DNA of 64,000 nucleotides from Advenella incenata. Its GTDB lineage: Bacteria; Pseudomonadota; Gammaproteobacteria; Burkholderiales; Burkholderiaceae_B. Shown piece after piece: positions 1-64,000 of this stretch. The translations under genes were made by a program, and so were the position numbers. Below the pieces are notes generated by a model, which searched no databases, was not told where the DNA came from, and saw nothing but the letters and a program-made list of their open reading frames with translations. Location: assembly GCF_004217095.1 (NCBI RefSeq), contig NZ_SHKO01000001.1:558001-622000 (forward strand). Reading direction: 5' to 3'. Positions within the stretch are counted from its first letter, which is position 1; each line of letters starts with the position of its first letter.

Positions 1-548
1 TGGTTCCCAAGATTGTCGCCAGTGTAAATGCCTATATGGTCAACGAGCGCGAAGTGCTCACCCAGGTCACCGAGGCGCGCTCCAAAGTGGGCACTGTACA
101 GATTTCTGCCGATACGATTCCCACGCAGGAACAGTTGCAACAGTTTCAGGCCGCCCAGAACCAGTTGGGTTCTGCACTGTCGCGCCTGATCGCCGTATCG
201 GAAAACTATCCGCAACTGAAGGCCGACGCCCTGTTTCGTGACCTGAATGCGCAACTGGAAGGGACCGAAAACCGGATCGCTACTGCACGTGGCCGCTACA
301 TCAAGGACGTCCAGGCATATAACACGCTGATTCGCCAGTTCCCGACCCTGATCACCGCCAAGATAATGGGCTATCAGGTCAAGCCCAATTTCGGAACCGA
401 TAATCAGGACGAAATCATGCGCAATCCCGAGGTTAAATTTGACACGGGCGCCCGCGCGCCCGCGGGTAATGCCGCACCGGCTCAGCCTGCGCCCGCTCAG
501 CCCGCACCCGCTCAGCCCGCACCCGCTCAGCCCGCACCCGCTCAGTAA
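1..548 (+). CDS. lemA: LemA family protein (5' end outside the window)
   Basis: Partial gene: the reading frame is open from the first complete codon at position 3, with no start codon fitting a LemA N-terminus, so the membrane anchor lies upstream. The visible part (about 180 residues) starts at VPKIVASVNAYMVNERE, which matches the LemA core after its N-terminal helix, and continues through the helical segments to FPTLITAKIMGYQVKPNF, the usual end of the domain. The tail is low-complexity and runs out in repeated PAPAQ units encoded by near-identical 15-bp DNA repeats (about 480-545). LemA proteins are membrane-anchored helical-bundle proteins of unclear function, commonly found beside TPM-domain genes as here. 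The TAA stop shares one base with the first ATG of the next frame. Confidence 0.9.
   Translation, partial: VPKIVASVNAYMVNEREVLTQVTEARSKVGTVQISADTIPTQEQLQQFQAAQNQLGSALSRLIAVSENYPQLKADALFRDLNAQLEGTENRIATARGRYIKDVQAYNTLIRQFPTLITAKIMGYQVKPNFGTDNQDEIMRNPEVKFDTGARAPAGNAAPAQPAPAQPAPAQPAPAQPAPAQ
480..545 (+). repeat. 15-bp tandem repeat encoding PAPAQ
   Basis: About four copies of the unit gctcagcccgcaccc (the first copy has two substitutions) form the 3' end of the LemA gene and encode Ala-Gln-Pro-Ala-Pro units. In-frame 15-bp repeats can change copy number by slippage without breaking the frame, so tail length may vary between strains. Confidence 0.85.
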
Positions 549-589
549 TGCTACTTTCTGCCGTTTTCCAATCCCGCGGATCGAGTGTC

Positions 590-1507
590 ATGTGTCGTTT
601 GCAATCGCTGTTTCGCCTCCTGATTCTGCTGGTTGCGGTGGCCGGTTTTGCGCCGGCCATGGCGCAACAGGACGTACCGGTGCCGCAACTGACTGCAAGA
701 GTGACCGATACCACAGGTACGCTCGATCAAGGGCAGAAGGAGGCGCTTGAAGCCAAGCTCAAGGCGCTGGAAGAAAACAAAGGCGCGCAGGTGTTTGTAC
801 TGATGGTCCCCACCGTGCAGCCCGATACCGTCGAGAGTTATTCGCGCCGCGCATTCGATCAATGGAAAGTGGGTCGCGCCAATGTTGATGACGGTATCCT
901 GTTTCTGATCGCCAAGGATGACAGGCGCATGCGACTGGAGGTCGGCTACGGGCTGGAAGGGGCGGTGCCGGATGCACTGGCCTCGCGCATTATCAATGAT
1001 TATGTCGCCCCGCATTTCAAGACCAATGATTATGCCGGGGGCGTCAATGCCGGTGTCACGGCTCTGGTATCGCTGATCGAGAACGAGGCGCTGCCTGCGC
1101 CGGAAAAAAAGCAGGCCGGCGATGGCGAGTTTGATGAAGGCCTGTTTGGTGCGTTGGGCCCCATGCTGATGTTCGGTTTTTTTCTGATCGCATTTTTTCC
1201 ACCCGTGATCAGCGCAGTAGCGGCCGGCGTCATGTTGTTTGCAATTACCGGCAATATTATATGGGCAGGGCTGGCCGCCATTGCGGCATTGGTCATCAGC
1301 GGCATTGCCCGAAAAATTGTCCCCCGTGGCGCAGTGCGCGGAGCACGGCGTAACGGCGCCATTCTTGGCGGTGGTCTGGGCGGCCTGGGCGGTGGCTTTG
1401 GTGCCGGACGCGGCGGTGGTGGTTTCGGAGGGGGCGGCTTCGGCGGTGGGTTTGGTGGCGGCGGTGGCGGCAGCAGCGGTGGCGGAGGAGCTTCAGGTGG
1501 CTGGTAA
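590..1507 (+). CDS. TPM-domain exported protein (YgcG family)
   Basis: The start at 590 is chosen because it gives a clean signal peptide (MCRLQSLF, a hydrophobic run, APAMAQQ, cleavage near residue 26). An in-frame ATG at 548 overlapping the lemA stop would add 14 residues. Residues about 30-165 form a TPM domain, with the family core LDQGQKEALEAKLKALE and DDGILFLIAKDDRRMRLEVGYGLEG. Two hydrophobic segments follow (roughly residues 190-240), then an extreme Gly-rich tail of GGGFGGG-type repeats ending GASGGW. This domain order (signal, TPM, membrane segments, glycine tail) is typical of YgcG proteins, whose biochemical role is not settled. It is the middle gene of a lemA-TPM-TPM operon. Confidence 0.88.
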   Translation: MCRLQSLFRLLILLVAVAGFAPAMAQQDVPVPQLTARVTDTTGTLDQGQKEALEAKLKALEENKGAQVFVLMVPTVQPDTVESYSRRAFDQWKVGRANVDDGILFLIAKDDRRMRLEVGYGLEGAVPDALASRIINDYVAPHFKTNDYAGGVNAGVTALVSLIENEALPAPEKKQAGDGEFDEGLFGALGPMLMFGFFLIAFFPPVISAVAAGVMLFAITGNIIWAGLAAIAALVISGIARKIVPRGAVRGARRNGAILGGGLGGLGGGFGAGRGGGGFGGGGFGGGFGGGGGGSSGGGGASGGW

Positions 1508-1994
1508 TAAATGGGAATGGCTGGGGCTCGATGGCCTCGATGGCTGGTGGCTGTCGCGGCGCGTGTTTACGCACGCCATGATGGAGCGGCTGACTGGCGA
1601 AATACGCAAGAGTGAAGCGCGCCATGCCGGCGAGTTGGTGCTGGCAATTGAACATGACACACCGGGGCACAGCCGGGAGACCTCTATCCGGGCGCTGGAA
1701 GTATTTGGCCGCCTGAAGGTATGGGACACGCCTATGCGTACCGGCCTGTTGCTATATATCTCTTTGAATAAACATAAATTCGAAATTGTCGCCGATCGCG
1801 GTATTGGCGTGGATCCGAAGCAATGGGATGACATTTGCACGATATTGCAAACGCGTTTTGCCGCCAGACAATACGAACAGGGGTTGCTGCAGGCGATCGC
1901 TGCTATCGAAGCAGTATTGCAGACCTCGTGTGGCGGGCAGCCGTCAGGCGACGATGGGCGTAATCATCTGCCGGATGCGCCTGTCCTGTTGTAA
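1497..1994 (+). CDS. TPM-domain protein, second copy (GTG start)
   Basis: Start assigned to GTG 1497, which sits 6 bases after GGAGGAG (1484-1490) and overlaps the end of the preceding gene by 11 bases, so it is probably translationally coupled. Earlier in-frame ATGs would translate the glycine-rich tail of the upstream gene in another frame. The 165-residue product has a short N-terminus, then a TPM-type domain: FTHAMMERLTGEIRKSEARHAGELVLAIE, then GLLLYISLNKHKFEIVADRGIG and the terminal helix ARQYEQGLLQAIAAIEAVLQ. There is no signal peptide or membrane segment, so it probably acts at the inner face of the membrane. The lemA/TPM/short-TPM trio is a recurrent proteobacterial arrangement. Confidence 0.85.
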   Translation: MAGNKWEWLGLDGLDGWWLSRRVFTHAMMERLTGEIRKSEARHAGELVLAIEHDTPGHSRETSIRALEVFGRLKVWDTPMRTGLLLYISLNKHKFEIVADRGIGVDPKQWDDICTILQTRFAARQYEQGLLQAIAAIEAVLQTSCGGQPSGDDGRNHLPDAPVLL

Positions 1995-2147
1995 GCAGAC
2001 AAAGGCAGCGCGCGCCGTTTTCTCGGGCTGGCGCGCGTAAAACGGTTTGGCAGTTCAGGGTTAAACAGGCCAAAAAGTAAACAGACCAAATCGGCTAAAA
2101 ACCCAAAACTAAAGCCTCGCAAATTAAAGGTTAAAAAAGTAAAGACT

Positions 2148-2176
2148 GAAAAATAAAGGACGCCTTCCTGGCGTCC
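2148..2176 (-). terminator. Rho-independent terminator for the DUF3482 operon
   Basis: Seven-bp stem GGACGCC/GGCGTCC (2158-2164 and 2170-2176) with a 5-base loop. On the minus strand it is followed by TTTATTTTT. It lies just beyond the 3' end of the reverse-strand GTPase gene. A GC-rich inverted repeat (2009-2016/2030-2037, CGCGCGCC) lies closer to the forward TPM gene but has no T-run. Confidence 0.75.
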
Positions 2177-2220
2177 TGCATCGGTTGTTGCCGTGCTCGT
2201 TTCCTGCGATCGCACGATCG

Positions 2221-3615
2221 CTATTGAGTGCCGATGCTGGCGAGTGTTCTGCCCAATTGCCCGACCGCGACGTCGCGCCGCGAACCTGACGAAAAATGAT
2301 CTCCCAGTCTTGACCATTCCGGATGGCTGCGCGCTTCTTGCAACTGTTCGGGCAGGGCCTGCTCCTTGAGTTCTTCCTGGGCCGCTTGCATCGATATCTG
2401 CACCGGCGCCATATCGGCATGGCCGCGTAACTCCAGCGCGCGTATCAACTGGTGTGCGCGAATGGCCAGCAGACGCAGTATGCTGTCTTCGACGGTAATC
2501 TCATGAAAGCCCTGCAGGCGCCCGTACAGCCGTTTTCCCAGCTTGTCGGTGCCCTGCCAGACGCTGCCCAGAACGCCGCCAATCAGCGCGGCGGTTCCCA
2601 GACTCAGGCCTGCTGTAAATACATCTACTGCGGCGCCGGCCATGGCGCCAGCGGCAAAGCCTTTGCCAACGTGAATGCCTGTGTCCAGCAGAGCCTGCGG
2701 ATTGAACAGATCCATATTCCATCGCCCCCCTTCAAGCGGCAGGGGCTGGCCGGGATAATCTTCAGGGCGGAAACGGTAATGTGTCAGCAATGCCTTGATG
2801 CCGGCTTGCTCGCGTTGCCGTACTTTGTCCTGCATGAGCTGGGTGCTGCTTTTGACGCTATCGTCGTCGGTCTGGCTACTCAGGCGCAGCGCGGCCACGT
2901 CGATCAGCATATCGGCAACCAGCGCAAAAGCCGCATTGCGGCGCCGTTCGCGCTGTACGCCGACATCTTCGGACAGCGCCTGCAGTGTCGCCGCGTGCGT
3001 GTCGAGCACCAGCGCCAGCTTCTGATAAAGTTGCGCTTCGCCATCGAGCGCGGGCGCGACGGTGTCAAATTCAATAACCACATGCAAGCCCAGGCGTGCC
3101 AATGTCTCCTTCCAGTCCTGCTTGCGTGCGTGGGCATCGTTGATGAAATTGAGCACCGGAACCAGCGGCTTGCCACAGCGGGCCAGGATGGCAAGCTCAT
3201 CCTTGTGCTTGGCAAGGATTGGATCCCTGACGTCAATAACATAGAGTCCCGCATCACAGGCGATGAGTTTTTTGAGCACGCGGGCTTCTTGCTCGAACCG
3301 CCGCTTGCTCTCGGGCGAGTCAAGAAATCGCGCGATGCTTTCCGGGCCATCATGCCGGCTGCCGGTTTGGGTCTGCAACTGATCCAGATAATCCAGCAGC
3401 CCGATACCGTCTTCCAGCCCAGGGGTGTCGTACAACTCGACCGCTGCAGCGCCATTGAGCAGCAGGCGCGCGCCTTCCACGTGGCGGGTAGTACCGGGAG
3501 CATCTGAAACCTGCCCGAAGCCGGCATCGTGCGTGAGCGTGCGCAACAGCGAGGTCTTGCCGGTATTGGTATGGCCAACGACAGCCAGACGCAGGGCGGT
3601 GTTTGCGGTCGTCAT
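2221..3615 (-). CDS. GTP-binding protein with DUF3482 domain
   Basis: 464 residues. A TrmE/Era-type GTPase domain fills the N-terminus: P-loop GHTNTGKTS (residues 14-22), the switch region APGTTRHVEG, and the G3 motif DTPG in ELYDTPGLEDG. The G4 position reads NFIND rather than a clean NKxD, as is common in this family. The C-terminal half is the DUF3482 region and contains a Gly/Ala-rich segment (about 310-350) that resembles membrane-associating glycine-zipper sequence. The gene overlaps the upstream DUF2868 membrane-protein gene by 4 bases (ATGA), and the two families are repeatedly found together, so they probably form one complex. The cellular role is unknown. Confidence 0.87.
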   Translation of the reverse strand: MTTANTALRLAVVGHTNTGKTSLLRTLTHDAGFGQVSDAPGTTRHVEGARLLLNGAAAVELYDTPGLEDGIGLLDYLDQLQTQTGSRHDGPESIARFLDSPESKRRFEQEARVLKKLIACDAGLYVIDVRDPILAKHKDELAILARCGKPLVPVLNFINDAHARKQDWKETLARLGLHVVIEFDTVAPALDGEAQLYQKLALVLDTHAATLQALSEDVGVQRERRRNAAFALVADMLIDVAALRLSSQTDDDSVKSSTQLMQDKVRQREQAGIKALLTHYRFRPEDYPGQPLPLEGGRWNMDLFNPQALLDTGIHVGKGFAAGAMAGAAVDVFTAGLSLGTAALIGGVLGSVWQGTDKLGKRLYGRLQGFHEITVEDSILRLLAIRAHQLIRALELRGHADMAPVQISMQAAQEELKEQALPEQLQEARSHPEWSRLGDHFSSGSRRDVAVGQLGRTLASIGTQ

Positions 3616-4997
3616 GGCGCAGCAATCCAGTCAGGAAGCGAGGCAGGGCTCAAGTGGAGCGTATCGGGCAAAAAGCCGGCGTCGGCCAGTTGTGTCTGCC
3701 AGGTTTGCTGGCGCGAAGCCTGACCGTCGCGTTGCCACAACAAAATATGGGTGGCGCGGGCAAGGCTGGCCAGTTCGGAAATCAGGCGCAGCGTGCCGCG
3801 ATCGGGCGTCTGCGCCGCGTCCACGACCAGCAGCAGACCTTTGACGGGCTGGGCATGGAGCCGATCAAGCAAGGCATGACGCTGTTCACGTGATTCAAGT
3901 ACGCCACCATCCTGCACGCCTGCAGCAACGGGAAACACGGGCCAGTTGGTGTCGGGGGGCAACTCAATGCCCACATAAACCGGTTCGGACGAATAAGCGC
4001 GCGTGACGTTGTCACCCGGCCCTGATCGTGTGTCGTCGCCGGCCGGCGCATCAATACCCAGGTTTTCGCTGGTCGGCGCAAGCCGGGCAACCAGCGGACT
4101 GTACGAAGGCAGATCGATATCCAGCCTGAGTGCCAGCAACGCACCGCGCAATTGCCAAAGACATATCACCAAACTGATAACGCGCAACAACAGGCCGTAG
4201 CACAGGACCACGCCCAACAGCCAGGCCGACCAGATGGCATAGGTATTTTCCGATAGTGTTGCACCTGCTGTGCTCTGACGCACCAGTTCAGCATCCGGTA
4301 TGGGAAAGCCCAGCATGGCGGGCAGCGCGCCCAACGTGCGCGTCAGCGAGACAAACACGTCGGGAGACAGAATGGTCGTCTCCCAGCCAAAGGTATAGCG
4401 CTGCGCTGCCAGCAGACCCAGCATGGTCAGCAGGGCGGCAAGAAAAAACAGCACCCAGAACCCATGACTGACACAGGACAAGGCCCATTTGAGGGCACTG
4501 TTTTGCGCCAGCAGCGAGACAAAGGATTGGGGCGCCAGTGCGGCTTCGGGGCCGCGCGCGATCTTGCGACTGAGCCACAGCCAGAGCTGTCCCAGCCAAC
4601 TGAATGCCCGTGAGGACAGGAACAGGGAAAGGACCCAGAACAGGAACGTCAGGCCGTGTACGCCGAGCAAGGTCACAATGGCCAGCAGGACATTGATATG
4701 GCGATTGGCAGAACCCAGTACGCCAGCGGCAGCGCCTGCACCACCCAGCAGGGCCACTAAGGCCAGGATAAGCAGGGCCAGTTTCGCACCTTGCGTCCAC
4801 TGTTCGACAAGCGTGGTGGTGTTTTCGCGATCGGCGAGCAGGCGCGCACGGCGCACGATTTTTTCTTCGGGGCTGTCGTTGCCACTGCGCAATTGGCGAA
4901 TGAGGGCAGCGTCATCAAGCGGCCCCCAGTGATCTTCGCGCAGGCGAATGGCCTCGGTCAGCCAGAAATCCTTGAATGAAAATTTACGACGGGCCAT
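3612..4997 (-). CDS. DUF2868 integral membrane protein
   Basis: 461 residues. The N-terminus is charged (FKDFWLTEAIRLREDHWGPLD), then residues about 80-290 hold several strongly hydrophobic segments (for example LALLILALVALLGGAGAAAGVL and WLLGVVLCYGLLLRVISLVICL), then a soluble C-terminal domain with LLLVVDAAQTPDRGTLRLI. First gene of a two-gene unit with the DUF3482 GTPase, whose start codon lies inside this gene's end. The pairing suggests a membrane platform for the GTPase. No function is established. Confidence 0.85.
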   Translation of the reverse strand: MARRKFSFKDFWLTEAIRLREDHWGPLDDAALIRQLRSGNDSPEEKIVRRARLLADRENTTTLVEQWTQGAKLALLILALVALLGGAGAAAGVLGSANRHINVLLAIVTLLGVHGLTFLFWVLSLFLSSRAFSWLGQLWLWLSRKIARGPEAALAPQSFVSLLAQNSALKWALSCVSHGFWVLFFLAALLTMLGLLAAQRYTFGWETTILSPDVFVSLTRTLGALPAMLGFPIPDAELVRQSTAGATLSENTYAIWSAWLLGVVLCYGLLLRVISLVICLWQLRGALLALRLDIDLPSYSPLVARLAPTSENLGIDAPAGDDTRSGPGDNVTRAYSSEPVYVGIELPPDTNWPVFPVAAGVQDGGVLESREQRHALLDRLHAQPVKGLLLVVDAAQTPDRGTLRLISELASLARATHILLWQRDGQASRQQTWQTQLADAGFLPDTLHLSPASLPDWIAAP

Positions 4998-5024
4998 CGC
5001 GTGGGTTATCTTGGGGATTGGATG

Positions 5025-5381
5025 TCAGTGCTTGAACCAGCGTTTGGCAGCCTGCTCGGCCTGCTGCTTCACTTCTGGCGTAATGTAATAGGCGACGGCA
5101 GCCAGTGCGGCGGCAAGTACGCTCAGGTCGTCGGTATACCCAACGCCCGGTATGAAGTCCGGCAAGGCATCCAGCGGCAACACGAGGTAGGCCAATGCTC
5201 CGTAAATGACCCGACGGGCCCAGGCGGGTGTGGCCGGACTGCGCACAGCATAGTACAGTAGCAGGGCTTTCTGAATAACGGTACGCCCGGCACGTTTGGC
5301 GACACGGGCAATTTTTCTGACAAGACCTGCCGGTTTTTCGGCGTCCTGAGTGTTGGCGTCAATCGTGTGGTAACGAGTCAT
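5025..5381 (-). CDS. DUF1232 (YkvA-like) small membrane protein
   Basis: 118 residues from the ATG at 5381, chosen over an ATG 66 bases upstream because GGGAGG lies immediately before it. It carries the DUF1232 signature: ARRVIYGALAYLVLPLDALPDFIPGVGYTDDLSVLAAAL, a hydrophobic helical pair around a PLDxxPDxxP turn. The N-terminus is basic (ARVAKRAGRTVIQKALLLYYAVR). The family is small, membrane-associated and uncharacterised. It lies 27 bases beyond the start of the DUF2868 gene on the same strand, so it may be co-transcribed into that operon. Confidence 0.85.
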   Translation of the reverse strand: MTRYHTIDANTQDAEKPAGLVRKIARVAKRAGRTVIQKALLLYYAVRSPATPAWARRVIYGALAYLVLPLDALPDFIPGVGYTDDLSVLAAALAAVAYYITPEVKQQAEQAAKRWFKH

Positions 5382-5415
5382 GAGCCTCCCGTAATCAATG
5401 AAAATAAGGCGGATA

Positions 5416-5445
5416 AAACGAAAAATGCGTGCCACTGGGGCACGC
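5416..5445 (-). terminator. Rho-independent terminator after the GlsB-like gene
   Basis: Stem GCGTGCC/GGCACGC (5427-5433 and 5439-5445, 5-base loop), followed on the minus strand by ATTTTTCGTTTT. It separates the GlsB-like gene from the DUF1232 gene. Confidence 0.85.
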
Positions 5446-5466
5446 ACTCTTTATAACATGCCGGTG

Positions 5467-5715
5467 TCAGGAGCGCTTGGCGATCAGGCCATATACGAAA
5501 AGAACAATAATGGCGCCGACAACAGAAGCGATCCAGCCTGCAGCGTCACCCTGCGAGTACCATCCCATCGCCTGACCCAGGTAGGTTGCAACGATAGATC
5601 CGACGATACCCAGAATCGTGGTAAGAATGAGCCCCATGGACTGGTTGCCCGGCATAACGGCACGAGCGATCAAGCCAATAATAAAACCAATCACGATAGT
5701 AATGATAATCGACAT
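5467..5715 (-). CDS. GlsB/YeaQ/YmgE family stress-response membrane protein
   Basis: 82 residues, nearly all in three transmembrane helices: IIITIVIGFIIGLIARAVMPG, LILTTILGIVGSIVATYLGQ and IASVVGAIIVLFVYGLIAKRS. The conserved family features RAVMPG and GIVGS are present. The family was once called transglycosylase-associated, but a catalytic role is not supported. AGGAG lies before the start. A terminator follows, so it is a single-gene transcript. Upstream, at 5797-5811, is an inverted repeat TGGAAA-ATG-TTTCCA that could be an operator. Confidence 0.92.
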   Translation of the reverse strand: MSIIITIVIGFIIGLIARAVMPGNQSMGLILTTILGIVGSIVATYLGQAMGWYSQGDAAGWIASVVGAIIVLFVYGLIAKRS

Positions 5716-5956
5716 ATTCTTTTACTCCTGAAATGAGTGGATTTACTGACTGTGTGTAACGTTCAGATCATATAGGAAGGATTATTTCCGCACAAATGGA
5801 AAATGTTTCCATATATTAGTAAAGCGATCGTTGCCACAGTCTGTCCATAAAGCATACCGGCTATACGCGATCCTTGTGTGAATATTGACTTTTATTTTAA
5901 ATAGCTGCAGCGATTTCGTGGTTTATCTGCCTTTGTTTGTTGTTGTATGCACACGA

Positions 5957-6862
5957 TTATCCTTTTTTTTGCAGCGCCTTGCCTGCCCGCATGCGAGACA
6001 GTCTGCTGCCGAAAATATTGATGGCCAGCCCCACGACAACCACGGCGCTGCCAAGCCATTGCACCAGCGACAGTTTTTCGTGCAGGACCAGCTCAGCCGA
6101 CAGCAGACCGACCACGGGAATCATCAATGACATTGGGGTTACCAGGCTGACCGGGTGATGCGCCAGCAGCCGCCCCCACAAGTAATAGCCAACGAACGAG
6201 GCCAAATAGGCCAGGTACATGACCGAGCCGACGCCGGTCCACGACAGATTGGCCAGACTATGTGCGATCGCCTGGGGGCCTTCGAACAACCAGGAGGCCA
6301 GCAGAAAAGGAAAGACAGGAAAGACGGCGCCCCAGGTCAGCAGACTGAACATATTGACCGCCGGGCCGGCCTTTTTTATGACGATATTGCCGCAACCCCA
6401 ACTGAAGGCCGCACACAGGGTGAGAAAGAACGCAAACAGCGGCACCGGCTTGGTACTGTCGGCGCCCATTTCAATGACGGCCAGACCGATGGCGGCCACC
6501 ACCATGGCAACGATACTGTGCAGCCGTACCTTTTCATTCAACAGCAGCGCTGCAATCAGGACCGAAAAGAATGCCTGCGACTGCAGCACCAGCGAGGCCA
6601 GGCCTGCCGGCATGCCCATTGCAATGGCGCTGAACAGAAAGGCAAATTGCCCAAAGCATAGGGTCAGGCCGAAAAGCAGCAGCAATCGCAGCGGGATGAC
6701 CGGCCGCGGAATAAACAGAATGGCGGGAAAGGCGACCATGGCAAAACGCAAGGCACCCAGCAGCAACGGAGGAAATTGCTCGACACCAAACTTGATCACC
6801 ACGAAGTTGAGCCCCCACAGGAGGACAACGAGAAGGGCAGCAAGCCAGTGACGCAAAGGCAT
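5957..6862 (-). CDS. EamA-family drug/metabolite exporter
   Basis: 301 residues from the ATG at 6862. A frame-compatible upstream ATG would add 22 non-hydrophobic residues. Ten predicted membrane helices in two EamA repeats: the first begins WLAALLVVLLWGLNFVVIKFG, and the second begins LFAFFLTLCAAFSWGCGNIVIKKAG. The glycine/tryptophan positions WGLNFV and SWGCGN are typical. Close to the O-acetylserine/cysteine-pathway exporters of this superfamily, but the substrate cannot be assigned from sequence alone. Monocistronic, in the same orientation as the sulfite-oxidase-like gene upstream. Confidence 0.88.
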   Translation of the reverse strand: MPLRHWLAALLVVLLWGLNFVVIKFGVEQFPPLLLGALRFAMVAFPAILFIPRPVIPLRLLLLFGLTLCFGQFAFLFSAIAMGMPAGLASLVLQSQAFFSVLIAALLLNEKVRLHSIVAMVVAAIGLAVIEMGADSTKPVPLFAFFLTLCAAFSWGCGNIVIKKAGPAVNMFSLLTWGAVFPVFPFLLASWLFEGPQAIAHSLANLSWTGVGSVMYLAYLASFVGYYLWGRLLAHHPVSLVTPMSLMIPVVGLLSAELVLHEKLSLVQWLGSAVVVVGLAINIFGSRLSRMRAGKALQKKG

Positions 6863-6942
6863 GAAAATTCCGGGTAACGGTAAGAGGCAGGAGTAGCGAT
6901 TATGCGCCACCACGCAGTCGGCTTGCAAGCCGAAGCGGCGTT

Positions 6943-8253
6943 TTATCCCGCAGGCGCGATCGTCAGGGCCACATGATGCTCGCGCCAGCCATTGACAAAA
7001 TACCCTGTATTGTCGGTGGTCAATTCCGGCTGCTGTTGTCCGGCGGCATTGGTGGCGCGGCAGGCCAGTTCGACGGGCCCGGGTGGCAGGTTCAGCGAGA
7101 TCTCGAACAGGCGCCAGGCGAACGGGCCCAAATCGCTCCCGGTAAGCTGAGCCGGGTGCCAGGTGGCGCCGCCATCGGCGGTCACTTCGATTCGGGTTAC
7201 GGCTGAAGCGCCTCCCATGGCCACTCCACGGATCGGCGTGGTGCCCGCCTTGACTGGTTCACCTGAGCCCAGGGGTTCGGTGATCCAGGATTTGACCGGC
7301 AGCCTCCAGGCAGGGATGGTCAGGCGCGGCTCGCCCGGCCGCAGCGGCACCCGGAAATCGGCGGTCTGGATGTGGGCGCTGGATTCCTCGGCGGTGAAGG
7401 CAATGCGCCGGACATACTTGATGTAATTGATGCCGGCATAGCCCGGCAATACCAGACGCAGCGGGCCGCCATGCGCCAGGGGAATGGGTGCGCCATTGAG
7501 TGTCCAGGCCAGCAGGGCGTGTTCGAGCGCGGATAATGGAACCGAGCGTTCAACCCGGGTGAAGTCCGACGCAATGCCATCGGGCAGGCTATCGGCGCCT
7601 GTGGCGGTGAGAAAGCGGCTGCCGGGAACAACGCCCCCCAGTTCATGTATGACTGTTGTCAATGGCACACCCGTCCAGATCACACAGCCGGCGGCACCTG
7701 TCTGCCATTGCGTGCCAATGGCCGGTCTGCTTTGCAGGGCGCGGCCGTTTTCGGCACACTGCAGCACCGTGGCTACCGTCCGCGTGGGCATTGCCTGCAG
7801 CTCAGCCAATGTGTAGGCATCTGGCTGGGCGACCCCGCCAAAGGCGACGGGCCATTGCCCTGCCTCGGCCAACAGCCGCGCAGGCGGAGGCAGGGCGTTG
7901 TCGCGGACAAACAGGCACTGCGTCGGGGTAATTAACTGGCGACCAAGCACTGCACGGCGCGTTTCAATGGCGTGCGGGTTATGCACGAGCAGGCTGTCGG
8001 CGTCTTTCCAGGCCAGGCTCGCGGGCAGCGGCGCCGGCTCGGCCGGCGGCAACTGCGGGTTGGGCGTGTTCGCTGCGGCAGGGGATGGCGGCGCATCGGT
8101 CGGTGTTGGTGCTTTTGTTGTTGTATCGGCCGAGGCGCTGCCGGCGCCGGTGGTAGCGGCCTGGAGTTTGCCGCAGGCCGCGCTCAATGCAAACGCGAGT
8201 GCCTGTATCAGCCGTGTGCGTCTTTGCGGGTTGACCGTGGCGTGGCGTGGCAT
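6943..8253 (-). CDS. Exported molybdopterin oxidoreductase, sulfite oxidase (SorA-like) family
   Basis: 436 residues. The N-terminus has RRTRLIQALAFALSAAC, reading as a twin-arginine-like or lipoprotein-like export signal, then a long Pro/Ala/Thr linker to about residue 80. The Mo-cofactor domain follows, starting near FVRDNALPPP. Cys166 in LQCAENGR is the expected molybdenum ligand. Substrate-side segments include GPLRLVLPGYAGINYIKYVR. A C-terminal Mo-co dimerisation domain (TTPIRGVAMGGASAVTRIEV, with GGATWHPA) completes the fold. Sulfite oxidation to sulfate in the periplasm is likely, and sulfonate catabolism elsewhere in the window would release sulfite. No SorB cytochrome c gene lies next to it, so the electron acceptor is unknown. 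Confidence 0.82.
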   Translation of the reverse strand: MPRHATVNPQRRTRLIQALAFALSAACGKLQAATTGAGSASADTTTKAPTPTDAPPSPAAANTPNPQLPPAEPAPLPASLAWKDADSLLVHNPHAIETRRAVLGRQLITPTQCLFVRDNALPPPARLLAEAGQWPVAFGGVAQPDAYTLAELQAMPTRTVATVLQCAENGRALQSRPAIGTQWQTGAAGCVIWTGVPLTTVIHELGGVVPGSRFLTATGADSLPDGIASDFTRVERSVPLSALEHALLAWTLNGAPIPLAHGGPLRLVLPGYAGINYIKYVRRIAFTAEESSAHIQTADFRVPLRPGEPRLTIPAWRLPVKSWITEPLGSGEPVKAGTTPIRGVAMGGASAVTRIEVTADGGATWHPAQLTGSDLGPFAWRLFEISLNLPPGPVELACRATNAAGQQQPELTTDNTGYFVNGWREHHVALTIAPAG

Positions 8254-8509
8254 GGCGTGACCTGTCAGTGAACAATGTGTGAGCGAGTCCGAAGCGGACT
8301 GGCGCAGGAAAAACAGGCTCCATGTTATGGATTAATCGCTTCGCTGTAAACCGGAAAAAGATGTCCCGTTGCTGCCGGCTGCGTCGGAAGTCGCATCCGT
8401 TCTTTTCACGCCATTGTCGGTTTACCAAGGTATTATTCGGTATGTCACAATCATGAAATATAAAGTTTTTACTATCGTTCAATTCTCCCCGCTTAAAAAT
8501 GAGGTCTTC

Positions 8510-9481
8510 ATGAAGGTCGCAGTAAACTCAATTGCAGCCGCGCTGTTGGCGTTTTCCGGTGTCGCTGCCGCCGATACGCTGGTTCTGTATACCAGCCAGC
8601 CGGCAACTGATGCACAGATGACCGTTGACGCATTCCAGAAAGTTCATCCAGACACCAAGGTGGAATGGGTCCGCGACGGAACGACAAAGCTGATGACCAA
8701 ATTGCGTGCGGAAATGAACGCGGGCGTTGCAAAGCCCGATGTGTTGCTGATTGCCGACAGCGTGACGCTGGAACAATTGAAAAAAGAAGACCAACTGCTG
8801 GCTTATAAATCGCCGGAAAGCGCCCAATATGATCCTGCGCTGTACGACAACAGCGGTTATTACCATGGCACCAAGCTGATTACTTCGGGCATTGCCTATA
8901 ACACCAAGGCCGTGCAAAAACCCCAATCATGGAAGGATCTGGTCAAGCCCGATTATAAAAACCAGGTGTCCATGCCCAGCCCCCTGTATTCGGGCGCAGC
9001 CATGATCCATCTGTCGGCTTTGACCAGCAACCCGGATTTTGGGTGGAAGTACTATGAAGATCTGAAGACCAATGGCGTAGCTTCCCAGAAAGGCAATGGC
9101 GGGGTACTGACCGATATTACCTCTGGCGGCAAACCCTATGGTATTTTGGTGGACTACATGGCGATTCGTGAAAAAGCGAAGGGCGCACCGATCGACTTTG
9201 TCTTTCCTGCCGAAGGGGTGAGCCTGGTGACCGAACCCGTAGCCATCATGAAATCGGCAAAAAATCCCGACGCTGCAAGAAAATTCGTCGATTTCCTGCT
9301 GTCGCAGCAAGGCCAGGAGCTGGTGCTGCAACAGGGCTATATTCCCGGCCGTAATGGCATGAAAAACCCGCCGGGCTTTCCGCCGCGCGAACAAATCAAA
9401 CTGCTGCCTTTTGATGCGGCTGCGGCACTACAGGATGCCGGCGCGAACAAGGAAAGATTCAGCAACATCTATGGCGGTTAA
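8510..9481 (+). CDS. ABC transporter substrate-binding protein, ferric/AfuA-like class
   Basis: 323 residues from ATG 8510, which follows GAGGTC and gives a signal peptide (MKVAVNSIAAALLAFSGVAAAD). The mature start DTLVLYTSQPATDAQMTVDAF and the interdomain segments match the family 1 iron/spermidine-type periplasmic binding proteins (AfuA/FbpA/FutA class). The second lobe has GKPYGILVDYMAIREKAKGAP and EPVAIMKSAKNPDAARKFVDFLLS. I do not see the adjacent Tyr pair typical of FbpA iron sites, so the substrate could be iron or another ligand of this class such as a phosphonate. It opens a three-gene importer locus with the permease and ATPase downstream. Confidence 0.85.
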   Translation: MKVAVNSIAAALLAFSGVAAADTLVLYTSQPATDAQMTVDAFQKVHPDTKVEWVRDGTTKLMTKLRAEMNAGVAKPDVLLIADSVTLEQLKKEDQLLAYKSPESAQYDPALYDNSGYYHGTKLITSGIAYNTKAVQKPQSWKDLVKPDYKNQVSMPSPLYSGAAMIHLSALTSNPDFGWKYYEDLKTNGVASQKGNGGVLTDITSGGKPYGILVDYMAIREKAKGAPIDFVFPAEGVSLVTEPVAIMKSAKNPDAARKFVDFLLSQQGQELVLQQGYIPGRNGMKNPPGFPPREQIKLLPFDAAAALQDAGANKERFSNIYGG

Positions 9482-9766
9482 GCGCATTGTGCGATCGTGC
9501 CCGGGAGCATGCTGCCCCAGTGAGCAGCATTGATGCTTGCGCATTCCCGGGTGGTGCAGGGCAACGTTGCATTGTGACGCTTGCCGGCTTCATGATCAAT
9601 CGCAAGGGTACGGGTACAATGGCGCAGACGCTTGCCGGTGCGCGGAACCCGTGGATCCATCAGGGGCGACATAGCCCCGCCCCGGCCACTTAATCCGATT
9701 TTTTGAACACAACACGATTCGAAATCAGGCGGTCGGGCAAGCCGGACCACAAACCTGAATTTCATT
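9482..9766 (+). other. Structured spacer between binding-protein and permease genes
   Basis: 285 bases without a supportable gene. It contains nested inverted repeats: CCCGGGA/TCCCGGG (9500-9506 and 9545-9551) enclosing GCTGC/GCAGC (9511-9515 and 9524-9528), and GGGGC/GCCCC (9663-9667 and 9674-9678). None has a T-run. Hairpins here are a known way to stabilise binding-protein mRNA relative to the permease. That role is inferred. Confidence 0.5.
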
Positions 9767-11476
9767 ATGGCGACATCTATTTCCTTTTTGCGGCCGTTTG
9801 GCAGGAACCCGGCATCGATCCTGACGTCGGTGCTGCTGTGCGTGGTGCTGGCGCTGGCCCTGCTGCCGCCGGCGCGGCTGCTGATCATGGCAATGACCGA
9901 TCTGCCGGGGGGCGATGGCGGCGCCATGTGGTCCATGCTGCGTAGCGCATCAACCTGGCGGGCGACCGGCAACAGCCTGCTGACAGCCGGTCTGGCCACT
10001 TTGCTTTCTGTGCTGCTGGGTACCACACTGGCATTGCTAGTGGTGCTTACGGACATCCGCGCCAAAGGCTTCTGGGTATTCATGATCATGCTGCCTATGA
10101 TGATCCCGCCGCAGGTAACTGCCCTGAGCTGGTTGCAGTTAAGCGGACCGGGCAGTACGTTGCTGCAAATGCTTCATCTGGCCCCGCCGCTGGGCAGTCC
10201 GCAGCATCTGCGTTCCTGGTGGGGCATTTCCATGCTCATGGGCATCCAGCATGCGCCCCTGGTCTATCTGGCGGTTCGCGGCAGCCTGATTGCCCTGCCC
10301 AAGGAGTTGATTGAAGCGGCCCGCCTGGCCGGCGCTTCGCAGCGTGATGTGGTCCGCGATATGATCCTGCCGCTGTGCCGCAACGGTCTGCTTGCCGGCA
10401 CAGCTATCGCTTTTGTCTCCGCCTTGGGTAATTTCGGGATTCCGGCAATGCTGGGTATCCCGGTGTCCTATTACGTATTGCCCACACTGATCTACCAGAA
10501 AATGGCCGATTTCGGGCCCGATATGCTGGCCGATGTGTCCAGCCTGTCGGTGATCATCGGCGTGATTGCGCTGGTGGGCGTGGTCGCGCAGCAGCATTTT
10601 TCCGCACGTATGCCGCTGACCGGCATGCCAGGCAGCCCGCTCGCGTTTGCGCTCGGGGCGCGGCGCTGGCTGGCAGAGCTGGCGCTGTTTTTGCTGGTGC
10701 TGGCTATTGTCGTGGTGCCGCTGATCGCCTTGATTTCCAGTTCGCTGGTTGCGGCCATGGGGATTCCCTTGTCGCTGGAAACCGTCAGTCTGCAGGCCTA
10801 CGGACAGATACTTTTCCATCAGAGCGTGACCTTTCGGGCCTTCAGTAACAGTATCCTGCTGGCCGGCTCTGCCTCGCTGATCCTGGCCTGCCTCTGCCTG
10901 CCCCTTGCCTATTTGTTTGTGCGCTTTCCTTCGCGCAGCAACGCTTTTTTGCAGGGGCTGATTGATATTCCCTATGCCCTTCCCGGTGTGGTGCTGGCGG
11001 TGGCATGTATTCTGCTTTTTGCCCGCCCGCTGCCTTTGATTCAGGTGACACTGTACGGCACGCTGGGGCTGATTCTGTTTGCTTATTTGTCCCGCTTCAT
11101 GACTGTGTGTCTAAAGCCGATACAGAGCAGTATGCAGCAACTGGATCCTGCCCTTGAAGAAGCGGCGCAACTTTGCGGGGCAGGGCCGATGCGTCGACTG
11201 CGCGATATTGTTTTTCCGCTGCTGGCGCCGGCGGCATTCGCTGGCATGCTGCTGGTCTTTTTGATCGCAGTCAATGAACTGACGGTGTCTGCGCTGTTGT
11301 GGAGTGCCGGCAACGAAACCCTGGGTGTACTGGTGTTCAATCTGGATGATGGCGGTGAAACGGTGCTGGCATCGGCTGTGTCTGTGCTGATTGTGCTCAT
11401 GGTTCTGATTCTGATGCTCTGCCTGAACGCCCTGGGCAGACGTGTTCCACGAGGAGTGATTCCATGGCGCAACTGA
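9767..11476 (+). CDS. ABC transporter permease, fused double-domain ferric type
   Basis: 569 residues, about twelve membrane helices, two permease domains in tandem as in FbpB/SfuB. Each half has an EAA loop that contacts the ATPase: EAARLAGASQRDVVRDMILPL near residue 185 and EEAAQLCGAGPMRRLRDIVFPL near residue 465. The N-terminus MATSISFLRPFGRNPASIL precedes the first helix. It overlaps the ATPase gene by 13 bases, showing translational coupling, and is separated from the binding-protein gene by a 285-base structured spacer. Confidence 0.9.
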   Translation: MATSISFLRPFGRNPASILTSVLLCVVLALALLPPARLLIMAMTDLPGGDGGAMWSMLRSASTWRATGNSLLTAGLATLLSVLLGTTLALLVVLTDIRAKGFWVFMIMLPMMIPPQVTALSWLQLSGPGSTLLQMLHLAPPLGSPQHLRSWWGISMLMGIQHAPLVYLAVRGSLIALPKELIEAARLAGASQRDVVRDMILPLCRNGLLAGTAIAFVSALGNFGIPAMLGIPVSYYVLPTLIYQKMADFGPDMLADVSSLSVIIGVIALVGVVAQQHFSARMPLTGMPGSPLAFALGARRWLAELALFLLVLAIVVVPLIALISSSLVAAMGIPLSLETVSLQAYGQILFHQSVTFRAFSNSILLAGSASLILACLCLPLAYLFVRFPSRSNAFLQGLIDIPYALPGVVLAVACILLFARPLPLIQVTLYGTLGLILFAYLSRFMTVCLKPIQSSMQQLDPALEEAAQLCGAGPMRRLRDIVFPLLAPAAFAGMLLVFLIAVNELTVSALLWSAGNETLGVLVFNLDDGGETVLASAVSVLIVLMVLILMLCLNALGRRVPRGVIPWRN

Positions 11477-12489
11477 CCCTGGAAAATATTAGCAAACGCT
11501 ATGGCGAGCATGCGGTTGTCGACAACATCAGTCTTGCCATCGAGAAAGGGCAGTTTGTGGCGCTGCTGGGTCCCAGCGGCTGCGGCAAAACCACCACTCT
11601 CAGAATGATTGCCGGCTTTGAGCAGCTTGATCAGGGGCGCATTGTGCTCAATGACCGGTTGCTGGCGTCACCAGATAAGCATATCGCGCCGGAGCAGCGC
11701 AATATGAGTATGGTGTTCCAGTCGTATGCGCTATGGCCCCACAAGACGGTGCTGGACAATGCCGGTTATGCATTAGCGCTGCGCGGACTCCGCGGCCAGC
11801 CTTATCGTGACCAGGTATTTGCCGCGCTTGAAACCGTCAATTTGGGCCACCTGGCCGATCGCTTTCCCCAGGCATTGAGTGGCGGCCAGCGCCAGCGCGT
11901 GGCTTTGGCGCGCTGTCTGGTCTCCCATCCTGACGTCGTTCTGCTGGACGAACCGCTGGCTAATCTGGATGTGCATTTGCGAGCCTCAATGGAAACCACC
12001 TTTCGCGACTTTCATGAACGCACCGGGGCAACATTCATTTATGTGACGCATGATCAAGCTGAAGCCATGGCAATGGCAGACCGGATTGCGGTTATGAACC
12101 ACGGCCGTCTTGAGCAGTGGGACACGCCGGAGAATCTATATCGCCGTCCCGCTTCGCGCTGGGTAGCCACCTTTATCGGCAAGGGGGCGGTGCTGGATGT
12201 GCCCAGCCATGTGCACGGTAAAAATTTGAGAAGCGACGACATTCTCAGCCTGTTGTCCAATAGCGGAGCAATGCATCGCGGCGCGATGCTGGTGAGACCC
12301 GAACATGTCATGGTTGTCGATGACGGAATCGACGTAATCGTAAGGCATCGGGTCTATAAGGGCGAGCGCTACCAATATATCGCCAATCTGGCCGATGGCC
12401 AGTCCGTGACCTTTTACCACACCCGCCTGCTCGAGCATGGGCAGACCGTGCAGGTGCAAATCGAGCATGCCTGGGGGCTGGATCTTTGA
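11464..12489 (+). CDS. ABC transporter ATP-binding protein (FbpC/PotA class)
   Basis: 341 residues. Walker A GPSGCGKTTT (about 37-46), Q-loop MVFQSYALWPH, signature LSGGQRQRVALARCL, Walker B VVLLDEPLANLD and the switch His in YVTHDQAEAMAMADR are all intact. A C-terminal TOBE-like region (about 240-341, including MLVRPEHVMVVDDG) is the normal regulatory extension of this class. ATG 11464 is preceded by GAGGAGTGATTCC. Last gene of the importer. Confidence 0.93.
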   Translation: MAQLTLENISKRYGEHAVVDNISLAIEKGQFVALLGPSGCGKTTTLRMIAGFEQLDQGRIVLNDRLLASPDKHIAPEQRNMSMVFQSYALWPHKTVLDNAGYALALRGLRGQPYRDQVFAALETVNLGHLADRFPQALSGGQRQRVALARCLVSHPDVVLLDEPLANLDVHLRASMETTFRDFHERTGATFIYVTHDQAEAMAMADRIAVMNHGRLEQWDTPENLYRRPASRWVATFIGKGAVLDVPSHVHGKNLRSDDILSLLSNSGAMHRGAMLVRPEHVMVVDDGIDVIVRHRVYKGERYQYIANLADGQSVTFYHTRLLEHGQTVQVQIEHAWGLDL

Positions 12490-12630
12490 AGCCCGGGTGA
12501 GTATTGGTCGCTCACTCAATTAATAAGCAGAAGCGCTAAAGAGATGACGCGTGGCAGTCGGCGCTGCTGTGCTGCGTTTACCCTTGCTGCCCACAGGGCC
12601 CAGCGTAGGGGAGCCGAAGAGGCTTTTGCC

Positions 12631-12673
12631 TACAAAAAAACAGGGGCGCGCAACTGTTGCGCAGCCCCTGTTT
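12631..12673 (-). terminator. Strong hairpin terminator for the Lpd-like gene
   Basis: Left arm AAACAGGGGC then GCGCAAC (12638-12654), right arm GTTGCGC, one bulged A, then GCCCCTGTTT (12656-12673). On the minus strand it ends in a run of seven T. It lies in the 303-base convergent gap 12490-12792, between the ABC ATPase gene and the reverse-strand flavoprotein gene, and may work in both directions. The rest of the gap shows no gene. Confidence 0.85.
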
Positions 12674-12792
12674 GCCGGTGTCGGATAAGCAGTACCGATA
12701 GCATACCGGCATGCGTTTATCGGTCCTAAGGATTCTTACCAAACCTTCAATAAGTCCTTATGGTGCAATGGTCATTGCCCACGACACGTCCA

Positions 12793-14241
12793 CTATTGTC
12801 CGGGGCATTCGGCACATTCGCCAGCCATATCCTCTGCCAGGCGCAATTGCTTGCTTAGATCACGCAATGCGGTGCGAACACCCTCTTCAATGACTGGATG
12901 ATAAAACGGCATATCCAGCATCTGTGCCACAGTCATCTTTTGCTGATGAGCCCAGGCCAGCAGATGCGCCAGGTGTTCTGCTGCCGGCCCGACCATTTCA
13001 GCGCCCAGCAAACGCCCGCTGCCATGTTCTGCATAAATGCGCAGATGCCCCTGGTTGACACCCATGACACGACTGCGGCCCTGATTACTGAAAGAGACTT
13101 CCCCGACAGCGTAGCAGCCACAATTATCAAACTGGCTGGTGACCTCCTTGAAACGCAGGCCGATACTGGCAATTTGCGGATCGCTGAAGACCACGCTGAT
13201 CTGAGAACGGCGCAGGCCTTCTGTCACGGTCGGGAATGTGCCGGCGTTCTTGCCTGCGATAAGTCCCTGGTCGGCGGCCTCGTGCAACAGTGGCAACTGG
13301 TTGGAGGCATCGCCTGCGATGAAAATATGCGCCACGCTGGTTTGCATGGTGTACGGGTCGGCCTTGGGCACGCCGCGTGCGTCCAGGTCAATGTTCAGAT
13401 TCTCCAGACCCAGGTTGTCTACATTGGGCTTGCGACCGGTGGCCGCCAGCAGGAAATCGACTGTGACCGAGCCGCTTGTGCCGTTTTCAGAATAGTCAAT
13501 TTTTACACCCTTGCCGCTGGGCAGTAGGCTGACCTGTGTGTCCGCATCCAAATGCAGATCCATTTCCTTGCCGAAAATGTCCAGCGCGTTTTCCAGGACG
13601 ACCGGGTCGGTAATCCCACCCAGCGCATTGTCCTTGCCAAACACAGACACCTTTACGCCCAGTCGATGCAGGGCCTGGCCGATTTCCAGACCGATGACGC
13701 CGGCGCCAAACACAGCTACGCTGGCTGGCAGGGTTTCCCAATCGAAGACATTGTCATTGACAATCAGGCGCTCGCCCAGCGACTGCCAGGCGGGTACGAT
13801 AAACGGACGCGATCCGGTAGCAATCACGATACGCTGCGCGGTGATTTCGGTATGGTCATCGACCACGACCACATGTTCATTTTTGAAACGTGCACGGCCA
13901 AGAATCCGCTGGGTGGCGGGAAATGCTTCCACGTCTTCCAGTACAAAACCGACAAACCGGTCGCGTTCGGCACGCACTCTTTGCATCACCTGGCGGCCAT
14001 CAATGCGCAGGGCACCATCGGGATGCACGCCGAACTGGTCGGCCGTGCGCACATGATGGGCGGCGTCGGCGGCGGCGATAAGCAATTTTGAAGGCATGCA
14101 GCCTACACGTGCGCAGGTGGTGCCAAACTTGTGGTCTTCTACCAGGTATACATTGTCTGTGGATTTGCGGGCGGCGCGAAACGCGCTCATGCCGGCCGTG
14201 CCACCGCCCAGAATAAGGACATCGGCGTTGATTGATTTCAT
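12793..14241 (-). CDS. Dihydrolipoyl-dehydrogenase-like pyridine nucleotide disulfide oxidoreductase with C-terminal CxxC tail
   Basis: 482 residues from ATG 14241 (AGGGA upstream). FAD site LILGGGTAGMSA, redox disulfide Cys43/Cys48 in CARVGCMPSK (most lipoamide dehydrogenases read CLNVGCIPSK), NAD(P)-binding AVFGAGVIGLEIGQAL, second FAD motif HIFIAGDAS, and a dimerisation domain with the catalytic base in FYHPVIEEG (His-Pro with Glu). The protein ends GECAECPGQ, giving Cys476 and Cys479, a pair absent from ordinary lipoamide dehydrogenases. No 2-oxoacid dehydrogenase genes adjoin. The nearest gene upstream on the same strand is a peroxiredoxin-glutaredoxin fusion, so the substrate may be a thiol redox partner rather than a lipoyl domain. 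That part is inference. Confidence 0.88.
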   Translation of the reverse strand: MKSINADVLILGGGTAGMSAFRAARKSTDNVYLVEDHKFGTTCARVGCMPSKLLIAAADAAHHVRTADQFGVHPDGALRIDGRQVMQRVRAERDRFVGFVLEDVEAFPATQRILGRARFKNEHVVVVDDHTEITAQRIVIATGSRPFIVPAWQSLGERLIVNDNVFDWETLPASVAVFGAGVIGLEIGQALHRLGVKVSVFGKDNALGGITDPVVLENALDIFGKEMDLHLDADTQVSLLPSGKGVKIDYSENGTSGSVTVDFLLAATGRKPNVDNLGLENLNIDLDARGVPKADPYTMQTSVAHIFIAGDASNQLPLLHEAADQGLIAGKNAGTFPTVTEGLRRSQISVVFSDPQIASIGLRFKEVTSQFDNCGCYAVGEVSFSNQGRSRVMGVNQGHLRIYAEHGSGRLLGAEMVGPAAEHLAHLLAWAHQQKMTVAQMLDMPFYHPVIEEGVRTALRDLSKQLRLAEDMAGECAECPGQ

Positions 14242-14303
14242 ATTCGATCCCTGATATTGATGTTTATGACGCAACCGACTTTGATTCTACCGGTTTGCGG
14301 GCG

Positions 14304-14342
14304 AAAAAAAAGCAGCGGCATCACCCAAGGTGTGCCCGCTGC
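14304..14342 (-). terminator. Rho-independent terminator after the peroxiredoxin-glutaredoxin gene
   Basis: GCAGCGG/CCGCTGC (14312-14318 and 14336-14342) with a partly paired interior, followed on the minus strand by eight T. It isolates the peroxiredoxin transcript from the flavoprotein gene. Confidence 0.88.
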
Positions 14343-14409
14343 CGATCTATCGGCTTTGTGATTGCGATATCGAGATTGCAATAACATGCCGTTGGACAGC
14401 GCAGTTGCT

Positions 14410-14470
14410 GTCTGCCGGAGCCGTTCCGGCAGACTTGAGCAGATCGGCGCGCTTCAGGTTACTAACCTGA
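14410..14470. other. Two perfect hairpins in the Prx-Grx/Lpd spacer
   Basis: GTCTGCCGGA/TCCGGCAGAC (14410-14419 and 14425-14434, 5-base loop) and TCAGGTTA/TAACCTGA (14454-14461 and 14463-14470, single central base). Both lie between the peroxiredoxin stop codon and the terminator. They could be mRNA-stabilising structures or protein sites. Confidence 0.6.
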
Positions 14471-14505
14471 CTGCGCGACCTGCTGTTGCCACTGCAACAA
14501 CCGCA

Positions 14506-15240
14506 TTACTTGCCAGCGAAATGTGCTGCCAGTTCGTCGCTGCCGCCGATATATTGACCACCAATGAAAACCTGTGGTGTGCTGGTTTTGCCTGTAATGG
14601 CGCGAATGGCCACGGTGCTGGCGTCCTTGCCCAGAACCACTTCTTCGAAGGGCAAGTCTTTTTCTTTCAACAATGCTTTGGCTTTGGCGCAATAGCCGCA
14701 ACCAGGCTTGGTGAACATGACAATGGAAGGTTTGTCCTGGTAGTCTTTATCGATATAGTGAATCATCGTATCGGCATCAGACACTTCAAACGGATCGCCT
14801 TCTTTTTCAGGCTCGATGAACATTTTTTCAACGACGCCGTCTTTGACCAGCATGGAATAGCGCCATGAGCGTTTACCAAAGCCCAGGTCGGCTTTGTCTA
14901 CCAGCATGCCCATGCCTTCTGTGAATTCGCAGTTGCCATCAGGGATCACTGTGATATTGTCGGCTTCCTGCTGTGCTTTCCATTCGTTCATCACGAAGGT
15001 GTCGTTTACAGATACGCAGACGATTTCGTCAACACCGCGTTCCTTGAACGCTTTGGCCAGTTCGTTATAGCGTGGCAGGTGCGTGGACGAGCACGTTGGG
15101 GTGAATGCGCCAGGCAGCGAAAAGACAACAACGGTTTTGCCCTTGAAAATGTCGTCGGTGGACACTTTTTTCCAGTCGTCACCAGAACGCACGGGAAATG
15201 TAACGGATGGAACGCGTTGGCCTTCTTTATTCTGCAACAT
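14506..15240 (-). CDS. Hybrid peroxiredoxin-glutaredoxin (Prx5-Grx fusion)
   Basis: 244 residues with two domains. Residues 1-165 are a Prx5-type peroxiredoxin with peroxidatic Cys50 in [14 protein letters not shown]. Residues about 170-244 are a glutaredoxin with CGYC (181-184) and the cis-Pro region [10 protein letters not shown]. Fusions of this kind reduce hydrogen peroxide and alkyl hydroperoxides with glutathione, the glutaredoxin domain recycling the peroxidatic cysteine. The start follows a purine-rich stretch. About 100-150 bases upstream is an AT-rich segment (15370-15410) with ATAG/CTA half-sites that only weakly resembles an OxyR box. It is likely a single-gene transcript closed by a strong terminator. 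Confidence 0.95.
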
Positions 15241-15597
15241 ATTGGATTCCTTATTTAGTGAAACAAACAGTAGATGAAAACAGGCTGGTGGCTGTTAAGC
15301 CTTAGTAATAACATAGCGATGTTTCATCAGATGTATCCATTGTACGCAACGGATTGTGATTAGTAAAATTTATTATTTTTATATAGTCGATAGTTAAAAC
15401 TAAACGACTCTCGTAGCAGGCCGCTGGAAACGGCAACAGTTTTGCGCTTTGGCGATGACTACATGCCTGATGTGTGGTGCCTATGCAGGTGCCTGAATGT
15501 ATGGTGCCTGATACGTGGTGTCATAGCGAAAGCCGCTGCACGATGTTGAAAAGGGCATTTACGCACCAGGAGGCAGGTGGGTGCCGGCACATGGCGC

Positions 15598-15642
15598 TTA
15601 TTAGGTGCCTGCTTATTAGGAGCCTGCTTGTTGGGTGCTTTT
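15598..15642 (+). repeat. Three 15-bp tandem repeats
   Basis: Units TTATTAGGTGCCTGC (15598-15612), TTATTAGGAGCCTGC (15613-15627) and the diverged TTGTTGGGTGCTTTT (15628-15642). Related GTGCCTG-containing words recur upstream from about 15465 (ATGCCTGATGTGTGGTGCC and relatives), so this is the best-kept end of a longer decayed array. Confidence 0.75.
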
Positions 15643-15741
15643 ATCAGACCTGATGTATCGGGCTAAGCCGTTTTCTGGGCACTTCCGGGCGGAAAAAAGC
15701 TTTCGGACCGGAAAAAGCCAAAGAGCGCAAAAAACAAAAAC

Positions 15742-15870
15742 GATCAAATAGCTTAGAAAAATAGCTTTTGATAGAAATGGCCTTTAATAAAAAGAGCCTT
15801 TAATAAAAGGGCTCCTAATAGAAATAGCGCTTAATAGAAATATCTTTCAATAAAAATTAATCTTAATTGA
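15742..15870 (+). repeat. Degenerate AT-rich tandem repeat, about 16-17 bp
   Basis: Seven to eight imperfect copies around the consensus GAAATAGCCTTTAATA, for example GAAATGGCCTTTAATA, AAAAGAGCCTTTAATA, GAAATAGCGCTTAATA and GAAATATCTTTCAATA in direct succession. No open frame crosses it. The unit is continuous, with no unique spacers, so it is not CRISPR. Confidence 0.75.
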
Positions 15871-15942
15871 CGTATTAATTAAAGCAATAATTAGCGTAAG
15901 TTAAAAGAACTTAAACGTTAATTATCAATAATTATAGCATAT

Positions 15943-16854
15943 TCAGTCAAACAAAGAAAGTACATAGCTCAGCAGGAAGGGGGCGACAAGGCTGAGCACG
16001 ACGCCGGAAAAAATGGCCGTTACCAAAAACGGATTGCCGGCTGTTTTGCGAACAATAGGCAGCGTGGTGTCCATGGCGGTTGCGCCGGCAGCGCCGATAC
16101 CCGTCATGGGATAGCGGGCCCCGGCAAAGAACAGCACGACAATGGCAAGCAACTCGCGGAACAGGTCTGTGAGCAGGGCCGTCGCACCGTAAAATTCGCC
16201 GAGCCTGGCGGTAACGAGCACGCCCGACAGTGAAAACCAGCCAAATCCGCTGCTCAGAAGCAGGCCGTGGCGGATATCGGTGTTGGTGGCCCAGGCGATG
16301 AGGGCGCCCGCCAGCAGAGAAACAACGATAACCACCAATGGCAGCGTGAACATCGCCGGACGAATGGCATTGCGCTGCAAGGGCGTATGCGCCAGATCGG
16401 CGCCAATCAGAAACAACAGGACGTACAGAAAAAACTCAGAGTCCGGTACGGGGACAGAGATAGCCCAATGGGTCGCGAGCACCGCCAGTCCGAGGCCGAC
16501 CAGCAAAAAGGCCAGCGCAATACCGCATTCCCGAATCACGTGCATGATGCCCAGGTCATGCTGCACCGTCTGTGCACGGCTGCCAGGGCGAAACAGTACC
16601 AGCAGCGCCAGAGAACACGACAGCGTAATGCCCACCGAATACAGTAGCGCGGTTTGCAGAATAAGCAGCACCTGATGCATGACTGACAATTGCTGTCCGA
16701 AGCGATAACCGATGGCAAACAGCATGATCCAGACAAACGGCGTGATGGCGCGTGACAGCATTGACACGATACGAGGTGTGAGCAAACGGCCAATGATATA
16801 GCCCGCGAGCAGCCAGGCAGCAATGGGCAAAAGGGACAGCAGCAAAGAAGTCAT
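15943..16854 (-). CDS. LysO-like (DUF340) membrane exporter
   Basis: 303 residues if started at ATG 16854. An ATG at 16968 would add 38 non-membrane residues overlapping the next gene, and no ribosome site decides between them. The protein is almost all membrane helices: LLLSLLPIAAWLLAGYIIGRLL at the N-terminus, SEFFLYVLLFLIGADLA and SGFGWFSLSGVLVTARLGEFYGA in the middle, and RELLAIVVLFFAGARYPMTGIGAAGATAMDTTLPIV near the end. The split-repeat layout and the GATAMDTTLP motif match LysO/YbjE, which exports L-lysine in E. coli. Lysine export is a family-level inference. Confidence 0.8.
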   Translation of the reverse strand: MTSLLLSLLPIAAWLLAGYIIGRLLTPRIVSMLSRAITPFVWIMLFAIGYRFGQQLSVMHQVLLILQTALLYSVGITLSCSLALLVLFRPGSRAQTVQHDLGIMHVIRECGIALAFLLVGLGLAVLATHWAISVPVPDSEFFLYVLLFLIGADLAHTPLQRNAIRPAMFTLPLVVIVVSLLAGALIAWATNTDIRHGLLLSSGFGWFSLSGVLVTARLGEFYGATALLTDLFRELLAIVVLFFAGARYPMTGIGAAGATAMDTTLPIVRKTAGNPFLVTAIFSGVVLSLVAPFLLSYVLSLFD

Positions 16855-16922
16855 GGAAACTGCAGAAGGAGGCAAAGGGTGCGGCGCGAGATGCGCCGCC
16901 AGCGGGACTGCGGGATCAGCGG

Positions 16923-17525
16923 TTACTTGGGCAGTTTTTCCTTGAGCTGCTGTTTGATTGCCGGCCATTCGTCTTGCGTCACGCTGTACATATGGGTGTC
17001 GCGAACCGTCCCATCACGACGCAGGGCGTGGCCGCGCAGCACGCCATCTTTTTTGGCGCCCAGGCGCTCGATGGCGTTCTGGGAGCGCTGGTTCAGATTG
17101 TCGGTACGCCAGCCGACCACATTGGCCTTGAGCGACTCGAACGCATAAAACAGCATGAGATACTTGCAGACCGTATTCACATGCGTGCGCTGCCACGATT
17201 GACCATACCAGGTGTAGCCGATTTCAAGCCGGGCGATCTCGGGCACAATGTCGTGATAGCGGGTGGTACCGATAATTTTGCGGGATTTGGCATCCAGCAC
17301 CACGAATGGCAGCATGTGACCGTCCTGCTGTCCTTTGAGTGCCGCTTCGATATACGCGGTTTCCTGACCCGGTTCCGGCACCGATGTGAACGTCAGATTC
17401 CATAGCTGCCCATCGGCCGCCGCATTGCGCAGGCCCTCTGCATGGGCCAGACGCATGGGTTGCAGCACGAGGCCGTGTCCTTCAAGCTGAATAGGCGCAA
17501 GTGGTTTGGGAAAGGGTGTGATCAT
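16923..17525 (-). CDS. GNAT-family N-acetyltransferase (RimJ/RimL type)
   Basis: 200 residues from ATG 17525. An in-frame ATG at 17564 would add 13 residues and cannot be excluded. Sequence follows the RimJ-like pattern: LVLQPMRLAHAEGL near the N-terminus, FVVLDAKSRKIIGTTRYHDIVPEIARLEIGYTWYG as the central strand pair, then the CoA-binding helix region THVNTVCKYLMLFYAFESLKA and the tail strand NQRSQNAIERLGAKKDGVLRGH. The substrate, a protein N-terminus or small amine, is not predictable. It sits directly upstream of the LysO-like gene on the same strand. Confidence 0.87.
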   Translation of the reverse strand: MITPFPKPLAPIQLEGHGLVLQPMRLAHAEGLRNAAADGQLWNLTFTSVPEPGQETAYIEAALKGQQDGHMLPFVVLDAKSRKIIGTTRYHDIVPEIARLEIGYTWYGQSWQRTHVNTVCKYLMLFYAFESLKANVVGWRTDNLNQRSQNAIERLGAKKDGVLRGHALRRDGTVRDTHMYSVTQDEWPAIKQQLKEKLPK

Positions 17526-17780
17526 AGGGAAATCCAACGTAGACCAAGGGTCAAAAGATAGCATTATAAAGAATAACCGGCGATCGTAAATGGCCTTTGG
17601 ACTACTGCCTGGGGCAAAACAATCCGGACAAAATTTGCGCTAGAGGTGATCCCTAGTGGTCAGACGGTTCACAAATCAGTACTATTTCGACTTCAGCAAG
17701 CGCGCGGGTGCTGGCCGTGGCGATTGGTCACCGTCCCCCGCAAGGCTTGCTTGGTAAGACAAAATTTGGCAAGTGAGAAG

Positions 17781-18587
17781 ATGATGAATATGAAAAATTG
17801 GCTGCTCGCCGTTACGGTGGGGCTGTCTGCCGGTTTTGGCGCAACTGCGCTGGCCAGTGACTGGAAAGAATTGAAGGTGGGTATCGAGCCAGGCTACGCG
17901 CCGTTCGAGTACAAAAATGCCGCAGGGGACATCGAGGGGTTTGATGCCGATGTCATGATCGAAATCTGCAAGAAAATGCAGGCCAAATGCACCTGGGTGG
18001 AGCAGTCTTTCGATAGCCTGATTCCAGCCCTGGCGGCACGCAAAATCTCGCTGATCCACTCAAGCATGCAAATCACGCCGCAACGGGAAAAAATCCTGGC
18101 GTTCAGCCAGCCCATCTATGGGATCCCCACCCACTTGATGGCTCGCAAGGATAGCGGACTGTTGCCGACTGTCGATTCCCTGAAGGGCAAACGAGTTGGC
18201 GCGCTGCAGGGCAGCACCCAGGAAACGTATGCGAAACAGAAATGGGGCAGCAACGGCGTGCAGATTGTCTCCTATCAGGACCAGAACCAGACCTTCGCCG
18301 ACCTGGCTGCCGGTCGGATCGACGCCGCCATTATTGAAAAGCCCAATGGGCAGAGTGGTTTTCTGAGCAAACCTGCGGGCAGCAATTTTGCGTTCGTGGG
18401 CCCGGCCATTACAGATGACAAGGCATTGACCGGTGAAATCGCCATCGGCATGCGCAAGTCGGACAGCAAACTCAAACAGGCCATCGATACGGCGCTGGGC
18501 CAATTGCAGCAGGACGGCACCATTGCCAAACTTGCCGGAAAGTACTTCAAGCCGGGTGAAATCAACCTGAACAACGTGAAGCCATAG
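17781..18587 (+). CDS. Polar amino acid ABC transporter, substrate-binding protein
   Basis: 268 residues from ATG 17781 (GTGAGAAG upstream; two further in-frame ATGs within 9 bases). Signal peptide KNWLLAVTVGLSAGFGATALAS. Mature domain of the HisJ/ArgT class: LKVGIEPGYAPFEYKNAAGDIEGFDADVMIEICKKM, then FDSLIPALAARKISLIHSSMQITPQREKILAFSQP and GKRVGALQGSTQETYAKQKWG. The ASP-binding pattern IHSSMQITPQREK and acidic pocket residues favour a basic amino acid (Lys/Arg/Orn/His), which is inferred. First gene of a four-gene importer (17781-20784). Confidence 0.9.
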   Translation: MMNMKNWLLAVTVGLSAGFGATALASDWKELKVGIEPGYAPFEYKNAAGDIEGFDADVMIEICKKMQAKCTWVEQSFDSLIPALAARKISLIHSSMQITPQREKILAFSQPIYGIPTHLMARKDSGLLPTVDSLKGKRVGALQGSTQETYAKQKWGSNGVQIVSYQDQNQTFADLAAGRIDAAIIEKPNGQSGFLSKPAGSNFAFVGPAITDDKALTGEIAIGMRKSDSKLKQAIDTALGQLQQDGTIAKLAGKYFKPGEINLNNVKP

Positions 18588-18588
18588 C

Positions 18589-19278
18589 ATGTTTTTGCAT
18601 GGATATGGCGCGCAAATCCTGCACGGCACCTGGGAAACCATCAAGCTGGCTCTGTTGTCGTTGCTGGTCGCTTTTGTGCTGGGCCTGATCGGCGCCAGCG
18701 CAAAATTGTTCGGCAACCGGCTGTTGCGCGGCATGGCCCAGGTCTACACGACGCTGATCCGGGGGGTGCCCGATCTGGTGCTGATGCTGCTTATATTTTT
18801 CAGTATCCAGATGGGGCTCAATGAAATCACCGATATGCTGGGTATGGAGGTGATTGAAATCGAGCCTTTCTATGCCGGTGTGCTTACTATCGGTTTTATC
18901 TACGGTGCCTATTTTGCCGAGACCTTTCGTGGTGCCTTCCTTTCCGTGCCGCGCGGACAGCTGGAAGCGGCGCGCGCCTATGGCATGCGCAGCAGCCAGG
19001 TGTTTCGGCGCGTGCTGTTTCCGCAAATGATGCGCTTTGCGCTGCCGGGCATAGGCAATAACTGGCAGGTCGTGCTCAAGGCCACGGCCCTGGTGTCCAT
19101 TATCGGGCTTACCGACCTGGTGCAGGTAACCCAGGGGGCCGGTCGGGCCACCTCGTCCATGTTCCTGTTCATTTGTGTGGCCGGGCTCATCTATCTTGTG
19201 CTCACCAGCGTGTCCAACATTGTCCTGTGGCTGCTGGAACGCAAGTATTCGGTGGGCGTGCGAGAGGCCCAGCTATGA
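18589..19278 (+). CDS. Polar amino acid ABC transporter permease (HisQ class)
   Basis: 229 residues with about five membrane helices and an EAA loop near residue 125 (QLEAARAYGMRSSQVFRRVLFPQMM). The start MFLHGYGAQILHGTWETIKLAL is typical of HisQ/ArtQ. It begins one base after the binding-protein stop and its TGA overlaps the next ATG, so translation is coupled in both directions. Confidence 0.92.
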   Translation: MFLHGYGAQILHGTWETIKLALLSLLVAFVLGLIGASAKLFGNRLLRGMAQVYTTLIRGVPDLVLMLLIFFSIQMGLNEITDMLGMEVIEIEPFYAGVLTIGFIYGAYFAETFRGAFLSVPRGQLEAARAYGMRSSQVFRRVLFPQMMRFALPGIGNNWQVVLKATALVSIIGLTDLVQVTQGAGRATSSMFLFICVAGLIYLVLTSVSNIVLWLLERKYSVGVREAQL

Positions 19279-20009
19279 TCGAGTCGCTTAATAATTTCCT
19301 GACCATCCTGAACGATTACTGGAAGCCGCTGCTGTTCTGGGATGGCACTGCATTTTCCGGGCTGGCCGTCACCTTGTGGGTGTTGGTGCTCTCCCTGGCC
19401 CTGGGGCTGGTGCTGGCCATTCCCATGTCGGTCGGGCGGGTGTCGAACAATCGCTGGATCGCCTGGCCGATCTGGTTCTTCAGTTACGTGTTCCGTGGTA
19501 CGCCTTTGTATGTGCAGATTTTGCTGATTTACAGCGGCGTCATCGGCCTGCAGGTGGTGCGCGATACCCCCTTGCTGCACACTTTTTTCATGAGCGGCTA
19601 CAATTGCCTGGTGCTGGCCCTCATGCTCAATACACTGGCCTACACGACCGAGATTTTTGCCGGTTACATCAAAAACAGTGCGCATGGCGAACTGGATGCC
19701 GCGCGTGCTTTCGGGATGTCCCGGTATAAAATGTATACGCGGGTTATTTTACCTTCGGCGCTGCGTCGGGCGTTGCCGGCCTATAGCAACGAAGTCATTC
19801 TTATGCTGCATGCCACGTCGCTGGCCTTTACCGCCACTGTGCCGGATATTCTGAAGGTGGCGCGCGACGCCAACGCCGCTACCTATCTGACGTTTGCTGC
19901 TTATGGTACGGCAGCCATTTTGTATATGTGTGTCTCGTTTGTTCTCGTGGCACTGTTTCGCCGGCTGGAAAAGAGAACGCTGGGCTTTCTGGGCCACAGC
20001 CAACACTAG
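19275..20009 (+). CDS. Polar amino acid ABC transporter permease (HisM class)
   Basis: 244 residues from ATG 19275, which overlaps the preceding stop as ATGA. Longer in-frame starts would read through the upstream gene and are rejected. Typical HisM/ArtM features are WDGTAFSGLAVTLWVLVLSLALGLVLAIPM, FRGTPLYVQILLIYSG and the EAA loop HGELDAARAFGMSRYKMYTRVILPSAL. It forms the heterodimeric channel with the HisQ-class subunit. Confidence 0.92.
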   Translation: MIESLNNFLTILNDYWKPLLFWDGTAFSGLAVTLWVLVLSLALGLVLAIPMSVGRVSNNRWIAWPIWFFSYVFRGTPLYVQILLIYSGVIGLQVVRDTPLLHTFFMSGYNCLVLALMLNTLAYTTEIFAGYIKNSAHGELDAARAFGMSRYKMYTRVILPSALRRALPAYSNEVILMLHATSLAFTATVPDILKVARDANAATYLTFAAYGTAAILYMCVSFVLVALFRRLEKRTLGFLGHSQH

Positions 20010-20016
20010 GATCGTT

Positions 20017-20784
20017 ATGTATAAACTCGATGTTCAGAACATCTATAAGTCTTATGGACAAAACGAAGTATTGAAAGGCGTGTCGCTGCAGGCTAAAGCC
20101 GGCGACGTGATCGCCATGATCGGCTCCAGTGGCTCCGGTAAAAGTACGTTCTTGCGCTGTATCAATTTCCTGGAACAACCCAATAGCGGGTCGGTATCGC
20201 TCAACGGTGAAACGCTGACGGTGAGCAAGGACGCCAGAGGGCGCTTGCGCGTCTCCGACGAAAAGCGCCTGCAGGTATTTCGCACCAAGCTGGCCATGGT
20301 GTTCCAGCACTTCAATCTGTGGGCACACATGACGGCGCTGGAAAACATTATTGAAGCGCCCATTCATGTACTGGGCGTACCGAAGGCCGAAGCGATCGAG
20401 CGTGCACGGCAATACCTGAACAAGGTGGGCCTGCCGCCGGCCGTGGAAAATCAATATCCCTCCCAGATGTCTGGCGGCCAGCAGCAGCGCGTGGCCATTG
20501 CCCGTGCGCTGGCCATGGAACCCGAGGTGATGCTGTTTGACGAACCCACCTCGGCGCTGGATCCTGAGCTGGTTGGAGAGGTACTGCGCGTCATGCAGAA
20601 ACTGGCCGAAGAAGGGCGGACCATGATTGTGGTGACCCATGAAATGGGCTTTGCCCGCAACCTGGCCAGTCATGTTATGTTTTTGCACCAGGGTACGGTC
20701 GAAGAAGAAGGCCCACCAGATGAAGTTTTCGGCAATACACGTAGTCCACGCCTGCAGCAGTTCCTGTCCGGAAACCTGAAGTAA
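20017..20784 (+). CDS. Polar amino acid ABC transporter ATPase (HisP class)
   Basis: 255 residues from ATG 20017, shortly after the previous stop. Walker [22 protein letters not shown]-loop [18 protein letters not shown], signature [17 protein letters not shown], Walker [21 protein letters not shown] and switch [13 protein letters not shown] are intact and typical of the HisP/GlnQ group. It energises the preceding importer. Confidence 0.95.
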
Positions 20785-20866
20785 TGCGGGGCTGTCGCGC
20801 CGCTACCGGGCGTGTTTTGGTTGCTGCTTTCCCATTGCCCTTGCACACCCACGCCGGAGACGGCCA

Positions 20867-21694
20867 ATGAGCGTGCTGACCATTATTGCCTTGCTGTGTC
20901 TGGGGGCCTTTGGCGGTTTCATGGCCGGTCTGCTGGGTGTGGGCGGCGGCATGGTGCTGGTGCCCTTTCTGACCCTGCTGTTTGGCGCTTCCCTGATGTC
21001 GCCCGATCTCGCGGTTCATTCGGCGATCGCAACCAGCATGGGCATGATCCTTTTTACATCGATCTCCAGCATGCGAGCGCACCATCGGCAGGGCGCGGTT
21101 CTGTGGCCCGTGGTCTTTACGCTGGCCCCGGGTATCCTGCTTGGCGGTCTTCTTTCTGGCGGCGCGGTGTTTGCCTATTTACATGGCGCTGCGCTGTCGC
21201 TGTTTTTTGCGCTGTTTGTTGGCTATTCGGGCGTGAACATGTTGCGCAATAAAAAGCCCAAGCCGTCCCGGCAACTGCCCGGCATGGTGGGACGCACAGC
21301 AGCGGGTACCGGCATCGGCTTTATTTCCGGCCTGGTCGGCGCCGGCGGCGGGTTTTTGTCGGTCCCTTTCATGGTCTGGTGCAATGTGCCCCTGCGCAAT
21401 GCGGTTGCGACCTCTGCCGCGCTGGGGTTTCCCATCGCGCTGGCCAATAGTGTAGGCTACATATTGTCGGGCCTGCGCGAAGTAGGCGTGCGCGACGGCA
21501 TGCTGGGCTATGTTTACTGGCCAGCCCTCGTCTTGCTGGTGATCATGAGTGTGTTATTGGCGCCGGTAGGCGCACGCATGGCGCACACCTTGCCGGTAGA
21601 CAAACTGCGCAAGGTCTTTGCCGGACTGCTGTTTGCGTTGGCTGCCTATATGCTGTTCAAGGCACTGCAGCAATACGGTGTGTTTAGCGGGTAA
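20867..21694 (+). CDS. TauE/SafE family anion (sulfite/organosulfonate) exporter
   Basis: 275 residues. Two four-helix repeats, each opened by the family glycine motif: GGFMAGLLGVGGGMVLVPFLTLLFG (residues about 13-37) and GIGFISGLVGAGGGFLSVPFMVWCNV (about 145-170), with PDLAVHSAIATSMGMILFTS and LRNAVATSAALGFPIALANS after them. Characterised members export sulfite or sulfoacetate from cells degrading sulfonates. With sulfonate genes elsewhere in the window, sulfite export is plausible but not shown. It lies 82 bases after the amino acid importer. Confidence 0.9.
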   Translation: MSVLTIIALLCLGAFGGFMAGLLGVGGGMVLVPFLTLLFGASLMSPDLAVHSAIATSMGMILFTSISSMRAHHRQGAVLWPVVFTLAPGILLGGLLSGGAVFAYLHGAALSLFFALFVGYSGVNMLRNKKPKPSRQLPGMVGRTAAGTGIGFISGLVGAGGGFLSVPFMVWCNVPLRNAVATSAALGFPIALANSVGYILSGLREVGVRDGMLGYVYWPALVLLVIMSVLLAPVGARMAHTLPVDKLRKVFAGLLFALAAYMLFKALQQYGVFSG

Positions 21695-21802
21695 AGGCGC
21701 TGCGCGAGCACTGGCCGCTGCGCACTACGGGCAGGGATCTTATTGGTTTCTACGGGGTCTTCTTATTTGCGTGGCGGGTTTTCACCGGCTATATGATCTC
21801 TA

Positions 21803-21819
21803 CTGGCCCTAAGGGCCAG
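21803..21819. terminator. Convergent-gap inverted repeat
   Basis: CTGGCCCT-A-AGGGCCAG, directly followed by a second inverted repeat GCCCTTAAGGGC (21824-21835) overlapping the stop of the DUF3025 gene. No clear T-run follows on either strand, so its terminator role is uncertain. Confidence 0.4.
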
Positions 21820-21827
21820 GAAAGCCC

Positions 21828-22613
21828 TTAAGGGCGCGGCGGGCGAAATACCTGCGGGTCGTCGTAGAAACCCGGGTTTTCACTGTCGGCATCCCAGCCT
21901 GGGATACCCATGACAGGCAAAGGGCAGTGTGGCTTGATCTGCAGTTGTTCCTCGGTCAGCAGGTTTGCCAACGTCTGCGCCATTACTTCGTCGATAGCGC
22001 CGGCGGGCGTATCCGACGGGATGCGTATGACATTTGCCGTGATTGCCTTGTAAGGATTCACGCATTTTTCCAGCAGAGCATGGCCGATAATGGCAATCTG
22101 CGTCTGCTGCCACAAGGCGCGTTCCTTGATAAAAGCACGGCGCCAATCCCGTTGCTCAATCGCGTCCCATAAGGGGGATGGCGCTTGTAGAAACAGGCCA
22201 CCCTCGTCAAGCAGGGTGATCGTATCGCGGACCACGCCGCGTCGCTGGCCTACCCCCTGGCGCAGAATCTGCCGGCACTGGATCTTGTTGAACAGGGTTT
22301 TTACTTTGGGAAACCGGAACCAGCACAGGCCATTGAAAAAATCATGCAAATTGTCCCGCGTCGGGCACATACCGTTCTGTCCGATGAACTGCTCATAGGC
22401 CATGCCGGCAGGCAGGGCAGACTGGCTGGTAAAGCGGACCGGGCACGTTGTCGGCGCCAGCGCATTGAGCAATAGCGCAACTGGCATGGGTGAGTTCATG
22501 CCCGCTGCTACCCCTGGGGCCGCGTCCCAATGTGCATGGCCCGGCAGCCAGGCGCGCAAAGGCGACCACCATGGACGTGTCGTGTCCAGCCCCGACAGCA
22601 CATCAACAATCAT
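21828..22613 (-). CDS. DUF3025 family protein
   Basis: 261 residues. Matches the DUF3025 pattern: an N-terminal region with a Trp-rich segment, FTSQSALPAGMAYEQFIGQNGMCPTRDNLHDFFNGLCWFRFPKVK, then IAIIGHALLEKCVNPYKAITANVIRI and a C-terminal PLPVMGIPGWDADSENPGFYDD. The family is widespread in beta- and gammaproteobacteria and has no known function. No signal peptide or membrane segment is visible. The start codon is tentative because no clear ribosome site precedes it. Confidence 0.82.
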   Translation of the reverse strand: MIVDVLSGLDTTRPWWSPLRAWLPGHAHWDAAPGVAAGMNSPMPVALLLNALAPTTCPVRFTSQSALPAGMAYEQFIGQNGMCPTRDNLHDFFNGLCWFRFPKVKTLFNKIQCRQILRQGVGQRRGVVRDTITLLDEGGLFLQAPSPLWDAIEQRDWRRAFIKERALWQQTQIAIIGHALLEKCVNPYKAITANVIRIPSDTPAGAIDEVMAQTLANLLTEEQLQIKPHCPLPVMGIPGWDADSENPGFYDDPQVFRPPRP

Positions 22614-22651
22614 GCAACGCGCCCTTGCTTGCGTTCGTTGTCATGGCGAAC

Positions 22652-23158
22652 TCACTTGAATGTGATGGCCGGCTCGGTATCGCCCCAGGGCATCAGCGGC
22701 ACGACGGAAATGCTGTTGTAGGGCGAGCCGTCGATCAGTTTTTCGCTGACAACCAGATAGATCAGCGATTTGTTTTCCGTGTCGATCAGGCGCGAGACAT
22801 TGAGCCCCTTGAATAGAAAGCTCATGCGCTGGGTAAACACGTCTTCCTGTACCTTGCGCACAGGCTGCGCCGCTTTTAGCGGGCCTGTCTGGCGGCATGA
22901 CAATGCGAAACGCGACGGGTTTTCTGCAAAACCCAGCGCGCCGGACACACCACCGGTTTTGGCGTAGGACAAATGGCAAGTCACGCCTTCGATCTGCGGA
23001 TCGCTGAAAGACTGGACGCAGACCTTGTCGTTGTTGACGATACGCCAGGTGGTGCTGACGCAGCCAATATCATCGGCGGCGGCAGTGGCGGGGGCGGTGA
23101 TGCTCAGTAGCGCGGCGCAGGCGGCAAGCGCGGGAATGATTCGTTTCATGATGCTCAT
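22652..23158 (-). CDS. creA: CreA family periplasmic protein
   Basis: 168 residues with a signal peptide (MKRIIPALAACAALLSITAPATAAADD). The mature region begins IGCVSTTWRIVNNDKVCVQSFSDPQIEGVTCHLSYAKTGG and contains the conserved cysteines and the RNVSRLIDTENKSLIYLVVSEKLIDGSP-like segment of CreA. The function of CreA is unknown. Two starts are possible, three codons apart (23158 and 23149). AGGT precedes the first. Confidence 0.9.
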   Translation of the reverse strand: MSIMKRIIPALAACAALLSITAPATAAADDIGCVSTTWRIVNNDKVCVQSFSDPQIEGVTCHLSYAKTGGVSGALGFAENPSRFALSCRQTGPLKAAQPVRKVQEDVFTQRMSFLFKGLNVSRLIDTENKSLIYLVVSEKLIDGSPYNSISVVPLMPWGDTEPAITFK

Positions 23159-23382
23159 GATACCTAAGGGAATGAGTTGAATGTCGGCAAAGAGTTTACA
23201 CCCAATCGGGCGCTGCAGGACGGTTGCCGGGCAAACCCCGGGTGGCAGGTGAAAATCGCCGGCGCGCCCGCTGCCAAATGCGACTACAATAGTTCGGCAG
23301 GTTGTCGCCTCCCGAGCGACATGCGATACGACGACTTGCCTGCATTGAGCCCGCTTGGGCAGAACCGCTTACCTATTATCCT

Positions 23383-23772
23383 ATGGAAAAACTACGTATT
23401 GATAAATGGCTCTGGGCAGCACGTTTTTACAAGACGCGCTCGCTGGCGGCCACTGAAATAGGCAAAGGCCGCGTGCTGGTCAACGACCAACCGGCCAAAC
23501 CGGCCCGTGAAGTGAGCCCGGGCGATGTGGTGGCAGTCCGACGTGATCAGACCACGATCACTGTTCAGGTGCTGGCGTTATCAGCCATACGGGGGCCGGC
23601 ACCCGTTGCACGCACGCTTTATGAAGAGACCGAAGCGAGCCGGCTGGCGCGCGAGGCCGCGCAGGAACAGCGGCGGCTGGCCGGTGAACCCGCCCTCAGT
23701 CTTGAGCATGGTCGTCCGACCAAGCGTGATCGCCGTCAGCTGGAACAGGTGAAAAAGGGTGGCGACTGGTAA
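23383..23772 (+). CDS. hslR: Hsp15-like S4-domain RNA-binding protein
   Basis: 129 residues from ATG 23383. A longer in-frame start at 23302 gives no conserved sequence. An S4 RNA-binding domain occupies residues 1-60 (MEKLRIDKWLWAARFYKTRS, then GRVLVNDQPAKPAREVSPGDVVAVRR), followed by a basic C-terminal tail (RPTKRDRRQLEQVKKGGDW). This is the layout of HslR/Hsp15, which binds 50S subunits carrying stalled nascent chains after heat shock. It is a single gene between creA and ggt. Confidence 0.92.
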   Translation: MEKLRIDKWLWAARFYKTRSLAATEIGKGRVLVNDQPAKPAREVSPGDVVAVRRDQTTITVQVLALSAIRGPAPVARTLYEETEASRLAREAAQEQRRLAGEPALSLEHGRPTKRDRRQLEQVKKGGDW

Positions 23773-23961
23773 GCACCGCCAAATCTGCACGGGGCAATAA
23801 AAAACAGATTGTAAGAAGGGGTTAAACAGCGGCACCAACACCTATCAATTTGTTGCGGATGATTTTACAATCGTGTTCAATCCATTGACACCCAGCCTTT
23901 ACAACGAGAGTTTTCTCAGGTTGTTCAGGATATACATCTAAAAAAATCGAGGAGTACAGAC

Positions 23962-25749
23962 ATGTTGTTCGACAAAAGAATAAGCCGGCTTGCGCTGTCG
24001 GCAATCTGCATCAGTGTCGCATTGGCGCTGGGCGCCGGCCAGGTTACGGCGCAGGAAGCACCCGCTGCAGCAAGCACCGTCAACTTGCCGGCACCCCCTA
24101 CCATCAAGTATGACTACGACATGGATATTTTCCATCCGGTCAGCGCCAAAAACGGCATGGTGGCATCCGAACAGCGCCTGGCCTCTGAGATCGGACTGGA
24201 AATTCTCAAAAAAGGCGGCAATGCGGTCGACGCGGCGGTGGCTGTGGGTTTTGCCCTGGCCGTGGCCTTGCCTAATGCCGGCAACGTGGGTGGTGGCGGT
24301 TTTATGATGGTGCACGACGCCAAGTCGGGCAAGACCATTGCGCTTGATTTTCGTGAAATGGCCCCATCAAAGGCCGGCCGCGACATGTATCTGGATGACA
24401 AGGGCCAGGTCATCAATAATAAATCGCTGTATACCCACTTTGCCGTTGGCGTACCGGGGACGGTCAAAGGGATGGAGCATGCTCTGAAAAAATGGGGCAC
24501 CATGCCGCTGGCAGAGGTGATGCAGCCGGCCATTGCCCTGGCAGAAAAGGGATACGCCGTCAGCCCGACGCTGGCCGAAGCGTTGGCCGTGGAAAAAGAC
24601 AACCTGGGCAAGTGGGAAAACACAAAGGCCATTTTCTTCAAGGATGGCGAACCGCTCAAGGCAGGCGAGCAACTGGTCATGAAAGATCTGGCCAACTCCA
24701 TGAAAATGATTGCAGAACAGGGTAGTGATGCATTTTACAAGGGCGCCATTGCCGAGCAGATCGTCCAGGAAATGAGCAAGCATCAGGGTCTGATCAGCAA
24801 AGAAGACCTGGCCAACTACAAAGTGGTGGAACGCGAGCCGGTGACCGGCGATTATCGCGGTTACAAGGTTGTATCCATGCCGCCTCCGAGCTCGGGCGGT
24901 ATCCATATCATTCAGATGTTGAATGTGCTGGAACACTTCCCGCTGAACGAATCGGGCCCCAACAGCGCCAAAACCATTCGCCTGATGGCAGAAACCATGA
25001 AGCGCGCTTATGCTGACCGGTCCGAATATCTGGGTGATACCGATTTTGTCAAAGTGCCGCAAAAAGGCCTGATCGCCAAATCCTATGCTGACGATCTGGC
25101 CAAACTGGTGGCCGAAGAGAAGGTGACGCCTGCCAAGGATATCAAGCCCGGCGCGCCGCAGAAATATGAAAGCGACCAGACTACCCATTACTCTGTTGTA
25201 GACAAGGACGGCAATGCAGTCGCAGTCACTTATACGCTGAATCTGAATTTCGGCAGCGGGATTGTGGCCGGCAATACCGGTATTTTGCTGAACAATGAGA
25301 TGGATGACTTTTCGGCCAAACCGGGCGTGCCCAATGCTTTCGGCCTGATTGGTGGGGAAGCCAATGCCATTGAGCCTGGCAAGCGGCCATTGTCGTCCAT
25401 GACACCAACCATGGTACTCAAGGACAACAAGCCCTGGCTGGTGACCGGTAGCCCCGGCGGTGCCCGCATTATCACAACTGTGTTGCAGACGCTCACCAAC
25501 AGTATTGATTTTGGCATGAACCCGGCTGTTGCTGCTGCCCTGCCGCGCTTTCACCACCAATGGCTGCCGGACGAACTGCGGCTGGAACCCGGATTCAGTC
25601 CCGATACCATCGAGCTGCTGAAAAAACAGGGTTACAAGGTCGTCGTCAAGCCCACAATGGGCCGCACGCAAACCATACAGATTCGCGACAATATGATGTA
25701 TGGCTATTCTGATCCGCGTAATCCGGATGGCGTCACCCTGGGGTATTGA
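23962..25749 (+). CDS. ggt: Gamma-glutamyltransferase (gamma-glutamyltranspeptidase)
   Basis: 595 residues, GAGGAG eight bases before the ATG, with a signal peptide ending near VTAQEA (about residue 32), so the enzyme is periplasmic. The two-subunit autoprocessing pattern is intact: the large-subunit segment ASEIGLEILKKGGNAVDAAVAVGFALAV with NVGGGGFMMVHD, and the nucleophile Thr408 in QTTHYSVVDKDGNAVAVTYT, which becomes the N-terminus of the small subunit after self-cleavage. PGKRPLSSMTPT and GSPGGARIITTVLQT match the oxyanion and acidic-substrate regions. It cleaves glutathione and other gamma-glutamyl compounds. It is a single gene closed by two tandem terminators. Confidence 0.96.
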   Translation: MLFDKRISRLALSAICISVALALGAGQVTAQEAPAAASTVNLPAPPTIKYDYDMDIFHPVSAKNGMVASEQRLASEIGLEILKKGGNAVDAAVAVGFALAVALPNAGNVGGGGFMMVHDAKSGKTIALDFREMAPSKAGRDMYLDDKGQVINNKSLYTHFAVGVPGTVKGMEHALKKWGTMPLAEVMQPAIALAEKGYAVSPTLAEALAVEKDNLGKWENTKAIFFKDGEPLKAGEQLVMKDLANSMKMIAEQGSDAFYKGAIAEQIVQEMSKHQGLISKEDLANYKVVEREPVTGDYRGYKVVSMPPPSSGGIHIIQMLNVLEHFPLNESGPNSAKTIRLMAETMKRAYADRSEYLGDTDFVKVPQKGLIAKSYADDLAKLVAEEKVTPAKDIKPGAPQKYESDQTTHYSVVDKDGNAVAVTYTLNLNFGSGIVAGNTGILLNNEMDDFSAKPGVPNAFGLIGGEANAIEPGKRPLSSMTPTMVLKDNKPWLVTGSPGGARIITTVLQTLTNSIDFGMNPAVAAALPRFHHQWLPDELRLEPGFSPDTIELLKKQGYKVVVKPTMGRTQTIQIRDNMMYGYSDPRNPDGVTLGY

Positions 25750-25774
25750 ATCAAGTGGTGAGTAAGAGTATGGA

Positions 25775-25801
25775 CGGCCTGCACGCGTGCAGGCCGTTTT
25801 T
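25775..25801 (+). terminator. First ggt terminator
   Basis: Perfect 22-base palindromic stem (25775-25796, arms CGGCCTGCACG/CGTGCAGGCCG) followed by five T. Confidence 0.92.
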
Positions 25802-25806
25802 CAAAG

Positions 25807-25844
25807 AAAATGGCGGCTGCACAGGCGGGCGCCATTTTTTTTTT
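25807..25844 (+). terminator. Second ggt terminator
   Basis: Nine-bp stem (25807-25815 with 25830-25838, arms AAAATGGCG/CGCCATTTT), 14-base loop, then ten T in a row. The two intrinsic terminators lie within 70 bases. Confidence 0.9.
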
Positions 25845-26139
25845 GAATACCTGGGGTGCGACGCTGCTGAGGTTCGCTCTACCTTGTGCTCAGCCCTGTC
25901 CGGTAGCGCGCGACGCCTTGTTCTGTTGGTTTTGTTTATAGCGACTATGCCTATGCCGGCTACGTCGCCCTCACCCAAAACCCCAATGCGATGTATGACA
26001 AGGGCAAATTTTGCCTGCTGCTTTGGTATGATGGGCCGGCAAACCTGATGTCGGACATCGTAAAGCGCTGCATGTGTTGACCCGTGCTGTTGCTGCATTT
26101 GGCCCGGCCGGGCCGAGCAGTCACGCAAAAAGGAATGTC
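25845..26139 (+). other. Leader region of the nitronate monooxygenase gene
   Basis: The remainder of the 390-base gap after ggt. No gene is supportable. A GC-rich inverted-repeat patch (GGCCCGGCCGGGCC near 26101-26114) and the ribosome site AAAAGGA just before ATG 26140 are all that can be pointed out. Confidence 0.5.
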
Positions 26140-27195
26140 ATGAGCAAATCACTCGTCCAATTATTGAATACAACATATCCGCTGATTCAGGCGCCTATGG
26201 CGGGCGTGACCACGCCGGCACTGGCCGCTGCCGTATCGGAGGCGGGAGCACTGGGCTCATTAGGGCTGGCGTCAGCCTCGCTGGATCAGGCGCGCAGTAT
26301 GATCACCGAAACCCAGCGCCTGACGCGCAAGCCGGTAAACATCAATTTCTTCTGTCATCGGCCGACTACGCCGGACCACGCAGCCAGCCAGGCATGGCTG
26401 GCGCACCTGCGTCCCATGTTCGAAGAGTTCGGGGCCACACCGCCGTCTGAACTGAAGGACATTTACCGGCCGTTTCCCGATTACCAGGATATGCTTGAAC
26501 TGGTGCTGGAAACCCGTCCGGCGGTGGTCAGTTTCCATTTCGGCCTGCCGTCGCAGGAATATATTGACGCGTTGAAAAACGCCGGCATCGTCTTGATGGC
26601 CAGCGCAACCACGCCGACAGAGGCTCGGCAGATAGAGGCTGCCGGCATTGATGTGCTGGTTGCCCAGGGGTATGAAGCCGGCGGACACCGGGGCGTATTC
26701 GAGCCGGAGAAGGGCGATGCCCAGTATGGTACGTTCGCCCTGGTGCATATGCTGGCAACCCAGTCCGCATTACCGGTGGTGGCCGCTGGCGGCATTATGG
26801 ATGGTGCTGCCATCAAGGCCGCGCTGGCCCTGGGGGCGGCTGGCGTGCAATGCGGCACGGCATTTATACTGTGTCCGGAATCGGCCGCCAATGCCGCCTA
26901 CCGCAAGGCATTGCAAAGCGAACGCGCTTATGACACTCGTGTTACGACAACCCTGTCGGGGCGTGCGGCGCGTGGCTTGCGCAATCGCCTGTATATTGAT
27001 GAACCGGCAAGCGCCCGTCCGCCCACCCCTGGCTATTCCATGACCTATGATGCGGCCAAGGCATTGAACGCCGCCGCCAGCGCCAAAGGTAATGATGAGT
27101 TTGCCGCACAATGGGCAGGCCAGGCCGCAGCGCTGGCCCGGGCGATGCCGGCTACGCAAATGGTGCAGACGCTGGTTACGGAAGCGGGCTGGTAA
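26140..27195 (+). CDS. Nitronate monooxygenase / 2-nitropropane dioxygenase family
   Basis: 351 residues from ATG 26140 (AAAAGGA upstream). FMN-dependent TIM barrel: LIQAPMAGVTTPALAAAVSEAGALGSLG at the N-terminus, the catalytic-His motif GYEAGGHRG, then VVAAGGIMDGAAIKAALALGAAGVQCGTAFILCPES, the phosphate-binding half. These enzymes oxidise nitronates such as propionate 3-nitronate to aldehydes plus nitrite. The physiological substrate is unknown. Monocistronic and convergent with the MFS gene. Confidence 0.92.
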   Translation: MSKSLVQLLNTTYPLIQAPMAGVTTPALAAAVSEAGALGSLGLASASLDQARSMITETQRLTRKPVNINFFCHRPTTPDHAASQAWLAHLRPMFEEFGATPPSELKDIYRPFPDYQDMLELVLETRPAVVSFHFGLPSQEYIDALKNAGIVLMASATTPTEARQIEAAGIDVLVAQGYEAGGHRGVFEPEKGDAQYGTFALVHMLATQSALPVVAAGGIMDGAAIKAALALGAAGVQCGTAFILCPESAANAAYRKALQSERAYDTRVTTTLSGRAARGLRNRLYIDEPASARPPTPGYSMTYDAAKALNAAASAKGNDEFAAQWAGQAAALARAMPATQMVQTLVTEAGW

Positions 27196-27328
27196 ACCGG
27201 CAAGAATCCATGTTGGATCAGCCAGTGCGCCCGGAAGTGCATCGGGCGCCAGGCTAGCACGCGAGCGTCGTCGCCATCGTAATATTCATCACAAACGTAA
27301 TTGTGACCACAAGCGTCATCGTAATGGG

Positions 27329-28522
27329 CTATGTGCGCAGTTGGTGTCTGCGCAGAATAACACCCCGCATCAGGAATATCACCAGGCCGATCAGCGTCAT
27401 CAGCAGGCCCGCCCATACAGGCGAAACCAGACCCAGACCGGCGGTAATGGTGATGCCGCCCAGCCAGGCGCCCAGTGCATTGGCGGCATTGAAAGCGGCA
27501 TGCGTCAAGGCGCCCATCAGCGTCGGCGCCTGCGGGGCACTCAACATGATCTGAACCTGCATGGAAGGCACCACCAGCATAGAGCTGAACGCAATGCCAA
27601 ACATACAGATCAACAGCATCCAGGGAGAGCTTGCCGTCAGGCCCAGAATAAACAGCACAATCAGCACGCAGCTAAAGCCGATGATGATTCCCTTTTGTTG
27701 ATATTTATCAGCCAGATAGCCGCCCAGCAGGTTGCCGCTGGTCATGCCGGCGCCAAAGGTCATCAGGGCGACCGGAATCATCGCCGCAGGCAAATGGGCT
27801 ACATCCGTCACCATGGGGCCAATATAGGTATAGACGGCAAAAATGCTGCTGGTGCCGATGGCGATAATCAGGAGCAGAAACCAGGCTTTGGGTGTTTTCA
27901 AGCCATGCAGTTCCTGGCTGACCGGGTTGCCCTTGAGTGCCTCTGATTTGGGTAGCCAGCGCCATAGACAGCCGAAGGCCACCAGACCAAACAGCGCTAC
28001 CAGCAGGTAAGTATTGCGCCAGCCCAGCACCTGTCCGGCAAAGGTGGCAGCAGGCGCACCAATGATATTGGCCACGGTCAGGCCCAGCAGGATCAGCGAA
28101 ACAGCCCTGCCGGTCTTGCTTTTACCGACCAGATGGGCGCCGGCCACAACGCCCGCGCCAAAATAGCAGCCATGCGGCAGCCCGGTCAGAAACCGCGCCA
28201 CAATCAACCATTCGATAGAGGGTGCCAGCGCTGACAGCACATTGCCTACAATGAACATGAAAAACAGCAGAAGCAGAAACGGTCGCCGATGCAGGCGTGC
28301 GCCTGCCATGGTCAGCAACGGCGCGCCGGCCACAACGCCAATGGCGTAGGCTGAAATGGCATGACCGGCAGTCGGTATGCTTACCTGCAGATCGCTTACG
28401 ATCAGCGGTAATATTCCCATGCTGGCAAATTCAGTGGTGCCGATACAAAAACTGCCCAGGGACAGCGCGAGCAGGGCCAGGGCCACGTGTTGTGGCGTCG
28501 TGCCGGAAGTTGAAGGTTGCAT
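27329..28522 (-). CDS. MFS transporter, arabinose-efflux/DHA1 type
   Basis: 397 residues from ATG 28522. An ATG at 28597 would add 25 non-hydrophobic residues. Twelve membrane helices: the first is VALALLALSLGSFCIGTTEFASMGILPLI, the DHA1 hallmark TEFxxMGxLP, followed by the loop 2-3 motif AGARLHRRPFLLL and the second-half start PKAWFLLLIIAIGTSSIFAVYTYIGPM. Resembles AraJ/YdhP-type effluxers. The substrate is unknown. It lies 46 bases downstream of the CoA-transferase gene in the same direction, so may be part of its transcript. Confidence 0.88.
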   Translation of the reverse strand: MQPSTSGTTPQHVALALLALSLGSFCIGTTEFASMGILPLIVSDLQVSIPTAGHAISAYAIGVVAGAPLLTMAGARLHRRPFLLLLFFMFIVGNVLSALAPSIEWLIVARFLTGLPHGCYFGAGVVAGAHLVGKSKTGRAVSLILLGLTVANIIGAPAATFAGQVLGWRNTYLLVALFGLVAFGCLWRWLPKSEALKGNPVSQELHGLKTPKAWFLLLIIAIGTSSIFAVYTYIGPMVTDVAHLPAAMIPVALMTFGAGMTSGNLLGGYLADKYQQKGIIIGFSCVLIVLFILGLTASSPWMLLICMFGIAFSSMLVVPSMQVQIMLSAPQAPTLMGALTHAAFNAANALGAWLGGITITAGLGLVSPVWAGLLMTLIGLVIFLMRGVILRRHQLRT

Positions 28523-28568
28523 GAGGCAGGTAGGTGAAGTGGGGTGCGCAGGGAGGCTATCAAGCCGT

Positions 28569-29945
28569 TTAGTCGGTCCGCCAGGACGGATCGTCACTGC
28601 CCCAAAGACCGCCGACCTGTGAAAAACGGGCGTGGCTGTCTATGGCAAAGGCAGGAAGCGATTGTATAACGATTCCTGATGGGCTGGGCTGGCGCAACTG
28701 CCACGGTGACACATCGGCAAGTGAAATACCTTTATCGGTGGCGGCACCACTGGCAAGCAGCCAGTTGGCTGTCGCCAGCAAATGTGCCTGTACGCGCCAG
28801 GTGCCACCCTGTTCGCTGCGCCATTTGAGCGCACGCAATATGCCGGCCGCCAGCAGATAGCCGGTGGCATGATCCAGCGCCTGCGCAGGCAGGGCCCCGG
28901 GCGTGGCACCGTCCGCAGATTCCAGCATGCCAATGCCGGTTGCCGCCTGCACGATACTGTCAAAGCCGCGTCGATCCCTCCACGGACCTGCAAACGTCCA
29001 GGCCGATAGCGTCGCGTGAATCAGATGGGGGTAGGTTCGGGCCAGCGTTGCACTGTCCAGCCCGAAAGCCGCCAGTGCCTGCGGGCGATAGCCTGTGACC
29101 AGGACATCGGCGGTGCTCAATAGTTCATGCAGTCTGTGCAATGCTTCGGGTTCACGCAAGTCGAGCAGGGCAGAGCGTTTATCGGCACCGGTGTCCACAT
29201 GTTGCACCGGCAGCTCCGGCATGGCCGGATTATCAATCCGCAACACATCGCAGCCCAGATAAGCCAGTGTGCGCGTGGCAACGGGTCCGGCAATCACGCG
29301 GGTCAGATCCAGCACCCGTGGCCGCCCCTGCTGGGGGCCGGGCGGTATTGGCGTTTGCCGCGCGATATTGTCTATGGATAGCAGCGGCACGTCAGCGGCT
29401 TGCTGCGCTTGTTCCGACTGCTGCCATTGCGCAGTATCGCGCACCTTGACGGCAATGCCTTTGGCTGCGGTTACTGTTTCTTCTACATCAATAGCGCGCC
29501 ACTGTTTGAGGGTATCGGCCAACTGTTCACGCGGGCACGCATCGGGCAGGCCAAGCGCCTCCAGCAGGCGCTGGCGGTGATGGGGATAGTTGCCATGCAA
29601 CCTGACCCAGCCATCTTTGGTTTGAAAAAAACCTGAGTGAGACTTGAATACCGCAGCGTGCTCGCCGTCGATTGTTTGCAATTGATCATTGCGAAAGGCA
29701 ACAGACACTTGCGCGGGCTCGACCGTCACGGTCTGCGCCTGGCGCAGATCGGCGGCGGACAATGCGGCAGCAGCCACGGCGCCGCATGCCAGTTCATTGA
29801 CCTGCAGATTGGACGGTAAAAAATTTCCCGCACCCAGTTGCAGATGTTCTTGCACATACCGTGGTGGCAGTTGCAAAACGGGCAGCAGTGAACAAAGGAG
29901 GCTGTTGGACTGCGGCGCTTGCAGGGGGCGGGCGGCGTCGGTCAT
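28569..29945 (-). CDS. Family III CoA-transferase (CaiB/BaiF) with permuted domain order
   Basis: 458 residues. The Rossmann start that normally opens a CaiB protein (RVLDLTRVIAGPVATRTLAYLGCDVLRID) appears only at residue 210. Its continuation runs in the usual order (LLDLREPEALHRLHELLSTADVLVTGYRP, RRGFDSIVQAATGI), with the probable catalytic Asp358 in ALDHATGYLLAAGILRAL. Residues about 95-160, before the Rossmann start, look like the small domain that normally follows (FKSHSGFFQTKDGWVRLHGNYPHHRQRLLEALGL). So the half-domains are in reverse order, or the N-terminus is a remnant of a second copy. The overlap with the nitroreductase gene is 4 bases. The substrate is unknown. Confidence 0.82.
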   Translation of the reverse strand: MTDAARPLQAPQSNSLLCSLLPVLQLPPRYVQEHLQLGAGNFLPSNLQVNELACGAVAAAALSAADLRQAQTVTVEPAQVSVAFRNDQLQTIDGEHAAVFKSHSGFFQTKDGWVRLHGNYPHHRQRLLEALGLPDACPREQLADTLKQWRAIDVEETVTAAKGIAVKVRDTAQWQQSEQAQQAADVPLLSIDNIARQTPIPPGPQQGRPRVLDLTRVIAGPVATRTLAYLGCDVLRIDNPAMPELPVQHVDTGADKRSALLDLREPEALHRLHELLSTADVLVTGYRPQALAAFGLDSATLARTYPHLIHATLSAWTFAGPWRDRRGFDSIVQAATGIGMLESADGATPGALPAQALDHATGYLLAAGILRALKWRSEQGGTWRVQAHLLATANWLLASGAATDKGISLADVSPWQLRQPSPSGIVIQSLPAFAIDSHARFSQVGGLWGSDDPSWRTD

Positions 29946-30655
29946 GATGCCTGTTCCTGTCCATCAGCGTGAAACACCGTAAATTCATCAACCCCAATCC
30001 GGCTGGTGGAAAACTGATTGGCCGGATGTTCGGTATCCTCATAGCCCAGCGAAATACCGCAAGCGATGATCTGGTCGTCTGCGATTTGCAGGTGTTGGCG
30101 AATGATTCCGGGATAGTTGCTCAGTGCCGCCTGGGGGCAGGTATGCAACCCCAGCGATCTGGCTGCAATCATGATGGTCTGGATAAACATGCCGGTGTCC
30201 ATCCAGCTGCCGGTCTCCATGTCGTTGTCCAGCGTAATGAACAGGACAACCGGTGCATCGAAAAACGCAAAATTGCGGCCATGCTGGCGTTTCATGCCGG
30301 CCTTGTCCTCGCGGGTGATGCCCAGCGTGTTGTACAGCGACCAGCCGGTTTCGCGCCGTCTTGCCAGGTAAGGTTCGCGCCATTTTACCGGGTAGTATTG
30401 GTACTCACGCTGTTCCTGCTCGCCATTGTCGTGTGCCTGCATCAAGGCCTGCGCCAGGGCGTCGCGCGAGGCGCCGCTCACCACATGAACTTTCCAGGGC
30501 TGGATGTTACTGCCGCTGGGTGCGCGGGCGGCCGCATGCAAAATGGTGCGGATGTCGTCGGTGGAAACCGGATCGGGCAAAAAGCCGCGCACGCTTTTGC
30601 GGGTCAGGATGGCCTGCAGGGTTTCATTTTCGAAGTGGGGGTCTCGGCTATTCAT
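29942..30655 (-). CDS. Nitroreductase family protein
   Basis: 237 residues. FMN-binding motifs: N-terminal LTRKSVRGFLPDPVSTDDI, then AARAPSGSNIQPWKVHVVSG, the central WMDTGMFIQTIMIAARSLGLHTCPQAAL and the C-terminal IIACGISLGYEDTEHPANQFSTSRIGVDEFTVFH. Typical of NfsB/NfnB-like NAD(P)H-dependent reductases of nitro- or quinone-type substrates. It is the first gene of a nitroreductase/CoA-transferase/(MFS) unit with a 4-base coupling overlap. Confidence 0.92.
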   Translation of the reverse strand: MNSRDPHFENETLQAILTRKSVRGFLPDPVSTDDIRTILHAAARAPSGSNIQPWKVHVVSGASRDALAQALMQAHDNGEQEQREYQYYPVKWREPYLARRRETGWSLYNTLGITREDKAGMKRQHGRNFAFFDAPVVLFITLDNDMETGSWMDTGMFIQTIMIAARSLGLHTCPQAALSNYPGIIRQHLQIADDQIIACGISLGYEDTEHPANQFSTSRIGVDEFTVFHADGQEQAS

Positions 30656-31001
30656 GGGAACTCGTCTGGTCGTCGGGCATGGAAGTCAGTTGAAATACGC
30701 AGCCATCAATACAAAAGACGGCAACTTCACTTTACCATTTTTTGCGTGTGCGCAATATGGTCGGGCGGGGTTGGCACTTGCAGCAACGGCCATTGTTTCA
30801 TCCTCCCCATGCCAGGCATTGCATTTGAAAATGACCACAAATTCTAATGCGAATCGGGTCTTTTCTTATCGCGAAAAAAACGTTCCCTATTCAAAGTGGC
30901 CTGCGTAGACTTTGTCAGACGGTGATCGTCATAGCATAATATTTATCACAGTTGCCATATCACCGGACAGCAGTAATCAATCACCATAAGGAAATCGTCC
31001 T
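30656..31001. other. Divergent intergenic region, nitroreductase / TauD-like
   Basis: 346 bases with no gene. The right half is AT-rich and holds a sigma70-like promoter for the TauD-like operon (30912-30940). The ribosome site AAGGAAATCGTCCT lies just before ATG 31002. Confidence 0.6.
30912..30940 (+). promoter_or_regulatory. Sigma70-like promoter for the TauD/ABC operon
   Basis: TTGTCA (30912-30917), a 17-base spacer, then CATAAT (30935-30940): five of six consensus bases in each hexamer at ideal spacing. It leaves a leader of about 55 bases before the first gene. No regulator site could be assigned. Confidence 0.55.
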
Positions 31002-31964
31002 ATGAGTACCACAGCATTGAAGGTCCGGGAACTTCCCGTCAATCAACAGATCCAGGTTCTGCCCCAGTCCGGTTACACCGGTGCGCTGATCACCGGCGCC
31101 AACCTGACCAAGCCGCTTTCCCGCGAGCAGATTGCCGCCATACGTGGTGCGCTGAACAAATGGGGTGTGGTGTATTTCCGGGATCAGCACCTGAATCACG
31201 CCCAGCATATCGCTTTCGGCCGGCAGTTTGGCGACGTAACACCGGGACATCCTTATGAAGGTGATCTGGCGCCCAGCGGTTTCCCGGAAATTCACACGGT
31301 ATCGCCTGAGGCCTACAAGAAACGCTATGGCGATCAGTATCGTCGGCAGGAGGGCAGTAACGGTCCGGGCTGGCACGCGGATGTGACGCCGCTGATCAAC
31401 CCGCCAGCCTACTCAATCCTGCGCGCCGAAGTCGTGCCCGAATTTGGCGGCGATACTCACTTTACCAATGTGGCTGCGGCCTATCGTGGTCTGTCCAGGC
31501 CAGTACGTGATCTGATCGACACGCTGCGCGCCGAGCATCGTTTCGGCTCCAGCCAGAACGCTGAGCGCAGCAATGAGAAAATTGGCGAATGGGTGCGCAA
31601 CAAGCCGTTGGCATCGGTGCATCCAGTGGTGCGGATACACCCGGACACAGGCGAAAAAGTGATTTACGTCAATCCGTCATTCACGCGGCACATTGTCGGT
31701 GTATCAGCCAGGGAAAGCCGTCATATCCTGGATTTGCTGTTTGAACACATTGCCAACCCCGTCTACACCGACAGATTCCGGTGGGAGCCCGGGTCCATCG
31801 CTTTCTGGGACAACCGTGCGGTACTGCACCTGGCCCCGCGTGATTTTGAGCATCTGGATGTGGCGCGCATATTACACCGTATTACCCTGGTGGGCGACGT
31901 TCCAGTCGGACCGCTGGGCGAGCGCTCAAGCTCGATTGAAGGCCAGCCGTTTCTGGCGGCATGA
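31002..31964 (+). CDS. TauD/TfdA family Fe(II)/2-oxoglutarate dioxygenase (copy 1)
   Basis: 320 residues. The iron facial triad is intact: His125 and Asp127 in GWHADVT and the distal His276 in NRAVLHLAPRD, with the 2-oxoglutarate Arg in ARILHRITLVGD (Arg289 or Arg293). Also TGALITGANLTKPLS near the start and WEPGSIAFWDNR before the distal His, both family hallmarks. The family hydroxylates taurine, other sulfonates, sulfate esters or aryloxy acids and releases sulfite, sulfate or a phenol. First gene of a five-gene sulfonate-type unit ending with a second TauD-like gene. Confidence 0.9.
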   Translation: MSTTALKVRELPVNQQIQVLPQSGYTGALITGANLTKPLSREQIAAIRGALNKWGVVYFRDQHLNHAQHIAFGRQFGDVTPGHPYEGDLAPSGFPEIHTVSPEAYKKRYGDQYRRQEGSNGPGWHADVTPLINPPAYSILRAEVVPEFGGDTHFTNVAAAYRGLSRPVRDLIDTLRAEHRFGSSQNAERSNEKIGEWVRNKPLASVHPVVRIHPDTGEKVIYVNPSFTRHIVGVSARESRHILDLLFEHIANPVYTDRFRWEPGSIAFWDNRAVLHLAPRDFEHLDVARILHRITLVGDVPVGPLGERSSSIEGQPFLAA

Positions 31965-32019
31965 GTCCGGGTGTCGGCCAGTGAACAGGCCGACACCGGT
32001 GATTAACCTGAAAGTGGAC

Positions 32020-32949
32020 ATGAACACGATGGTTTCCCCTTCTTCCGGCATTGTTTCATCGGTCGTTGATTACCCAGTTGAACTGCTGACCCGACAATCG
32101 CCTGCGAACCTGTACGGTAGCCGCGCCATGGAACCGGCCGGGTTGGTTGATCCTACAGTCATTGCACAAACCCGCCAGCGGCCAAGTCGCATTCCGCGCT
32201 CTGTGCAACGCTTGCTCGGGCCGCTGTTGCTATTGGGATTATGGCAGTTGTTCAGTTCTGCGCAGATTTTCGATCCGCGTACGACGCCAGCGCCATACAG
32301 CGTTCTTAGCACTGCCTATGCGCTGCTGGCCTCAGGCGAATTACAAACGCATTTATGGTCGTCGCTGCAGCGCGTGCTTGCCGGCCTGGCGCTGGGCCTG
32401 ACAGTCGGTCTGACAGGCGCCATCGCAAGCGGATTGTCGCGAGCCGGGGAAAACATCGTGGATGCCAATATGGAAATTCTGCGGGCGGTACCCAATTTCG
32501 CTTTGTTGCCCGTTCTGATTGCCTGGTTCGGAATTGGCGAGGATTCAAAGATCATTCTTATCTCTCTGGGCGTGCTGGTGGCCATCTATATCAACACCTA
32601 CAGTGCAATTCGCAATGTTGATGCATCGCTGATAGAGGCGGCCACCACATTAGGCGTGCGGCGCCGCGAGATGATTACGACTGTAATTTTGCCGGGCGCG
32701 CTGCCGGGCTTTCTCGTGGGCCTGCGCATTGCCCTGACCAGTGCCTGGCTGGCGCTGATCTTTGCCGAAACCATCAATGCCCCGTTGGGGCTGGGCCGGA
32801 TGATGTCCGACGCACGCGAGTATTTCAGGGTCGATATTATTTTTGTCCTGCTGGCGGTATATGCGATGCTGGGCCTGCTCTCGCTCAGCCTGGTTCGGTA
32901 TCTGGAATCACGGTTGCTGCAATGGCGGAGGGTATTTGATGGCCAGTAA
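32020..32949 (+). CDS. NitT/TauT-type ABC transporter permease (SsuC-like)
   Basis: 309 residues from ATG 32020. In-frame ATGs further upstream run through the dioxygenase gene. About 60 soluble residues precede the first helix (LGPLLLLGLWQLFSSAQIF), then the usual six helices with the EAA loop DASLIEAATTLGVRRREMITTVILPGALPG. The sulfonate/nitrate/taurine group of permeases. It overlaps the ATPase gene by 11 bases. Confidence 0.88.
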   Translation: MNTMVSPSSGIVSSVVDYPVELLTRQSPANLYGSRAMEPAGLVDPTVIAQTRQRPSRIPRSVQRLLGPLLLLGLWQLFSSAQIFDPRTTPAPYSVLSTAYALLASGELQTHLWSSLQRVLAGLALGLTVGLTGAIASGLSRAGENIVDANMEILRAVPNFALLPVLIAWFGIGEDSKIILISLGVLVAIYINTYSAIRNVDASLIEAATTLGVRRREMITTVILPGALPGFLVGLRIALTSAWLALIFAETINAPLGLGRMMSDAREYFRVDIIFVLLAVYAMLGLLSLSLVRYLESRLLQWRRVFDGQ

Positions 32950-33649
32950 TCCTGCTGCTGTCCAGGTTCAATCGCTGGACAAGCTATTCGGTACCCGCAA
33001 GGTCCTTGACGGGCTGTCATTGACGGTCGGGCAGGGCGAGTTTGTGGCGCTGCTCGGGCGCAGCGGTTCAGGCAAAAGCACCTTTTTACGCGTGCTGGGG
33101 GCGCTTGACGCAGAGGTCAGCGGTCAGGTGCGGGTGCCGGCCAGGCGTGCCATTGTGTTTCAGGAACCCAGGCTGTTGCCGTGGCAGCGGGTCTTGCGAA
33201 ATATCACAGTTGGATTGCCCCGGAATGGGTCCACACGCCAGCGTGCTGTTGAGGCATTGGATGAGGTAGGGCTGGCGCGCCATGCGCAGGCCTGGCCGCG
33301 CACGCTGTCTGGTGGTGAGGCGCAGCGCGCCGCGCTGGCCCGGGCATTGGTGCGCGAACCGCAACTGCTCTTGCTGGATGAACCATTCGGTGCGCTTGAT
33401 GCATTGACACGGCTGCGTATGCATGTGCTATTGCGCAATCTGTATGAGCGACACCGGCCGGCCGTGCTGCTGGTGACGCATGATGTGGATGAAGCCATGT
33501 TGCTGGCCGATCGTGTTCTGGTGCTGACAGACGGCCATATCGCCTTTGACGAACCCGTCGCCATTGACGATCCGGTTCGACGCAATAGTCCGCGCTTCGG
33601 TCAGCTGCGCGCTGCGCTGTTGCAGGAACTGGGTGTTGCGCAAGCCTGA
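32939..33649 (+). CDS. NitT/TauT-type ABC transporter ATPase (SsuB-like)
   Basis: 236 residues from ATG 32939, preceded by GGAGGG inside the permease gene. Walker [17 protein letters not shown]-loop IVFQEPRLLPWQRV (EPRLLPW is the SsuB/TauB form), signature LSGGEAQRAALARAL, Walker B LLLLDEPFGALDAL and switch VTHDVDEAMLLADR. Pairs with the SsuC-like permease. Confidence 0.93.
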   Translation: MASNPAAVQVQSLDKLFGTRKVLDGLSLTVGQGEFVALLGRSGSGKSTFLRVLGALDAEVSGQVRVPARRAIVFQEPRLLPWQRVLRNITVGLPRNGSTRQRAVEALDEVGLARHAQAWPRTLSGGEAQRAALARALVREPQLLLLDEPFGALDALTRLRMHVLLRNLYERHRPAVLLVTHDVDEAMLLADRVLVLTDGHIAFDEPVAIDDPVRRNSPRFGQLRAALLQELGVAQA

Positions 33650-33692
33650 GCAGAATAATTTTTTCGTGATCAATTAACAAGGAGAGGTCGCC

Positions 33693-34898
33693 ATGCAGTT
33701 GCTCTTTTGCCGTCAGATGAACCGGTTTCGTTCCAGGATATGCGCCCAGGTGCGCCTGCGCACCGGCATCCGAACCTTGTTGCTCATGTGCTTGTCCGGA
33801 ATGGCGGTGGCGGCAACAGAGGATCAGGCCAGTCTTTCCCAAAAGCTGCAGGATGCCGTTCCCGCGGGCGTGCGTCTGGTTGTCGCAGAACAGAGCGACC
33901 AGTTTTCCATTCCATGGAAAATCTCGGGGCTGGGTGCGAACGCGCCATACAACATTACATTTGCCAATTTCAACGGCGGGCCGGCGGTGTTGGAAGCACT
34001 GGTGGCTGGCGCGGTTGATGTTGGTTTCATCGGCGAAGCGCCGTTGCCCATTGCGCTGGCTGCTGGCGTCAAAGATCTGAAGGTGATTGCCGCCATTGCC
34101 AATCCGGGCAGCCCGGGCAATATTTTTCTGGTGGCCCAACCCGGTAGCGGTATTCAGAAAGCATCCGATCTGGCGGGTAAAACGATTGCCTATCCGCCTG
34201 GCACGGGTCGACATATGATCCTGAGCGGTATCCTGCATTCGGCCGGTCTGGATATTCGCAAGGATATCCGCAACGTGGCACTGGCCGGATCGGAAGTCGC
34301 GCCAACGTTCGCTTCGCGTTCAGTGGACGCAGCCATTGTCCTGGGCCAGCAATTGTTCAGGTTGGGTAGCCCGCCGATTATTGAAGATGGCACAGGGCAT
34401 AACTGGGGCCTCAATGTATTGGTCACGCGCCAATCGGTCTTGGACGATCCGGACAAAGTGCGGGCGCTGGCAGATCTGACACGACGCGCGGTACAGGTCC
34501 TGAATTGGCAACAACGTCACGCAGCACAATGGATCAACGCAAGCTATGTGAAGCAGCAAGGACTGACGTATGAGCAGGGTAAATATCTGTACGACAAATC
34601 AGGGCTGGGCACCTACTACCCGATAGAAAACCGGCTCAGGCAGGTTTATCAGCAGATCGCTGACGGTCTTTACGAAACCGGTGCATTGCAGAAAAAGGTA
34701 ACGGTTGACCCATTTCTTGATGCGCGATTCAACGATATTGTCGTCGCCCAAAATCGTCTGGACGGCATGGTGCCCAAGCCGCTGGCGAATGATCGGCATG
34801 CGGTGATTGCATCGCAAGGCGCGCAGACGCCGGCCACCGATGCCAAGGCCGATGTCGCGCCCATCGCGCTCGCACGACCAGCCCTGGCGGCGCCTTGA
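33693..34898 (+). CDS. NitT/TauT-type ABC substrate-binding protein (SsuA-like)
   Basis: 401 residues, AAGGAGAGG 9 bases before ATG. An extended basic N-terminus precedes the signal segment IRTLLLMCLSGMAVAA. The mature domain shows the SsuA pattern: PYNITFANFNGGPAVLEALVAGAVDVGFIGEAPLP, then GKTIAYPPGTGRHMILSGILHSAGL. The C-terminal 35 residues are an Ala/Pro-rich tail (TPATDAKADVAPIALARPALAAP) not usual for SsuA. Likely ligand a sulfonate or sulfate ester, given the flanking TauD-type genes. The ligand itself is not readable from sequence. Confidence 0.88.
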   Translation: MQLLFCRQMNRFRSRICAQVRLRTGIRTLLLMCLSGMAVAATEDQASLSQKLQDAVPAGVRLVVAEQSDQFSIPWKISGLGANAPYNITFANFNGGPAVLEALVAGAVDVGFIGEAPLPIALAAGVKDLKVIAAIANPGSPGNIFLVAQPGSGIQKASDLAGKTIAYPPGTGRHMILSGILHSAGLDIRKDIRNVALAGSEVAPTFASRSVDAAIVLGQQLFRLGSPPIIEDGTGHNWGLNVLVTRQSVLDDPDKVRALADLTRRAVQVLNWQQRHAAQWINASYVKQQGLTYEQGKYLYDKSGLGTYYPIENRLRQVYQQIADGLYETGALQKKVTVDPFLDARFNDIVVAQNRLDGMVPKPLANDRHAVIASQGAQTPATDAKADVAPIALARPALAAP

Positions 34899-34958
34899 AT
34901 TTACCGCAAGTTCAATAACCTGAGGTTGCAGCCGTGCAATCATCTAAAAGGATTTGAT

Positions 34959-35930
34959 ATGTCATATGTACTTGAAGCAACAGATGCACAGGCGGTGGCC
35001 ACTGCCCCGTTACCGACAACGCAGCTGTCCATTACGCCGCTTACCGCGCATATTGGGGCGCAAATAGATGGTCTGGACTTGCGCTTTACCCTGACGCCAA
35101 CGCAGATTGCTGGCATTCGCGCAGCACTGCTCAAGTGGAAAGTTATTTTCTTTCGCAATCAGTACCTGAGCCATGAACAGCATGTGGCATTCAGCCGGCA
35201 ATTTGGCCAGCTTACCGTTGGTCATCCTGTCTTTGGCTATGTGCAAGGTCATCCAGAAGTCTATTCGGTCGGACGCAATCGCAAGGCCAACCGCTTTGAT
35301 GGTCAGCGCCTGGTGCGACCGTGGACAGGCTGGCATACTGATGTCACTGCTGCCGTGAATCCGCCTTTTGCTTCCATCCTTCGTGGGGTAACCATTCCCC
35401 CTTATTCAGGCGATACCCAATGGACCAATCTGGTAGCTGCCTATCGCGGATTATCACCAACCCTGCGCGCATTCGTAGATACGCTGGTTGGCGAGCACCG
35501 CTTTGCGCCGCCGGAGGGCGCCCAGCCGAAGACGGCGTTTGAGCAGGATGTCAGGAAACGTCCTTTGGTCAGCCACCATCCGCTGGTTCGGGTGCATCCC
35601 GAGAGCGGCGAGCGGGCGCTCTATGTCAGCCCGTCATTTCTTAAAAATATTGTGGGTCTTGCGCCGCGCGAAAGCGAGCAGTTGTTGCAGTTGCTGTTTG
35701 AACATGTGATTCGACCGGAATACACCGTACGTTTCAAATGGGAACCCGGATCAATTGCGTTTTGGGATAATCGTTCTACAGCCCATCTACCACCGGTAGA
35801 TATATTTGACACTGCATTTGATCGCCAGCTTTACCGTACCACGCTGGTGGGCGATATCCCGGTTGGGCCGGATGGCTCCTCATCGGTAGCCATTGAAGGC
35901 GAACCTGTCCTGGCGCATCGTGCCGACTGA
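34959..35930 (+). CDS. TauD/TfdA family Fe(II)/2-oxoglutarate dioxygenase (copy 2)
   Basis: 323 residues from ATG 34959 (AAAAGGA upstream; ATG 34926 lacks one). Facial triad His126 and Asp128 in GWHTDVT and His276 in NRSTAHLPPVDIF, with RQLYRTTLVGD supplying the 2-oxoglutarate Arg. It shares the framework of copy 1 (WEPGSIAFWDNR, AAYRGLSPTLRAFVDTLVGEHRF) but differs throughout the lid region (residues about 95-120 and 183-200), where substrate specificity is set, so it probably acts on a different sulfonate or sulfate ester. Confidence 0.9.
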   Translation: MSYVLEATDAQAVATAPLPTTQLSITPLTAHIGAQIDGLDLRFTLTPTQIAGIRAALLKWKVIFFRNQYLSHEQHVAFSRQFGQLTVGHPVFGYVQGHPEVYSVGRNRKANRFDGQRLVRPWTGWHTDVTAAVNPPFASILRGVTIPPYSGDTQWTNLVAAYRGLSPTLRAFVDTLVGEHRFAPPEGAQPKTAFEQDVRKRPLVSHHPLVRVHPESGERALYVSPSFLKNIVGLAPRESEQLLQLLFEHVIRPEYTVRFKWEPGSIAFWDNRSTAHLPPVDIFDTAFDRQLYRTTLVGDIPVGPDGSSSVAIEGEPVLAHRAD

Positions 35931-36154
35931 AATAGCATAAAATCAATTAGCAACGATCAATTTTCAACGATCCGTTTTACAACGTTTTTACCATCGGTCC
36001 GGCCCGTTGTCTCCTCCTGCCGGATCGGTGGCTTTTCATTATATGGCGATTGACCTGCAACTGCGGCAAGACCTCTATGCGTCTGGTGCCATTCTGGCTG
36101 CAGGCCGCAACTGAATGCGGTGCCTGCTGTCTGAACGGCCAGCGGCAGTGACGC

Positions 36155-36862
36155 TTAGAATAGCGCAGGCAGATCAAACACCAATACTTCGGCGTTGCTG
36201 CCATTTTCCAGAATCACGGATTTTTCATCCGTAATTTTCAACGCATCGCCTGCCTGTAGCTGCCGGCCATTGACAGTCACGCTGCCTTTGGCCACATGCA
36301 CATACCCAGCACGTCCTTCAGCCAGTTCGTGGCTCAGTGCGGGATCGCCATTCAGGATGCTGGCATATATTCTTGCATTCTGATGGATCAGCACTGAACC
36401 CTGCTCCCCGTCGGGGGAAGCGATCAGGCGCAGGCGGCCTTTTTTCTCTGCCGGTGTGAAGGCTTTTTCTTCATACCCGGGAGCGATGCCGGCTCTGTCC
36501 GGTTCAATCCATATTTGCAGAAAGTGCACTGGTTGCTCGGCCGAATCATTATATTCGCTATGCATGATACCGGTTCCGGCGCTCATGCGTTGCACGTCGC
36601 CGTAGCCAATGGCCGAACCGTTGCCCATACTATCGGAGTGAGCCAGTTTGCCTTCCAATACATATGAGATAATTTCCATGTCGCGATGACCGTGTTTGCC
36701 AAAACCGCGTCCAGGTTGTACCCGGTCCTCGTTTATCACAAGCAACGGGCCAAATCCGGTATGAGCGGGGTCATGATAGCCGCCGAATGAAAAAGAATGA
36801 CGTGAACTTAGCCATCCGTGCTCGGCAACACCGCGTTCTTCGCTTTTTCTGATATTTAGCAT
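36155..36862 (-). CDS. Pirin family protein
   Basis: 235 residues forming two cupin domains. The metal-binding N-terminal cupin has the pirin signature FGKHGHRDMEIISYVLEGKLAHSDSMGN and GTGIMHSEYNDS. The C-terminal cupin is more diverged. The N-terminal SSRHSFSFGGYHDP is typical of the YhhW/YhaK group, some of which oxidise quercetin. It diverges from a LysR regulator gene 192 bases away, a common arrangement. Confidence 0.93.
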   Translation of the reverse strand: MLNIRKSEERGVAEHGWLSSRHSFSFGGYHDPAHTGFGPLLVINEDRVQPGRGFGKHGHRDMEIISYVLEGKLAHSDSMGNGSAIGYGDVQRMSAGTGIMHSEYNDSAEQPVHFLQIWIEPDRAGIAPGYEEKAFTPAEKKGRLRLIASPDGEQGSVLIHQNARIYASILNGDPALSHELAEGRAGYVHVAKGSVTVNGRQLQAGDALKITDEKSVILENGSNAEVLVFDLPALF

Positions 36863-37006
36863 TTTATTTATTCCTTGATAATTGATTGGGGTGTTTCAAA
36901 GGCCGCATTTCAATTGCGTTTGCAATGGATCTGCACTGAATGCAGCGCGTCCTCTGTTGCACCACTGATACTGTTATTGTATGGGGTATATTACGGATTC
37001 TGAAGA

Positions 37007-37017
37007 CCGAAATTCGG
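37007..37017. promoter_or_regulatory. Inverted repeat between pirin and LysR genes
   Basis: CCGAA-A-TTCGG, 38 bases before the LysR start in the divergent gap 36863-37054. A candidate LysR operator by position. The rest of the gap is AT-rich with no further clear motif. Confidence 0.4.
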
Positions 37018-37054
37018 AACTCTTTTTCCTTTATCTGGAACAATCAAAACCGTC

Positions 37055-38002
37055 ATGACACTTAACGCAAACGACCTGATTCTTTTTGCCCAGGTCATGG
37101 ATTCCGGTAGTTTTTCCGCCGCAGCAGACCGGCTCGGCCTGCCTAAATCCACTCTGTCGCGCCGCATTAGCGGATTGGAGACAGAGCTGGGCGAGCGCCT
37201 GATCACTCGCAGCACGCGCAAGCTGATGATCACTGAGTTTGGCAGCGAGGTCCTCGAACATGCCCGACGGCTGGTCAATGAAACGGAAACGACAATGGCT
37301 TTCGCCCTGAACCGGCAGGCGACGCCTCAGGGAACATTGCGGGTGTCATTTCCTCCCGATTTTTTTGAACATGCGCTCGCCGAGTTTTTGCCTTTGTTTT
37401 CAGAACAGCATCCGAATGTGCGGCTGGAGCTGGATCTGTCTGCAAGACGGGTGGATCTGCTGGCTGAACGATTCGATGCTGCGATTCGTGTGGCTACCTC
37501 CTTGCCCGATGACAATAGCCTGGTCGCCCGCCGTCTTGCGACACTGGTGACGTCCCTGTATGCCAGTCCTTCTTATATGATCAAGCATGGCCCGCTGCAG
37601 CAGCCGGAAGATCTGAAGACACATCGTGGACTGATGCTGATGAATAGCATGGGTGACATTCGGCGCTGGCGATTGAGCCGCGGCACCGATTTCTGGGAAG
37701 GCTCGCCAGCCTGCATGTTCAGCTCAAACTCCCTGGGGCTGCAGCGGACCATGGCGCTGCACGGCATGGGCATCGGCGGTTTGCCCGAACCCATGGCCCG
37801 GCCGTTTGTTGAAAACGGCACGCTGGTGCCTGCGTTGCCGGGCTGGAATTTACCCGAAGCGATCGTCTGGTGCGTTACGCCCGGGCGCCGTTTGCTGTCG
37901 CCAGCCACACGAGCATTTATTGAAGTATTCAGCCAGGTCATGAAGGGGAATGCTGCTTACCGAATTGCGGATATCAAAGCGCTGCTGGCCAGCCAACCGT
38001 AA
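37055..38002 (+). CDS. LysR family transcriptional regulator
   Basis: 315 residues. N-terminal winged helix-turn-helix: FAQVMDSGSFSAAADRLGLPKSTLSRRISGLETELGERLITR. The effector domain begins about residue 90 (GTLRVSFPPDFFEHALAEFLPLF). The SAAADRLGLPKSTLSRRI pattern resembles the subgroup controlling pirin or quinone-responsive genes such as QhpR/YhaJ. Divergent from the pirin gene, which is its likely target. Confidence 0.93.
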   Translation: MTLNANDLILFAQVMDSGSFSAAADRLGLPKSTLSRRISGLETELGERLITRSTRKLMITEFGSEVLEHARRLVNETETTMAFALNRQATPQGTLRVSFPPDFFEHALAEFLPLFSEQHPNVRLELDLSARRVDLLAERFDAAIRVATSLPDDNSLVARRLATLVTSLYASPSYMIKHGPLQQPEDLKTHRGLMLMNSMGDIRRWRLSRGTDFWEGSPACMFSSNSLGLQRTMALHGMGIGGLPEPMARPFVENGTLVPALPGWNLPEAIVWCVTPGRRLLSPATRAFIEVFSQVMKGNAAYRIADIKALLASQP

Positions 38003-38032
38003 CAATCAACCAAAAATAGCCTGATCAACAAA

Positions 38033-38069
38033 GAAAAAGCCATATCCGTTGTGGAATATGGCTTTTTTT
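38033..38069. terminator. Bidirectional terminator, LysR / DUF4148
   Basis: AAAAAGCCATAT paired with ATATGGCTTTTTTT around an 8-base loop with inner CC/GG pairing. T-runs on both strands. Lies in the convergent gap between the LysR and DUF4148 genes. Confidence 0.88.
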
Positions 38070-38106
38070 ACGCTATGCCAGCTGTAATAGCTGGCGCGTT
38101 CCTGAC

Positions 38107-38373
38107 TTAGTCACCCAGGTATTCGTCTGCAGGATGTTCTGCCTGATAGGCAGCCAGATCGCGTTGCACATCAGCACGGCTATCGGTGCTGCGAACCAGA
38201 ATGGCAGGGTAGGCAGAATCGTTGGTGTCGCTTTGTTCAACGATCAGATTTTGCTGCACGGGGCTGACCGCATTTTCAGGGAAGCCATATTGGCTTTCTG
38301 AGAAACCGGCGGCGTGGGCGGCGCCAGTAGCAAAAGCGGCACCAAAGATAAGGGAAGCAAGTACGTTTTTCAT
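38107..38373 (-). CDS. DUF4148 small exported protein
   Basis: 88 residues from ATG 38373 (GGAG upstream). Signal peptide MKNVLASLIFGAAFATGAAHAAG, then a short mature part containing RADVQRDLAAYQAEHPADEYLGD, the DUF4148 core that is common in Burkholderiales, often as several copies per genome. Function unknown. Monocistronic. Confidence 0.88.
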   Translation of the reverse strand: MKNVLASLIFGAAFATGAAHAAGFSESQYGFPENAVSPVQQNLIVEQSDTNDSAYPAILVRSTDSRADVQRDLAAYQAEHPADEYLGD

Positions 38374-38504
38374 GATTGTTAACTCCATAAATGATCGGTA
38401 GAAATCTGCGCAAGTGTGAATCGGTTTTGATGCACTGCAGGTTTCAGTGACTTCATTATGGACTTCTAAAATCGATAGAAAAATACTTATTACAGAATTA
38501 TGAA

Positions 38505-38568
38505 TTCCATATATGGAACAATAAGTATATATACTGGCGATTGATTTTAACTAATTCCATATTTGGAA
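38505..38568. promoter_or_regulatory. Paired palindromes TTCCATATATGGAA / TTCCATATTTGGAA
   Basis: A perfect 14-bp palindrome at 38505-38518 and a near-copy (one mismatched centre pair) at 38555-38568, starts exactly 50 bp apart. They lie 130-195 bp upstream of the DUF4148 gene. Paired identical sites at near-integral helical spacing suggest cooperative binding by one regulator, but no partner can be named. Confidence 0.55.
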
Positions 38569-38955
38569 TAAGCTATCGGCCAATATACACCAATCCGCAG
38601 ATCAATTGTTCAATCTAATCGATCGATGCTGCTGCGCATCACAGTATTGTCCAGCTATTTGGCAGTTTTGCAGGAATCAAAAAAGGGGTGCCACGGCTGG
38701 TGGCAGAAGCTGCCTGTGGTCACTACCGTGGCCCTTTTTCTGCTATGTACTGTTTATGGAATATGCAAGGCTGTCATGATTTACAAATGTCATTGGCCGA
38801 TTGCAAATGTGGTGCTTTTGCCGCGTGATGATGGGCAATCTTGTGCAGGTTTTTAACTCGGGAACGGCCTCGTGGATTCACGCGACAAACAAGGGATATC
38901 CCGAATTAATGAATGCTTGACAGCCAAAATATTGAATTCCATACTACGCACATAC

Positions 38956-38973
38956 TTGTATGATGTCATACAA
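38956..38973. promoter_or_regulatory. GntR-like operator TTGTATGATGTCATACAA
   Basis: Perfect 18-bp palindrome with 8-bp arms and centre TG. Arms of this TTGTAT type are typical of FCD-subfamily GntR regulators of sugar-acid catabolism. It lies upstream of the lactonase/TRAP operon, although no GntR gene is in the window. Confidence 0.6.
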
Positions 38974-39296
38974 TGAAAAGCGCAGATCATCCTCATGAAA
39001 TCCATTTTTCTGTTTTCCTTCTGCTTGCCGCGAGTCTTGGCTTTTTACATGAAGCAAAAGGAAACTTTCACGGAACAGCATGGCTCGCTCGGCAACTTTT
39101 CCTCGCACTCTCCAGGAGGATGCAAATTGGGCCGAAGGCAGAAAATCTTATCGGACGTCATATCCCTTTATCGATATGGGCGGCCCATGTTCCACCAGAC
39201 AGGCGGCACTTGTCGTGCAAGCGCGCCGACCCTGCAACGACTTGCGTACGGTAATGATGAGTGTGATGCCTGCACGGCCAGGACAGGAGTATTTGC

Positions 39297-40184
39297 ATGA
39301 CGCACGCCCATGTTGATCGTGTCGGCAATATGCTGTGCCAGGTGGGAGAAAGCCCGGTATGGCATCCGCAGCACCAGGCACTTTACTGGACTGACATTCC
39401 GGCCAGGCGATTGTGGCGCTATGGGCCAGCGAGTGGCGCGATAGATCAATGGTCTTTGCCCGAGATGGCCGGCTGCATCGCCATGCGGGCCGATGGCTGG
39501 CTGGCAGCCATGGAAACCGGAATTTTTTCTCTCTCTGATTTGACGGCGGCCGATCCCGCCCCAAGCGTGCAGCCTATGGCAACTGTGATGCATGCGCGTT
39601 CGGGTATGCGTTTTAACGACGGTCGCTGCGATCGCCAGGGTCGCTTCTGGGCCGGCACCATGCTCATGGACATGGCTGCAGGCGCGCCGGTAGGCCGGCT
39701 ATACCGTTACGCGGCCGGTGAGCTCGCCATGCCGCTGGCCGAGCCGATGATTGTGCCAAATGGCATGGCGTTTAGCCCCGATGGTCGCCATATGTATCTG
39801 TCGGACTCCCATCCATCACGCAAGACGGTGTGGGTGTATGACTACGATCCCGACACCGGATTGCCGGCCAATCGGCGCGTTTTCATTGAAGCCTTGCCTG
39901 CCGGACGTCCTGACGGCGCTGCAATAGACCAGGATGGTTGCTACTGGATTTGTGGCAACGAAGCGGGACGGGTCTATCGCTATACGCCCGCCGGCCTTCT
40001 GGATCGCACTGTGCAGGTGCCGGTTCCCAGGGTTGCCATGTGCGCCTTTGGCGGCCGCAGTCTTGATACGTTGTTCGTGACCAGCATACGCCCCGCAGAT
40101 GCGGCGGCTGACGCCCTGGATGGTGCCGTGTTCGCCATCAAGCCGGGAACTTGCGGTATGCAGGAGCCAAGCTATCGTGATTAA
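39297..40184 (+). CDS. SMP-30/gluconolactonase family lactonase
   Basis: 295 residues, AGGAG seven bases before ATG. Six-bladed propeller with the metal ligands in place: Glu18 in GESPVWHP, Asn in SGMRFNDGRCDRQGRFWAGTM, Asn in PNGMAFSPDG and Asp in RPDGAAIDQDGCYW. The family opens sugar lactones or aldonolactones to the acids. It lies 147 bases before a TRAP transporter, so it probably acts on the sugar acid or lactone that this system imports. Confidence 0.9.
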   Translation: MTHAHVDRVGNMLCQVGESPVWHPQHQALYWTDIPARRLWRYGPASGAIDQWSLPEMAGCIAMRADGWLAAMETGIFSLSDLTAADPAPSVQPMATVMHARSGMRFNDGRCDRQGRFWAGTMLMDMAAGAPVGRLYRYAAGELAMPLAEPMIVPNGMAFSPDGRHMYLSDSHPSRKTVWVYDYDPDTGLPANRRVFIEALPAGRPDGAAIDQDGCYWICGNEAGRVYRYTPAGLLDRTVQVPVPRVAMCAFGGRSLDTLFVTSIRPADAAADALDGAVFAIKPGTCGMQEPSYRD

Positions 40185-40330
40185 GCGAGTGCGGTTAGGC
40201 GATTGTGATCAATGATAGAAACCGGCTCTTGCTGGTCGGCGCGCAGCATTGCAGTAACCACGCTTTACCGTTTTATCAATCAATCAGTTCTTATCAAACA
40301 ACAATATCAGTTCCAACCCGGAGGAAGACA

Positions 40331-41314
40331 ATGCAATTGGCCCCCAGCCGTTTCGGTCAGATCGTGACCGCCGCCATGTTTGCGTTTGCAGGCATGAGCA
40401 TCGCCCAGGCGCTTGAGCTGCGCTCGGCAGACATTCACCCCAGTGACTATCCCACAGTGAAAGCGGTGGAGTATATGGGCGATCTAATCAAGAAAAAAAG
40501 CGATGGCCGTATTACGGTCAAGGTATTTTCAGGCAGCAAGCTGGGTAGCGAAGACGACTCGATCGAACAGGTCAAGCTGGGAGCGCTGGCCATGGCGCGG
40601 GTGAGTAGTGCTGCCATGCATAACATCTGTGAAACCACACGGGTACCGTCGCTGCCATTTCTGTTTCGTTCAGTAGAGCATCAACACAAAGTGCTCGATA
40701 GCGATATCGGAAGCCAGATTCTCAAGTCTTGCGAAGATGCTGGTTTTGTAGGTCTGGCATGGTATGACAGTGGCGCGCGCTCCATGTACACCCGCAACAA
40801 ACCGGTTAAAACCGTTGCGGATGTCAAAGGGATGAAGATCCGGGTACAACAGTCTGATCTGTCGGTCGCCATGGTTGAAGCGCTTGGTGCCAACGCGACA
40901 CCTATGCCGATGGGCGAAGTGTATACGGCCCTTAAGACCGGCCTGGTGGACGCAGCAGAAAATAACTTTCCCAGCTACGATAGCGGTCATCATTTTGAAG
41001 TGGCCAAGTATTTTTCGCTGACAGAGCACACGATGACGCCGGAGATCCTGGTGTACTCCAAACGGCAGTGGGACAAGCTGCCTGCAGCGGACCAGCAACT
41101 CATTCGCCAGGCAGCTCAGGAGTCGGTTCCTTATATGCGCAAACTGTGGGCAGAGCGTGAGGAAAAATCCCGCGCGGTCGTGGAAAAAGGAGGGGCGCAA
41201 ATTGTAGAGCCGGACAAAGCCTCGTTTCAGGCGGTAATGAAGCCGGTCTATGATCGCTTTATTACGACACCGCAAATGAAGGATCTGGTTGCGCGCATCC
41301 AGGCTGTGAAATAG
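40331..41314 (+). CDS. TRAP transporter substrate-binding protein (DctP family)
   Basis: 327 residues from ATG 40331 with GGAGGAAGACA before it. An upstream in-frame ATG at 40205 would add 42 unrelated residues. Signal peptide ends IAQALEL. Conserved DctP features: the carboxylate-binding Arg region [11 protein letters not shown], then [53 protein letters not shown]. The AENNFPSY form occurs in sugar-acid (uronate-type) binding proteins, so uronate or aldonate uptake is likely. That is inference. Confidence 0.9.
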
Positions 41315-41322
41315 GACTTGTG

Positions 41323-41895
41323 ATGACTGCGCAAATGATTGAATCCAAAACCGTTGGCGATGTTCATGCGGGGAGGCCCGGCTGCGGCCGGACTTCTCCG
41401 CTGGATCTGTATACGCGCGGATGCGCACTGCTGGCGCGTCTGTGCATGATGGCCAGCGTTGCCGGTCTGGTCTGCCTGATTGCTGCCGTGGCATTCCAGG
41501 TATTCGGGCGTCATGTCCTGAACAACACACCTACATGGGCTGAAAGCCTGTCGTTGCTGCTGGTGCTGTTTGTGACGATGATGGGGGCCGCCGTGGGAGT
41601 GCGTGATGCCGGGCATATCGGTTTCGAATCGCTGGCCGATCTGCTGCCGCCTTCGCTCAAGCGTCGGCTATGCATTTTCGTGCATATGCTGGTGTTGCTG
41701 TTTGGCGCGATGATGGCGTGGTATTGCGGTGAGTTGGCAGAATCGGTGCATGCAGTGAAAATTCCCAATCTTGGTCTTTCCGAGGCATGGAAGTATGTGC
41801 CTGCCTTGCTCTCTGGTGTGTTGATCGTCTTGTTTTCGATCGAACATATTATCGCGATATTGCGCAATAAAAAGGTGGTGCCCGCATGGCTTTGA
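41323..41895 (+). CDS. TRAP transporter small permease (DctQ)
   Basis: 190 residues from ATG 41323 (a GTG directly before it is in frame). After a polar N-terminus, four membrane helices: LARLCMMASVAGLVCLIAAVAFQVFGRHVL with the DctQ motif FGRHVLNNTPTWAESLSLLLVLFVTMMGAAVGVRDAGHIGFE, and two more. It couples DctP to the large permease. Its end overlaps the DctM start by 10 bases. Confidence 0.9.
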   Translation: MTAQMIESKTVGDVHAGRPGCGRTSPLDLYTRGCALLARLCMMASVAGLVCLIAAVAFQVFGRHVLNNTPTWAESLSLLLVLFVTMMGAAVGVRDAGHIGFESLADLLPPSLKRRLCIFVHMLVLLFGAMMAWYCGELAESVHAVKIPNLGLSEAWKYVPALLSGVLIVLFSIEHIIAILRNKKVVPAWL

Positions 41896-43169
41896 CGCTT
41901 CTTTCCATGTCGTTCATCGGCTTTCTGGTGATTGGCGTGCCGGTTGCCTTTGCCATTGGCCTGGCATCCATCGCCACGATCGCTTTTGAAGACCTTCCCA
42001 TTGCCGTCGCGTTCCAGCAGATGACATCTGGCATGAACGCTTTTTCCTTCCTGGCAATTCCGTTCTTCATTTTTACCGGGGAACTGATGCTGTACGGCGG
42101 CATCGCCGATCGCATTGTCAACTTCGCCAAGTCCATGGTTGGGCATGTGCGAGGTGGCCTGGGCATGTCGAATGTGATTGCATGCACACTTTTTGGCGGC
42201 GTGTCGGGGTCCCCGGTGGCAGATGTATCGGCCATGGGTTCGGTCATGATTCCCATGATGAAACGCGAAGGTTACCACGCCGATTATGCGGTCAACGTGA
42301 CCACGCATGCTGCGCTGGTCGGGGCGCTGATGCCTACCAGTCATAACATCATCATCTACACGCTTGCGGCCGGCGGTAAAGTATCCATTGCCGCGCTGAT
42401 TGCTGCCGGTATCGTGCCGGCGGTGATCCTGACACTGTGCAATCTGCTTGCCGCCTACCTGGTTGCGCGTAAACGCGGTTATCCGGCGGGCACGTTTCCC
42501 GGATGGCGTATCGTGTTCACGTCCATGGTGGCCGCCATACCCGGGATGTTTGTGATTGTGTTGATCATCGCCGGGATATTGAGCGGGGTATTTACAGCCA
42601 CGGAATCGGCGGCCATTGCCGTGCTCTACTCGTTGCTGCTCACCGGCCTCGTGTATCGTTCGTTGACCATGCAGCAATTTGTGCGCGCCGCTGCCAAGGC
42701 AGTAAAGACGACCGGCGTGGTGTTGTTATTGATCGGCATTTCAGCCACGTTCGGCTACCTGATCGGCTTTTATGGCGTAGCAGAAAAAACCGGCGAACTG
42801 ATGTCCTCCATTTCCACCAGCCCATGGGCTATCTTCCTGATGGTGAATGTGGCGCTGTTTGTACTGGGTACGTTTCTGGATATGGCCGCCACCATTCTGA
42901 TCTGTACGCCGATCTTTCTGCCGATTTGCATGCAGTATGGCATGGGGCCGGTGCAATTTGGAATTGTGATGCTCCTTAACTGCGCCCTGGGCTTGAATAC
43001 GCCGCCGGTTGGCACTACGCAGTTTGTTGGCTGCGCCATTGGCCAGGTGTCGGTGGGGACTGTCATGCGTACTATCTGGCCGTTCTACGGAGCACTGATT
43101 CTTGCTCTGGCGCTGGTGACCTATGTACCCGCCTTTTCGTTATGGCTGCCGGAATTGTTGTTGAAGTAA
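41886..43169 (+). CDS. TRAP transporter large permease (DctM)
   Basis: 427 residues, about twelve helices, with family features PFFIFTGELMLYGGIADRIV, GGLGMSNVIACTLFGGVSGSPVADVSAMGSVMIP and the C-terminal LGTFLDMAATILICTPIFLPI and LNCALGLNTPPVG. The main translocation unit, driven by sodium or proton gradient. Last gene of the operon, followed by a hairpin. Confidence 0.94.
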   Translation: MALTLLSMSFIGFLVIGVPVAFAIGLASIATIAFEDLPIAVAFQQMTSGMNAFSFLAIPFFIFTGELMLYGGIADRIVNFAKSMVGHVRGGLGMSNVIACTLFGGVSGSPVADVSAMGSVMIPMMKREGYHADYAVNVTTHAALVGALMPTSHNIIIYTLAAGGKVSIAALIAAGIVPAVILTLCNLLAAYLVARKRGYPAGTFPGWRIVFTSMVAAIPGMFVIVLIIAGILSGVFTATESAAIAVLYSLLLTGLVYRSLTMQQFVRAAAKAVKTTGVVLLLIGISATFGYLIGFYGVAEKTGELMSSISTSPWAIFLMVNVALFVLGTFLDMAATILICTPIFLPICMQYGMGPVQFGIVMLLNCALGLNTPPVGTTQFVGCAIGQVSVGTVMRTIWPFYGALILALALVTYVPAFSLWLPELLLK

Positions 43170-43186
43170 TGTGTCCGGTATGAAGC

Positions 43187-43222
43187 ACGGGCCTCGCATA
43201 TTTTTATGGATGCGAGGCCCGT
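43187..43222. terminator. Hairpin after the TRAP operon
   Basis: Thirteen-bp perfect stem ACGGGCCTCGCAT/ATGCGAGGCCCGT with a 10-base loop. A very stable stem but no T-run, so termination is likely but not certain. It sits in the convergent gap with the sulfoacetate-type MFS gene. Confidence 0.6.
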
Positions 43223-43309
43223 TCCCACTGTAATGCCAGTTGTCATGGATGCGGCTTGTTGCGTGCTGCCTGGCGCCAGGTATGGCATCGGGCAGCAAAG
43301 CACGCCAGA

Positions 43310-44641
43310 TCAGCGCTTTTGGCTTGACGATACGCCAAGCGCAAAGGCCGGAGCTGGTCTGGCCTTGAACTGAAAGTCGACTGGCTTGGTTGCCGCGTCA
43401 TTCACGGTCCGGTTCGGATCGATCATCAGGGCTGCAATGGCGCCTATCAGCAGCAAACCGCCGGAAATCAGAAACGGCAGAGTATAGTTACCCGTTGTCT
43501 GGATCAGGAACCCGAAGACCACGGGTGAAATTGCCCCTGCCAGGCCGAAACCCGAATTCATCATCCCGCCTGCTGTGCCCGCATACTTGCCGGCAATATC
43601 CATGGGCAGGCTCCACAGGACCGGATTGGTCAGTTCAAGAAAGAAAAAGCAGGCGGAAATAAGGACGATTGCAATAAGCGGATCACGGATGAATATCATG
43701 GGCATAATGCACAGGAACGCCAGAAACAGGCCCAGTGAGAGTACCGATACGCGGGCAAAGCGCAGGCGTTTGGTGCGGATATACAGCTTGTCTGAAATCA
43801 CCCCGCCAAGGGTATCGCCGATCACACCGGCCAGCAGCGGCAGCGTCGTAAACAGCGCCATCGCTTTCAGATCAAATCCCCGGTCGTCCTTCAGGTAAGA
43901 GGGCAGCCAGGTCAGAAACACCCAGAGGGACCAGCCGTAGCAAAAATCCACAAAAGTAACCAGCCACATTTTGCTGATCATGTCTTTCCATGGCGTTTTC
44001 CCTGAAGCCTTGTTCTTGCGGGCCGGCTCGCCGATTTCCTCCAGTTCTGCAGGGGTAATGGTTTTGTGTTGATGGGGCGTATCGGTAAACAGAAGCAGAT
44101 AAGCCAGCGTCCACAGCAGGCTGATCGCACCCAGCACGATAAACGCCTCGCGCCAGCCGGCGTAATACACAATGGCCAGGACAACAGGCGGGGTGATAGC
44201 GCCGCCCAGACGCGAAAAACTATGTGTAATGCCCTGAGCAAAACCGCGAGAGGACTTGGGCATCCATGAGGTCATGGCGCGCGTGGCTGTGGGAAAGGCG
44301 CCTCCTTCGCCAACGCCCAGCAGTACGCGCATAATCACAAGTGCCATCAGGCCGCCAATGAAACCGGTCAGCAATGTCGCCAGCCCCCAGATCAGCGAAA
44401 GGATAAGCAGGATTTTTTTCGGCCCGAATCGGTCAGCCAGCCAGCCGCCCAATATCTGCATGACCAGATACGGATAGGCGAAGGCGGAAAAGATGAAACC
44501 AAGCTCTGTCGGCGACAGATTGAACTCTTCGGCGATAAACGGTGCTGCGACGGCGATGTTGACCCGGTCTACATAGGCAATAAAATACATTGCGCATAGC
44601 AGGCCCAGTATCATATGTCTGGTTTTTATGTTCCTGATCAT
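43310..44641 (-). CDS. sauU: MFS transporter, anion:cation symporter type (SauU-like)
   Basis: 443 residues with twelve helices. ACS-family features: MILGLLCAMYFIAYVDRVNIAVAAPFI, then FGPKKILLILSLIWGLATLLTGFIGG and GVGEGGAFPTATRAMTSWMPKSSRGFAQGITHSFSRLGGAITPP. Ribosome site AGGAGACAAC is clear. This family includes the sulfoacetate transporter SauU of Cupriavidus necator. Together with the SauS- and SauT-like genes directly upstream, sulfoacetate uptake is the best call. The last gene of the unit. Confidence 0.75.
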   Translation of the reverse strand: MIRNIKTRHMILGLLCAMYFIAYVDRVNIAVAAPFIAEEFNLSPTELGFIFSAFAYPYLVMQILGGWLADRFGPKKILLILSLIWGLATLLTGFIGGLMALVIMRVLLGVGEGGAFPTATRAMTSWMPKSSRGFAQGITHSFSRLGGAITPPVVLAIVYYAGWREAFIVLGAISLLWTLAYLLLFTDTPHQHKTITPAELEEIGEPARKNKASGKTPWKDMISKMWLVTFVDFCYGWSLWVFLTWLPSYLKDDRGFDLKAMALFTTLPLLAGVIGDTLGGVISDKLYIRTKRLRFARVSVLSLGLFLAFLCIMPMIFIRDPLIAIVLISACFFFLELTNPVLWSLPMDIAGKYAGTAGGMMNSGFGLAGAISPVVFGFLIQTTGNYTLPFLISGGLLLIGAIAALMIDPNRTVNDAATKPVDFQFKARPAPAFALGVSSSQKR

Positions 44642-44686
44642 GTTGTCTCCTTGATGATTGAATCATGTTTTCTGTTCCGGCAATTT

Positions 44687-46213
44687 CTACAGCTCCAGCA
44701 ATTTCAGGCGTTGCACCTTCCCTGAAGGTCCTCTTGGTAACTCTGTGACAAAACGGAACGCGGCAGGCGATTTGTAGCTGCCCAGCTCCCTGATACAAAA
44801 CTGATTGATGTCCTGGATAAGGTCATCGTCGTTTCTGGTCGTCACGCGTTTTACGATATAAGCTGCGATATTCTGGCCATAGTGCTTGTCGTCTATTCCA
44901 ACCACAGCGGCATCCAGTATGTCTGGATGGGCCAGTAAAATTTCGTCGATCTCGCGCGGTGCGATGTTCTCACCTCCTTTGATAATCAGCTCCTTGACAC
45001 GTCCGGTAATAAAATAAAAGCCCTCGCTATCGCGGTATCCCAGATCGCCAGTGCGCAGCCAGCCGTCTGCCGTAAACGCTTTTTGGGTCTGTTCGGGCGA
45101 TTTGTAATAGCCGAGCATGACGTTGTCACCCCGGACTAGAATTTCCCCTTTTTCTCCCGGTGGCAAATCCTTGCCCTGCTTGTCGACAACCCGGGCCTGT
45201 ACGCCCGAGGGGCGACCGATGCTGCCGATTTTGCGTTGCGCCGGATCATAGGGGTTGCTGAAGATGGGTGCTGCCGTTTCTGTCATTCCCATGGTCTCGA
45301 TAATGCCGATACCAAATTTTTCTTCGAATGATTTGTGATGGAAGGGCGCCAGTGCTGCTGATGCAGAGCGGCAGAAGCGGATTCGGCTGCGGTCAATGGC
45401 GCAGGGGTTCTCGTCATTGATCAGATAGCTGATGATGGTGGGTACGGCATTGATCCAGGTGCACTGGAATTTCTGAACCCGGGGCCAGAAATGCGTGGCC
45501 GAGAACTTGCCATCAATAATGACAGCGGCGCCGCACAGCAGCGGCGTCAATATGTTTACCACAAGTGCATTAATGTGATACAGCGGCAGCACGCAAAGGC
45601 AGCGATCCGATTTTTCCAGTTGGTGTTCGCTGGCAATGGCCCGGGCACTGGCCAGCAGATTTGCATGGCTAAGTACGACACCCTTGGGAACACCAGTGGT
45701 GCCCGATGTGTACATGAGCAGGGCGGGCAGACTGGCGCTAACGGCCTGGCCTGTGCTTGACGGCAGCGGGGCCAGCGTTAATGTGGGTAGCGTTGCCGCA
45801 TCTGGCGTCGTGGCCACTACCATCGCCTGCGCGCCACTGGCTTTCAATGCAGCGCAGACTACCGGTTCCAGCTCTGTGGTGGTAAAGACGATTCTGGTAT
45901 CGGCGTGGCCGAGAATATACGCCAATTGCTTTTCCTGGCAGAGCAGGTTGATCGGATTGACGACATAACCGCCATACATGGTGGCAACAATGATTTTGGC
46001 CGTGTTTACACCATTGGGCATGAACACCGAAACCGTGTCGCCACGGCCAATGCCCAGCGCTGCCAGCTGTCTGGCAAAGCCCTTGCATTCACTTGCGATA
46101 ACGCCATAGGCCATCGCCTGCTCGTTGATGGCGTCGACAAGGTACGGATCGGACTCGTATGTTGCTGCATTTCGATCAAGCAGGCCGGTGATGGTTGTTG
46201 TGGTTTCAGGCAC
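44687..46213 (-). CDS. sauT: Acyl-CoA ligase, sulfoacetate-CoA ligase (SauT-like)
   Basis: 508 residues from GTG 46213, which lies 10 bases after GGAG and overlaps the preceding stop by 8 bases. An ATG at 46240 is the alternative. AMP-forming ANL enzyme: phosphate loop LLMYTSGTTGVPKGVVLSHANL, the aromatic-acid signature LRTGDLGYRDSEGFYFITGRVKELIIKGGENIAPREIDEIL and the catalytic Lys in RGPSGKVQRLKLLEL. It adenylates a carboxylate and transfers it to CoA. Next to a SauS-like reductase it should activate sulfoacetate to sulfoacetyl-CoA. The substrate is inferred from gene order. Confidence 0.8.
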   Translation of the reverse strand: MPETTTTITGLLDRNAATYESDPYLVDAINEQAMAYGVIASECKGFARQLAALGIGRGDTVSVFMPNGVNTAKIIVATMYGGYVVNPINLLCQEKQLAYILGHADTRIVFTTTELEPVVCAALKASGAQAMVVATTPDAATLPTLTLAPLPSSTGQAVSASLPALLMYTSGTTGVPKGVVLSHANLLASARAIASEHQLEKSDRCLCVLPLYHINALVVNILTPLLCGAAVIIDGKFSATHFWPRVQKFQCTWINAVPTIISYLINDENPCAIDRSRIRFCRSASAALAPFHHKSFEEKFGIGIIETMGMTETAAPIFSNPYDPAQRKIGSIGRPSGVQARVVDKQGKDLPPGEKGEILVRGDNVMLGYYKSPEQTQKAFTADGWLRTGDLGYRDSEGFYFITGRVKELIIKGGENIAPREIDEILLAHPDILDAAVVGIDDKHYGQNIAAYIVKRVTTRNDDDLIQDINQFCIRELGSYKSPAAFRFVTELPRGPSGKVQRLKLLEL

Positions 46214-47636
46214 GATGAAATTTCTCCAGGTAGTCGGCAAAAATCGTCTCAGCCTGAGGTTCTGTGGCTGCGATTGTCTGAACCACGCGTGTGATATTCA
46301 TATAGTGGCGATAATTCATGTTGTCCGAAAAGCTGTTACCGCCCCAGGTGCCGCAACCCATGGACAGGGAAAACGGCAGGCCGTTGTCAAAATTGCCGCC
46401 AGTGGCAAAGCAATGCGCCTGATTGACGATCACTCGGGATACCGGCAGCGTCATGCCCAGGTCCTGTGCGCGTTCTGTCTGGGTCGTATGCAGACCGACG
46501 GAGTGACCGGCTCCCATATAGTCGTAAATGCTGCTGGCAATGCGTTTTGCATCGGCAAAGTCAGAGGCTTTATAGACGGTCAGAACCGGCGCCAGCTTCT
46601 CGCCGGAAAAGGGATGTTTACTTCCGAAACCGGTCTCTTCTACCATCAGAAAGCGAGGCGCGGCAGGCGTTTGCGTGTCGCCGATTTGCGCGACCTGCAT
46701 CATCTGCGCGGCATCCTTGCCGGAGAAGACGGCACTTAGCTTGCCGTCATGCCACATAAGATCCTGCAGACGTTGCTTGTCTTGGTCATCAAGCATGAGG
46801 CCGCCTTCATCGGTCAGTGCCGCCAACATGGCGTCATAAACTGATGCATCGATAATGACGCTGTTTTCTGAAGAGCAGCTTGTGGCGTTGTCAAAGGTCT
46901 TGGACTGGCGAATCAGGCTGGCTGCGGCCTTCAGATCGGCTGATTCGTCCACGATCACAGTGACATTGCCCGCGCCGACCCCGAAAGCCGGTGTGCCGCT
47001 AGTATGGGCCATGCGCACATTGGCCTGGGATCCGGTAGCGACAACCAGATCGGCGTGCTGCATCAGGGTGGCGGTTGCGGCCTTGCTGATGGGCTCGGGC
47101 AACATTTGTACCAGGTCCCGCGGGACGCCTATACGGTCAAATTCGGCATGAATGAACTGGAGCAGCAGCCTGCTGGTGCCGGCCCCTTTGGGCGACGGGG
47201 CCACGATGATGGCGTTGCCGCATTTGATGGCATTGATGATTTTGTTGGCCGGGGTCGCGCCAGGGTTGGTCGACGGCGTAATGGCTGCGACAACACCTGC
47301 GGCACGGGCAATTTCCGTGATACCGCTATTGGCGTCGCAGCGGATGATTCCTGTGGATTTGACACCATCCAGATCGCGCAACAGTCCCAAGGTTTTGCGA
47401 TGATTCTTGCGAATCTTGTCAGGCACATTGCCCAGGCCTGTGTCGGCAACCGCCAGTTCAGCCAACTGGCGGTTCCTTTCGGGCTCCATGATCGCCCAGC
47501 CCACTGCCAGTACGGCCTGGTCAATGCGTTGCTGGTCGAACGTGGAAAACAGGCATTGGGCAGTACGGGCCCGCTGCACCAGTTGTAAGACCGATTGCGT
47601 GATGTATTCCGGACTGCTTCTGTTGATGGTATCCAT
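46206..47636 (-). CDS. sauS: Acylating aldehyde dehydrogenase, sulfoacetaldehyde dehydrogenase (SauS-like)
   Basis: 476 residues from ATG 47636 (AGGGAGCAACA upstream; ATG 47699 would add an unrelated leader). CoA-acylating aldehyde dehydrogenase with catalytic Cys254 in NATSCSSENS and the cofactor loop GVVAAITPSTNPGATPANKIINAIKCGNA. The C-terminus keeps GNFDNGLPFSLSMGCGTWGGNSFSDNMNYRHYMNITR. The protein resembles SauS, which interconverts sulfoacetyl-CoA and sulfoacetaldehyde with NADP+. The order sauS-sauT-sauU with a divergent regulator is the published sulfoacetate arrangement. The downstream enzyme Xsc is not in the window. Confidence 0.82.
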   Translation of the reverse strand: MDTINRSSPEYITQSVLQLVQRARTAQCLFSTFDQQRIDQAVLAVGWAIMEPERNRQLAELAVADTGLGNVPDKIRKNHRKTLGLLRDLDGVKSTGIIRCDANSGITEIARAAGVVAAITPSTNPGATPANKIINAIKCGNAIIVAPSPKGAGTSRLLLQFIHAEFDRIGVPRDLVQMLPEPISKAATATLMQHADLVVATGSQANVRMAHTSGTPAFGVGAGNVTVIVDESADLKAAASLIRQSKTFDNATSCSSENSVIIDASVYDAMLAALTDEGGLMLDDQDKQRLQDLMWHDGKLSAVFSGKDAAQMMQVAQIGDTQTPAAPRFLMVEETGFGSKHPFSGEKLAPVLTVYKASDFADAKRIASSIYDYMGAGHSVGLHTTQTERAQDLGMTLPVSRVIVNQAHCFATGGNFDNGLPFSLSMGCGTWGGNSFSDNMNYRHYMNITRVVQTIAATEPQAETIFADYLEKFHRA

Positions 47637-47708
47637 TGTTGCTCCCTGGACTAATGAAATCGAATTTGTAATATTTCTGAAAATATAGGGTATGCTCAAC
47701 GCTCAAAA

Positions 47709-47775
47709 GTCCCGATAATCGACATTTCGCATTTGCCGCAGAGCACAAGAAATGCTTTTTGTTGATTTTCGGGAC
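47709..47775. promoter_or_regulatory. 67-bp hyphenated inverted repeat in the sauS/regulator gap
   Basis: Outer arms GTCCCGATAATCGAC (47709-47723) and GTTGATTTTCGGGAC (47761-47775) match at 13 of 15 positions, with arm centres 52 bp apart, about five helical turns. Nested inside, each five bases from the outer arm, are GCATTT (47729-47734) and AAATGC (47750-47755). Probably two operator pairs for the divergent IclR-type regulator. Confidence 0.72.
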
Positions 47776-47842
47776 AAAGAATCTATAGTGAAGAGGAAAA
47801 ACAAGAGGCCCCAGAGCCCGAAACAAAGGAGGAAGCAAGGAT

Positions 47843-48601
47843 ATGAGCGCAACGGAGAACGCGGCAGCCATCAGGTCGTTTCGTGTGCTGGAAATACTGG
47901 CCGTGGCTGGCCGACCCATGCAATTGAGCGAAATCGTCGAGCAGATCAATCTGCCAAAACAGACTGTGCACCGTATCGTCAAGCTGCTGGAGGCGGCCTG
48001 GCTGATCGTGCAGGTGTCAGACAGTAAAAAATATGAATGCTCGGCGCGGATACGCAACTTTTCGGTGAAGGTGCTCATGAGCTCGGGCAGTCTGGCCGTT
48101 GCCCGACACGCGTTGCTGAGCGAACTGGTTGAGCAGGTGCAGTTAAATTGCAACCTGACGGCGATCAGCGGTCATGAAATTATTTATCTGGATCGGGCAC
48201 AGCATCCTGCGGCCATCAAGCTGGGCCTTAAACCTGGCTCGCACGTACCGATGCATTGTTCGGCCAGCGGCAAACTGTTATTGAGTCTGTTGCCCAAGCA
48301 GCGGCGCGACCGGCTGTTGCACGCGCTGCCGCTGCGTGCACGAACCTCGCAAAGCATTACACAGTCGGATCAACTGGAGGCCGAGCTTGCGCGAACCAGG
48401 AAGCGACGCTACGGCATCAGCCGCCACGAGCATGTGGAAGGCATGAATGCAATCGCGGTTCCGGTTTCATTGGGCAAGAACCGGATCTGTGCTGCAGTTG
48501 CGGTGCAGGCATTTGAAGAGGAAAAGAGCTTTGATCAGTTGATGGAACTGATGCCGCAACTGCAGCGCACGGCACAGGAGATTGCGCAGACGTTTTTGTA
48601 G
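47843..48601 (+). CDS. IclR family transcriptional regulator (SauR position)
   Basis: 252 residues. Winged helix-turn-helix IRSFRVLEILAVAGRPMQLSEIVEQINLPKQTVHRIVKLLE at the N-terminus, then the effector domain with GHEIIYLDRAQHPAAIKLGLKPGSHVPMHCSASGKLLLSLL and GISRHEHVEGMNAIAVPVSLG, the IclR signature. AAGGAGG lies ahead of the start. Its divergent position next to the SauS-like gene, sharing a 67-bp inverted repeat, makes it the likely regulator of the sulfoacetate unit. Confidence 0.92.
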   Translation: MSATENAAAIRSFRVLEILAVAGRPMQLSEIVEQINLPKQTVHRIVKLLEAAWLIVQVSDSKKYECSARIRNFSVKVLMSSGSLAVARHALLSELVEQVQLNCNLTAISGHEIIYLDRAQHPAAIKLGLKPGSHVPMHCSASGKLLLSLLPKQRRDRLLHALPLRARTSQSITQSDQLEAELARTRKRRYGISRHEHVEGMNAIAVPVSLGKNRICAAVAVQAFEEEKSFDQLMELMPQLQRTAQEIAQTFL

Positions 48602-48664
48602 CTGTTGTAAAGCCTCTGCTATTGGTGCTTCTATTGGAAAACGAGCGCTAGGCGGGGCGACAGA

Positions 48665-49546
48665 TCATCCGGCAGCGAGCATCTGAATAAATTCCTGCGT
48701 ATATTTGGGCAGTGCGGAAAATGATCGCATGACGATCAGTTGATTGCGCTTGGCCCAGGGGTCGCTCAGATGAACAATGTCGACCAGCTTTCTTTTGGCA
48801 GATCGCCTGGCAATCGACAGCGGTATCAGGGAAATGCCCACGCCTTCCTGTACACAGTGCAACGCGGCATCGAAATCGGGCAGGTGTACGCGGACATTCA
48901 TATTTCTGTTCAGCTTATTGGCAATTTGCTGTAAATATAGAAAGTTGCTGCTGCGTTTGCCTACCGATACCAGCTCGTGCTCAAAAGCCATATCCACCGT
49001 GATGTGATCAGCTATGGTAAGTGGATGGCCGCGAGGCGTAACAAAAACGAGCTCGTCATGGCCATACTCAATGGCCTCTAAACCTCGCAAATGGACAACG
49101 CTGGCTACCAATCCGATATCGGCAAGGCCATCGTGTACCGCCCTGACGCTTTCTTCGCTCAGGTGCTCTTCCAGCTCAATATTGATCGTCGGGTGGCTGG
49201 CCAGAAAACGACTGAGCGGTATCGGTAACGGACTCAATGTGCTGCTATTGGCAAAAACCTTGATATGCCCGGTGACGCCGGCGTTATAGCGGGTCATCTC
49301 GGTTCGCAATTGATCGGCGCTCGAGAGCATGGCTTCGCCGTAGCGATATACCGACTCCCCTGCAGAGGTCAGGACCATGCCCCTGGCGGTTCGATCAAAT
49401 AGCGATACACCCAATGCATTTTCGAGATTTTTTAATCGGTAACTGGCCGATGGAGCGGTCATGTGCATATTCATCGCCCCGATGCTCAGGTTCTTTGCAT
49501 CGGCAATGGCCATAAAAACGCGAATATCAGTCAGCTCATAGCGCAT
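48665..49546 (-). CDS. LysR family transcriptional regulator
   Basis: 293 residues. N-terminal helix-turn-helix MRYELTDIRVFMAIADAKNLSIGAMNMHMTAPSASYRLKNLENALGVSLFDRTARGM (slightly atypical at recognition helix), effector domain from about residue 90. Divergent from a TctC binding-protein gene 135 bases away, the usual arrangement in this group, so it probably controls the TctC/MaoC/CoA-transferase unit. Confidence 0.92.
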   Translation of the reverse strand: MRYELTDIRVFMAIADAKNLSIGAMNMHMTAPSASYRLKNLENALGVSLFDRTARGMVLTSAGESVYRYGEAMLSSADQLRTEMTRYNAGVTGHIKVFANSSTLSPLPIPLSRFLASHPTINIELEEHLSEESVRAVHDGLADIGLVASVVHLRGLEAIEYGHDELVFVTPRGHPLTIADHITVDMAFEHELVSVGKRSSNFLYLQQIANKLNRNMNVRVHLPDFDAALHCVQEGVGISLIPLSIARRSAKRKLVDIVHLSDPWAKRNQLIVMRSFSALPKYTQEFIQMLAAG

Positions 49547-49680
49547 GGTTGGACCGGGGTTCCTGGAATAAAACCATAGTTTATTAGATTTTCTCTAATA
49601 CTGTGGTGATAATTTCAACTGGACTGCCCTCCGTGAGGATAGATATAGTTGAACCGACTATAAATAAACAGAGGCGACAA

Positions 49681-50643
49681 ATGACATCACTCAGCAAACG
49701 AATTTTTACAGCCCTTTCGCTGGGAATCGTATCTATCGCTGCCCAAGCAGCCTATCCTGAAAACCCTGTCCGGCTGGTGGTGCCGTATGCCGCCGGCGGC
49801 CCGACCGATACATTTGCACGGGCGCTGGCTGATGTCTGGGGGAAAAAACTGGGTACAACGATGATCGTTGAAAATAAGGCAGGCGCGGGCACTATTGTCG
49901 GTACGGAGTTTGTCTCCAAGGCGGCACCCGATGGCTACACCGTGTTGATGTCCACGGTTGCTCATGCGGTCAATCCGACGCTCAACAGCAAGCTTTCCTA
50001 TTCGGACAATGATTTTGCTCCTGTCGGACTGGCGGCGCGTGCGCCGCTGGCGCTCGTCGTAAACAATGATCTGCCGGTTAAAAACCTGGCCGAGTTTCTT
50101 GAATACATGAAACAGAATTCGGAAAAGACCGATTACAGTTCCGCCGGTATCGCCAGTGCGCCTCACCTGGGCGGTGCATTGCTGAACCATGTTGGAAAAT
50201 TCAATGCCAGGCATATCCCTTATAAGGGCAGTGCACCCGCGATGGCAGACTTGATTGGCGGCCATGTTCAGTTCATGATCGATAGCGCGCCAACGGCGCT
50301 GGCGCAAGTGCGGGCAAAAACAGTCCGTCTGATCGCCACGACCATGAGTGAGCGACTACCCCAGACACCGGACATCCCGGCCATTGCCGAAGCATTGCCA
50401 GGCTACGAAGCGTATACATGGAACGCAATGCAGGTGCCTGCCAAAACAGATAAGGACGTGATTGAAGCGTTGCGTTCCAGTCTGCAAGCGGCACTGAACG
50501 ATGAGGGCTTAATGCAAAAGGCCGATCAGATGGGCTTGTTGCTTGAAAGCAAGCCCGATCCACAAGCCCTGAAAGATTTCATCACTGCTGAACAGAAAAA
50601 ATGGAGCGACGTCGTCAAAGCTTCTGACATGGCAACCAATTGA
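49681..50643 (+). CDS. Bug/TctC-type tripartite tricarboxylate binding protein
   Basis: 320 residues from ATG 49681. Signal peptide KRIFTALSLGIVSIAAQAAYP. Family fold: PVRLVVPYAAGGPTDTFARALADVWGKKLGTTMIVENKAGAGTIVGTEFVSKAAPDGYTVLM, then YKGSAPAMADLIGGHVQFMIDSAPTA. Periplasmic receptor for a carboxylate. As is usual for Bug proteins, no membrane subunits are adjacent. First gene of a unit with MaoC and a CoA-transferase. Confidence 0.93.
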   Translation: MTSLSKRIFTALSLGIVSIAAQAAYPENPVRLVVPYAAGGPTDTFARALADVWGKKLGTTMIVENKAGAGTIVGTEFVSKAAPDGYTVLMSTVAHAVNPTLNSKLSYSDNDFAPVGLAARAPLALVVNNDLPVKNLAEFLEYMKQNSEKTDYSSAGIASAPHLGGALLNHVGKFNARHIPYKGSAPAMADLIGGHVQFMIDSAPTALAQVRAKTVRLIATTMSERLPQTPDIPAIAEALPGYEAYTWNAMQVPAKTDKDVIEALRSSLQAALNDEGLMQKADQMGLLLESKPDPQALKDFITAEQKKWSDVVKASDMATN

Positions 50644-50676
50644 GCCGGAAACGGCAATGTAAATACTGGAAAAAAT

Positions 50677-51138
50677 ATGATCTCGCATTCACTGTGTGCG
50701 CAAAAATACTTCGAAGATTTTGAAATCGGTGAAAGGTTCAATATACCTTCAAGAACGATGACCGATGCGTTGTTTGCGGCCTTTCAACTGGCCAGCGGCG
50801 ATAATCATCCTGTGCACTATGACGTGGAATACTGTCGGGCTCATGGCATGCCGCATATGCTGGCACATGGGTTTCAGGTGCTCATTCAGACAGCGGCCGG
50901 TGCCGGTCTGTTTCCACACTGCGTGGAAGAGTCCCTGAAGGCCTTTATCGAACAAAGCAGTAAATTTCTTAATCCGGTTTTTGTAGGCGATACGCTCTAT
51001 TCTTCTTTGGTGGTTTCTGACCTGATTGCCGGGCGCACAACTGGTGTGCTGGTGATGCAATCGACCATTATCAATCAGAATGAAGTTGTTGTACTGGAAG
51101 GCACACAAAAATATCTGCTTCGTAAAAGACAAGTGTAA
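50677..51138 (+). CDS. MaoC-like acyl-CoA hydratase/dehydratase
   Basis: 153 residues, a single hot-dog domain. The hydratase-2 motif is intact: Asp42 and His47 in ASGDNHPVHYDVEYCRAHG, followed by the Gly-containing helix MLAHGFQVLIQTAAGAGL. Members hydrate or dehydrate beta-hydroxyacyl-CoA (for example mesaconyl-CoA or methylmalyl-CoA). Between a dicarboxylate-type binding protein and a CoA-transferase, a CoA-ester hydratase step is likely. The substrate is unknown. Confidence 0.9.
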   Translation: MISHSLCAQKYFEDFEIGERFNIPSRTMTDALFAAFQLASGDNHPVHYDVEYCRAHGMPHMLAHGFQVLIQTAAGAGLFPHCVEESLKAFIEQSSKFLNPVFVGDTLYSSLVVSDLIAGRTTGVLVMQSTIINQNEVVVLEGTQKYLLRKRQV

Positions 51139-51222
51139 TCGACCCGCATACATTCGCGCCTGGCGCAGTGCTTCGGGCAGCGTATAGATAAAGCATAAGC
51201 AATCACGATATTGGAAAAACAG

Positions 51223-52413
51223 ATGCGTCCGCTCCAAGGAATACGAATATTAGACCTCAGCAAAGTTCTTGCCGGCCCGTTATGCGGACAGTATCTTGGT
51301 GATCTTGGTGCTGATGTCATTAAAGTAGAGCCGCCCGGTTCTGGCGATGAGACGCGTGGCTGGTTACCCCAAAAGGACGGGGAATCGGCTTCATTTATGG
51401 CGGTCAACCACAACAAGCGGGGGCTGGCGCTGGATTTGAAGTCACAGGAAGGCAAACAAATCGTTCGTGAACTGGTGGCGCGCGCCGACGTGGTCATACA
51501 GGGGTTCGGCGCCGGTACAGCGCAGCGACTTGGCGTTGACTATCAGAGCTTGTGCGACATCAAGCCCAACCTTATTTATTGTGAAATATCAGGATACGGG
51601 CGCGATGGCCCTTGGGGCGACGAGCCTGGATACGATGTCATGCTGCAGGCTTTCAGTGGCATGATCAGCACTATTGGTCAGCAAGACGGCCCCCAGGCCC
51701 GTGTCAGCTTCTCTCCGGTGGACTTGGGAACGGGGTTGCACGCCGTCTCCGGTATTCTGGCATCCGTTCTGCACAAAAAAAATACGGGAAAGGGAGGTTA
51801 TATAGAAGTCTCCTTGCTGGATACCGCCATGGGGTTTATGGGGTATATGTCTCATAACTATTGGTTTTCAGGTGTTGCACCGTCCAGAATGGGCACGGCG
51901 CATCCGTCACTGTGCCCTTATCAGGCGTTTCGCACCAAAGATGGGGAGCTGATGCTCGGTGTTGGCAACGATCGGCTTTGGCAGCGCTTTTGCCAGGAGG
52001 CCGGGCTGGCGCACTATGCAGACGATCCGGATTTCAGTACCAATGCGCAGCGTGTGAATCACTTTGACCAAACCTGCGCGCTGGTCCAGGAACTTCTGGA
52101 CCAGGATACCACTCAATCCTGGCTATCACGGCTGCGTCGCGCTGGTGTTCCTGTCGCGCCGTTGCATACGCTTGATCAAGCGCTGTCGCACGAACAGGTC
52201 AAGGCACGGAATATTGTGGTTCAAAGCAAGCATCCGACATTGGGAGACTTGCAACATATCGCTTATCCGGTCACCTTCAATAAGGAACCCCGCGGCGTGA
52301 GCCGAACGCCGCCGTTGCTGGGACAGCATACCTCGGAAATCCTGAGCGAGATCGGTTATACGACAGATGCAATAGCGAGGCTGGCCGAAAAAGGCGTTGT
52401 CGGCTGTGCTTGA
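51223..52413 (+). CDS. Family III CoA-transferase (CaiB/BaiF)
   Basis: 396 residues from ATG 51223. A TTG 12 bases earlier is possible. Normal domain order: LQGIRILDLSKVLAGPLCGQYLGDLGADVIKVEPPGSGDETRGW, nucleotide-like loop, catalytic Asp167 in SFSPVDLGTGLHAVSGILA, and the DGELMLGVGNDRLWQRFCQEAGLAHYADDPDF second domain. It moves CoA between carboxylates such as succinyl-CoA and an itaconate- or citramalate-type acid. It should work with the MaoC-type hydratase just upstream. Confidence 0.93.
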   Translation: MRPLQGIRILDLSKVLAGPLCGQYLGDLGADVIKVEPPGSGDETRGWLPQKDGESASFMAVNHNKRGLALDLKSQEGKQIVRELVARADVVIQGFGAGTAQRLGVDYQSLCDIKPNLIYCEISGYGRDGPWGDEPGYDVMLQAFSGMISTIGQQDGPQARVSFSPVDLGTGLHAVSGILASVLHKKNTGKGGYIEVSLLDTAMGFMGYMSHNYWFSGVAPSRMGTAHPSLCPYQAFRTKDGELMLGVGNDRLWQRFCQEAGLAHYADDPDFSTNAQRVNHFDQTCALVQELLDQDTTQSWLSRLRRAGVPVAPLHTLDQALSHEQVKARNIVVQSKHPTLGDLQHIAYPVTFNKEPRGVSRTPPLLGQHTSEILSEIGYTTDAIARLAEKGVVGCA

Positions 52414-52500
52414 GCTGTTAAGGCTGGGCGTCACCTGTGCGCGGCCTTGAAAAAGGTTTGTACATTGCCTACCGGAGTTGCCTGCCTTCACCGCACCTCC

Positions 52501-53430
52501 CTAACGCAACGCGGCGCGCTCTTTGAGCGCCGGCCCGGACTGTCCAAAATGATCCCTGATCGCATTAGTAAAATTGCTGCGGTGATGAAACTTGCGCTCC
52601 AGAATGCCGATGCGACGATAAATTCGGGTTGGTGACAGGTCTACGAACAGCAGTTTTTCATCCTGTTCCCAATTGAGGTTGGCCAGTTTCGGGACAATGG
52701 AAACGCCATATCCCTGGCGTACCAGTTCGATAATGGCTTCGATGGAATTCATTTCCATTTGAATGTCCACGCTGACGGCCAGCTTTTTGAGCGTTTGCCG
52801 GATCAGAATGCCGGTCCAGGTCATCTGGTCGAAATGAATGAACGGCGCATGGTTCAGAATGTCTATTGAAGGATTGCTGGCCTGGTCCGCCAAAGTAAAA
52901 AACGGCTTGCGAGGAATAATCAGAATCATGGGTTCTGCGTAAAGCGGCGTCCAGATCAGTTCCTTGTATGCATATTCCGGCGGTTCGGTGGCAATGGCAG
53001 CATCCAGCTGTCCGCTGGTGATCTTGTGGGCGAAATCGCCGGATTGACCCGCGAACACTTTGACATCCAGCTCCGGATTGTTCTTGCGGATGGACCACAG
53101 CGCATCCGAAAAAGACCCCATCAGGCTGGAGATCAGCGCGCCGATATGCACCGTGCCGGTAAGCTGGCCATGCCGGCCATCCCCGCTTTTGATGATTTCT
53201 TCATATTTGACCAGCAGTTCCTGAACGTCCTTCAACAGTGCTTCGCCATAGTGGTTCAGTACAAGCTGATGCCCGTTCTTATGGAACAGCGGCGCCTCCA
53301 GCGTGTTTTCCATCATTTTGATCTGCTGGCCGACGGCGGCAGAGGTCAGGCCGATTTTCCTGCCGGCGCCGGTATAGGAGCCGCATTCAGCGACCGCGAC
53401 AAACACGTTGAAGGTTCTTAAGGTAATCAT
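52501..53430 (-). CDS. LysR family transcriptional regulator
   Basis: 309 residues: HTH MITLRTFNVFVAVAECGSYTGAGRKIGLTSAAVGQQIKMMENTLEAPLFHKNG. The C-terminal effector domain is normal length and ends RRIGILERKFHHRSNFTNAIRDHFGQSG. Convergent with the CoA-transferase gene and divergent from a second TctC-type gene across an AT-rich gap. Likely regulator of the succinate-dehydrogenase-like cluster. Confidence 0.92.
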   Translation of the reverse strand: MITLRTFNVFVAVAECGSYTGAGRKIGLTSAAVGQQIKMMENTLEAPLFHKNGHQLVLNHYGEALLKDVQELLVKYEEIIKSGDGRHGQLTGTVHIGALISSLMGSFSDALWSIRKNNPELDVKVFAGQSGDFAHKITSGQLDAAIATEPPEYAYKELIWTPLYAEPMILIIPRKPFFTLADQASNPSIDILNHAPFIHFDQMTWTGILIRQTLKKLAVSVDIQMEMNSIEAIIELVRQGYGVSIVPKLANLNWEQDEKLLFVDLSPTRIYRRIGILERKFHHRSNFTNAIRDHFGQSGPALKERAALR

Positions 53431-53515
53431 AAATTTAAAATTTAATTTTAAATAATTAAAAAATTATTGGTTTTACTTTAATTTAAATTTAAATAATAAT
53501 CAACAAATAATAAAA
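53431..53515. other. Extremely AT-rich promoter gap
   Basis: Roughly 85 bases made up almost entirely of A and T (runs such as AATTTAAATTTAAATAATAAT), in an otherwise GC-rich window. It starts at the LysR start codon and ends about 100 bases before the TctC gene. Likely carries the divergent promoters and may be curved or a nucleoid-protein site. Confidence 0.6.
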
Positions 53516-53613
53516 ACTGCATGCCGTGGACATGACAGTAAACACAAAAATACGGCTTTATTCTGCCAACCCTGGCTTCGAGCAAGAAGTCAGCTAACAA
53601 GGAAGAGACAAAA

Positions 53614-54606
53614 ATGAAGACCATACTGAATCGTGCAGTAGGCGGCTTTTTCAGCAGTGTTGCCTGTGTCGCTATCGCCTGTACCCTGTCCGCGCCGGCA
53701 TTTGCCAGCGAGTGGCCACAACAGCCGGTACGCCTGGTCGTGCCATTTGCAGCGGGCGGCGCCACCGATATTATTTCTCGCGTACTGGCCCAGGAGCTGG
53801 GCAATGCATGGAAGCAGACCGTCGTGGTAGAGAACAAGGTAGGCGCCGGCGGTGCGGTGGGCGCCTCGCAAGTGGCGCGCGCCAAGCCCGATGGCTACAC
53901 CATGCTGATGATCTCGGGCAGCATGTTCACCGTCAACCCCTATCTGTACAAAAAGCTGCCCTACAGTGTCGCGGATTTTCAGCCGGTCAGCATCGTTACC
54001 ACCGGGCCGTTGCTTCTGGGGGTCAACAAGAACGTACCGGCCAGCAACCTGAAGACGTTTCTGGACTACGCCAAAAAGAATGGGACCGCAACCAACTTTG
54101 GTTCGGCAGGGGTGGGGAGCCAGGGCCATATGGCGTCCGAAGCCATCATGAACGCCACGGACGCGACCATGACTCATATTCCCTATGGAGGCGAATCTGC
54201 CGCGTTGACCGATCTGGTGGCCGGGCAGATCCAGGTCATTACCGCCAACCTGTCTGCGACGCTGCCATTCGTGCGCTCGGGCGACATCAAGGCCCTGGCG
54301 GTCACCGGTAATAGGCGCTCCAAGAGCCTGCCGGATGTGCCAAGCGTGCAGGAGCAACTGGGCAGCGACTTTGATGTGGTGGGGTGGTTCGGCATTGTCG
54401 TGCCCAAAGATACGCCGGAAAAGGTTGTGGCACAGATTGAAGAGGGCATCAAAAAGGCGATTGCGTCCAGTCGCATGACGCAAAAATTTTCCGAGCTGGG
54501 CCTGGAGCAGGCGGCAACCGGCGCGGCGTACATGAATGACAGGGTCAAAGACGAGTCAGTCTTCTGGAAGAAAATTATTGCAGAGCAGAAAATCGAATCG
54601 AAGTAA
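53614..54606 (+). CDS. Bug/TctC-type binding protein, second copy
   Basis: 330 residues, AAGGAAGAGACAAAA before ATG 53614. Signal peptide ending FASEWPQ. The fold includes PVRLVVPFAAGGATDIISRVLAQELGNAWKQTVVVENKVGAGGAVGASQVARAKPDGYTMLM and IPYGGESAALTDLVAGQIQVI. First gene of the eight-gene unit 53614-60309, so its ligand is probably the substrate of the succinate-dehydrogenase-like complex, a C4-C5 dicarboxylate or analogue. Confidence 0.93.
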   Translation: MKTILNRAVGGFFSSVACVAIACTLSAPAFASEWPQQPVRLVVPFAAGGATDIISRVLAQELGNAWKQTVVVENKVGAGGAVGASQVARAKPDGYTMLMISGSMFTVNPYLYKKLPYSVADFQPVSIVTTGPLLLGVNKNVPASNLKTFLDYAKKNGTATNFGSAGVGSQGHMASEAIMNATDATMTHIPYGGESAALTDLVAGQIQVITANLSATLPFVRSGDIKALAVTGNRRSKSLPDVPSVQEQLGSDFDVVGWFGIVVPKDTPEKVVAQIEEGIKKAIASSRMTQKFSELGLEQAATGAAYMNDRVKDESVFWKKIIAEQKIESK

Positions 54607-54650
54607 TGATGTAGAACATCCAATATTTATTTGTATCTGAGTGGGACGTT

Positions 54651-55364
54651 ATGGAAAAGATGCTGGCGGTAAAAATCTGGCGGGGCGAGGAAGATGGCGA
54701 GTTTGTCACTTACCAGGTTCCTTCCCGGGAGAACCAGACTGTACTGGACGTGGTGACAGAAATTCAGCGACAGGTAGACCCTACGCTGGCATACCGCTTC
54801 TCCTGTCGGGTAGGCGTTTGCGGCAGCTGTGCAATGACCGTCAATGGCAAGCCAAGGTGGACGTGCAGAAGCCATGTGAAAAATGTCGTGAAAAATAACA
54901 CGATCGTGCTGGAACCGCTGCGCAATATGCCGCGTATCAAGGACCTGGTTGTCGATATGACGGAGTTCTTTGATAAATGGAAAAAGGCCGGTGGCGAGTT
55001 TATCGGCACCCGGACACGCCATGAGCGACCTGCGCTGGTAGATCCTGCCAGCAAGGCCAGAAAACAGGCGGATGCCGCCATCGAGTGCATCAACTGTGCG
55101 GTCTGTTATGCCGCCTGTGATGTGGTTGAGTGGGATAAAGACTATCTGGGGCCGGCAGCACTGAATCGTGCCTGGAGCCTGGTCAATGACGAGCGCCATG
55201 CGGACGCCAAAGGGGTGCTTGAAAAATCAATGGCCGCTGGCGGATGCAATTCCTGTCATACCCAGGGCAGTTGCATGAAGCATTGCCCCGTTGGTTTGAG
55301 CCCCACAGGCAGTATTGCCGGCCTGAAAAAGCGCTCGCTGTTCGAGTTTCTTGGCGGGAAATAG
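54651..55364 (+). CDS. Succinate dehydrogenase/fumarate reductase-like iron-sulfur subunit
   Basis: 237 residues. The plant-type 2Fe-2S site lies in SCRVGVCGSCAMTVNGKPRWTC. The 4Fe-4S and 3Fe-4S cysteines are in CINCAVCYAACD and CNSCHTQGSCMKHCPVGLSP. It has the normal SdhB length, and DYLGPAALNRAWSLVNDERHA matches the helical region between clusters. It carries electrons from the flavoprotein to the membrane anchors. In this operon it comes first, before the anchors and flavoprotein, an order unlike the usual TCA-cycle sdhCDAB. Confidence 0.92.
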   Translation: MEKMLAVKIWRGEEDGEFVTYQVPSRENQTVLDVVTEIQRQVDPTLAYRFSCRVGVCGSCAMTVNGKPRWTCRSHVKNVVKNNTIVLEPLRNMPRIKDLVVDMTEFFDKWKKAGGEFIGTRTRHERPALVDPASKARKQADAAIECINCAVCYAACDVVEWDKDYLGPAALNRAWSLVNDERHADAKGVLEKSMAAGGCNSCHTQGSCMKHCPVGLSPTGSIAGLKKRSLFEFLGGK

Positions 55365-55366
55365 CC

Positions 55367-55702
55367 ATGGAAATGAAACTTTTTCTATTGCAGCGGCTAA
55401 CAGCCATGATCATGGTGCCGTTTATTTTTGTGCATATCGGCGTGATCATCTATGCAGTTCGTGGCGGCCTGAGTGCCGAGGAAATTCTGGGGCGCACCCA
55501 GGGCAATGGGTGGTGGATTGCCTTCTATACCTTGTTTGTCATTAGTGCGTCAATTCATGCGCCAATTGGGATTCGCAAGGTGCTCAGGGAGTGGGCCGGC
55601 TTGTCGTATTCCGTGCTTAATCTGCTGGCAGTAGCGCTGGGCCTGTTGTTTCTGGTGCTTGGCTTGCGTGCTGTGGTCGCGGTAGGAGGACTGGCATGGT
55701 AA
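55367..55702 (+). CDS. Succinate dehydrogenase-like membrane anchor (SdhC type)
   Basis: 111 residues from ATG 55367, one codon after the SdhB-like stop; longer in-frame starts overlap that gene. Three helices: LTAMIMVPFIFVHIGVIIYAV with a His, NGWWIAFYTLFVISASIHAPIGI with another His suited to heme binding, and YSVLNLLAVALGLLFLVLGLRAVVAV. It overlaps the next gene by 7 bases. Confidence 0.8.
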   Translation: MEMKLFLLQRLTAMIMVPFIFVHIGVIIYAVRGGLSAEEILGRTQGNGWWIAFYTLFVISASIHAPIGIRKVLREWAGLSYSVLNLLAVALGLLFLVLGLRAVVAVGGLAW

Positions 55703-56052
55703 GGAGCGTTCATAAACATAAAGCCTATTTTGCCTTCTTGGGACACAGGATTTCCGGTCTGCTGTTGGGCATCTTTCTTCCCATTCATTTTTATGTACTG
55801 GGCCTGGCGCTGGAGCAGACCGATCAATTTGACCGGTTCCTGAAATTTTCCGAATTGCCCGGCGTTAAGGTTGCCGAATGGGGACTGGTGCTGTTGCTGG
55901 CCATTCATCTGAGTTTCGGACTGCGGATTTTGGTGATTGAGTTTGTACAGTGGCCAACGCCAGGGTCCATACGGTTGAACTGGATCAGTTGGGGGTTGGT
56001 GTTCAGCGTCATCATCGGCGCAGTGTTTCTTGCAGGGGTATTCGGGTCATGA
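55696..56052 (+). CDS. Succinate dehydrogenase-like membrane anchor (SdhD type)
   Basis: 118 residues and three helices: FAFLGHRISGLLLGIFLPIHFYVLGLAL, VAEWGLVLLLAIHLSFGLRILVIEFVQW and ISWGLVFSVIIGAVFLAGVFG. HRISG and the paired His residues match the quinone- and heme-facing parts of cytochrome b-type anchors. It overlaps its neighbours by 7 and 4 bases, so the four SDH-like subunits are translated together. Confidence 0.82.
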   Translation: MVRSVHKHKAYFAFLGHRISGLLLGIFLPIHFYVLGLALEQTDQFDRFLKFSELPGVKVAEWGLVLLLAIHLSFGLRILVIEFVQWPTPGSIRLNWISWGLVFSVIIGAVFLAGVFGS

Positions 56053-57785
56053 ATGTAGAAAATTTGAAAACGGATATTCTTATCCTTGGTAGTGGTGGCG
56101 CGGGCCTGTTTGCCGCCCTGCACGCAAAGCAGGCCAACCCGAATCTGGATGTCACGATCGCGGTCAAGGGCCTAATCGGCAAAAGCGGCTGTACACGGAT
56201 GGTGCAGGGCGGCTATAACGTTGCCCTGGCCGAAGGCGACTCGGTAGAGCGACACTTTATGGACACCATCGAAGGCGGCAAATGGCTGCCTCGCCAGGAT
56301 CTGGCCTGGCGCCTGGTAACCGGCGCGGTGGAGCGGGTCCAGGAGCTGGAAAATGAAATCGGCTGCTTTTTTGATCGCAACCCCGATGGTACGCTGCATC
56401 AGAAAGCCTTTGCCGGACAGACGTTTGACCGGACGGTGCATAAGTCAGACCTGACTGGCATTGAAATTATCAATCGCCTGATGGAAAAGGTCAGGGCGCT
56501 GGATGTCAATCGTCTTGAAGAGCATCGGGCGATCGAGCTGATCCCCGCTGCTGACGGCTCCGGTATTTCAGGCGTATTGTTCATCGATATGCGCAGCGGC
56601 GGATACCGCTTTGTGCAGGCCAAGGCTGTGCTGCTGAGCACGGGCGCCGGGCCAACCATGTATCTGTATCACACGCCGTCAGGCGAGAAAACCTGTGACG
56701 GCCTGGCCATGGCGCTGCGCTATGGCCTGAAACTGCGCGACATGGAGATGGTGCAGTTTCATCCGACTGGCCTGCTGGGCGGGCCCGATACGCGCATGAC
56801 CGGTACTGTACTTGAGGAAGGCCTGCGCGGCGCCGGCGGTTACTTGATCAATGGCGCAGGGGAACGCTTCATGAGCAACTATCACGAACGGGGCGAACGC
56901 GCCACGCGTGATGTGGTCAGTCGCGGGATTTATGCAGAAATGCGCGCCGGGCGAACCAGCCCCATGGGTGGCGTGTACATCCAGATGTCGCATCTGGGCG
57001 TGGAACACGTACGCAAGTCATTCCCGGGCATGGTGCAGCGTTGTGGCGATTGTGGTTTCGATCTTGCCGGCGGACAGGTTGAGGTGGTGCCTACCGCGCA
57101 CTATCTGATGGGCGGTGTGGAGTTTGAAGTGGACTGCTCAACTGCCTCTCCGGGCCTGTTTGCTGCCGGGGAAGATTGCGGTGGGGTACATGGCGCCAAC
57201 CGTCTGGGCGGCAACGGCGTCGCCAATTCAACCGTGTTCGGCGGCATTGCCGGCGACTCGATGGCCGAATACGTGCGCAAGGAGGGAAGCTGGCGGCAGC
57301 CCGATCAGTCTGTGATTGAAGCGGGCATTGCCCGTGCCGAATTTCCCTTTTCCAGAAAAGCCGACATGACGCTGCCGCTGCGCGATGCCTTGTCAAAAAC
57401 CATGTGGAACGACGTGGGTATTTTGCGAACCAAAGAAGGCATAGAACAGGGCATAGCCAGTATTGCCCGGCATCATGACGCATTGCGTTCGATTGGCGTG
57501 GCCGACGGGCAGCGCAGGTTCAATCTGAGCTGGCATGACTGGCTTAACCTGGAGAGCCTGACGACAATTTCAAAAGTGATTGCAACGGCGGCGCTGGCCA
57601 GAAGCGATAGCCGAGGCGCGCATTTCAGGGAAGATTATCCGGAAACCGGCAATCTGGACACCACTGCCTATACCAGTGTCAGCGGCAGTGAAGACAACAT
57701 TGAACTGCAGATGGTTCCGGTCAAGTTCGATATCGTCTCTCCAGGCAATACATTGATTGGCCAAGAGGCAGAAAAATGTGCGTGA
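56049..57785 (+). CDS. Succinate dehydrogenase/fumarate reductase-like flavoprotein with altered flavin site
   Basis: 578 residues from ATG 56049. FAD motif ILGSGGAGLFAALHAK (residues 12-27). The segment that carries the covalent FAD His in SdhA (SHTVSAQGG) reads GCTRMVQGG, with Cys48 at the His position, so FAD is probably not bound in the usual covalent way. The catalytic core otherwise follows SdhA: His238 in FHPTG, Arg260, Arg287 in RDVVSR, His351 in HYLMGG and Arg384 in GANRLGGN. The motif RGEGG reads RGAGG, Ala262 replacing the substrate-site Glu. These changes favour a substrate larger than, or unlike, succinate. The overlap is 4 bases with the anchor gene. Confidence 0.85.
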   Translation: MNVENLKTDILILGSGGAGLFAALHAKQANPNLDVTIAVKGLIGKSGCTRMVQGGYNVALAEGDSVERHFMDTIEGGKWLPRQDLAWRLVTGAVERVQELENEIGCFFDRNPDGTLHQKAFAGQTFDRTVHKSDLTGIEIINRLMEKVRALDVNRLEEHRAIELIPAADGSGISGVLFIDMRSGGYRFVQAKAVLLSTGAGPTMYLYHTPSGEKTCDGLAMALRYGLKLRDMEMVQFHPTGLLGGPDTRMTGTVLEEGLRGAGGYLINGAGERFMSNYHERGERATRDVVSRGIYAEMRAGRTSPMGGVYIQMSHLGVEHVRKSFPGMVQRCGDCGFDLAGGQVEVVPTAHYLMGGVEFEVDCSTASPGLFAAGEDCGGVHGANRLGGNGVANSTVFGGIAGDSMAEYVRKEGSWRQPDQSVIEAGIARAEFPFSRKADMTLPLRDALSKTMWNDVGILRTKEGIEQGIASIARHHDALRSIGVADGQRRFNLSWHDWLNLESLTTISKVIATAALARSDSRGAHFREDYPETGNLDTTAYTSVSGSEDNIELQMVPVKFDIVSPGNTLIGQEAEKCA

Positions 57786-57812
57786 ACGCAAACGGAAATC
57801 AGGAGACAGGTA

Positions 57813-58754
57813 ATGGCAATTGACATAAATACGATCGAGCAGGCAGCGCTGGAAATAATGAAGCGCGCGGCCATCGATATTCCCGAAGATTACAGCCAGG
57901 GAATCAAGGCGATGCAGCAAACGGAGACGGGCAAGTTGCCGCGCTTCGTGCTGCACGCCATGGTGGACAACTGGGACGCGGCCACCAAGGACCGTCGCCC
58001 CATGTGCGCCGATACCGGAGTACCGCGCTACTACGTGAAAATGGGCAATAACGCCAGTGTGCAATCGGGTTTCATCGGTATCGAGCGGGCATTGCGCAAG
58101 GCAACCGCAGATGCCACGGTACAGATCCCCTTGCGGCCCAACAGGGTGCACCCGTTGTGGCGCACCGAACACAACAACAATGTCGGGATCAATGCACCGG
58201 AGATCGAATGGTCATTCGAGCCGGATGCAGACTGGGTGGATATCACCACAGTGCATAAAGGCGGGTTGTTCGGCACCGACTACCGGATGCTGTTTCCGGG
58301 CGACGGGATTGACGGCATCAAGCGCTTTGTCCTGGACGGCCTGATTGCATTTGGCAAACGCGGTCTGGCCTGCCAGCCGGCGATTGTTGGCATCGGCATT
58401 GGCGGCTCCAAGGATACCTGTATGCAACTGGGCAAACAGGCGGCGTGCCTGCGAACCGTGGGCAACCGTAATCCCGATCCGAAAATTGCAGAGCTGGAAA
58501 TGGAGCTGAAAAAACTCGGCAACTCAATCGGCATGGGTGCGATGGGCTTTGTGGGATCATCCATGGTGGTCGATTGTCATATCGAGGTGGGCTACACCCA
58601 TACTGGCGGCATGCCGGTCAGTATTCACACCTTCTGCCTGTCGTCGCGTCGGGCAACAGCCAGGATTCATGCAGACGGGCGTGTTGAATATCGTACCAAT
58701 CCGGAATGGTTCACGCCTTATATGAGAAGGGAGACAGTCGAATGGAACCGATAA
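57813..58754 (+). CDS. Class I fumarase/tartrate dehydratase-like hydratase, alpha subunit
   Basis: 313 residues, GGAGACAGGTA before the ATG. Class I (iron-sulfur) fumarase alpha family: MCADTGVPRYYVKMG, GKRGLACQPAIVGIGIGGSKDTCMQLGKQAACLRT, then VVDCHIEVGYTHTGGMPVSIHTFC. Cysteines in these three blocks suit a 4Fe-4S dehydratase cluster. Two-subunit class I enzymes hydrate fumarate, mesaconate or dehydrate L-tartrate. The sequence is clearly distinct from the single-chain fumarases. It directly follows the SDH-like complex, so it likely hydrates that enzyme's unsaturated product. Confidence 0.88.
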   Translation: MAIDINTIEQAALEIMKRAAIDIPEDYSQGIKAMQQTETGKLPRFVLHAMVDNWDAATKDRRPMCADTGVPRYYVKMGNNASVQSGFIGIERALRKATADATVQIPLRPNRVHPLWRTEHNNNVGINAPEIEWSFEPDADWVDITTVHKGGLFGTDYRMLFPGDGIDGIKRFVLDGLIAFGKRGLACQPAIVGIGIGGSKDTCMQLGKQAACLRTVGNRNPDPKIAELEMELKKLGNSIGMGAMGFVGSSMVVDCHIEVGYTHTGGMPVSIHTFCLSSRRATARIHADGRVEYRTNPEWFTPYMRRETVEWNR

Positions 58755-59449
58755 GCAACCAGGATACAGAGAACAATAAAGATGAAGATCTGAAGGTTTT
58801 CAGAATCAATCTTCCGGCCACACCCGAGGACATCGCCAGCCTGGAAATCGGCTCGGTGGTCTACATGAGCGGCGTGGTCTACACCGCCAGGGAGGGTGTC
58901 TATCAGAAAGTCATGGGTAATGGCGAGGCACTGCCCGTAGACTTGAAAACGCTTTCCAACGTTAATTTCCACTGTTCGCCGGCTGCGGCCGTCACGCCAG
59001 ATGGCCAATACAACGTGGGTGCTGTCACGGCAACGGCCAGTTTCCGGTTCTCCAAGTGGATGGCCAACTGGCTTGAACTGACAGGAACGAAAATTGTGAT
59101 CGGCAAGGGCGGCATGCCGCACGACGATTATGCCAATATCATGGTCCCCCATGGCGCTGTCTATCTGACCACCGTGGGATACGGCACCGGCGCGCTTCTG
59201 GGCCGTGGCATCAAGCGGGTTCGCGATGTGTTCTGGCTGGATGAATTGGGTATCGCCCAGGCCATGTGGCTGTTTGAAGTGGAGGATTTTGGCCCTTTCA
59301 TCGTGGAGAGCGATATCAAAGGCAATTCGCTGTTTCATCAGCACGGCGAGCAGATCAACGCCCGCATTGATGCGCTCTACGCCGGCTTGAAGCCGCCTGC
59401 GCTGCACCGGTTTGGCGAGACCAATGATCGTAAAGACGAAGTAATGTAG
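58742..59449 (+). CDS. Class I fumarase/tartrate dehydratase-like hydratase, beta subunit
   Basis: 235 residues from ATG 58742, overlapping the alpha gene by 13 bases. Beta domain: GSVVYMSGVVYTAREGVYQKV, then FHCSPAAAV, GAVTATASFRFSKWMANWLEL where canonical enzymes read GPTTSxRM, the nucleotide-like GKGGM loop, and the C-terminal FWLDELGIAQAMWLFEVEDFGPFIV. The altered GPTTS-type loop lies next to the substrate in class I enzymes and adds to the evidence for an unusual substrate. Confidence 0.87.
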   Translation: MEPISNQDTENNKDEDLKVFRINLPATPEDIASLEIGSVVYMSGVVYTAREGVYQKVMGNGEALPVDLKTLSNVNFHCSPAAAVTPDGQYNVGAVTATASFRFSKWMANWLELTGTKIVIGKGGMPHDDYANIMVPHGAVYLTTVGYGTGALLGRGIKRVRDVFWLDELGIAQAMWLFEVEDFGPFIVESDIKGNSLFHQHGEQINARIDALYAGLKPPALHRFGETNDRKDEVM

Positions 59450-59460
59450 GAGAAGGAACG

Positions 59461-60309
59461 ATGAGTATTATTGATTTTCGGCTACGGCCGCCGGCAGGAC
59501 AGTTTTTGTCTACGCTCATGTATGCACAGGGCGAACGCCGGGACGGCTTTACCCGAACGGTTGGCTTTGAGCCGTCGCCGGCGGCGCAGCAGCAGTCCAT
59601 GCAGATGACCCTTGAGGAAATGGATGAGGCCGGGGTGGATCATGGCGTTGTTGTAGGCAGGCTTGCCGGCATGCTGGGCAGCATTTCCAACGATGATGTC
59701 CTGGCTCTGATGCAAGCGCATGGCAACCGGTTTATCGGCGCGGCCTCTATTGATCCGACCAACAGGATTGAAGCATGCCGCAGCATTGACCAATCCATGG
59801 CTGCAGGTTTTCGCCTGATCAATATCGAACCTGGCGCCTATCCGATACCCATGTACGCTGATGATCGACGCCTGTATCCCATTTATGCCCATTGTGAAGA
59901 TCGCCAGATTCCCATCATTCTGATGGTGGGTGGCACGGCGGGTCCCGACCTGAGTTACTCCGATCCGATTCCGACAGACCGTATGCTGGCCGACTTTCCC
60001 AATCTGAAAGTCGTGCTCGCTCACGGCGGCTGGCCGTGGGTGACGCAGATACTGCATATTGCCTTTCGGCGCACCAATGTATATCTGTCGCCCGATATGT
60101 ATTTCTCCCGCATGGCGGGTTGGGAAGAATATGTGAAGGCTGCAGACGGGTTCCTGGCAGACCGGATGCTATACGCCAGTTCTTTCCCGTTCTGCCCGAT
60201 CAAAGGGTATAAGGAATGGTTCGAAACCCTGCCGATACGGCAAGAGAATCGCAGGAAAATCATGGGAGAAAATGCGAGCAGGCTGCTGGGCGTGAACAGA
60301 CGAGGATGA
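59461..60309 (+). CDS. Amidohydrolase-2 fold protein lacking canonical metal ligands
   Basis: 282 residues, AGGAGAAGGAACG before ATG. TIM-barrel protein of the amidohydrolase_2 family: VVGRLAGMLGSISNDDVLALMQAHGNRFIGAASIDPTNR, GFRLINIEPGAYPIPMYADDRRLYPIYAHCEDRQIPIILMVGG and FPNLKVVLAHGGWPW, the usual order. Yet the strand-1 HxH motif is replaced by DFRLRPP (residues 5-11) and the strand-8 catalytic Asp region by YASSFPFCPIKGY, where relatives read a GSDxP form. So a metal-dependent hydrolase mechanism is unlikely; it may be a metal-independent lactonase or decarboxylase, or a non-catalytic partner. Last gene of the SDH-like cluster. Confidence 0.82.
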   Translation: MSIIDFRLRPPAGQFLSTLMYAQGERRDGFTRTVGFEPSPAAQQQSMQMTLEEMDEAGVDHGVVVGRLAGMLGSISNDDVLALMQAHGNRFIGAASIDPTNRIEACRSIDQSMAAGFRLINIEPGAYPIPMYADDRRLYPIYAHCEDRQIPIILMVGGTAGPDLSYSDPIPTDRMLADFPNLKVVLAHGGWPWVTQILHIAFRRTNVYLSPDMYFSRMAGWEEYVKAADGFLADRMLYASSFPFCPIKGYKEWFETLPIRQENRRKIMGENASRLLGVNRRG

Positions 60310-60317
60310 TTGCCGCC

Positions 60318-60785
60318 CTAAACGCGTTGCGCAAACATCCGCTTATCATAGGAAAAATCATAGATATCCAAGACCTTGACGTTGGAGATGGCTGGGTGCA
60401 ACGGGTTTAAAACAATATTATGTTCCAGGGGAAGCACTACCGAGGGGACAATAAGTCCTAATTGACTTGCCGATTTCAGCCACTTTGTTCCAAACGACAT
60501 ACTGGCTCTGTCGGCAGGTAAAGAAGCCCATCCGACAGGTAATGCTTGTGGTTCGACCTTCAGATATAAGCTCGCGTCGTCCGGCAGTTCAAAGCAGGTG
60601 ATTTTCAACGGAAATGTTGGACGGGCGCTGGCATGCACGAACGTTTCAAGCGCACAGATGGCCGGTGACAGGCCCATGTAAACGGCGGGCACATCCATAT
60701 CGTTCCATCGACCGCCTTCGATCGCCGCGCCGCGGCCGGACAAATCGGTTGCCCGTTTTTCTTTTGTGACACGCCAAGCCTGCAT
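60318..60785 (-). CDS. RES-domain toxin
   Basis: 155 residues from ATG 60785, sharing one base with the antitoxin stop (TAATG). RES fold: AWRVTKEKRATDLSGRGAAIEGGRWNDMDVPAVYMGLSPAICALETFVH at the N-terminus, containing the Arg, Glu and Ser residues that name the domain (RxxxxR..G..W; E in AICALET), then the C-terminal VLDIYDFSYDKRM. RES toxins degrade NAD+. Its gene is the downstream partner of an Xre-type antitoxin, in the standard order antitoxin then toxin. Confidence 0.9.
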   Translation of the reverse strand: MQAWRVTKEKRATDLSGRGAAIEGGRWNDMDVPAVYMGLSPAICALETFVHASARPTFPLKITCFELPDDASLYLKVEPQALPVGWASLPADRASMSFGTKWLKSASQLGLIVPSVVLPLEHNIVLNPLHPAISNVKVLDIYDFSYDKRMFAQRV

Positions 60786-61243
60786 TAAACCACTCCACCC
60801 CATTCGAGGGCGTTCAGGACGCGGCGAACCTGTTTCGCCCCTATTTCTGTTTCGCACTGCATCACTGGACTGTTGCCGCCCAAAGCGTCGTTAGGTGCAG
60901 CCAGCCAGCGAGTTGCTTTTTGTTTGTCTTCAAAAACGTCCTCGGCCAGGATCGCGATCGAAGCTAATCGGTCCAGTCGTTCTGAGGCGACTGAGTCCAG
61001 AGGTTTTTCATCCTTTTTACGGCGCTCATATGTAGACAGTGATAGATTGAGCAAGCGCCCGATGCTTGTGGATGACATGCCGAAGGTCGATTTAGCTGCG
61101 GTAGCCCAAGATACACTCAAACCGGCCGTGATGGACTGGATGCGTTGCCCTTCGCTCATCCGGGCATGAACATGTGCCAGACGCCAGAAGGATGGTGGGG
61201 CAGGGATTTGTTGGTTTTCCCTTAGCGTACGATGAGTTTTCAT
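60785..61243 (-). CDS. Xre/MbcA/ParS-type antitoxin
   Basis: 152 residues. A helix-turn-helix region GLSVSWATAAKSTFGMSSTSIGRLLNLSLSTYERRKKDEKPLD is followed by the C-terminal domain of unknown function typical of this family (DRLASIAILAEDVFEDKQKATRWLAAPNDALGGNSPVMQCETEIGAKQVRRVLNALEWG), which caps the RES toxin's active site. Antitoxins of this class repress their own operon; a palindrome overlapping the promoter lies just upstream. Confidence 0.92.
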   Translation of the reverse strand: MKTHRTLRENQQIPAPPSFWRLAHVHARMSEGQRIQSITAGLSVSWATAAKSTFGMSSTSIGRLLNLSLSTYERRKKDEKPLDSVASERLDRLASIAILAEDVFEDKQKATRWLAAPNDALGGNSPVMQCETEIGAKQVRRVLNALEWGGVV

Positions 61244-61553
61244 GATAGATTATTCAATTGAATATATTAATAGTGTCAAATGAATTATATACCTGCGGAT
61301 GATTTTTGTCAGTTCCCCTGGAATTCATATACATCAAGTAAGCCCCATCCACACTATCTGACATTATTCTGAATAGTATACTTTTCAACTTTATTCTTGT
61401 TGCACCAGCACAATTGTCATAGTGGGAGTATCATAATCACATAAAATCACATATGCATTTTTCCGGGATTAACACGCCCGAATAGTCGTTGCCGAATTAC
61501 CATGGTTTTCAACGTTAATTGCACCCAAACATATCCCGCAGCAAGGAACTGTC
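61244..61553. other. Divergent gap: toxin-antitoxin operon and PQQ dehydrogenase
   Basis: 310 bases with no gene. The left end carries the toxin-antitoxin promoter and operator. The right end has AAGGAACTGTC just before the gcd-like ATG. AT-rich throughout, with no further motif that I can assign. Confidence 0.55.
61251..61279 (-). promoter_or_regulatory. Toxin-antitoxin promoter with palindromic operator
   Basis: On the minus strand a perfect -35 TTGACA (61279-61274) precedes a -10-like TGAATA after 17 bases. The -10 lies inside the perfect 14-bp palindrome TATTCAATTGAATA (61251-61264), which ends 8 bases before the antitoxin start. Binding there would block RNA polymerase, as expected for autorepression. 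Confidence 0.7.
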
Positions 61554-63965
61554 ATGATTAATAAATTAACGAGCATTGTCATCGCGCTCGTCGGACTCGC
61601 GATGCTATACATGGGCGGCAAGCTATGGTTGGTAGGCGGTTCGCCGTTCTACGCCATCCTGGCAATCGGCCTGCTGATTACCGCGGTTCTTTTGTTCATG
61701 AAACGCGTTATCGCTTTGTCTGTCTATGCCGTCATCATGTGGATCGTGATGGGGTGGATTGTTTACGAAGTCGGCTTTGATAAATGGCAATGGATTCCCC
61801 GTGGCGATATTATCGGCCTGATTGGGCTCTGGCTCGCACTGCCGTGGGTGGTGCGTCCGCTGTTCCGGAAACAGAATCCAGGCGCGGTTCGCTCTTTCCA
61901 TCCGTTCCTGGGTGGTACCGTCCTCTTCTCTATTGCACTTGTGATCGGCATGATGTTTTACGATCCGTATCCGCAGCACGGTACTTTGGCGACTGATCGC
62001 AATGCCGCTGATGTTGATGTCGCGCAGAATGACTGGACAGCCTATGGCGGCACGAATAACGGCCTGCGGTTTTCTGCGCTCAAGCAGATTACCAAGGATA
62101 ATGTTGGCGATCTGGAAGTGGCCTGGACCTATCGGACCGGCGACCTGCGTCAGGGCGAAGACGCCAGTGAGTATACCTTTGAGGCTACGCCGTTGAAGGT
62201 AAACAACACGGTATATTTATGCACTGCGCATAATGAAGTGCATGCGCTGAACCCGGAAACGGGCGAGGTGAAATGGAAATATGCGCCTGAGAAAAATCGC
62301 TCCTATTTGCAGCAGCATCAGACATGCCGGGGCGTGAGTTATTATGCAGGCAATGATGTTGCGACGGCTGGCGGCACGCAGCCAGCTGAACCGGCTACCG
62401 CCGGCGCGCCAGCTCAGAGTCCGGCTGCATGCAGCAAGCGCATTCTGAGCGCCACGGCCGATGCCAAACTGGTTGCGCTGGATGCCGATACCGGCAAGCT
62501 CTGCGCAGACTTTGGCCAGAATGGCGTAGTGGACCTTCATGCCAATTTGGGCGAAGTCCGCCCTCATGCATATATGCAGACCGCTGCGCCTCTGGTGGCG
62601 GGCAATCTGGTGATTGTAGGTGGCTCGGTCATGGATAATGGCTATGACAAGGGTAATCCTTCCGGTGTGATCCGCGCATATGATGTCGCGAGCGGCAAAC
62701 TGGTCTGGAACTTTGATCCGGCCAATCCTGACAACACCCAGCCCATTGCGCAAGGGCAGGTTTATCCTCAGGACACGCCTGTGGCCTGGACGACGCTGAG
62801 CGCTGATACCAAGAATGGCATCGTGTATGTGCCTTTCGGCAACGCCTCTCCGGACTTGCTGAGCGATCAGCGTGACCCCAACAGCAATACCGAGAAGTTT
62901 CGTGATGCGCTGGTCGCCCTGGACCTGAAAACCGGTGCGTTCAAATGGCGCTTCCAGTCTTCGGCCAACGATTTATGGGATCGTGATAATCCGTCCCAGC
63001 CTTCACTGTTGGATATTGATTACCAGGGACAAAAGCAGCCTGTGATCGTGCTGCCCACCAAAGTCGGAAATCTGTTTGTGTTGAACCGTTTATCCGGCCA
63101 GGCCGTGTATCCGATCAAACAGGTTGATGTCTCGACGCAGGGCGTGACAGGCGAGACCTACGCGCCAACGCAGCCGGTTTCGGCATTGAACTTTATACCC
63201 GAGCCGCTGACCGAAAAATCCATGTGGGGTATGACGCCATTTGATCAGATGGCATGCCGTATCGAGTTCAACACATTGCGATATGATAGCAACCCCTGGA
63301 CGCCGGCAACCGAAACCGGTTCGTTGGTTTTTCCGGGCAATATTGGAGCTTTCAACTGGGGATCGATCTCCATTGACCCCGAGCGGCAAATCCTGATCGG
63401 TGCACCGGTTCGTCTGGCCTATAAATACAACCTCATCAAGCGCACGCCCGAAACGGCAGACAAACGTCTGTTCACCCAGGAGGATACACCCTACTGGAAC
63501 GAGAATTTTGACGGCACGTATGCAACCCAGATCCGGCAGTTTGCCTCAGCTCTGGGCGTGCCATGTATCGCGCCGCCATGGGGCCGCATGGTCGGGGTTG
63601 ACCTGACCACCGGTAAAACGGCCTGGATGCGTCGCATCGGCAATACTAAAAACCTGAAGACCAGCTTTCTGCCCATGCGCTTTCCCGTTGGCTTCCCAAT
63701 GGGCATGGTGGCGCACGGCGGTCCGCTCACAACCGCTGGCGACGTTGTTTTCCATGGCGCGACGGCAGACAATTTCTTTCGTGCGTATGACATCAATACA
63801 GGCGAGCTGCTTTGGGAAACAGAACTGCCGGCCGGCGCCCAGGCCACGCCGTCCACCTATATGGGATCGGATAATAATCAGTACGTAATTATCGCAGCCG
63901 GCGGGCATGGTTCGCTGGGCACCCAGCAGGGCGATTCGGTGGTCGCGTTCCGATTGAAAAAATAG
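61554..63965 (+). CDS. gcd: PQQ-dependent membrane dehydrogenase, glucose/quinate/shikimate family
   Basis: 803 residues, AAGGAACTGTC before ATG. Five N-terminal membrane helices (residues about 5-145), then the eight-bladed PQQ propeller in the periplasm from about residue 155: WTAYGGTNNGLRFSALKQITKDNVGDLEVAWTYRTGD, GVIRAYDVASGKLVWNFDPA, and FKWRFQSSANDLWDRDNPSQPSL near the active-site Asp region. Ends GGHGSLGTQQGDSVVAFRLKK. Electrons pass to ubiquinone. Glucose and quinate/shikimate enzymes are hard to tell apart by eye, so the gene symbol is a family-level choice. The last 35 bases of the window follow its stop. Confidence 0.85.
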   Translation: MINKLTSIVIALVGLAMLYMGGKLWLVGGSPFYAILAIGLLITAVLLFMKRVIALSVYAVIMWIVMGWIVYEVGFDKWQWIPRGDIIGLIGLWLALPWVVRPLFRKQNPGAVRSFHPFLGGTVLFSIALVIGMMFYDPYPQHGTLATDRNAADVDVAQNDWTAYGGTNNGLRFSALKQITKDNVGDLEVAWTYRTGDLRQGEDASEYTFEATPLKVNNTVYLCTAHNEVHALNPETGEVKWKYAPEKNRSYLQQHQTCRGVSYYAGNDVATAGGTQPAEPATAGAPAQSPAACSKRILSATADAKLVALDADTGKLCADFGQNGVVDLHANLGEVRPHAYMQTAAPLVAGNLVIVGGSVMDNGYDKGNPSGVIRAYDVASGKLVWNFDPANPDNTQPIAQGQVYPQDTPVAWTTLSADTKNGIVYVPFGNASPDLLSDQRDPNSNTEKFRDALVALDLKTGAFKWRFQSSANDLWDRDNPSQPSLLDIDYQGQKQPVIVLPTKVGNLFVLNRLSGQAVYPIKQVDVSTQGVTGETYAPTQPVSALNFIPEPLTEKSMWGMTPFDQMACRIEFNTLRYDSNPWTPATETGSLVFPGNIGAFNWGSISIDPERQILIGAPVRLAYKYNLIKRTPETADKRLFTQEDTPYWNENFDGTYATQIRQFASALGVPCIAPPWGRMVGVDLTTGKTAWMRRIGNTKNLKTSFLPMRFPVGFPMGMVAHGGPLTTAGDVVFHGATADNFFRAYDINTGELLWETELPAGAQATPSTYMGSDNNQYVIIAAGGHGSLGTQQGDSVVAFRLKK

Positions 63966-64000
63966 TATTTCAGGCGCGATTGCTGACCATCGACTTCAAC

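Follow-up and report, generated by a model that had tools for sequence, protein, structure and literature searches.

An eight-gene operon of Advenella incenata, at positions 53614 to 60309 on the forward strand of the 64,000-nucleotide stretch analysed here (the window), probably encodes the import, dehydrogenation and hydration of 3-sulfopropionate. We give this reading a probability of roughly 0.7, and we infer which compound is the substrate, which way the pathway runs, its stereochemistry and each of the catalytic steps. A little less firmly, we regard its complex II paralogue as a 3-sulfopropionate:quinone oxidoreductase that would pass electrons from a sulfonate directly to the quinone pool and be followed by a sulfoacrylate hydratase of wide distribution.

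Organization of the operon

ORF calling and Pfam searches confirmed the eight co-directional genes of the first-pass annotation, several of them overlapping (three junctions, 55696/55702, 56049/56052 and 58742/58754), with domains in the order TctC, Fer2_3/Fer4, Sdh_cyt, Sdh_cyt, FAD_binding_2 plus Succ_DH_flav_C, Fumerase, Fumerase_C and Amidohydro_2. Starts at 55367, 56049 and 58742 were adopted and the longest-ORF starts set aside. A TctC-type periplasmic substrate-binding protein, presumably serving substrate uptake (53614-54606, +; TctC, 2.9e-66), is followed by an SdhB-like iron-sulfur subunit (54651-55364, +; Fer2_3 and Fer4_17; TIGR00384 at 185 bits, cut-off 88), two Sdh_cyt membrane subunits, and an SdhA-like flavoprotein (56049-57785, +; FAD_binding_2 and Succ_DH_flav_C) that would be the catalytic chain of the suggested 3-sulfopropionate dehydrogenase. 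Next come the alpha subunit of a class I Fe-S hydratase, proposed to act on 3-sulfoacrylate (57813-58754, +; Fumerase, 1.2e-69; TIGR00722 at 232 bits, cut-off 100.65), its beta subunit (58742-59449, +; Fumerase_C, 2.2e-26; TIGR00723 at 118 bits, below the cut-off of 145), and an amidohydrolase-2-like protein (59461-60309, +; Amidohydro_2, 2.1e-34). The B-C-D-A subunit order suggested earlier should be read as B-D-C-A, because the first membrane subunit (55367-55702, +) best fits the SdhD-type anchor model TIGR02968, its sole NCBIfam match, and the second (55696-56052, +) the SdhC-type cytochrome b556 model TIGR02970, its top match, both under cut-off. Divergent from the operon lies a LysR-type gene (52501-53430, -; LysR_substrate and HTH_1), a candidate for its regulator, and LysR genes also lie near the operon in many relatives. 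A promoter and terminator scan returned sites no commoner than in shuffled sequences.

The grouping of these genes is not due to chance, because among 80 loci fetched by their SdhA-like gene, SdhB-, hydratase alpha- and hydratase beta-like genes are present at 74, 72 and 73, respectively. Uptake genes near the operon at other loci are of the TctC, TctCBA, SsuA-like, Liv-like or TRAP type.

A complex II paralogue distinct from the TCA cycle enzyme

The operon resembles complex II (succinate dehydrogenase and fumarate reductase) in its four-subunit layout, with flavoprotein, Fe-S subunit and two Sdh_cyt anchors all present, in its domains, and in the residues aligned with FrdA His232, Glu245, Arg248, Arg287, His355 and Arg390. 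It differs in the sulfonate genes that accompany it and in three features of the flavoprotein. Cys48 replaces the FAD-linking His and Glu256 the substrate-contact Thr (Thr244) in all 94 aligned rows of the SdhA-like family, and a six-residue insertion between two substrate contacts carries Arg249, present in 93 of the 94; the dicarboxylate-site His, Arg and Glu are conserved. Judged from these alignments, the chain defines a homogeneous family. A Glu at a carboxylate-binding Thr position is odd for a dianionic substrate. The invariant Cys might bind FAD through a cysteinyl bond, which to our knowledge would be new for complex II. The chain scores under the curated SdhA, FrdA, TfrA and NadB cut-offs (340 of 727 bits for the SdhA equivalog TIGR01816, 427 of 567 for TIGR01812); its top NCBIfam model is the thiol:fumarate reductase TfrA, at 497 bits against a cut-off of 718, and the two membrane anchors set the operon apart from the TfrAB organization. 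The family tree left out the loci L051 and L055, rows shorter than 540 aa and rows without the start motif; at L135 the SdhA-like ORF had been missed by the gene caller and was recovered by tblastn. A phage search matched five records at 31-33% identity, annotated as SDH/FRD where annotated.

It is extremely improbable that the operon encodes the succinate dehydrogenase and fumarase of the TCA cycle, whether the housekeeping set or a duplicate. Its domain content would suit that role, but the genome has a separate mdh-sdhCDAB-gltA locus, whose SdhA carries SHT at the flavin-linking site, is only 32% identical to the SdhA-like chain and stands far from it in the tree; moreover, most genomes of the order (348 of 399) are without an SdhA-like match at E <= 1e-180. 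Three further PF05681 genes occur in the genome, of which two encode class I fumarases in a single chain. The first-pass annotation had proposed that an SDH-like enzyme dehydrogenates and a class I enzyme then hydrates the substrate, separately from the TCA enzymes, and had named clustering with the TCA SdhA, or a genome with no other sdh operon, as grounds for abandoning it; the findings above run the other way and support that separation. A second candidate SDH flavoprotein (C1:193504) was rejected: from its flavoprotein domains and from translations inspected by eye, it reads as NadB, beside NadA- and NadC-like ORFs.

The hydratase belongs to the class I fumarase/tartrate dehydratase superfamily, having both Fumerase and Fumerase_C domains and, in the alpha subunit, three Cys that align with those of the alpha chain of a solved two-subunit fumarase. 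In this, and as a two-subunit Fe-S hydro-lyase, it resembles class I fumarase, L(+)-tartrate dehydratase and mesaconase, but it forms a subfamily of its own (motifs MCADTG, LRPNRV and HTGGMP), sharing some 25% identity with the pair of class I fumarases that the genome encodes as single chains (alignment rows own_L153 and own_L154; own_L156, a wrong ORF, was left out), and it misses the class I fumarase equivalog cut-offs (NF004885, 211 of 276; NF004708, 126 of 269). Two diverged hydratase subfamilies, 34% identical in the pair compared, accompany the one dehydrogenase family.

Association with C3-sulfonate degradation

Among the 399 genomes of the order, 51 have the SdhA-like gene, 72 a SuyB-like gene and 50 both. 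A SuyB-like gene is thus present in 50 of 51 genomes with the SdhA-like gene, one lacking it, and in 22 of 348 without (Fisher odds ratio 741, kinship ignored); in 39 of the 50 genomes with both, the two lie on one contig at most 20 kb apart. SuyB was identified by context: the query sequence is 91% identical to the gene that neighbours hpsN and hpsO on a Cupriavidus pinatubonensis plasmid. The link is looser outside the order, where, in a sample of the phylum, SuyB is present in two of five SdhA-like genomes and absent from three (three of all seven in the sample, at E <= 1e-100). One of these three (G473) has a visible substitute: an HpsN-like gene (55% identical to an annotated hpsN) adjoins its operon, together with sulfopyruvate decarboxylase alpha and beta, both over curated cut-offs. 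The neighbour labels HpsO and HpsP express cluster likeness only, NCBIfam giving general SDR and zinc-dehydrogenase models.

The genome of A. incenata itself has candidate genes for degrading C3 sulfonates via sulfolactate. A SuyB-like gene (C2:412328, 85%), SuyA-like and SlcC-like (57%) genes, a TctC-like ORF and a GntR gene are grouped on contig C2, which also bears an Xsc gene scoring over cut-off (C2:529512); the operon is on contig C1, so that it and the suy genes are unlinked here. At the 80 loci of the named collection, with thresholds set by us and with reference proteins drawn from the loci themselves (L071, L073, L075, L105, L120 and L121 among the 80, and L149, L152, L169, L171, L177 and L180 outside them), so that these loci match themselves, the fetched flanks hold a C3-sulfonate enzyme in 29, and either such an enzyme or a sulfite/sulfate handling gene in 37. 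The other 43 show no sulfonate marker in their flanks; SuyB lies elsewhere in 32 of these 43 genomes and is absent from 11. Sulfite/sulfate exporters recur next to the operon in relatives. TauE is a broad family, and a lone TauE neighbour is a weak marker; that of L171 was checked separately by Pfam and by its 52% identity to the Paracoccus TauE.

Sixteen plasmid records carry the SdhA-like gene, and nine were examined (H4, H6, H8, H9, H10, H13, H14, H15 and H16). A Methylobacterium radiotolerans plasmid combines the operon with TauE, two UxaA genes (SuyA/B-like), SlcC- and ComC-like genes and GntR. YeiH, TauE and ComC- and SlcC-like genes lie near the operon on pTAV3 of Paracoccus versutus, and a sulfate exporter and TauE are found with a sulfite dehydrogenase in M. 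nodulans and with a sulfite oxidase in Pseudomonas MPC6. In Rhodococcus jostii RHA1, whose SdhA-like chain is 50% identical, SuyB- (60%), SuyA-, SlcC-, ComC- and YeiH-like genes are within the same 40 kb. A haloarchaeal UxaA pair is only 35-37% identical to SuyB/SuyA, and the Sulfitobacter S190 locus has no sulfonate marker within 14 kb.

The company of the operon therefore points to C3 sulfonates and not to methylsuccinate, which the first-pass annotation had favoured as the simplest fit (methylsuccinate to mesaconate to citramalate, completed by the nearby MaoC/CoA-transferase unit at 49684-52413). The chemistry fits, and class I fumarases hydrate mesaconate according to the part of PMC12290011 available to us. 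An Ich-like gene (NF038241) is also somewhat associated with the operon, in 10 of 51 genomes against 14 of 348, at a 190-bit threshold picked after viewing the list, the curated cut-off being reached by none of the 399; the SuyB association is far stronger. An itaconate or methylsuccinate route (Ict-Ich-Ccl) would call for linked Ich, Ict and citramalyl-CoA lyase genes, but no such Ich gene is seen: the MaoC protein reaches 40.6 bits against a RipB/Ich cut-off of 340, the best Ich-like gene of the genome is away from the operon (C1:1118215), and the unit is not kept in relatives, MaoC adjoining the operon in three of 95 loci, all of the genus of the window, and the CoA-transferase cluster in five of 95. 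Such a route is accordingly very unlikely. An earlier aside on a sulfonated C4 acid was right as to the sulfonate, which is most likely a C3 compound, 3-sulfopropionate.

Proposed pathway and its direction

The TctC protein would capture 3-sulfopropionate, from which the SdhA-, B-, C- and D-like complex would remove two hydrogens to give 3-sulfoacrylate; FAD, the Fe-S clusters and the membrane subunits would relay the electrons to quinone. The hydratase, with its two subunits, would then add water in the manner of fumarase and, if the stereochemistry of fumarase is assumed, yield the L form, (2R)-3-sulfolactate, the substrate of SuyAB, which would cleave it to pyruvate and sulfite; sulfopyruvate decarboxylase and Xsc might take over the release of sulfite in certain genomes. 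Sulfite could then be exported or oxidised. 3-Sulfopropionate is an isostere of succinate, one carboxylate being swapped for a sulfonate.

Sulfolactate is the compound to which the co-occurrence links the operon; it does not point directly to 3-sulfopropionate. The pathway could run in reverse, from sulfolactate through 3-sulfoacrylate to 3-sulfopropionate, as an electron sink in fumarate-reductase mode. The Cys in place of the FAD-linking His in all 94 rows suits such a direction: in E. coli enzymes altered flavin linkage favours reduction, and mutational loss of this His harms succinate oxidation more than fumarate reduction, which makes the reductive direction possible. In Paracoccus, a cluster that possibly corresponds to this operon (a candidate being MDP0926751-0926761 of Paracoccus wurundjeri) is, in the part of the published account available to us, induced on sulfofucose, a sulfonate routed via sulfolactate and not via 3-sulfopropionate; such induction, if it is of this operon, requires no 3-sulfopropionate. 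We nevertheless consider the reverse direction unlikely, since the adjoining SuyAB-like genes, sulfite/sulfate exporters, sulfite dehydrogenase and importers fit full degradation and the membrane subunits best match the SDH cytochrome b556 and anchor models.

It is also quite unlikely that the substrate is a different sulfonated acid, for example sulfosuccinate or a longer sulfo-dicarboxylate, with extra steps leading on to sulfolactate. The uptake genes do differ between loci, and the amidohydrolase-like (10 of 80 loci) and TPP-enzyme (27 of 80) genes could serve such steps, but no additional enzyme is constant and the core remains a dehydrogenase and a hydratase. An L-aspartate-oxidase-like reaction on cysteate was set aside because the hydratase would have no place in it.

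Relation to known sulfonate metabolism

The operon supplies candidate genes for 3-sulfopropionate degradation, a process that a 2024 paper, in the part available, describes as unreported in bacteria except for a thesis, which it cites for a Roseovarius route that breaks down homotaurine by way of 3-sulfopropionate, sulfoacrylate and sulfolactate. Cupriavidus necator H16 is reported to convert homotaurine to 3-sulfopropanoate. The searchable portion of the literature yielded no gene assignment for the steps of the Roseovarius route. Of 29 papers that combine three of the topics sulfolactate sulfo-lyase, fumarate hydratase, succinate dehydrogenase and sulfonate, none of the 20 listed was relevant by title. 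As far as the accessible text of PMC11489063 goes, Enterococcus gilvus and related gut Firmicutes convert dihydroxypropanesulfonate (DHPS) to 3-sulfopropionate, in E. gilvus by HpfX/HpfYZ, and this supports hydrogen sulfide formation by Bilophila, the mechanism of which a 2026 review, likewise seen in part, calls unclear. That system shares its metabolite with ours but makes it, and the same text names no degradation genes. With the SuyAB and SlcC/ComC sulfolactate degradation of Chromohalobacter, Paracoccus and Cupriavidus the operon shares downstream genes, in the genome or adjoining; the inputs given in the sources available to us are cysteate, sulfolactaldehyde and DHPS, whereas here the input would be 3-sulfopropionate via an SDH-like enzyme. 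The operon makes this gap testable. If the reading is correct, quinone would receive electrons directly from a sulfonate as it does from succinate, and sulfonate genes may be hidden in many proteobacteria under the annotations succinate dehydrogenase, fumarate reductase or fumarate hydratase.

The last protein of the operon is a close homologue of Bordetella BB4693 (PDB 3irs and 3k4w; phmmer to 3irs, 8.6e-99), on which a literature search found no papers. It had been called a degenerate amidohydrolase, and this proved apt. It begins with IDFRLRPP, a sequence also present in 3irs, where metal-dependent members of the amidohydrolase 2 group have H-x-H, and its ASSFPF, containing no Asp, aligns with GTAYPM.

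Operon layout and housekeeping enzymes

The position, single strand, partial overlaps and named domains of the eight-gene operon at 53614-60309, as described in a first-pass annotation, are all confirmed by ORFs and Pfam. The eight genes stand, except that for the two small membrane subunits the NCBIfam models favour the order anchor, then cytochrome b. A divergent LysR gene (52501-53430, Pfam) is a likely regulator of the operon. The amidohydrolase-like protein is a homologue of BB4693 (PDB 3irs) that has lost the usual metal motif. Directly downstream lies a RES-domain/Xre-MbcA antitoxin pair (60318-61243, minus strand, Pfam), and a Pseudomonas plasmid likewise carries a RES/DUF2384 pair close to its copy of the operon. 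A membrane PQQ-dependent dehydrogenase with a PQQ beta-propeller domain, by eye of the glucose dehydrogenase type, is encoded at 61554-63965 (plus strand).

The annotation had left room for the operon being the only sdh locus of the organism; this does not apply, because a TCA sdh locus and further class I fumarases are present elsewhere in the genome (4.9 Mb, 10 contigs). Translations and domains identify on contig C3 the order malate dehydrogenase, GntR, sdhC, sdhD, sdhA, sdhB and citrate synthase, and two of three further PF05681 genes code for single-chain class I fumarases. The SdhA-like protein of the window is 32% identical to the housekeeping SdhA and 31% to the NadB-like protein. The phylogenetic placement that the annotation had called for also sets it apart, both of these proteins falling outside the SdhA-like family in a quick maximum-likelihood tree (79 rows), on very long branches that leave their exact place unsure. 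The separate locus, the low identity, the tree and the other fumarases make it very unlikely that the operon is the TCA succinate dehydrogenase/fumarase.

The SdhA-like family and SuyB

The SdhA-like gene is present in 16 of 61 relatives (at least 64% identity, E <= 1e-100) and in 51 of 399 sampled genomes of the order (E <= 1e-180), representing 25 of 159 genera. A species-genome scan returned at least 578 relatives among at least 591 pattern matches, of which the best 80 (at least 66% identity) were kept. In all 94 aligned rows, some of them identical or near-identical, the FAD-linking His position is Cys. The Thr that contacts the substrate in FrdA is Glu in 94/94 rows, and 93 rows carry an inserted Arg; the His, Arg and Glu that are catalytic in FrdA are retained in 94/94. 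Given these uniform changes and the retained catalytic residues, the dehydrogenase appears to be a homogeneous, working enzyme adapted to a substrate other than succinate.

The sulfolactate sulfo-lyase subunit SuyB occurs in 72/399 genomes of the order (E <= 1e-120; 32 of 159 genera), namely in 50 of the 51 harboring the SdhA-like gene versus 22 of the 348 others (Fisher odds ratio 741, uncorrected for kinship), and the two genes lie within 20 kb in 39 of the 50 holding both. The sole SdhA-like genome of the order without SuyB carries an Ldh2/ComC-like ORF behind its SdhA-like gene. In contrast, itaconyl-CoA hydratase-like genes are found in 10/51 versus 14/348. The link is looser in a phylum sample of 299 genomes, with SuyB (E <= 1e-100) in 4/7 SdhA-like genomes versus 4/292 others; two of the seven belong to the order, and two of the five outside it have SuyB. 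Genome G473, without SuyB, harbors beside the operon an HpsN-like gene (55% to annotated hpsN) and both sulfopyruvate decarboxylase subunits (157 versus a cut-off of 148 bits, and 233 versus 221.5), the alternative route for the disposal of sulfolactate. In genomes G604 and G626, also without SuyB, the only marker near the operon is a TauE gene (49-52% to Paracoccus TauE).

The name SuyB is based on gene context, as no NCBIfam SuyB model matched the query. On a plasmid of Cupriavidus pinatubonensis, a gene with 91% identity to it adjoins hpsN and hpsO, and SuyAB was identified in that species according to a review.

Neighboring genes

Clustering of the neighbors at the window and 94 further loci revealed genes that appear to belong to C3-sulfonate metabolism. 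These are UxaA-type SuyB-like (24/95) and SuyA-like (21/95) genes, an SlcC-like 2-hydroxyacid dehydrogenase (18/95) and a ComC-like Ldh2 protein (22/95) whose best NCBIfam model is L-sulfolactate dehydrogenase, under cut-off. TauE/SafE (25/95), GntR (18/95) and SsuA-like binding proteins (13/95) are also present. Among the best 80 of at least 578 relatives, the fetched flanks contain a C3-sulfonate enzyme at 29 loci, and such an enzyme or a sulfite/sulfate handling gene at 37. Of the 44 loci whose flanks are complete, 23 are among these 37; part of the reference proteins came from the loci themselves, which therefore match their own sequences. At 17 loci the flanks contain a marker other than SuyB. 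A genome-wide search, confined to the 43 genomes without a flank marker, found SuyB elsewhere in 32; for the other 11, no sulfonate marker was found in the flanks and no SuyB genome-wide.

At these same best 80 loci, the amidohydrolase-like gene occurs at 10, a TPP enzyme absent from the window operon adjoins at 27, and a CoA-acylating MMSDH-like gene is present at six. The latter two may provide upstream or side steps, the MMSDH-like protein being perhaps a 3-sulfopropionaldehyde dehydrogenase. The TPP enzyme is of the acetolactate synthase type (for example at 2732-4390 of locus L075) and scores under the curated cut-offs of its 25 best models.

In the window's own genome, contig C2 harbors a cluster of SuyB-like (85%), SuyA-like (74%), TctC-like, SlcC-like (57%) and GntR/UTRA regulator genes, as well as a ComC-like gene at 201679 (59%) and an Xsc above cut-off at 529512. 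The sulfonate genes that the annotation had placed near the operon are borne out by a sulfoacetate cluster (43313-47639, minus strand, NCBIfam), comprising an MFS transporter, an acyl-CoA ligase (such members being named SauT/SauU) and a SauS-type acylating sulfoacetaldehyde dehydrogenase above cut-off (756 versus 600 bits). It lies about 6 kb upstream of the operon, with a divergent IclR-type gene. The idea that the TctC-MaoC-class III CoA-transferase unit (49684-52413, plus strand) finishes the pathway finds no such backing, MaoC adjoining the operon at 3/95 loci, all in the window's genus. The best match of its CoA-transferase is succinate-glutarate CoA-transferase, under cut-off.

Proposed oxidation of 3-sulfopropionate

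We propose, with a probability of about 70%, that the operon serves the import, dehydrogenation and hydration of 3-sulfopropionate, since this is the simplest acid turned into sulfolactate by SDH-type and fumarase-type steps. The SDH-type step would remove two hydrogens to give 3-sulfoacrylate, and the fumarase-type step would add water to give sulfolactate. With L-malate-type geometry and the sulfonate in place of the distal carboxylate, CIP rules predict the (R) form, which is the one cleaved by SuyAB, so that no racemisation would be needed. The same enzymes working in fumarate-reductase mode, reducing 3-sulfoacrylate from sulfolactate to 3-sulfopropionate, would be a less likely arrangement. 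In the oxidative direction, the complex II paralogue would probably, if with slightly less assurance than the pathway itself, be a dedicated respiratory 3-sulfopropionate:quinone oxidoreductase followed by a widespread sulfoacrylate hydratase. The class I hydratase falls into two subfamilies (34% identical in one compared pair), with the motifs MCADTG/LRPNRV/HTGGMP in the window type and LCQDTG/LRSSVV/HITMNP in the other, assigned by motif to 42 loci each. Two changes of type are needed on the quick dehydrogenase tree, of which starred branches force only one; an apparent exchange of the hydratase while the dehydrogenase stayed is consistent with a fixed two-step route.

A 2024 paper describes bacterial 3-sulfopropionate degradation as previously unreported, and cites a thesis in which Roseovarius nubinhibens degrades homotaurine via 3-sulfopropionate, sulfoacrylate and sulfolactate. 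In the accessible text of literature outside most subscription journals and bioRxiv, we found no genes assigned to 3-sulfopropionate oxidation. The parts of the operon are of known kinds; their proposed use is new.

Plasmids and distant loci

The examined annotated plasmid records with the SdhA-like gene (9 of 16) mostly agree with a C3-sulfonate company. This is the case for Paracoccus versutus, Methylobacterium radiotolerans and Pseudomonas MPC6, and the published description of a sulfonate-related Paracoccus cluster fits the P. versutus operon. A sulfolactaldehyde reductase annotation lies near the operon on the NT-25 plasmid, a YeiH gene about 8 kb away in Paracoccus seriniphilus, and a sulfite dehydrogenase nearby in M. 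nodulans; the viewed region of the Sulfitobacter S190 locus has no C3-sulfonate or sulfite/sulfate gene. The SdhA-like protein of Rhodococcus jostii RHA1 (50% identity) is accompanied within the same 40 kb by SuyB- (60%), SuyA-, SlcC-, ComC- and YeiH-like genes.

The plasmid locus of the haloarchaeon Natribaculum (L176) harbors SdhA- and SdhB-like genes, TauE and two UxaA proteins whose likeness to SuyB/SuyA is low (35-37%). No class I hydratase is present in the viewed region. The gene at its place (10218-11720, minus strand), annotated argH, is divergent and belongs to the argininosuccinate lyase/fumarase superfamily (Lyase_1); it may represent a non-orthologous replacement hydratase. Finally, three plasmid loci encode a small NIPSNAP-family protein next to the gene for the sulfate exporter (L149 18365-18679, L177 17141-17467 and L178 16485-16799).
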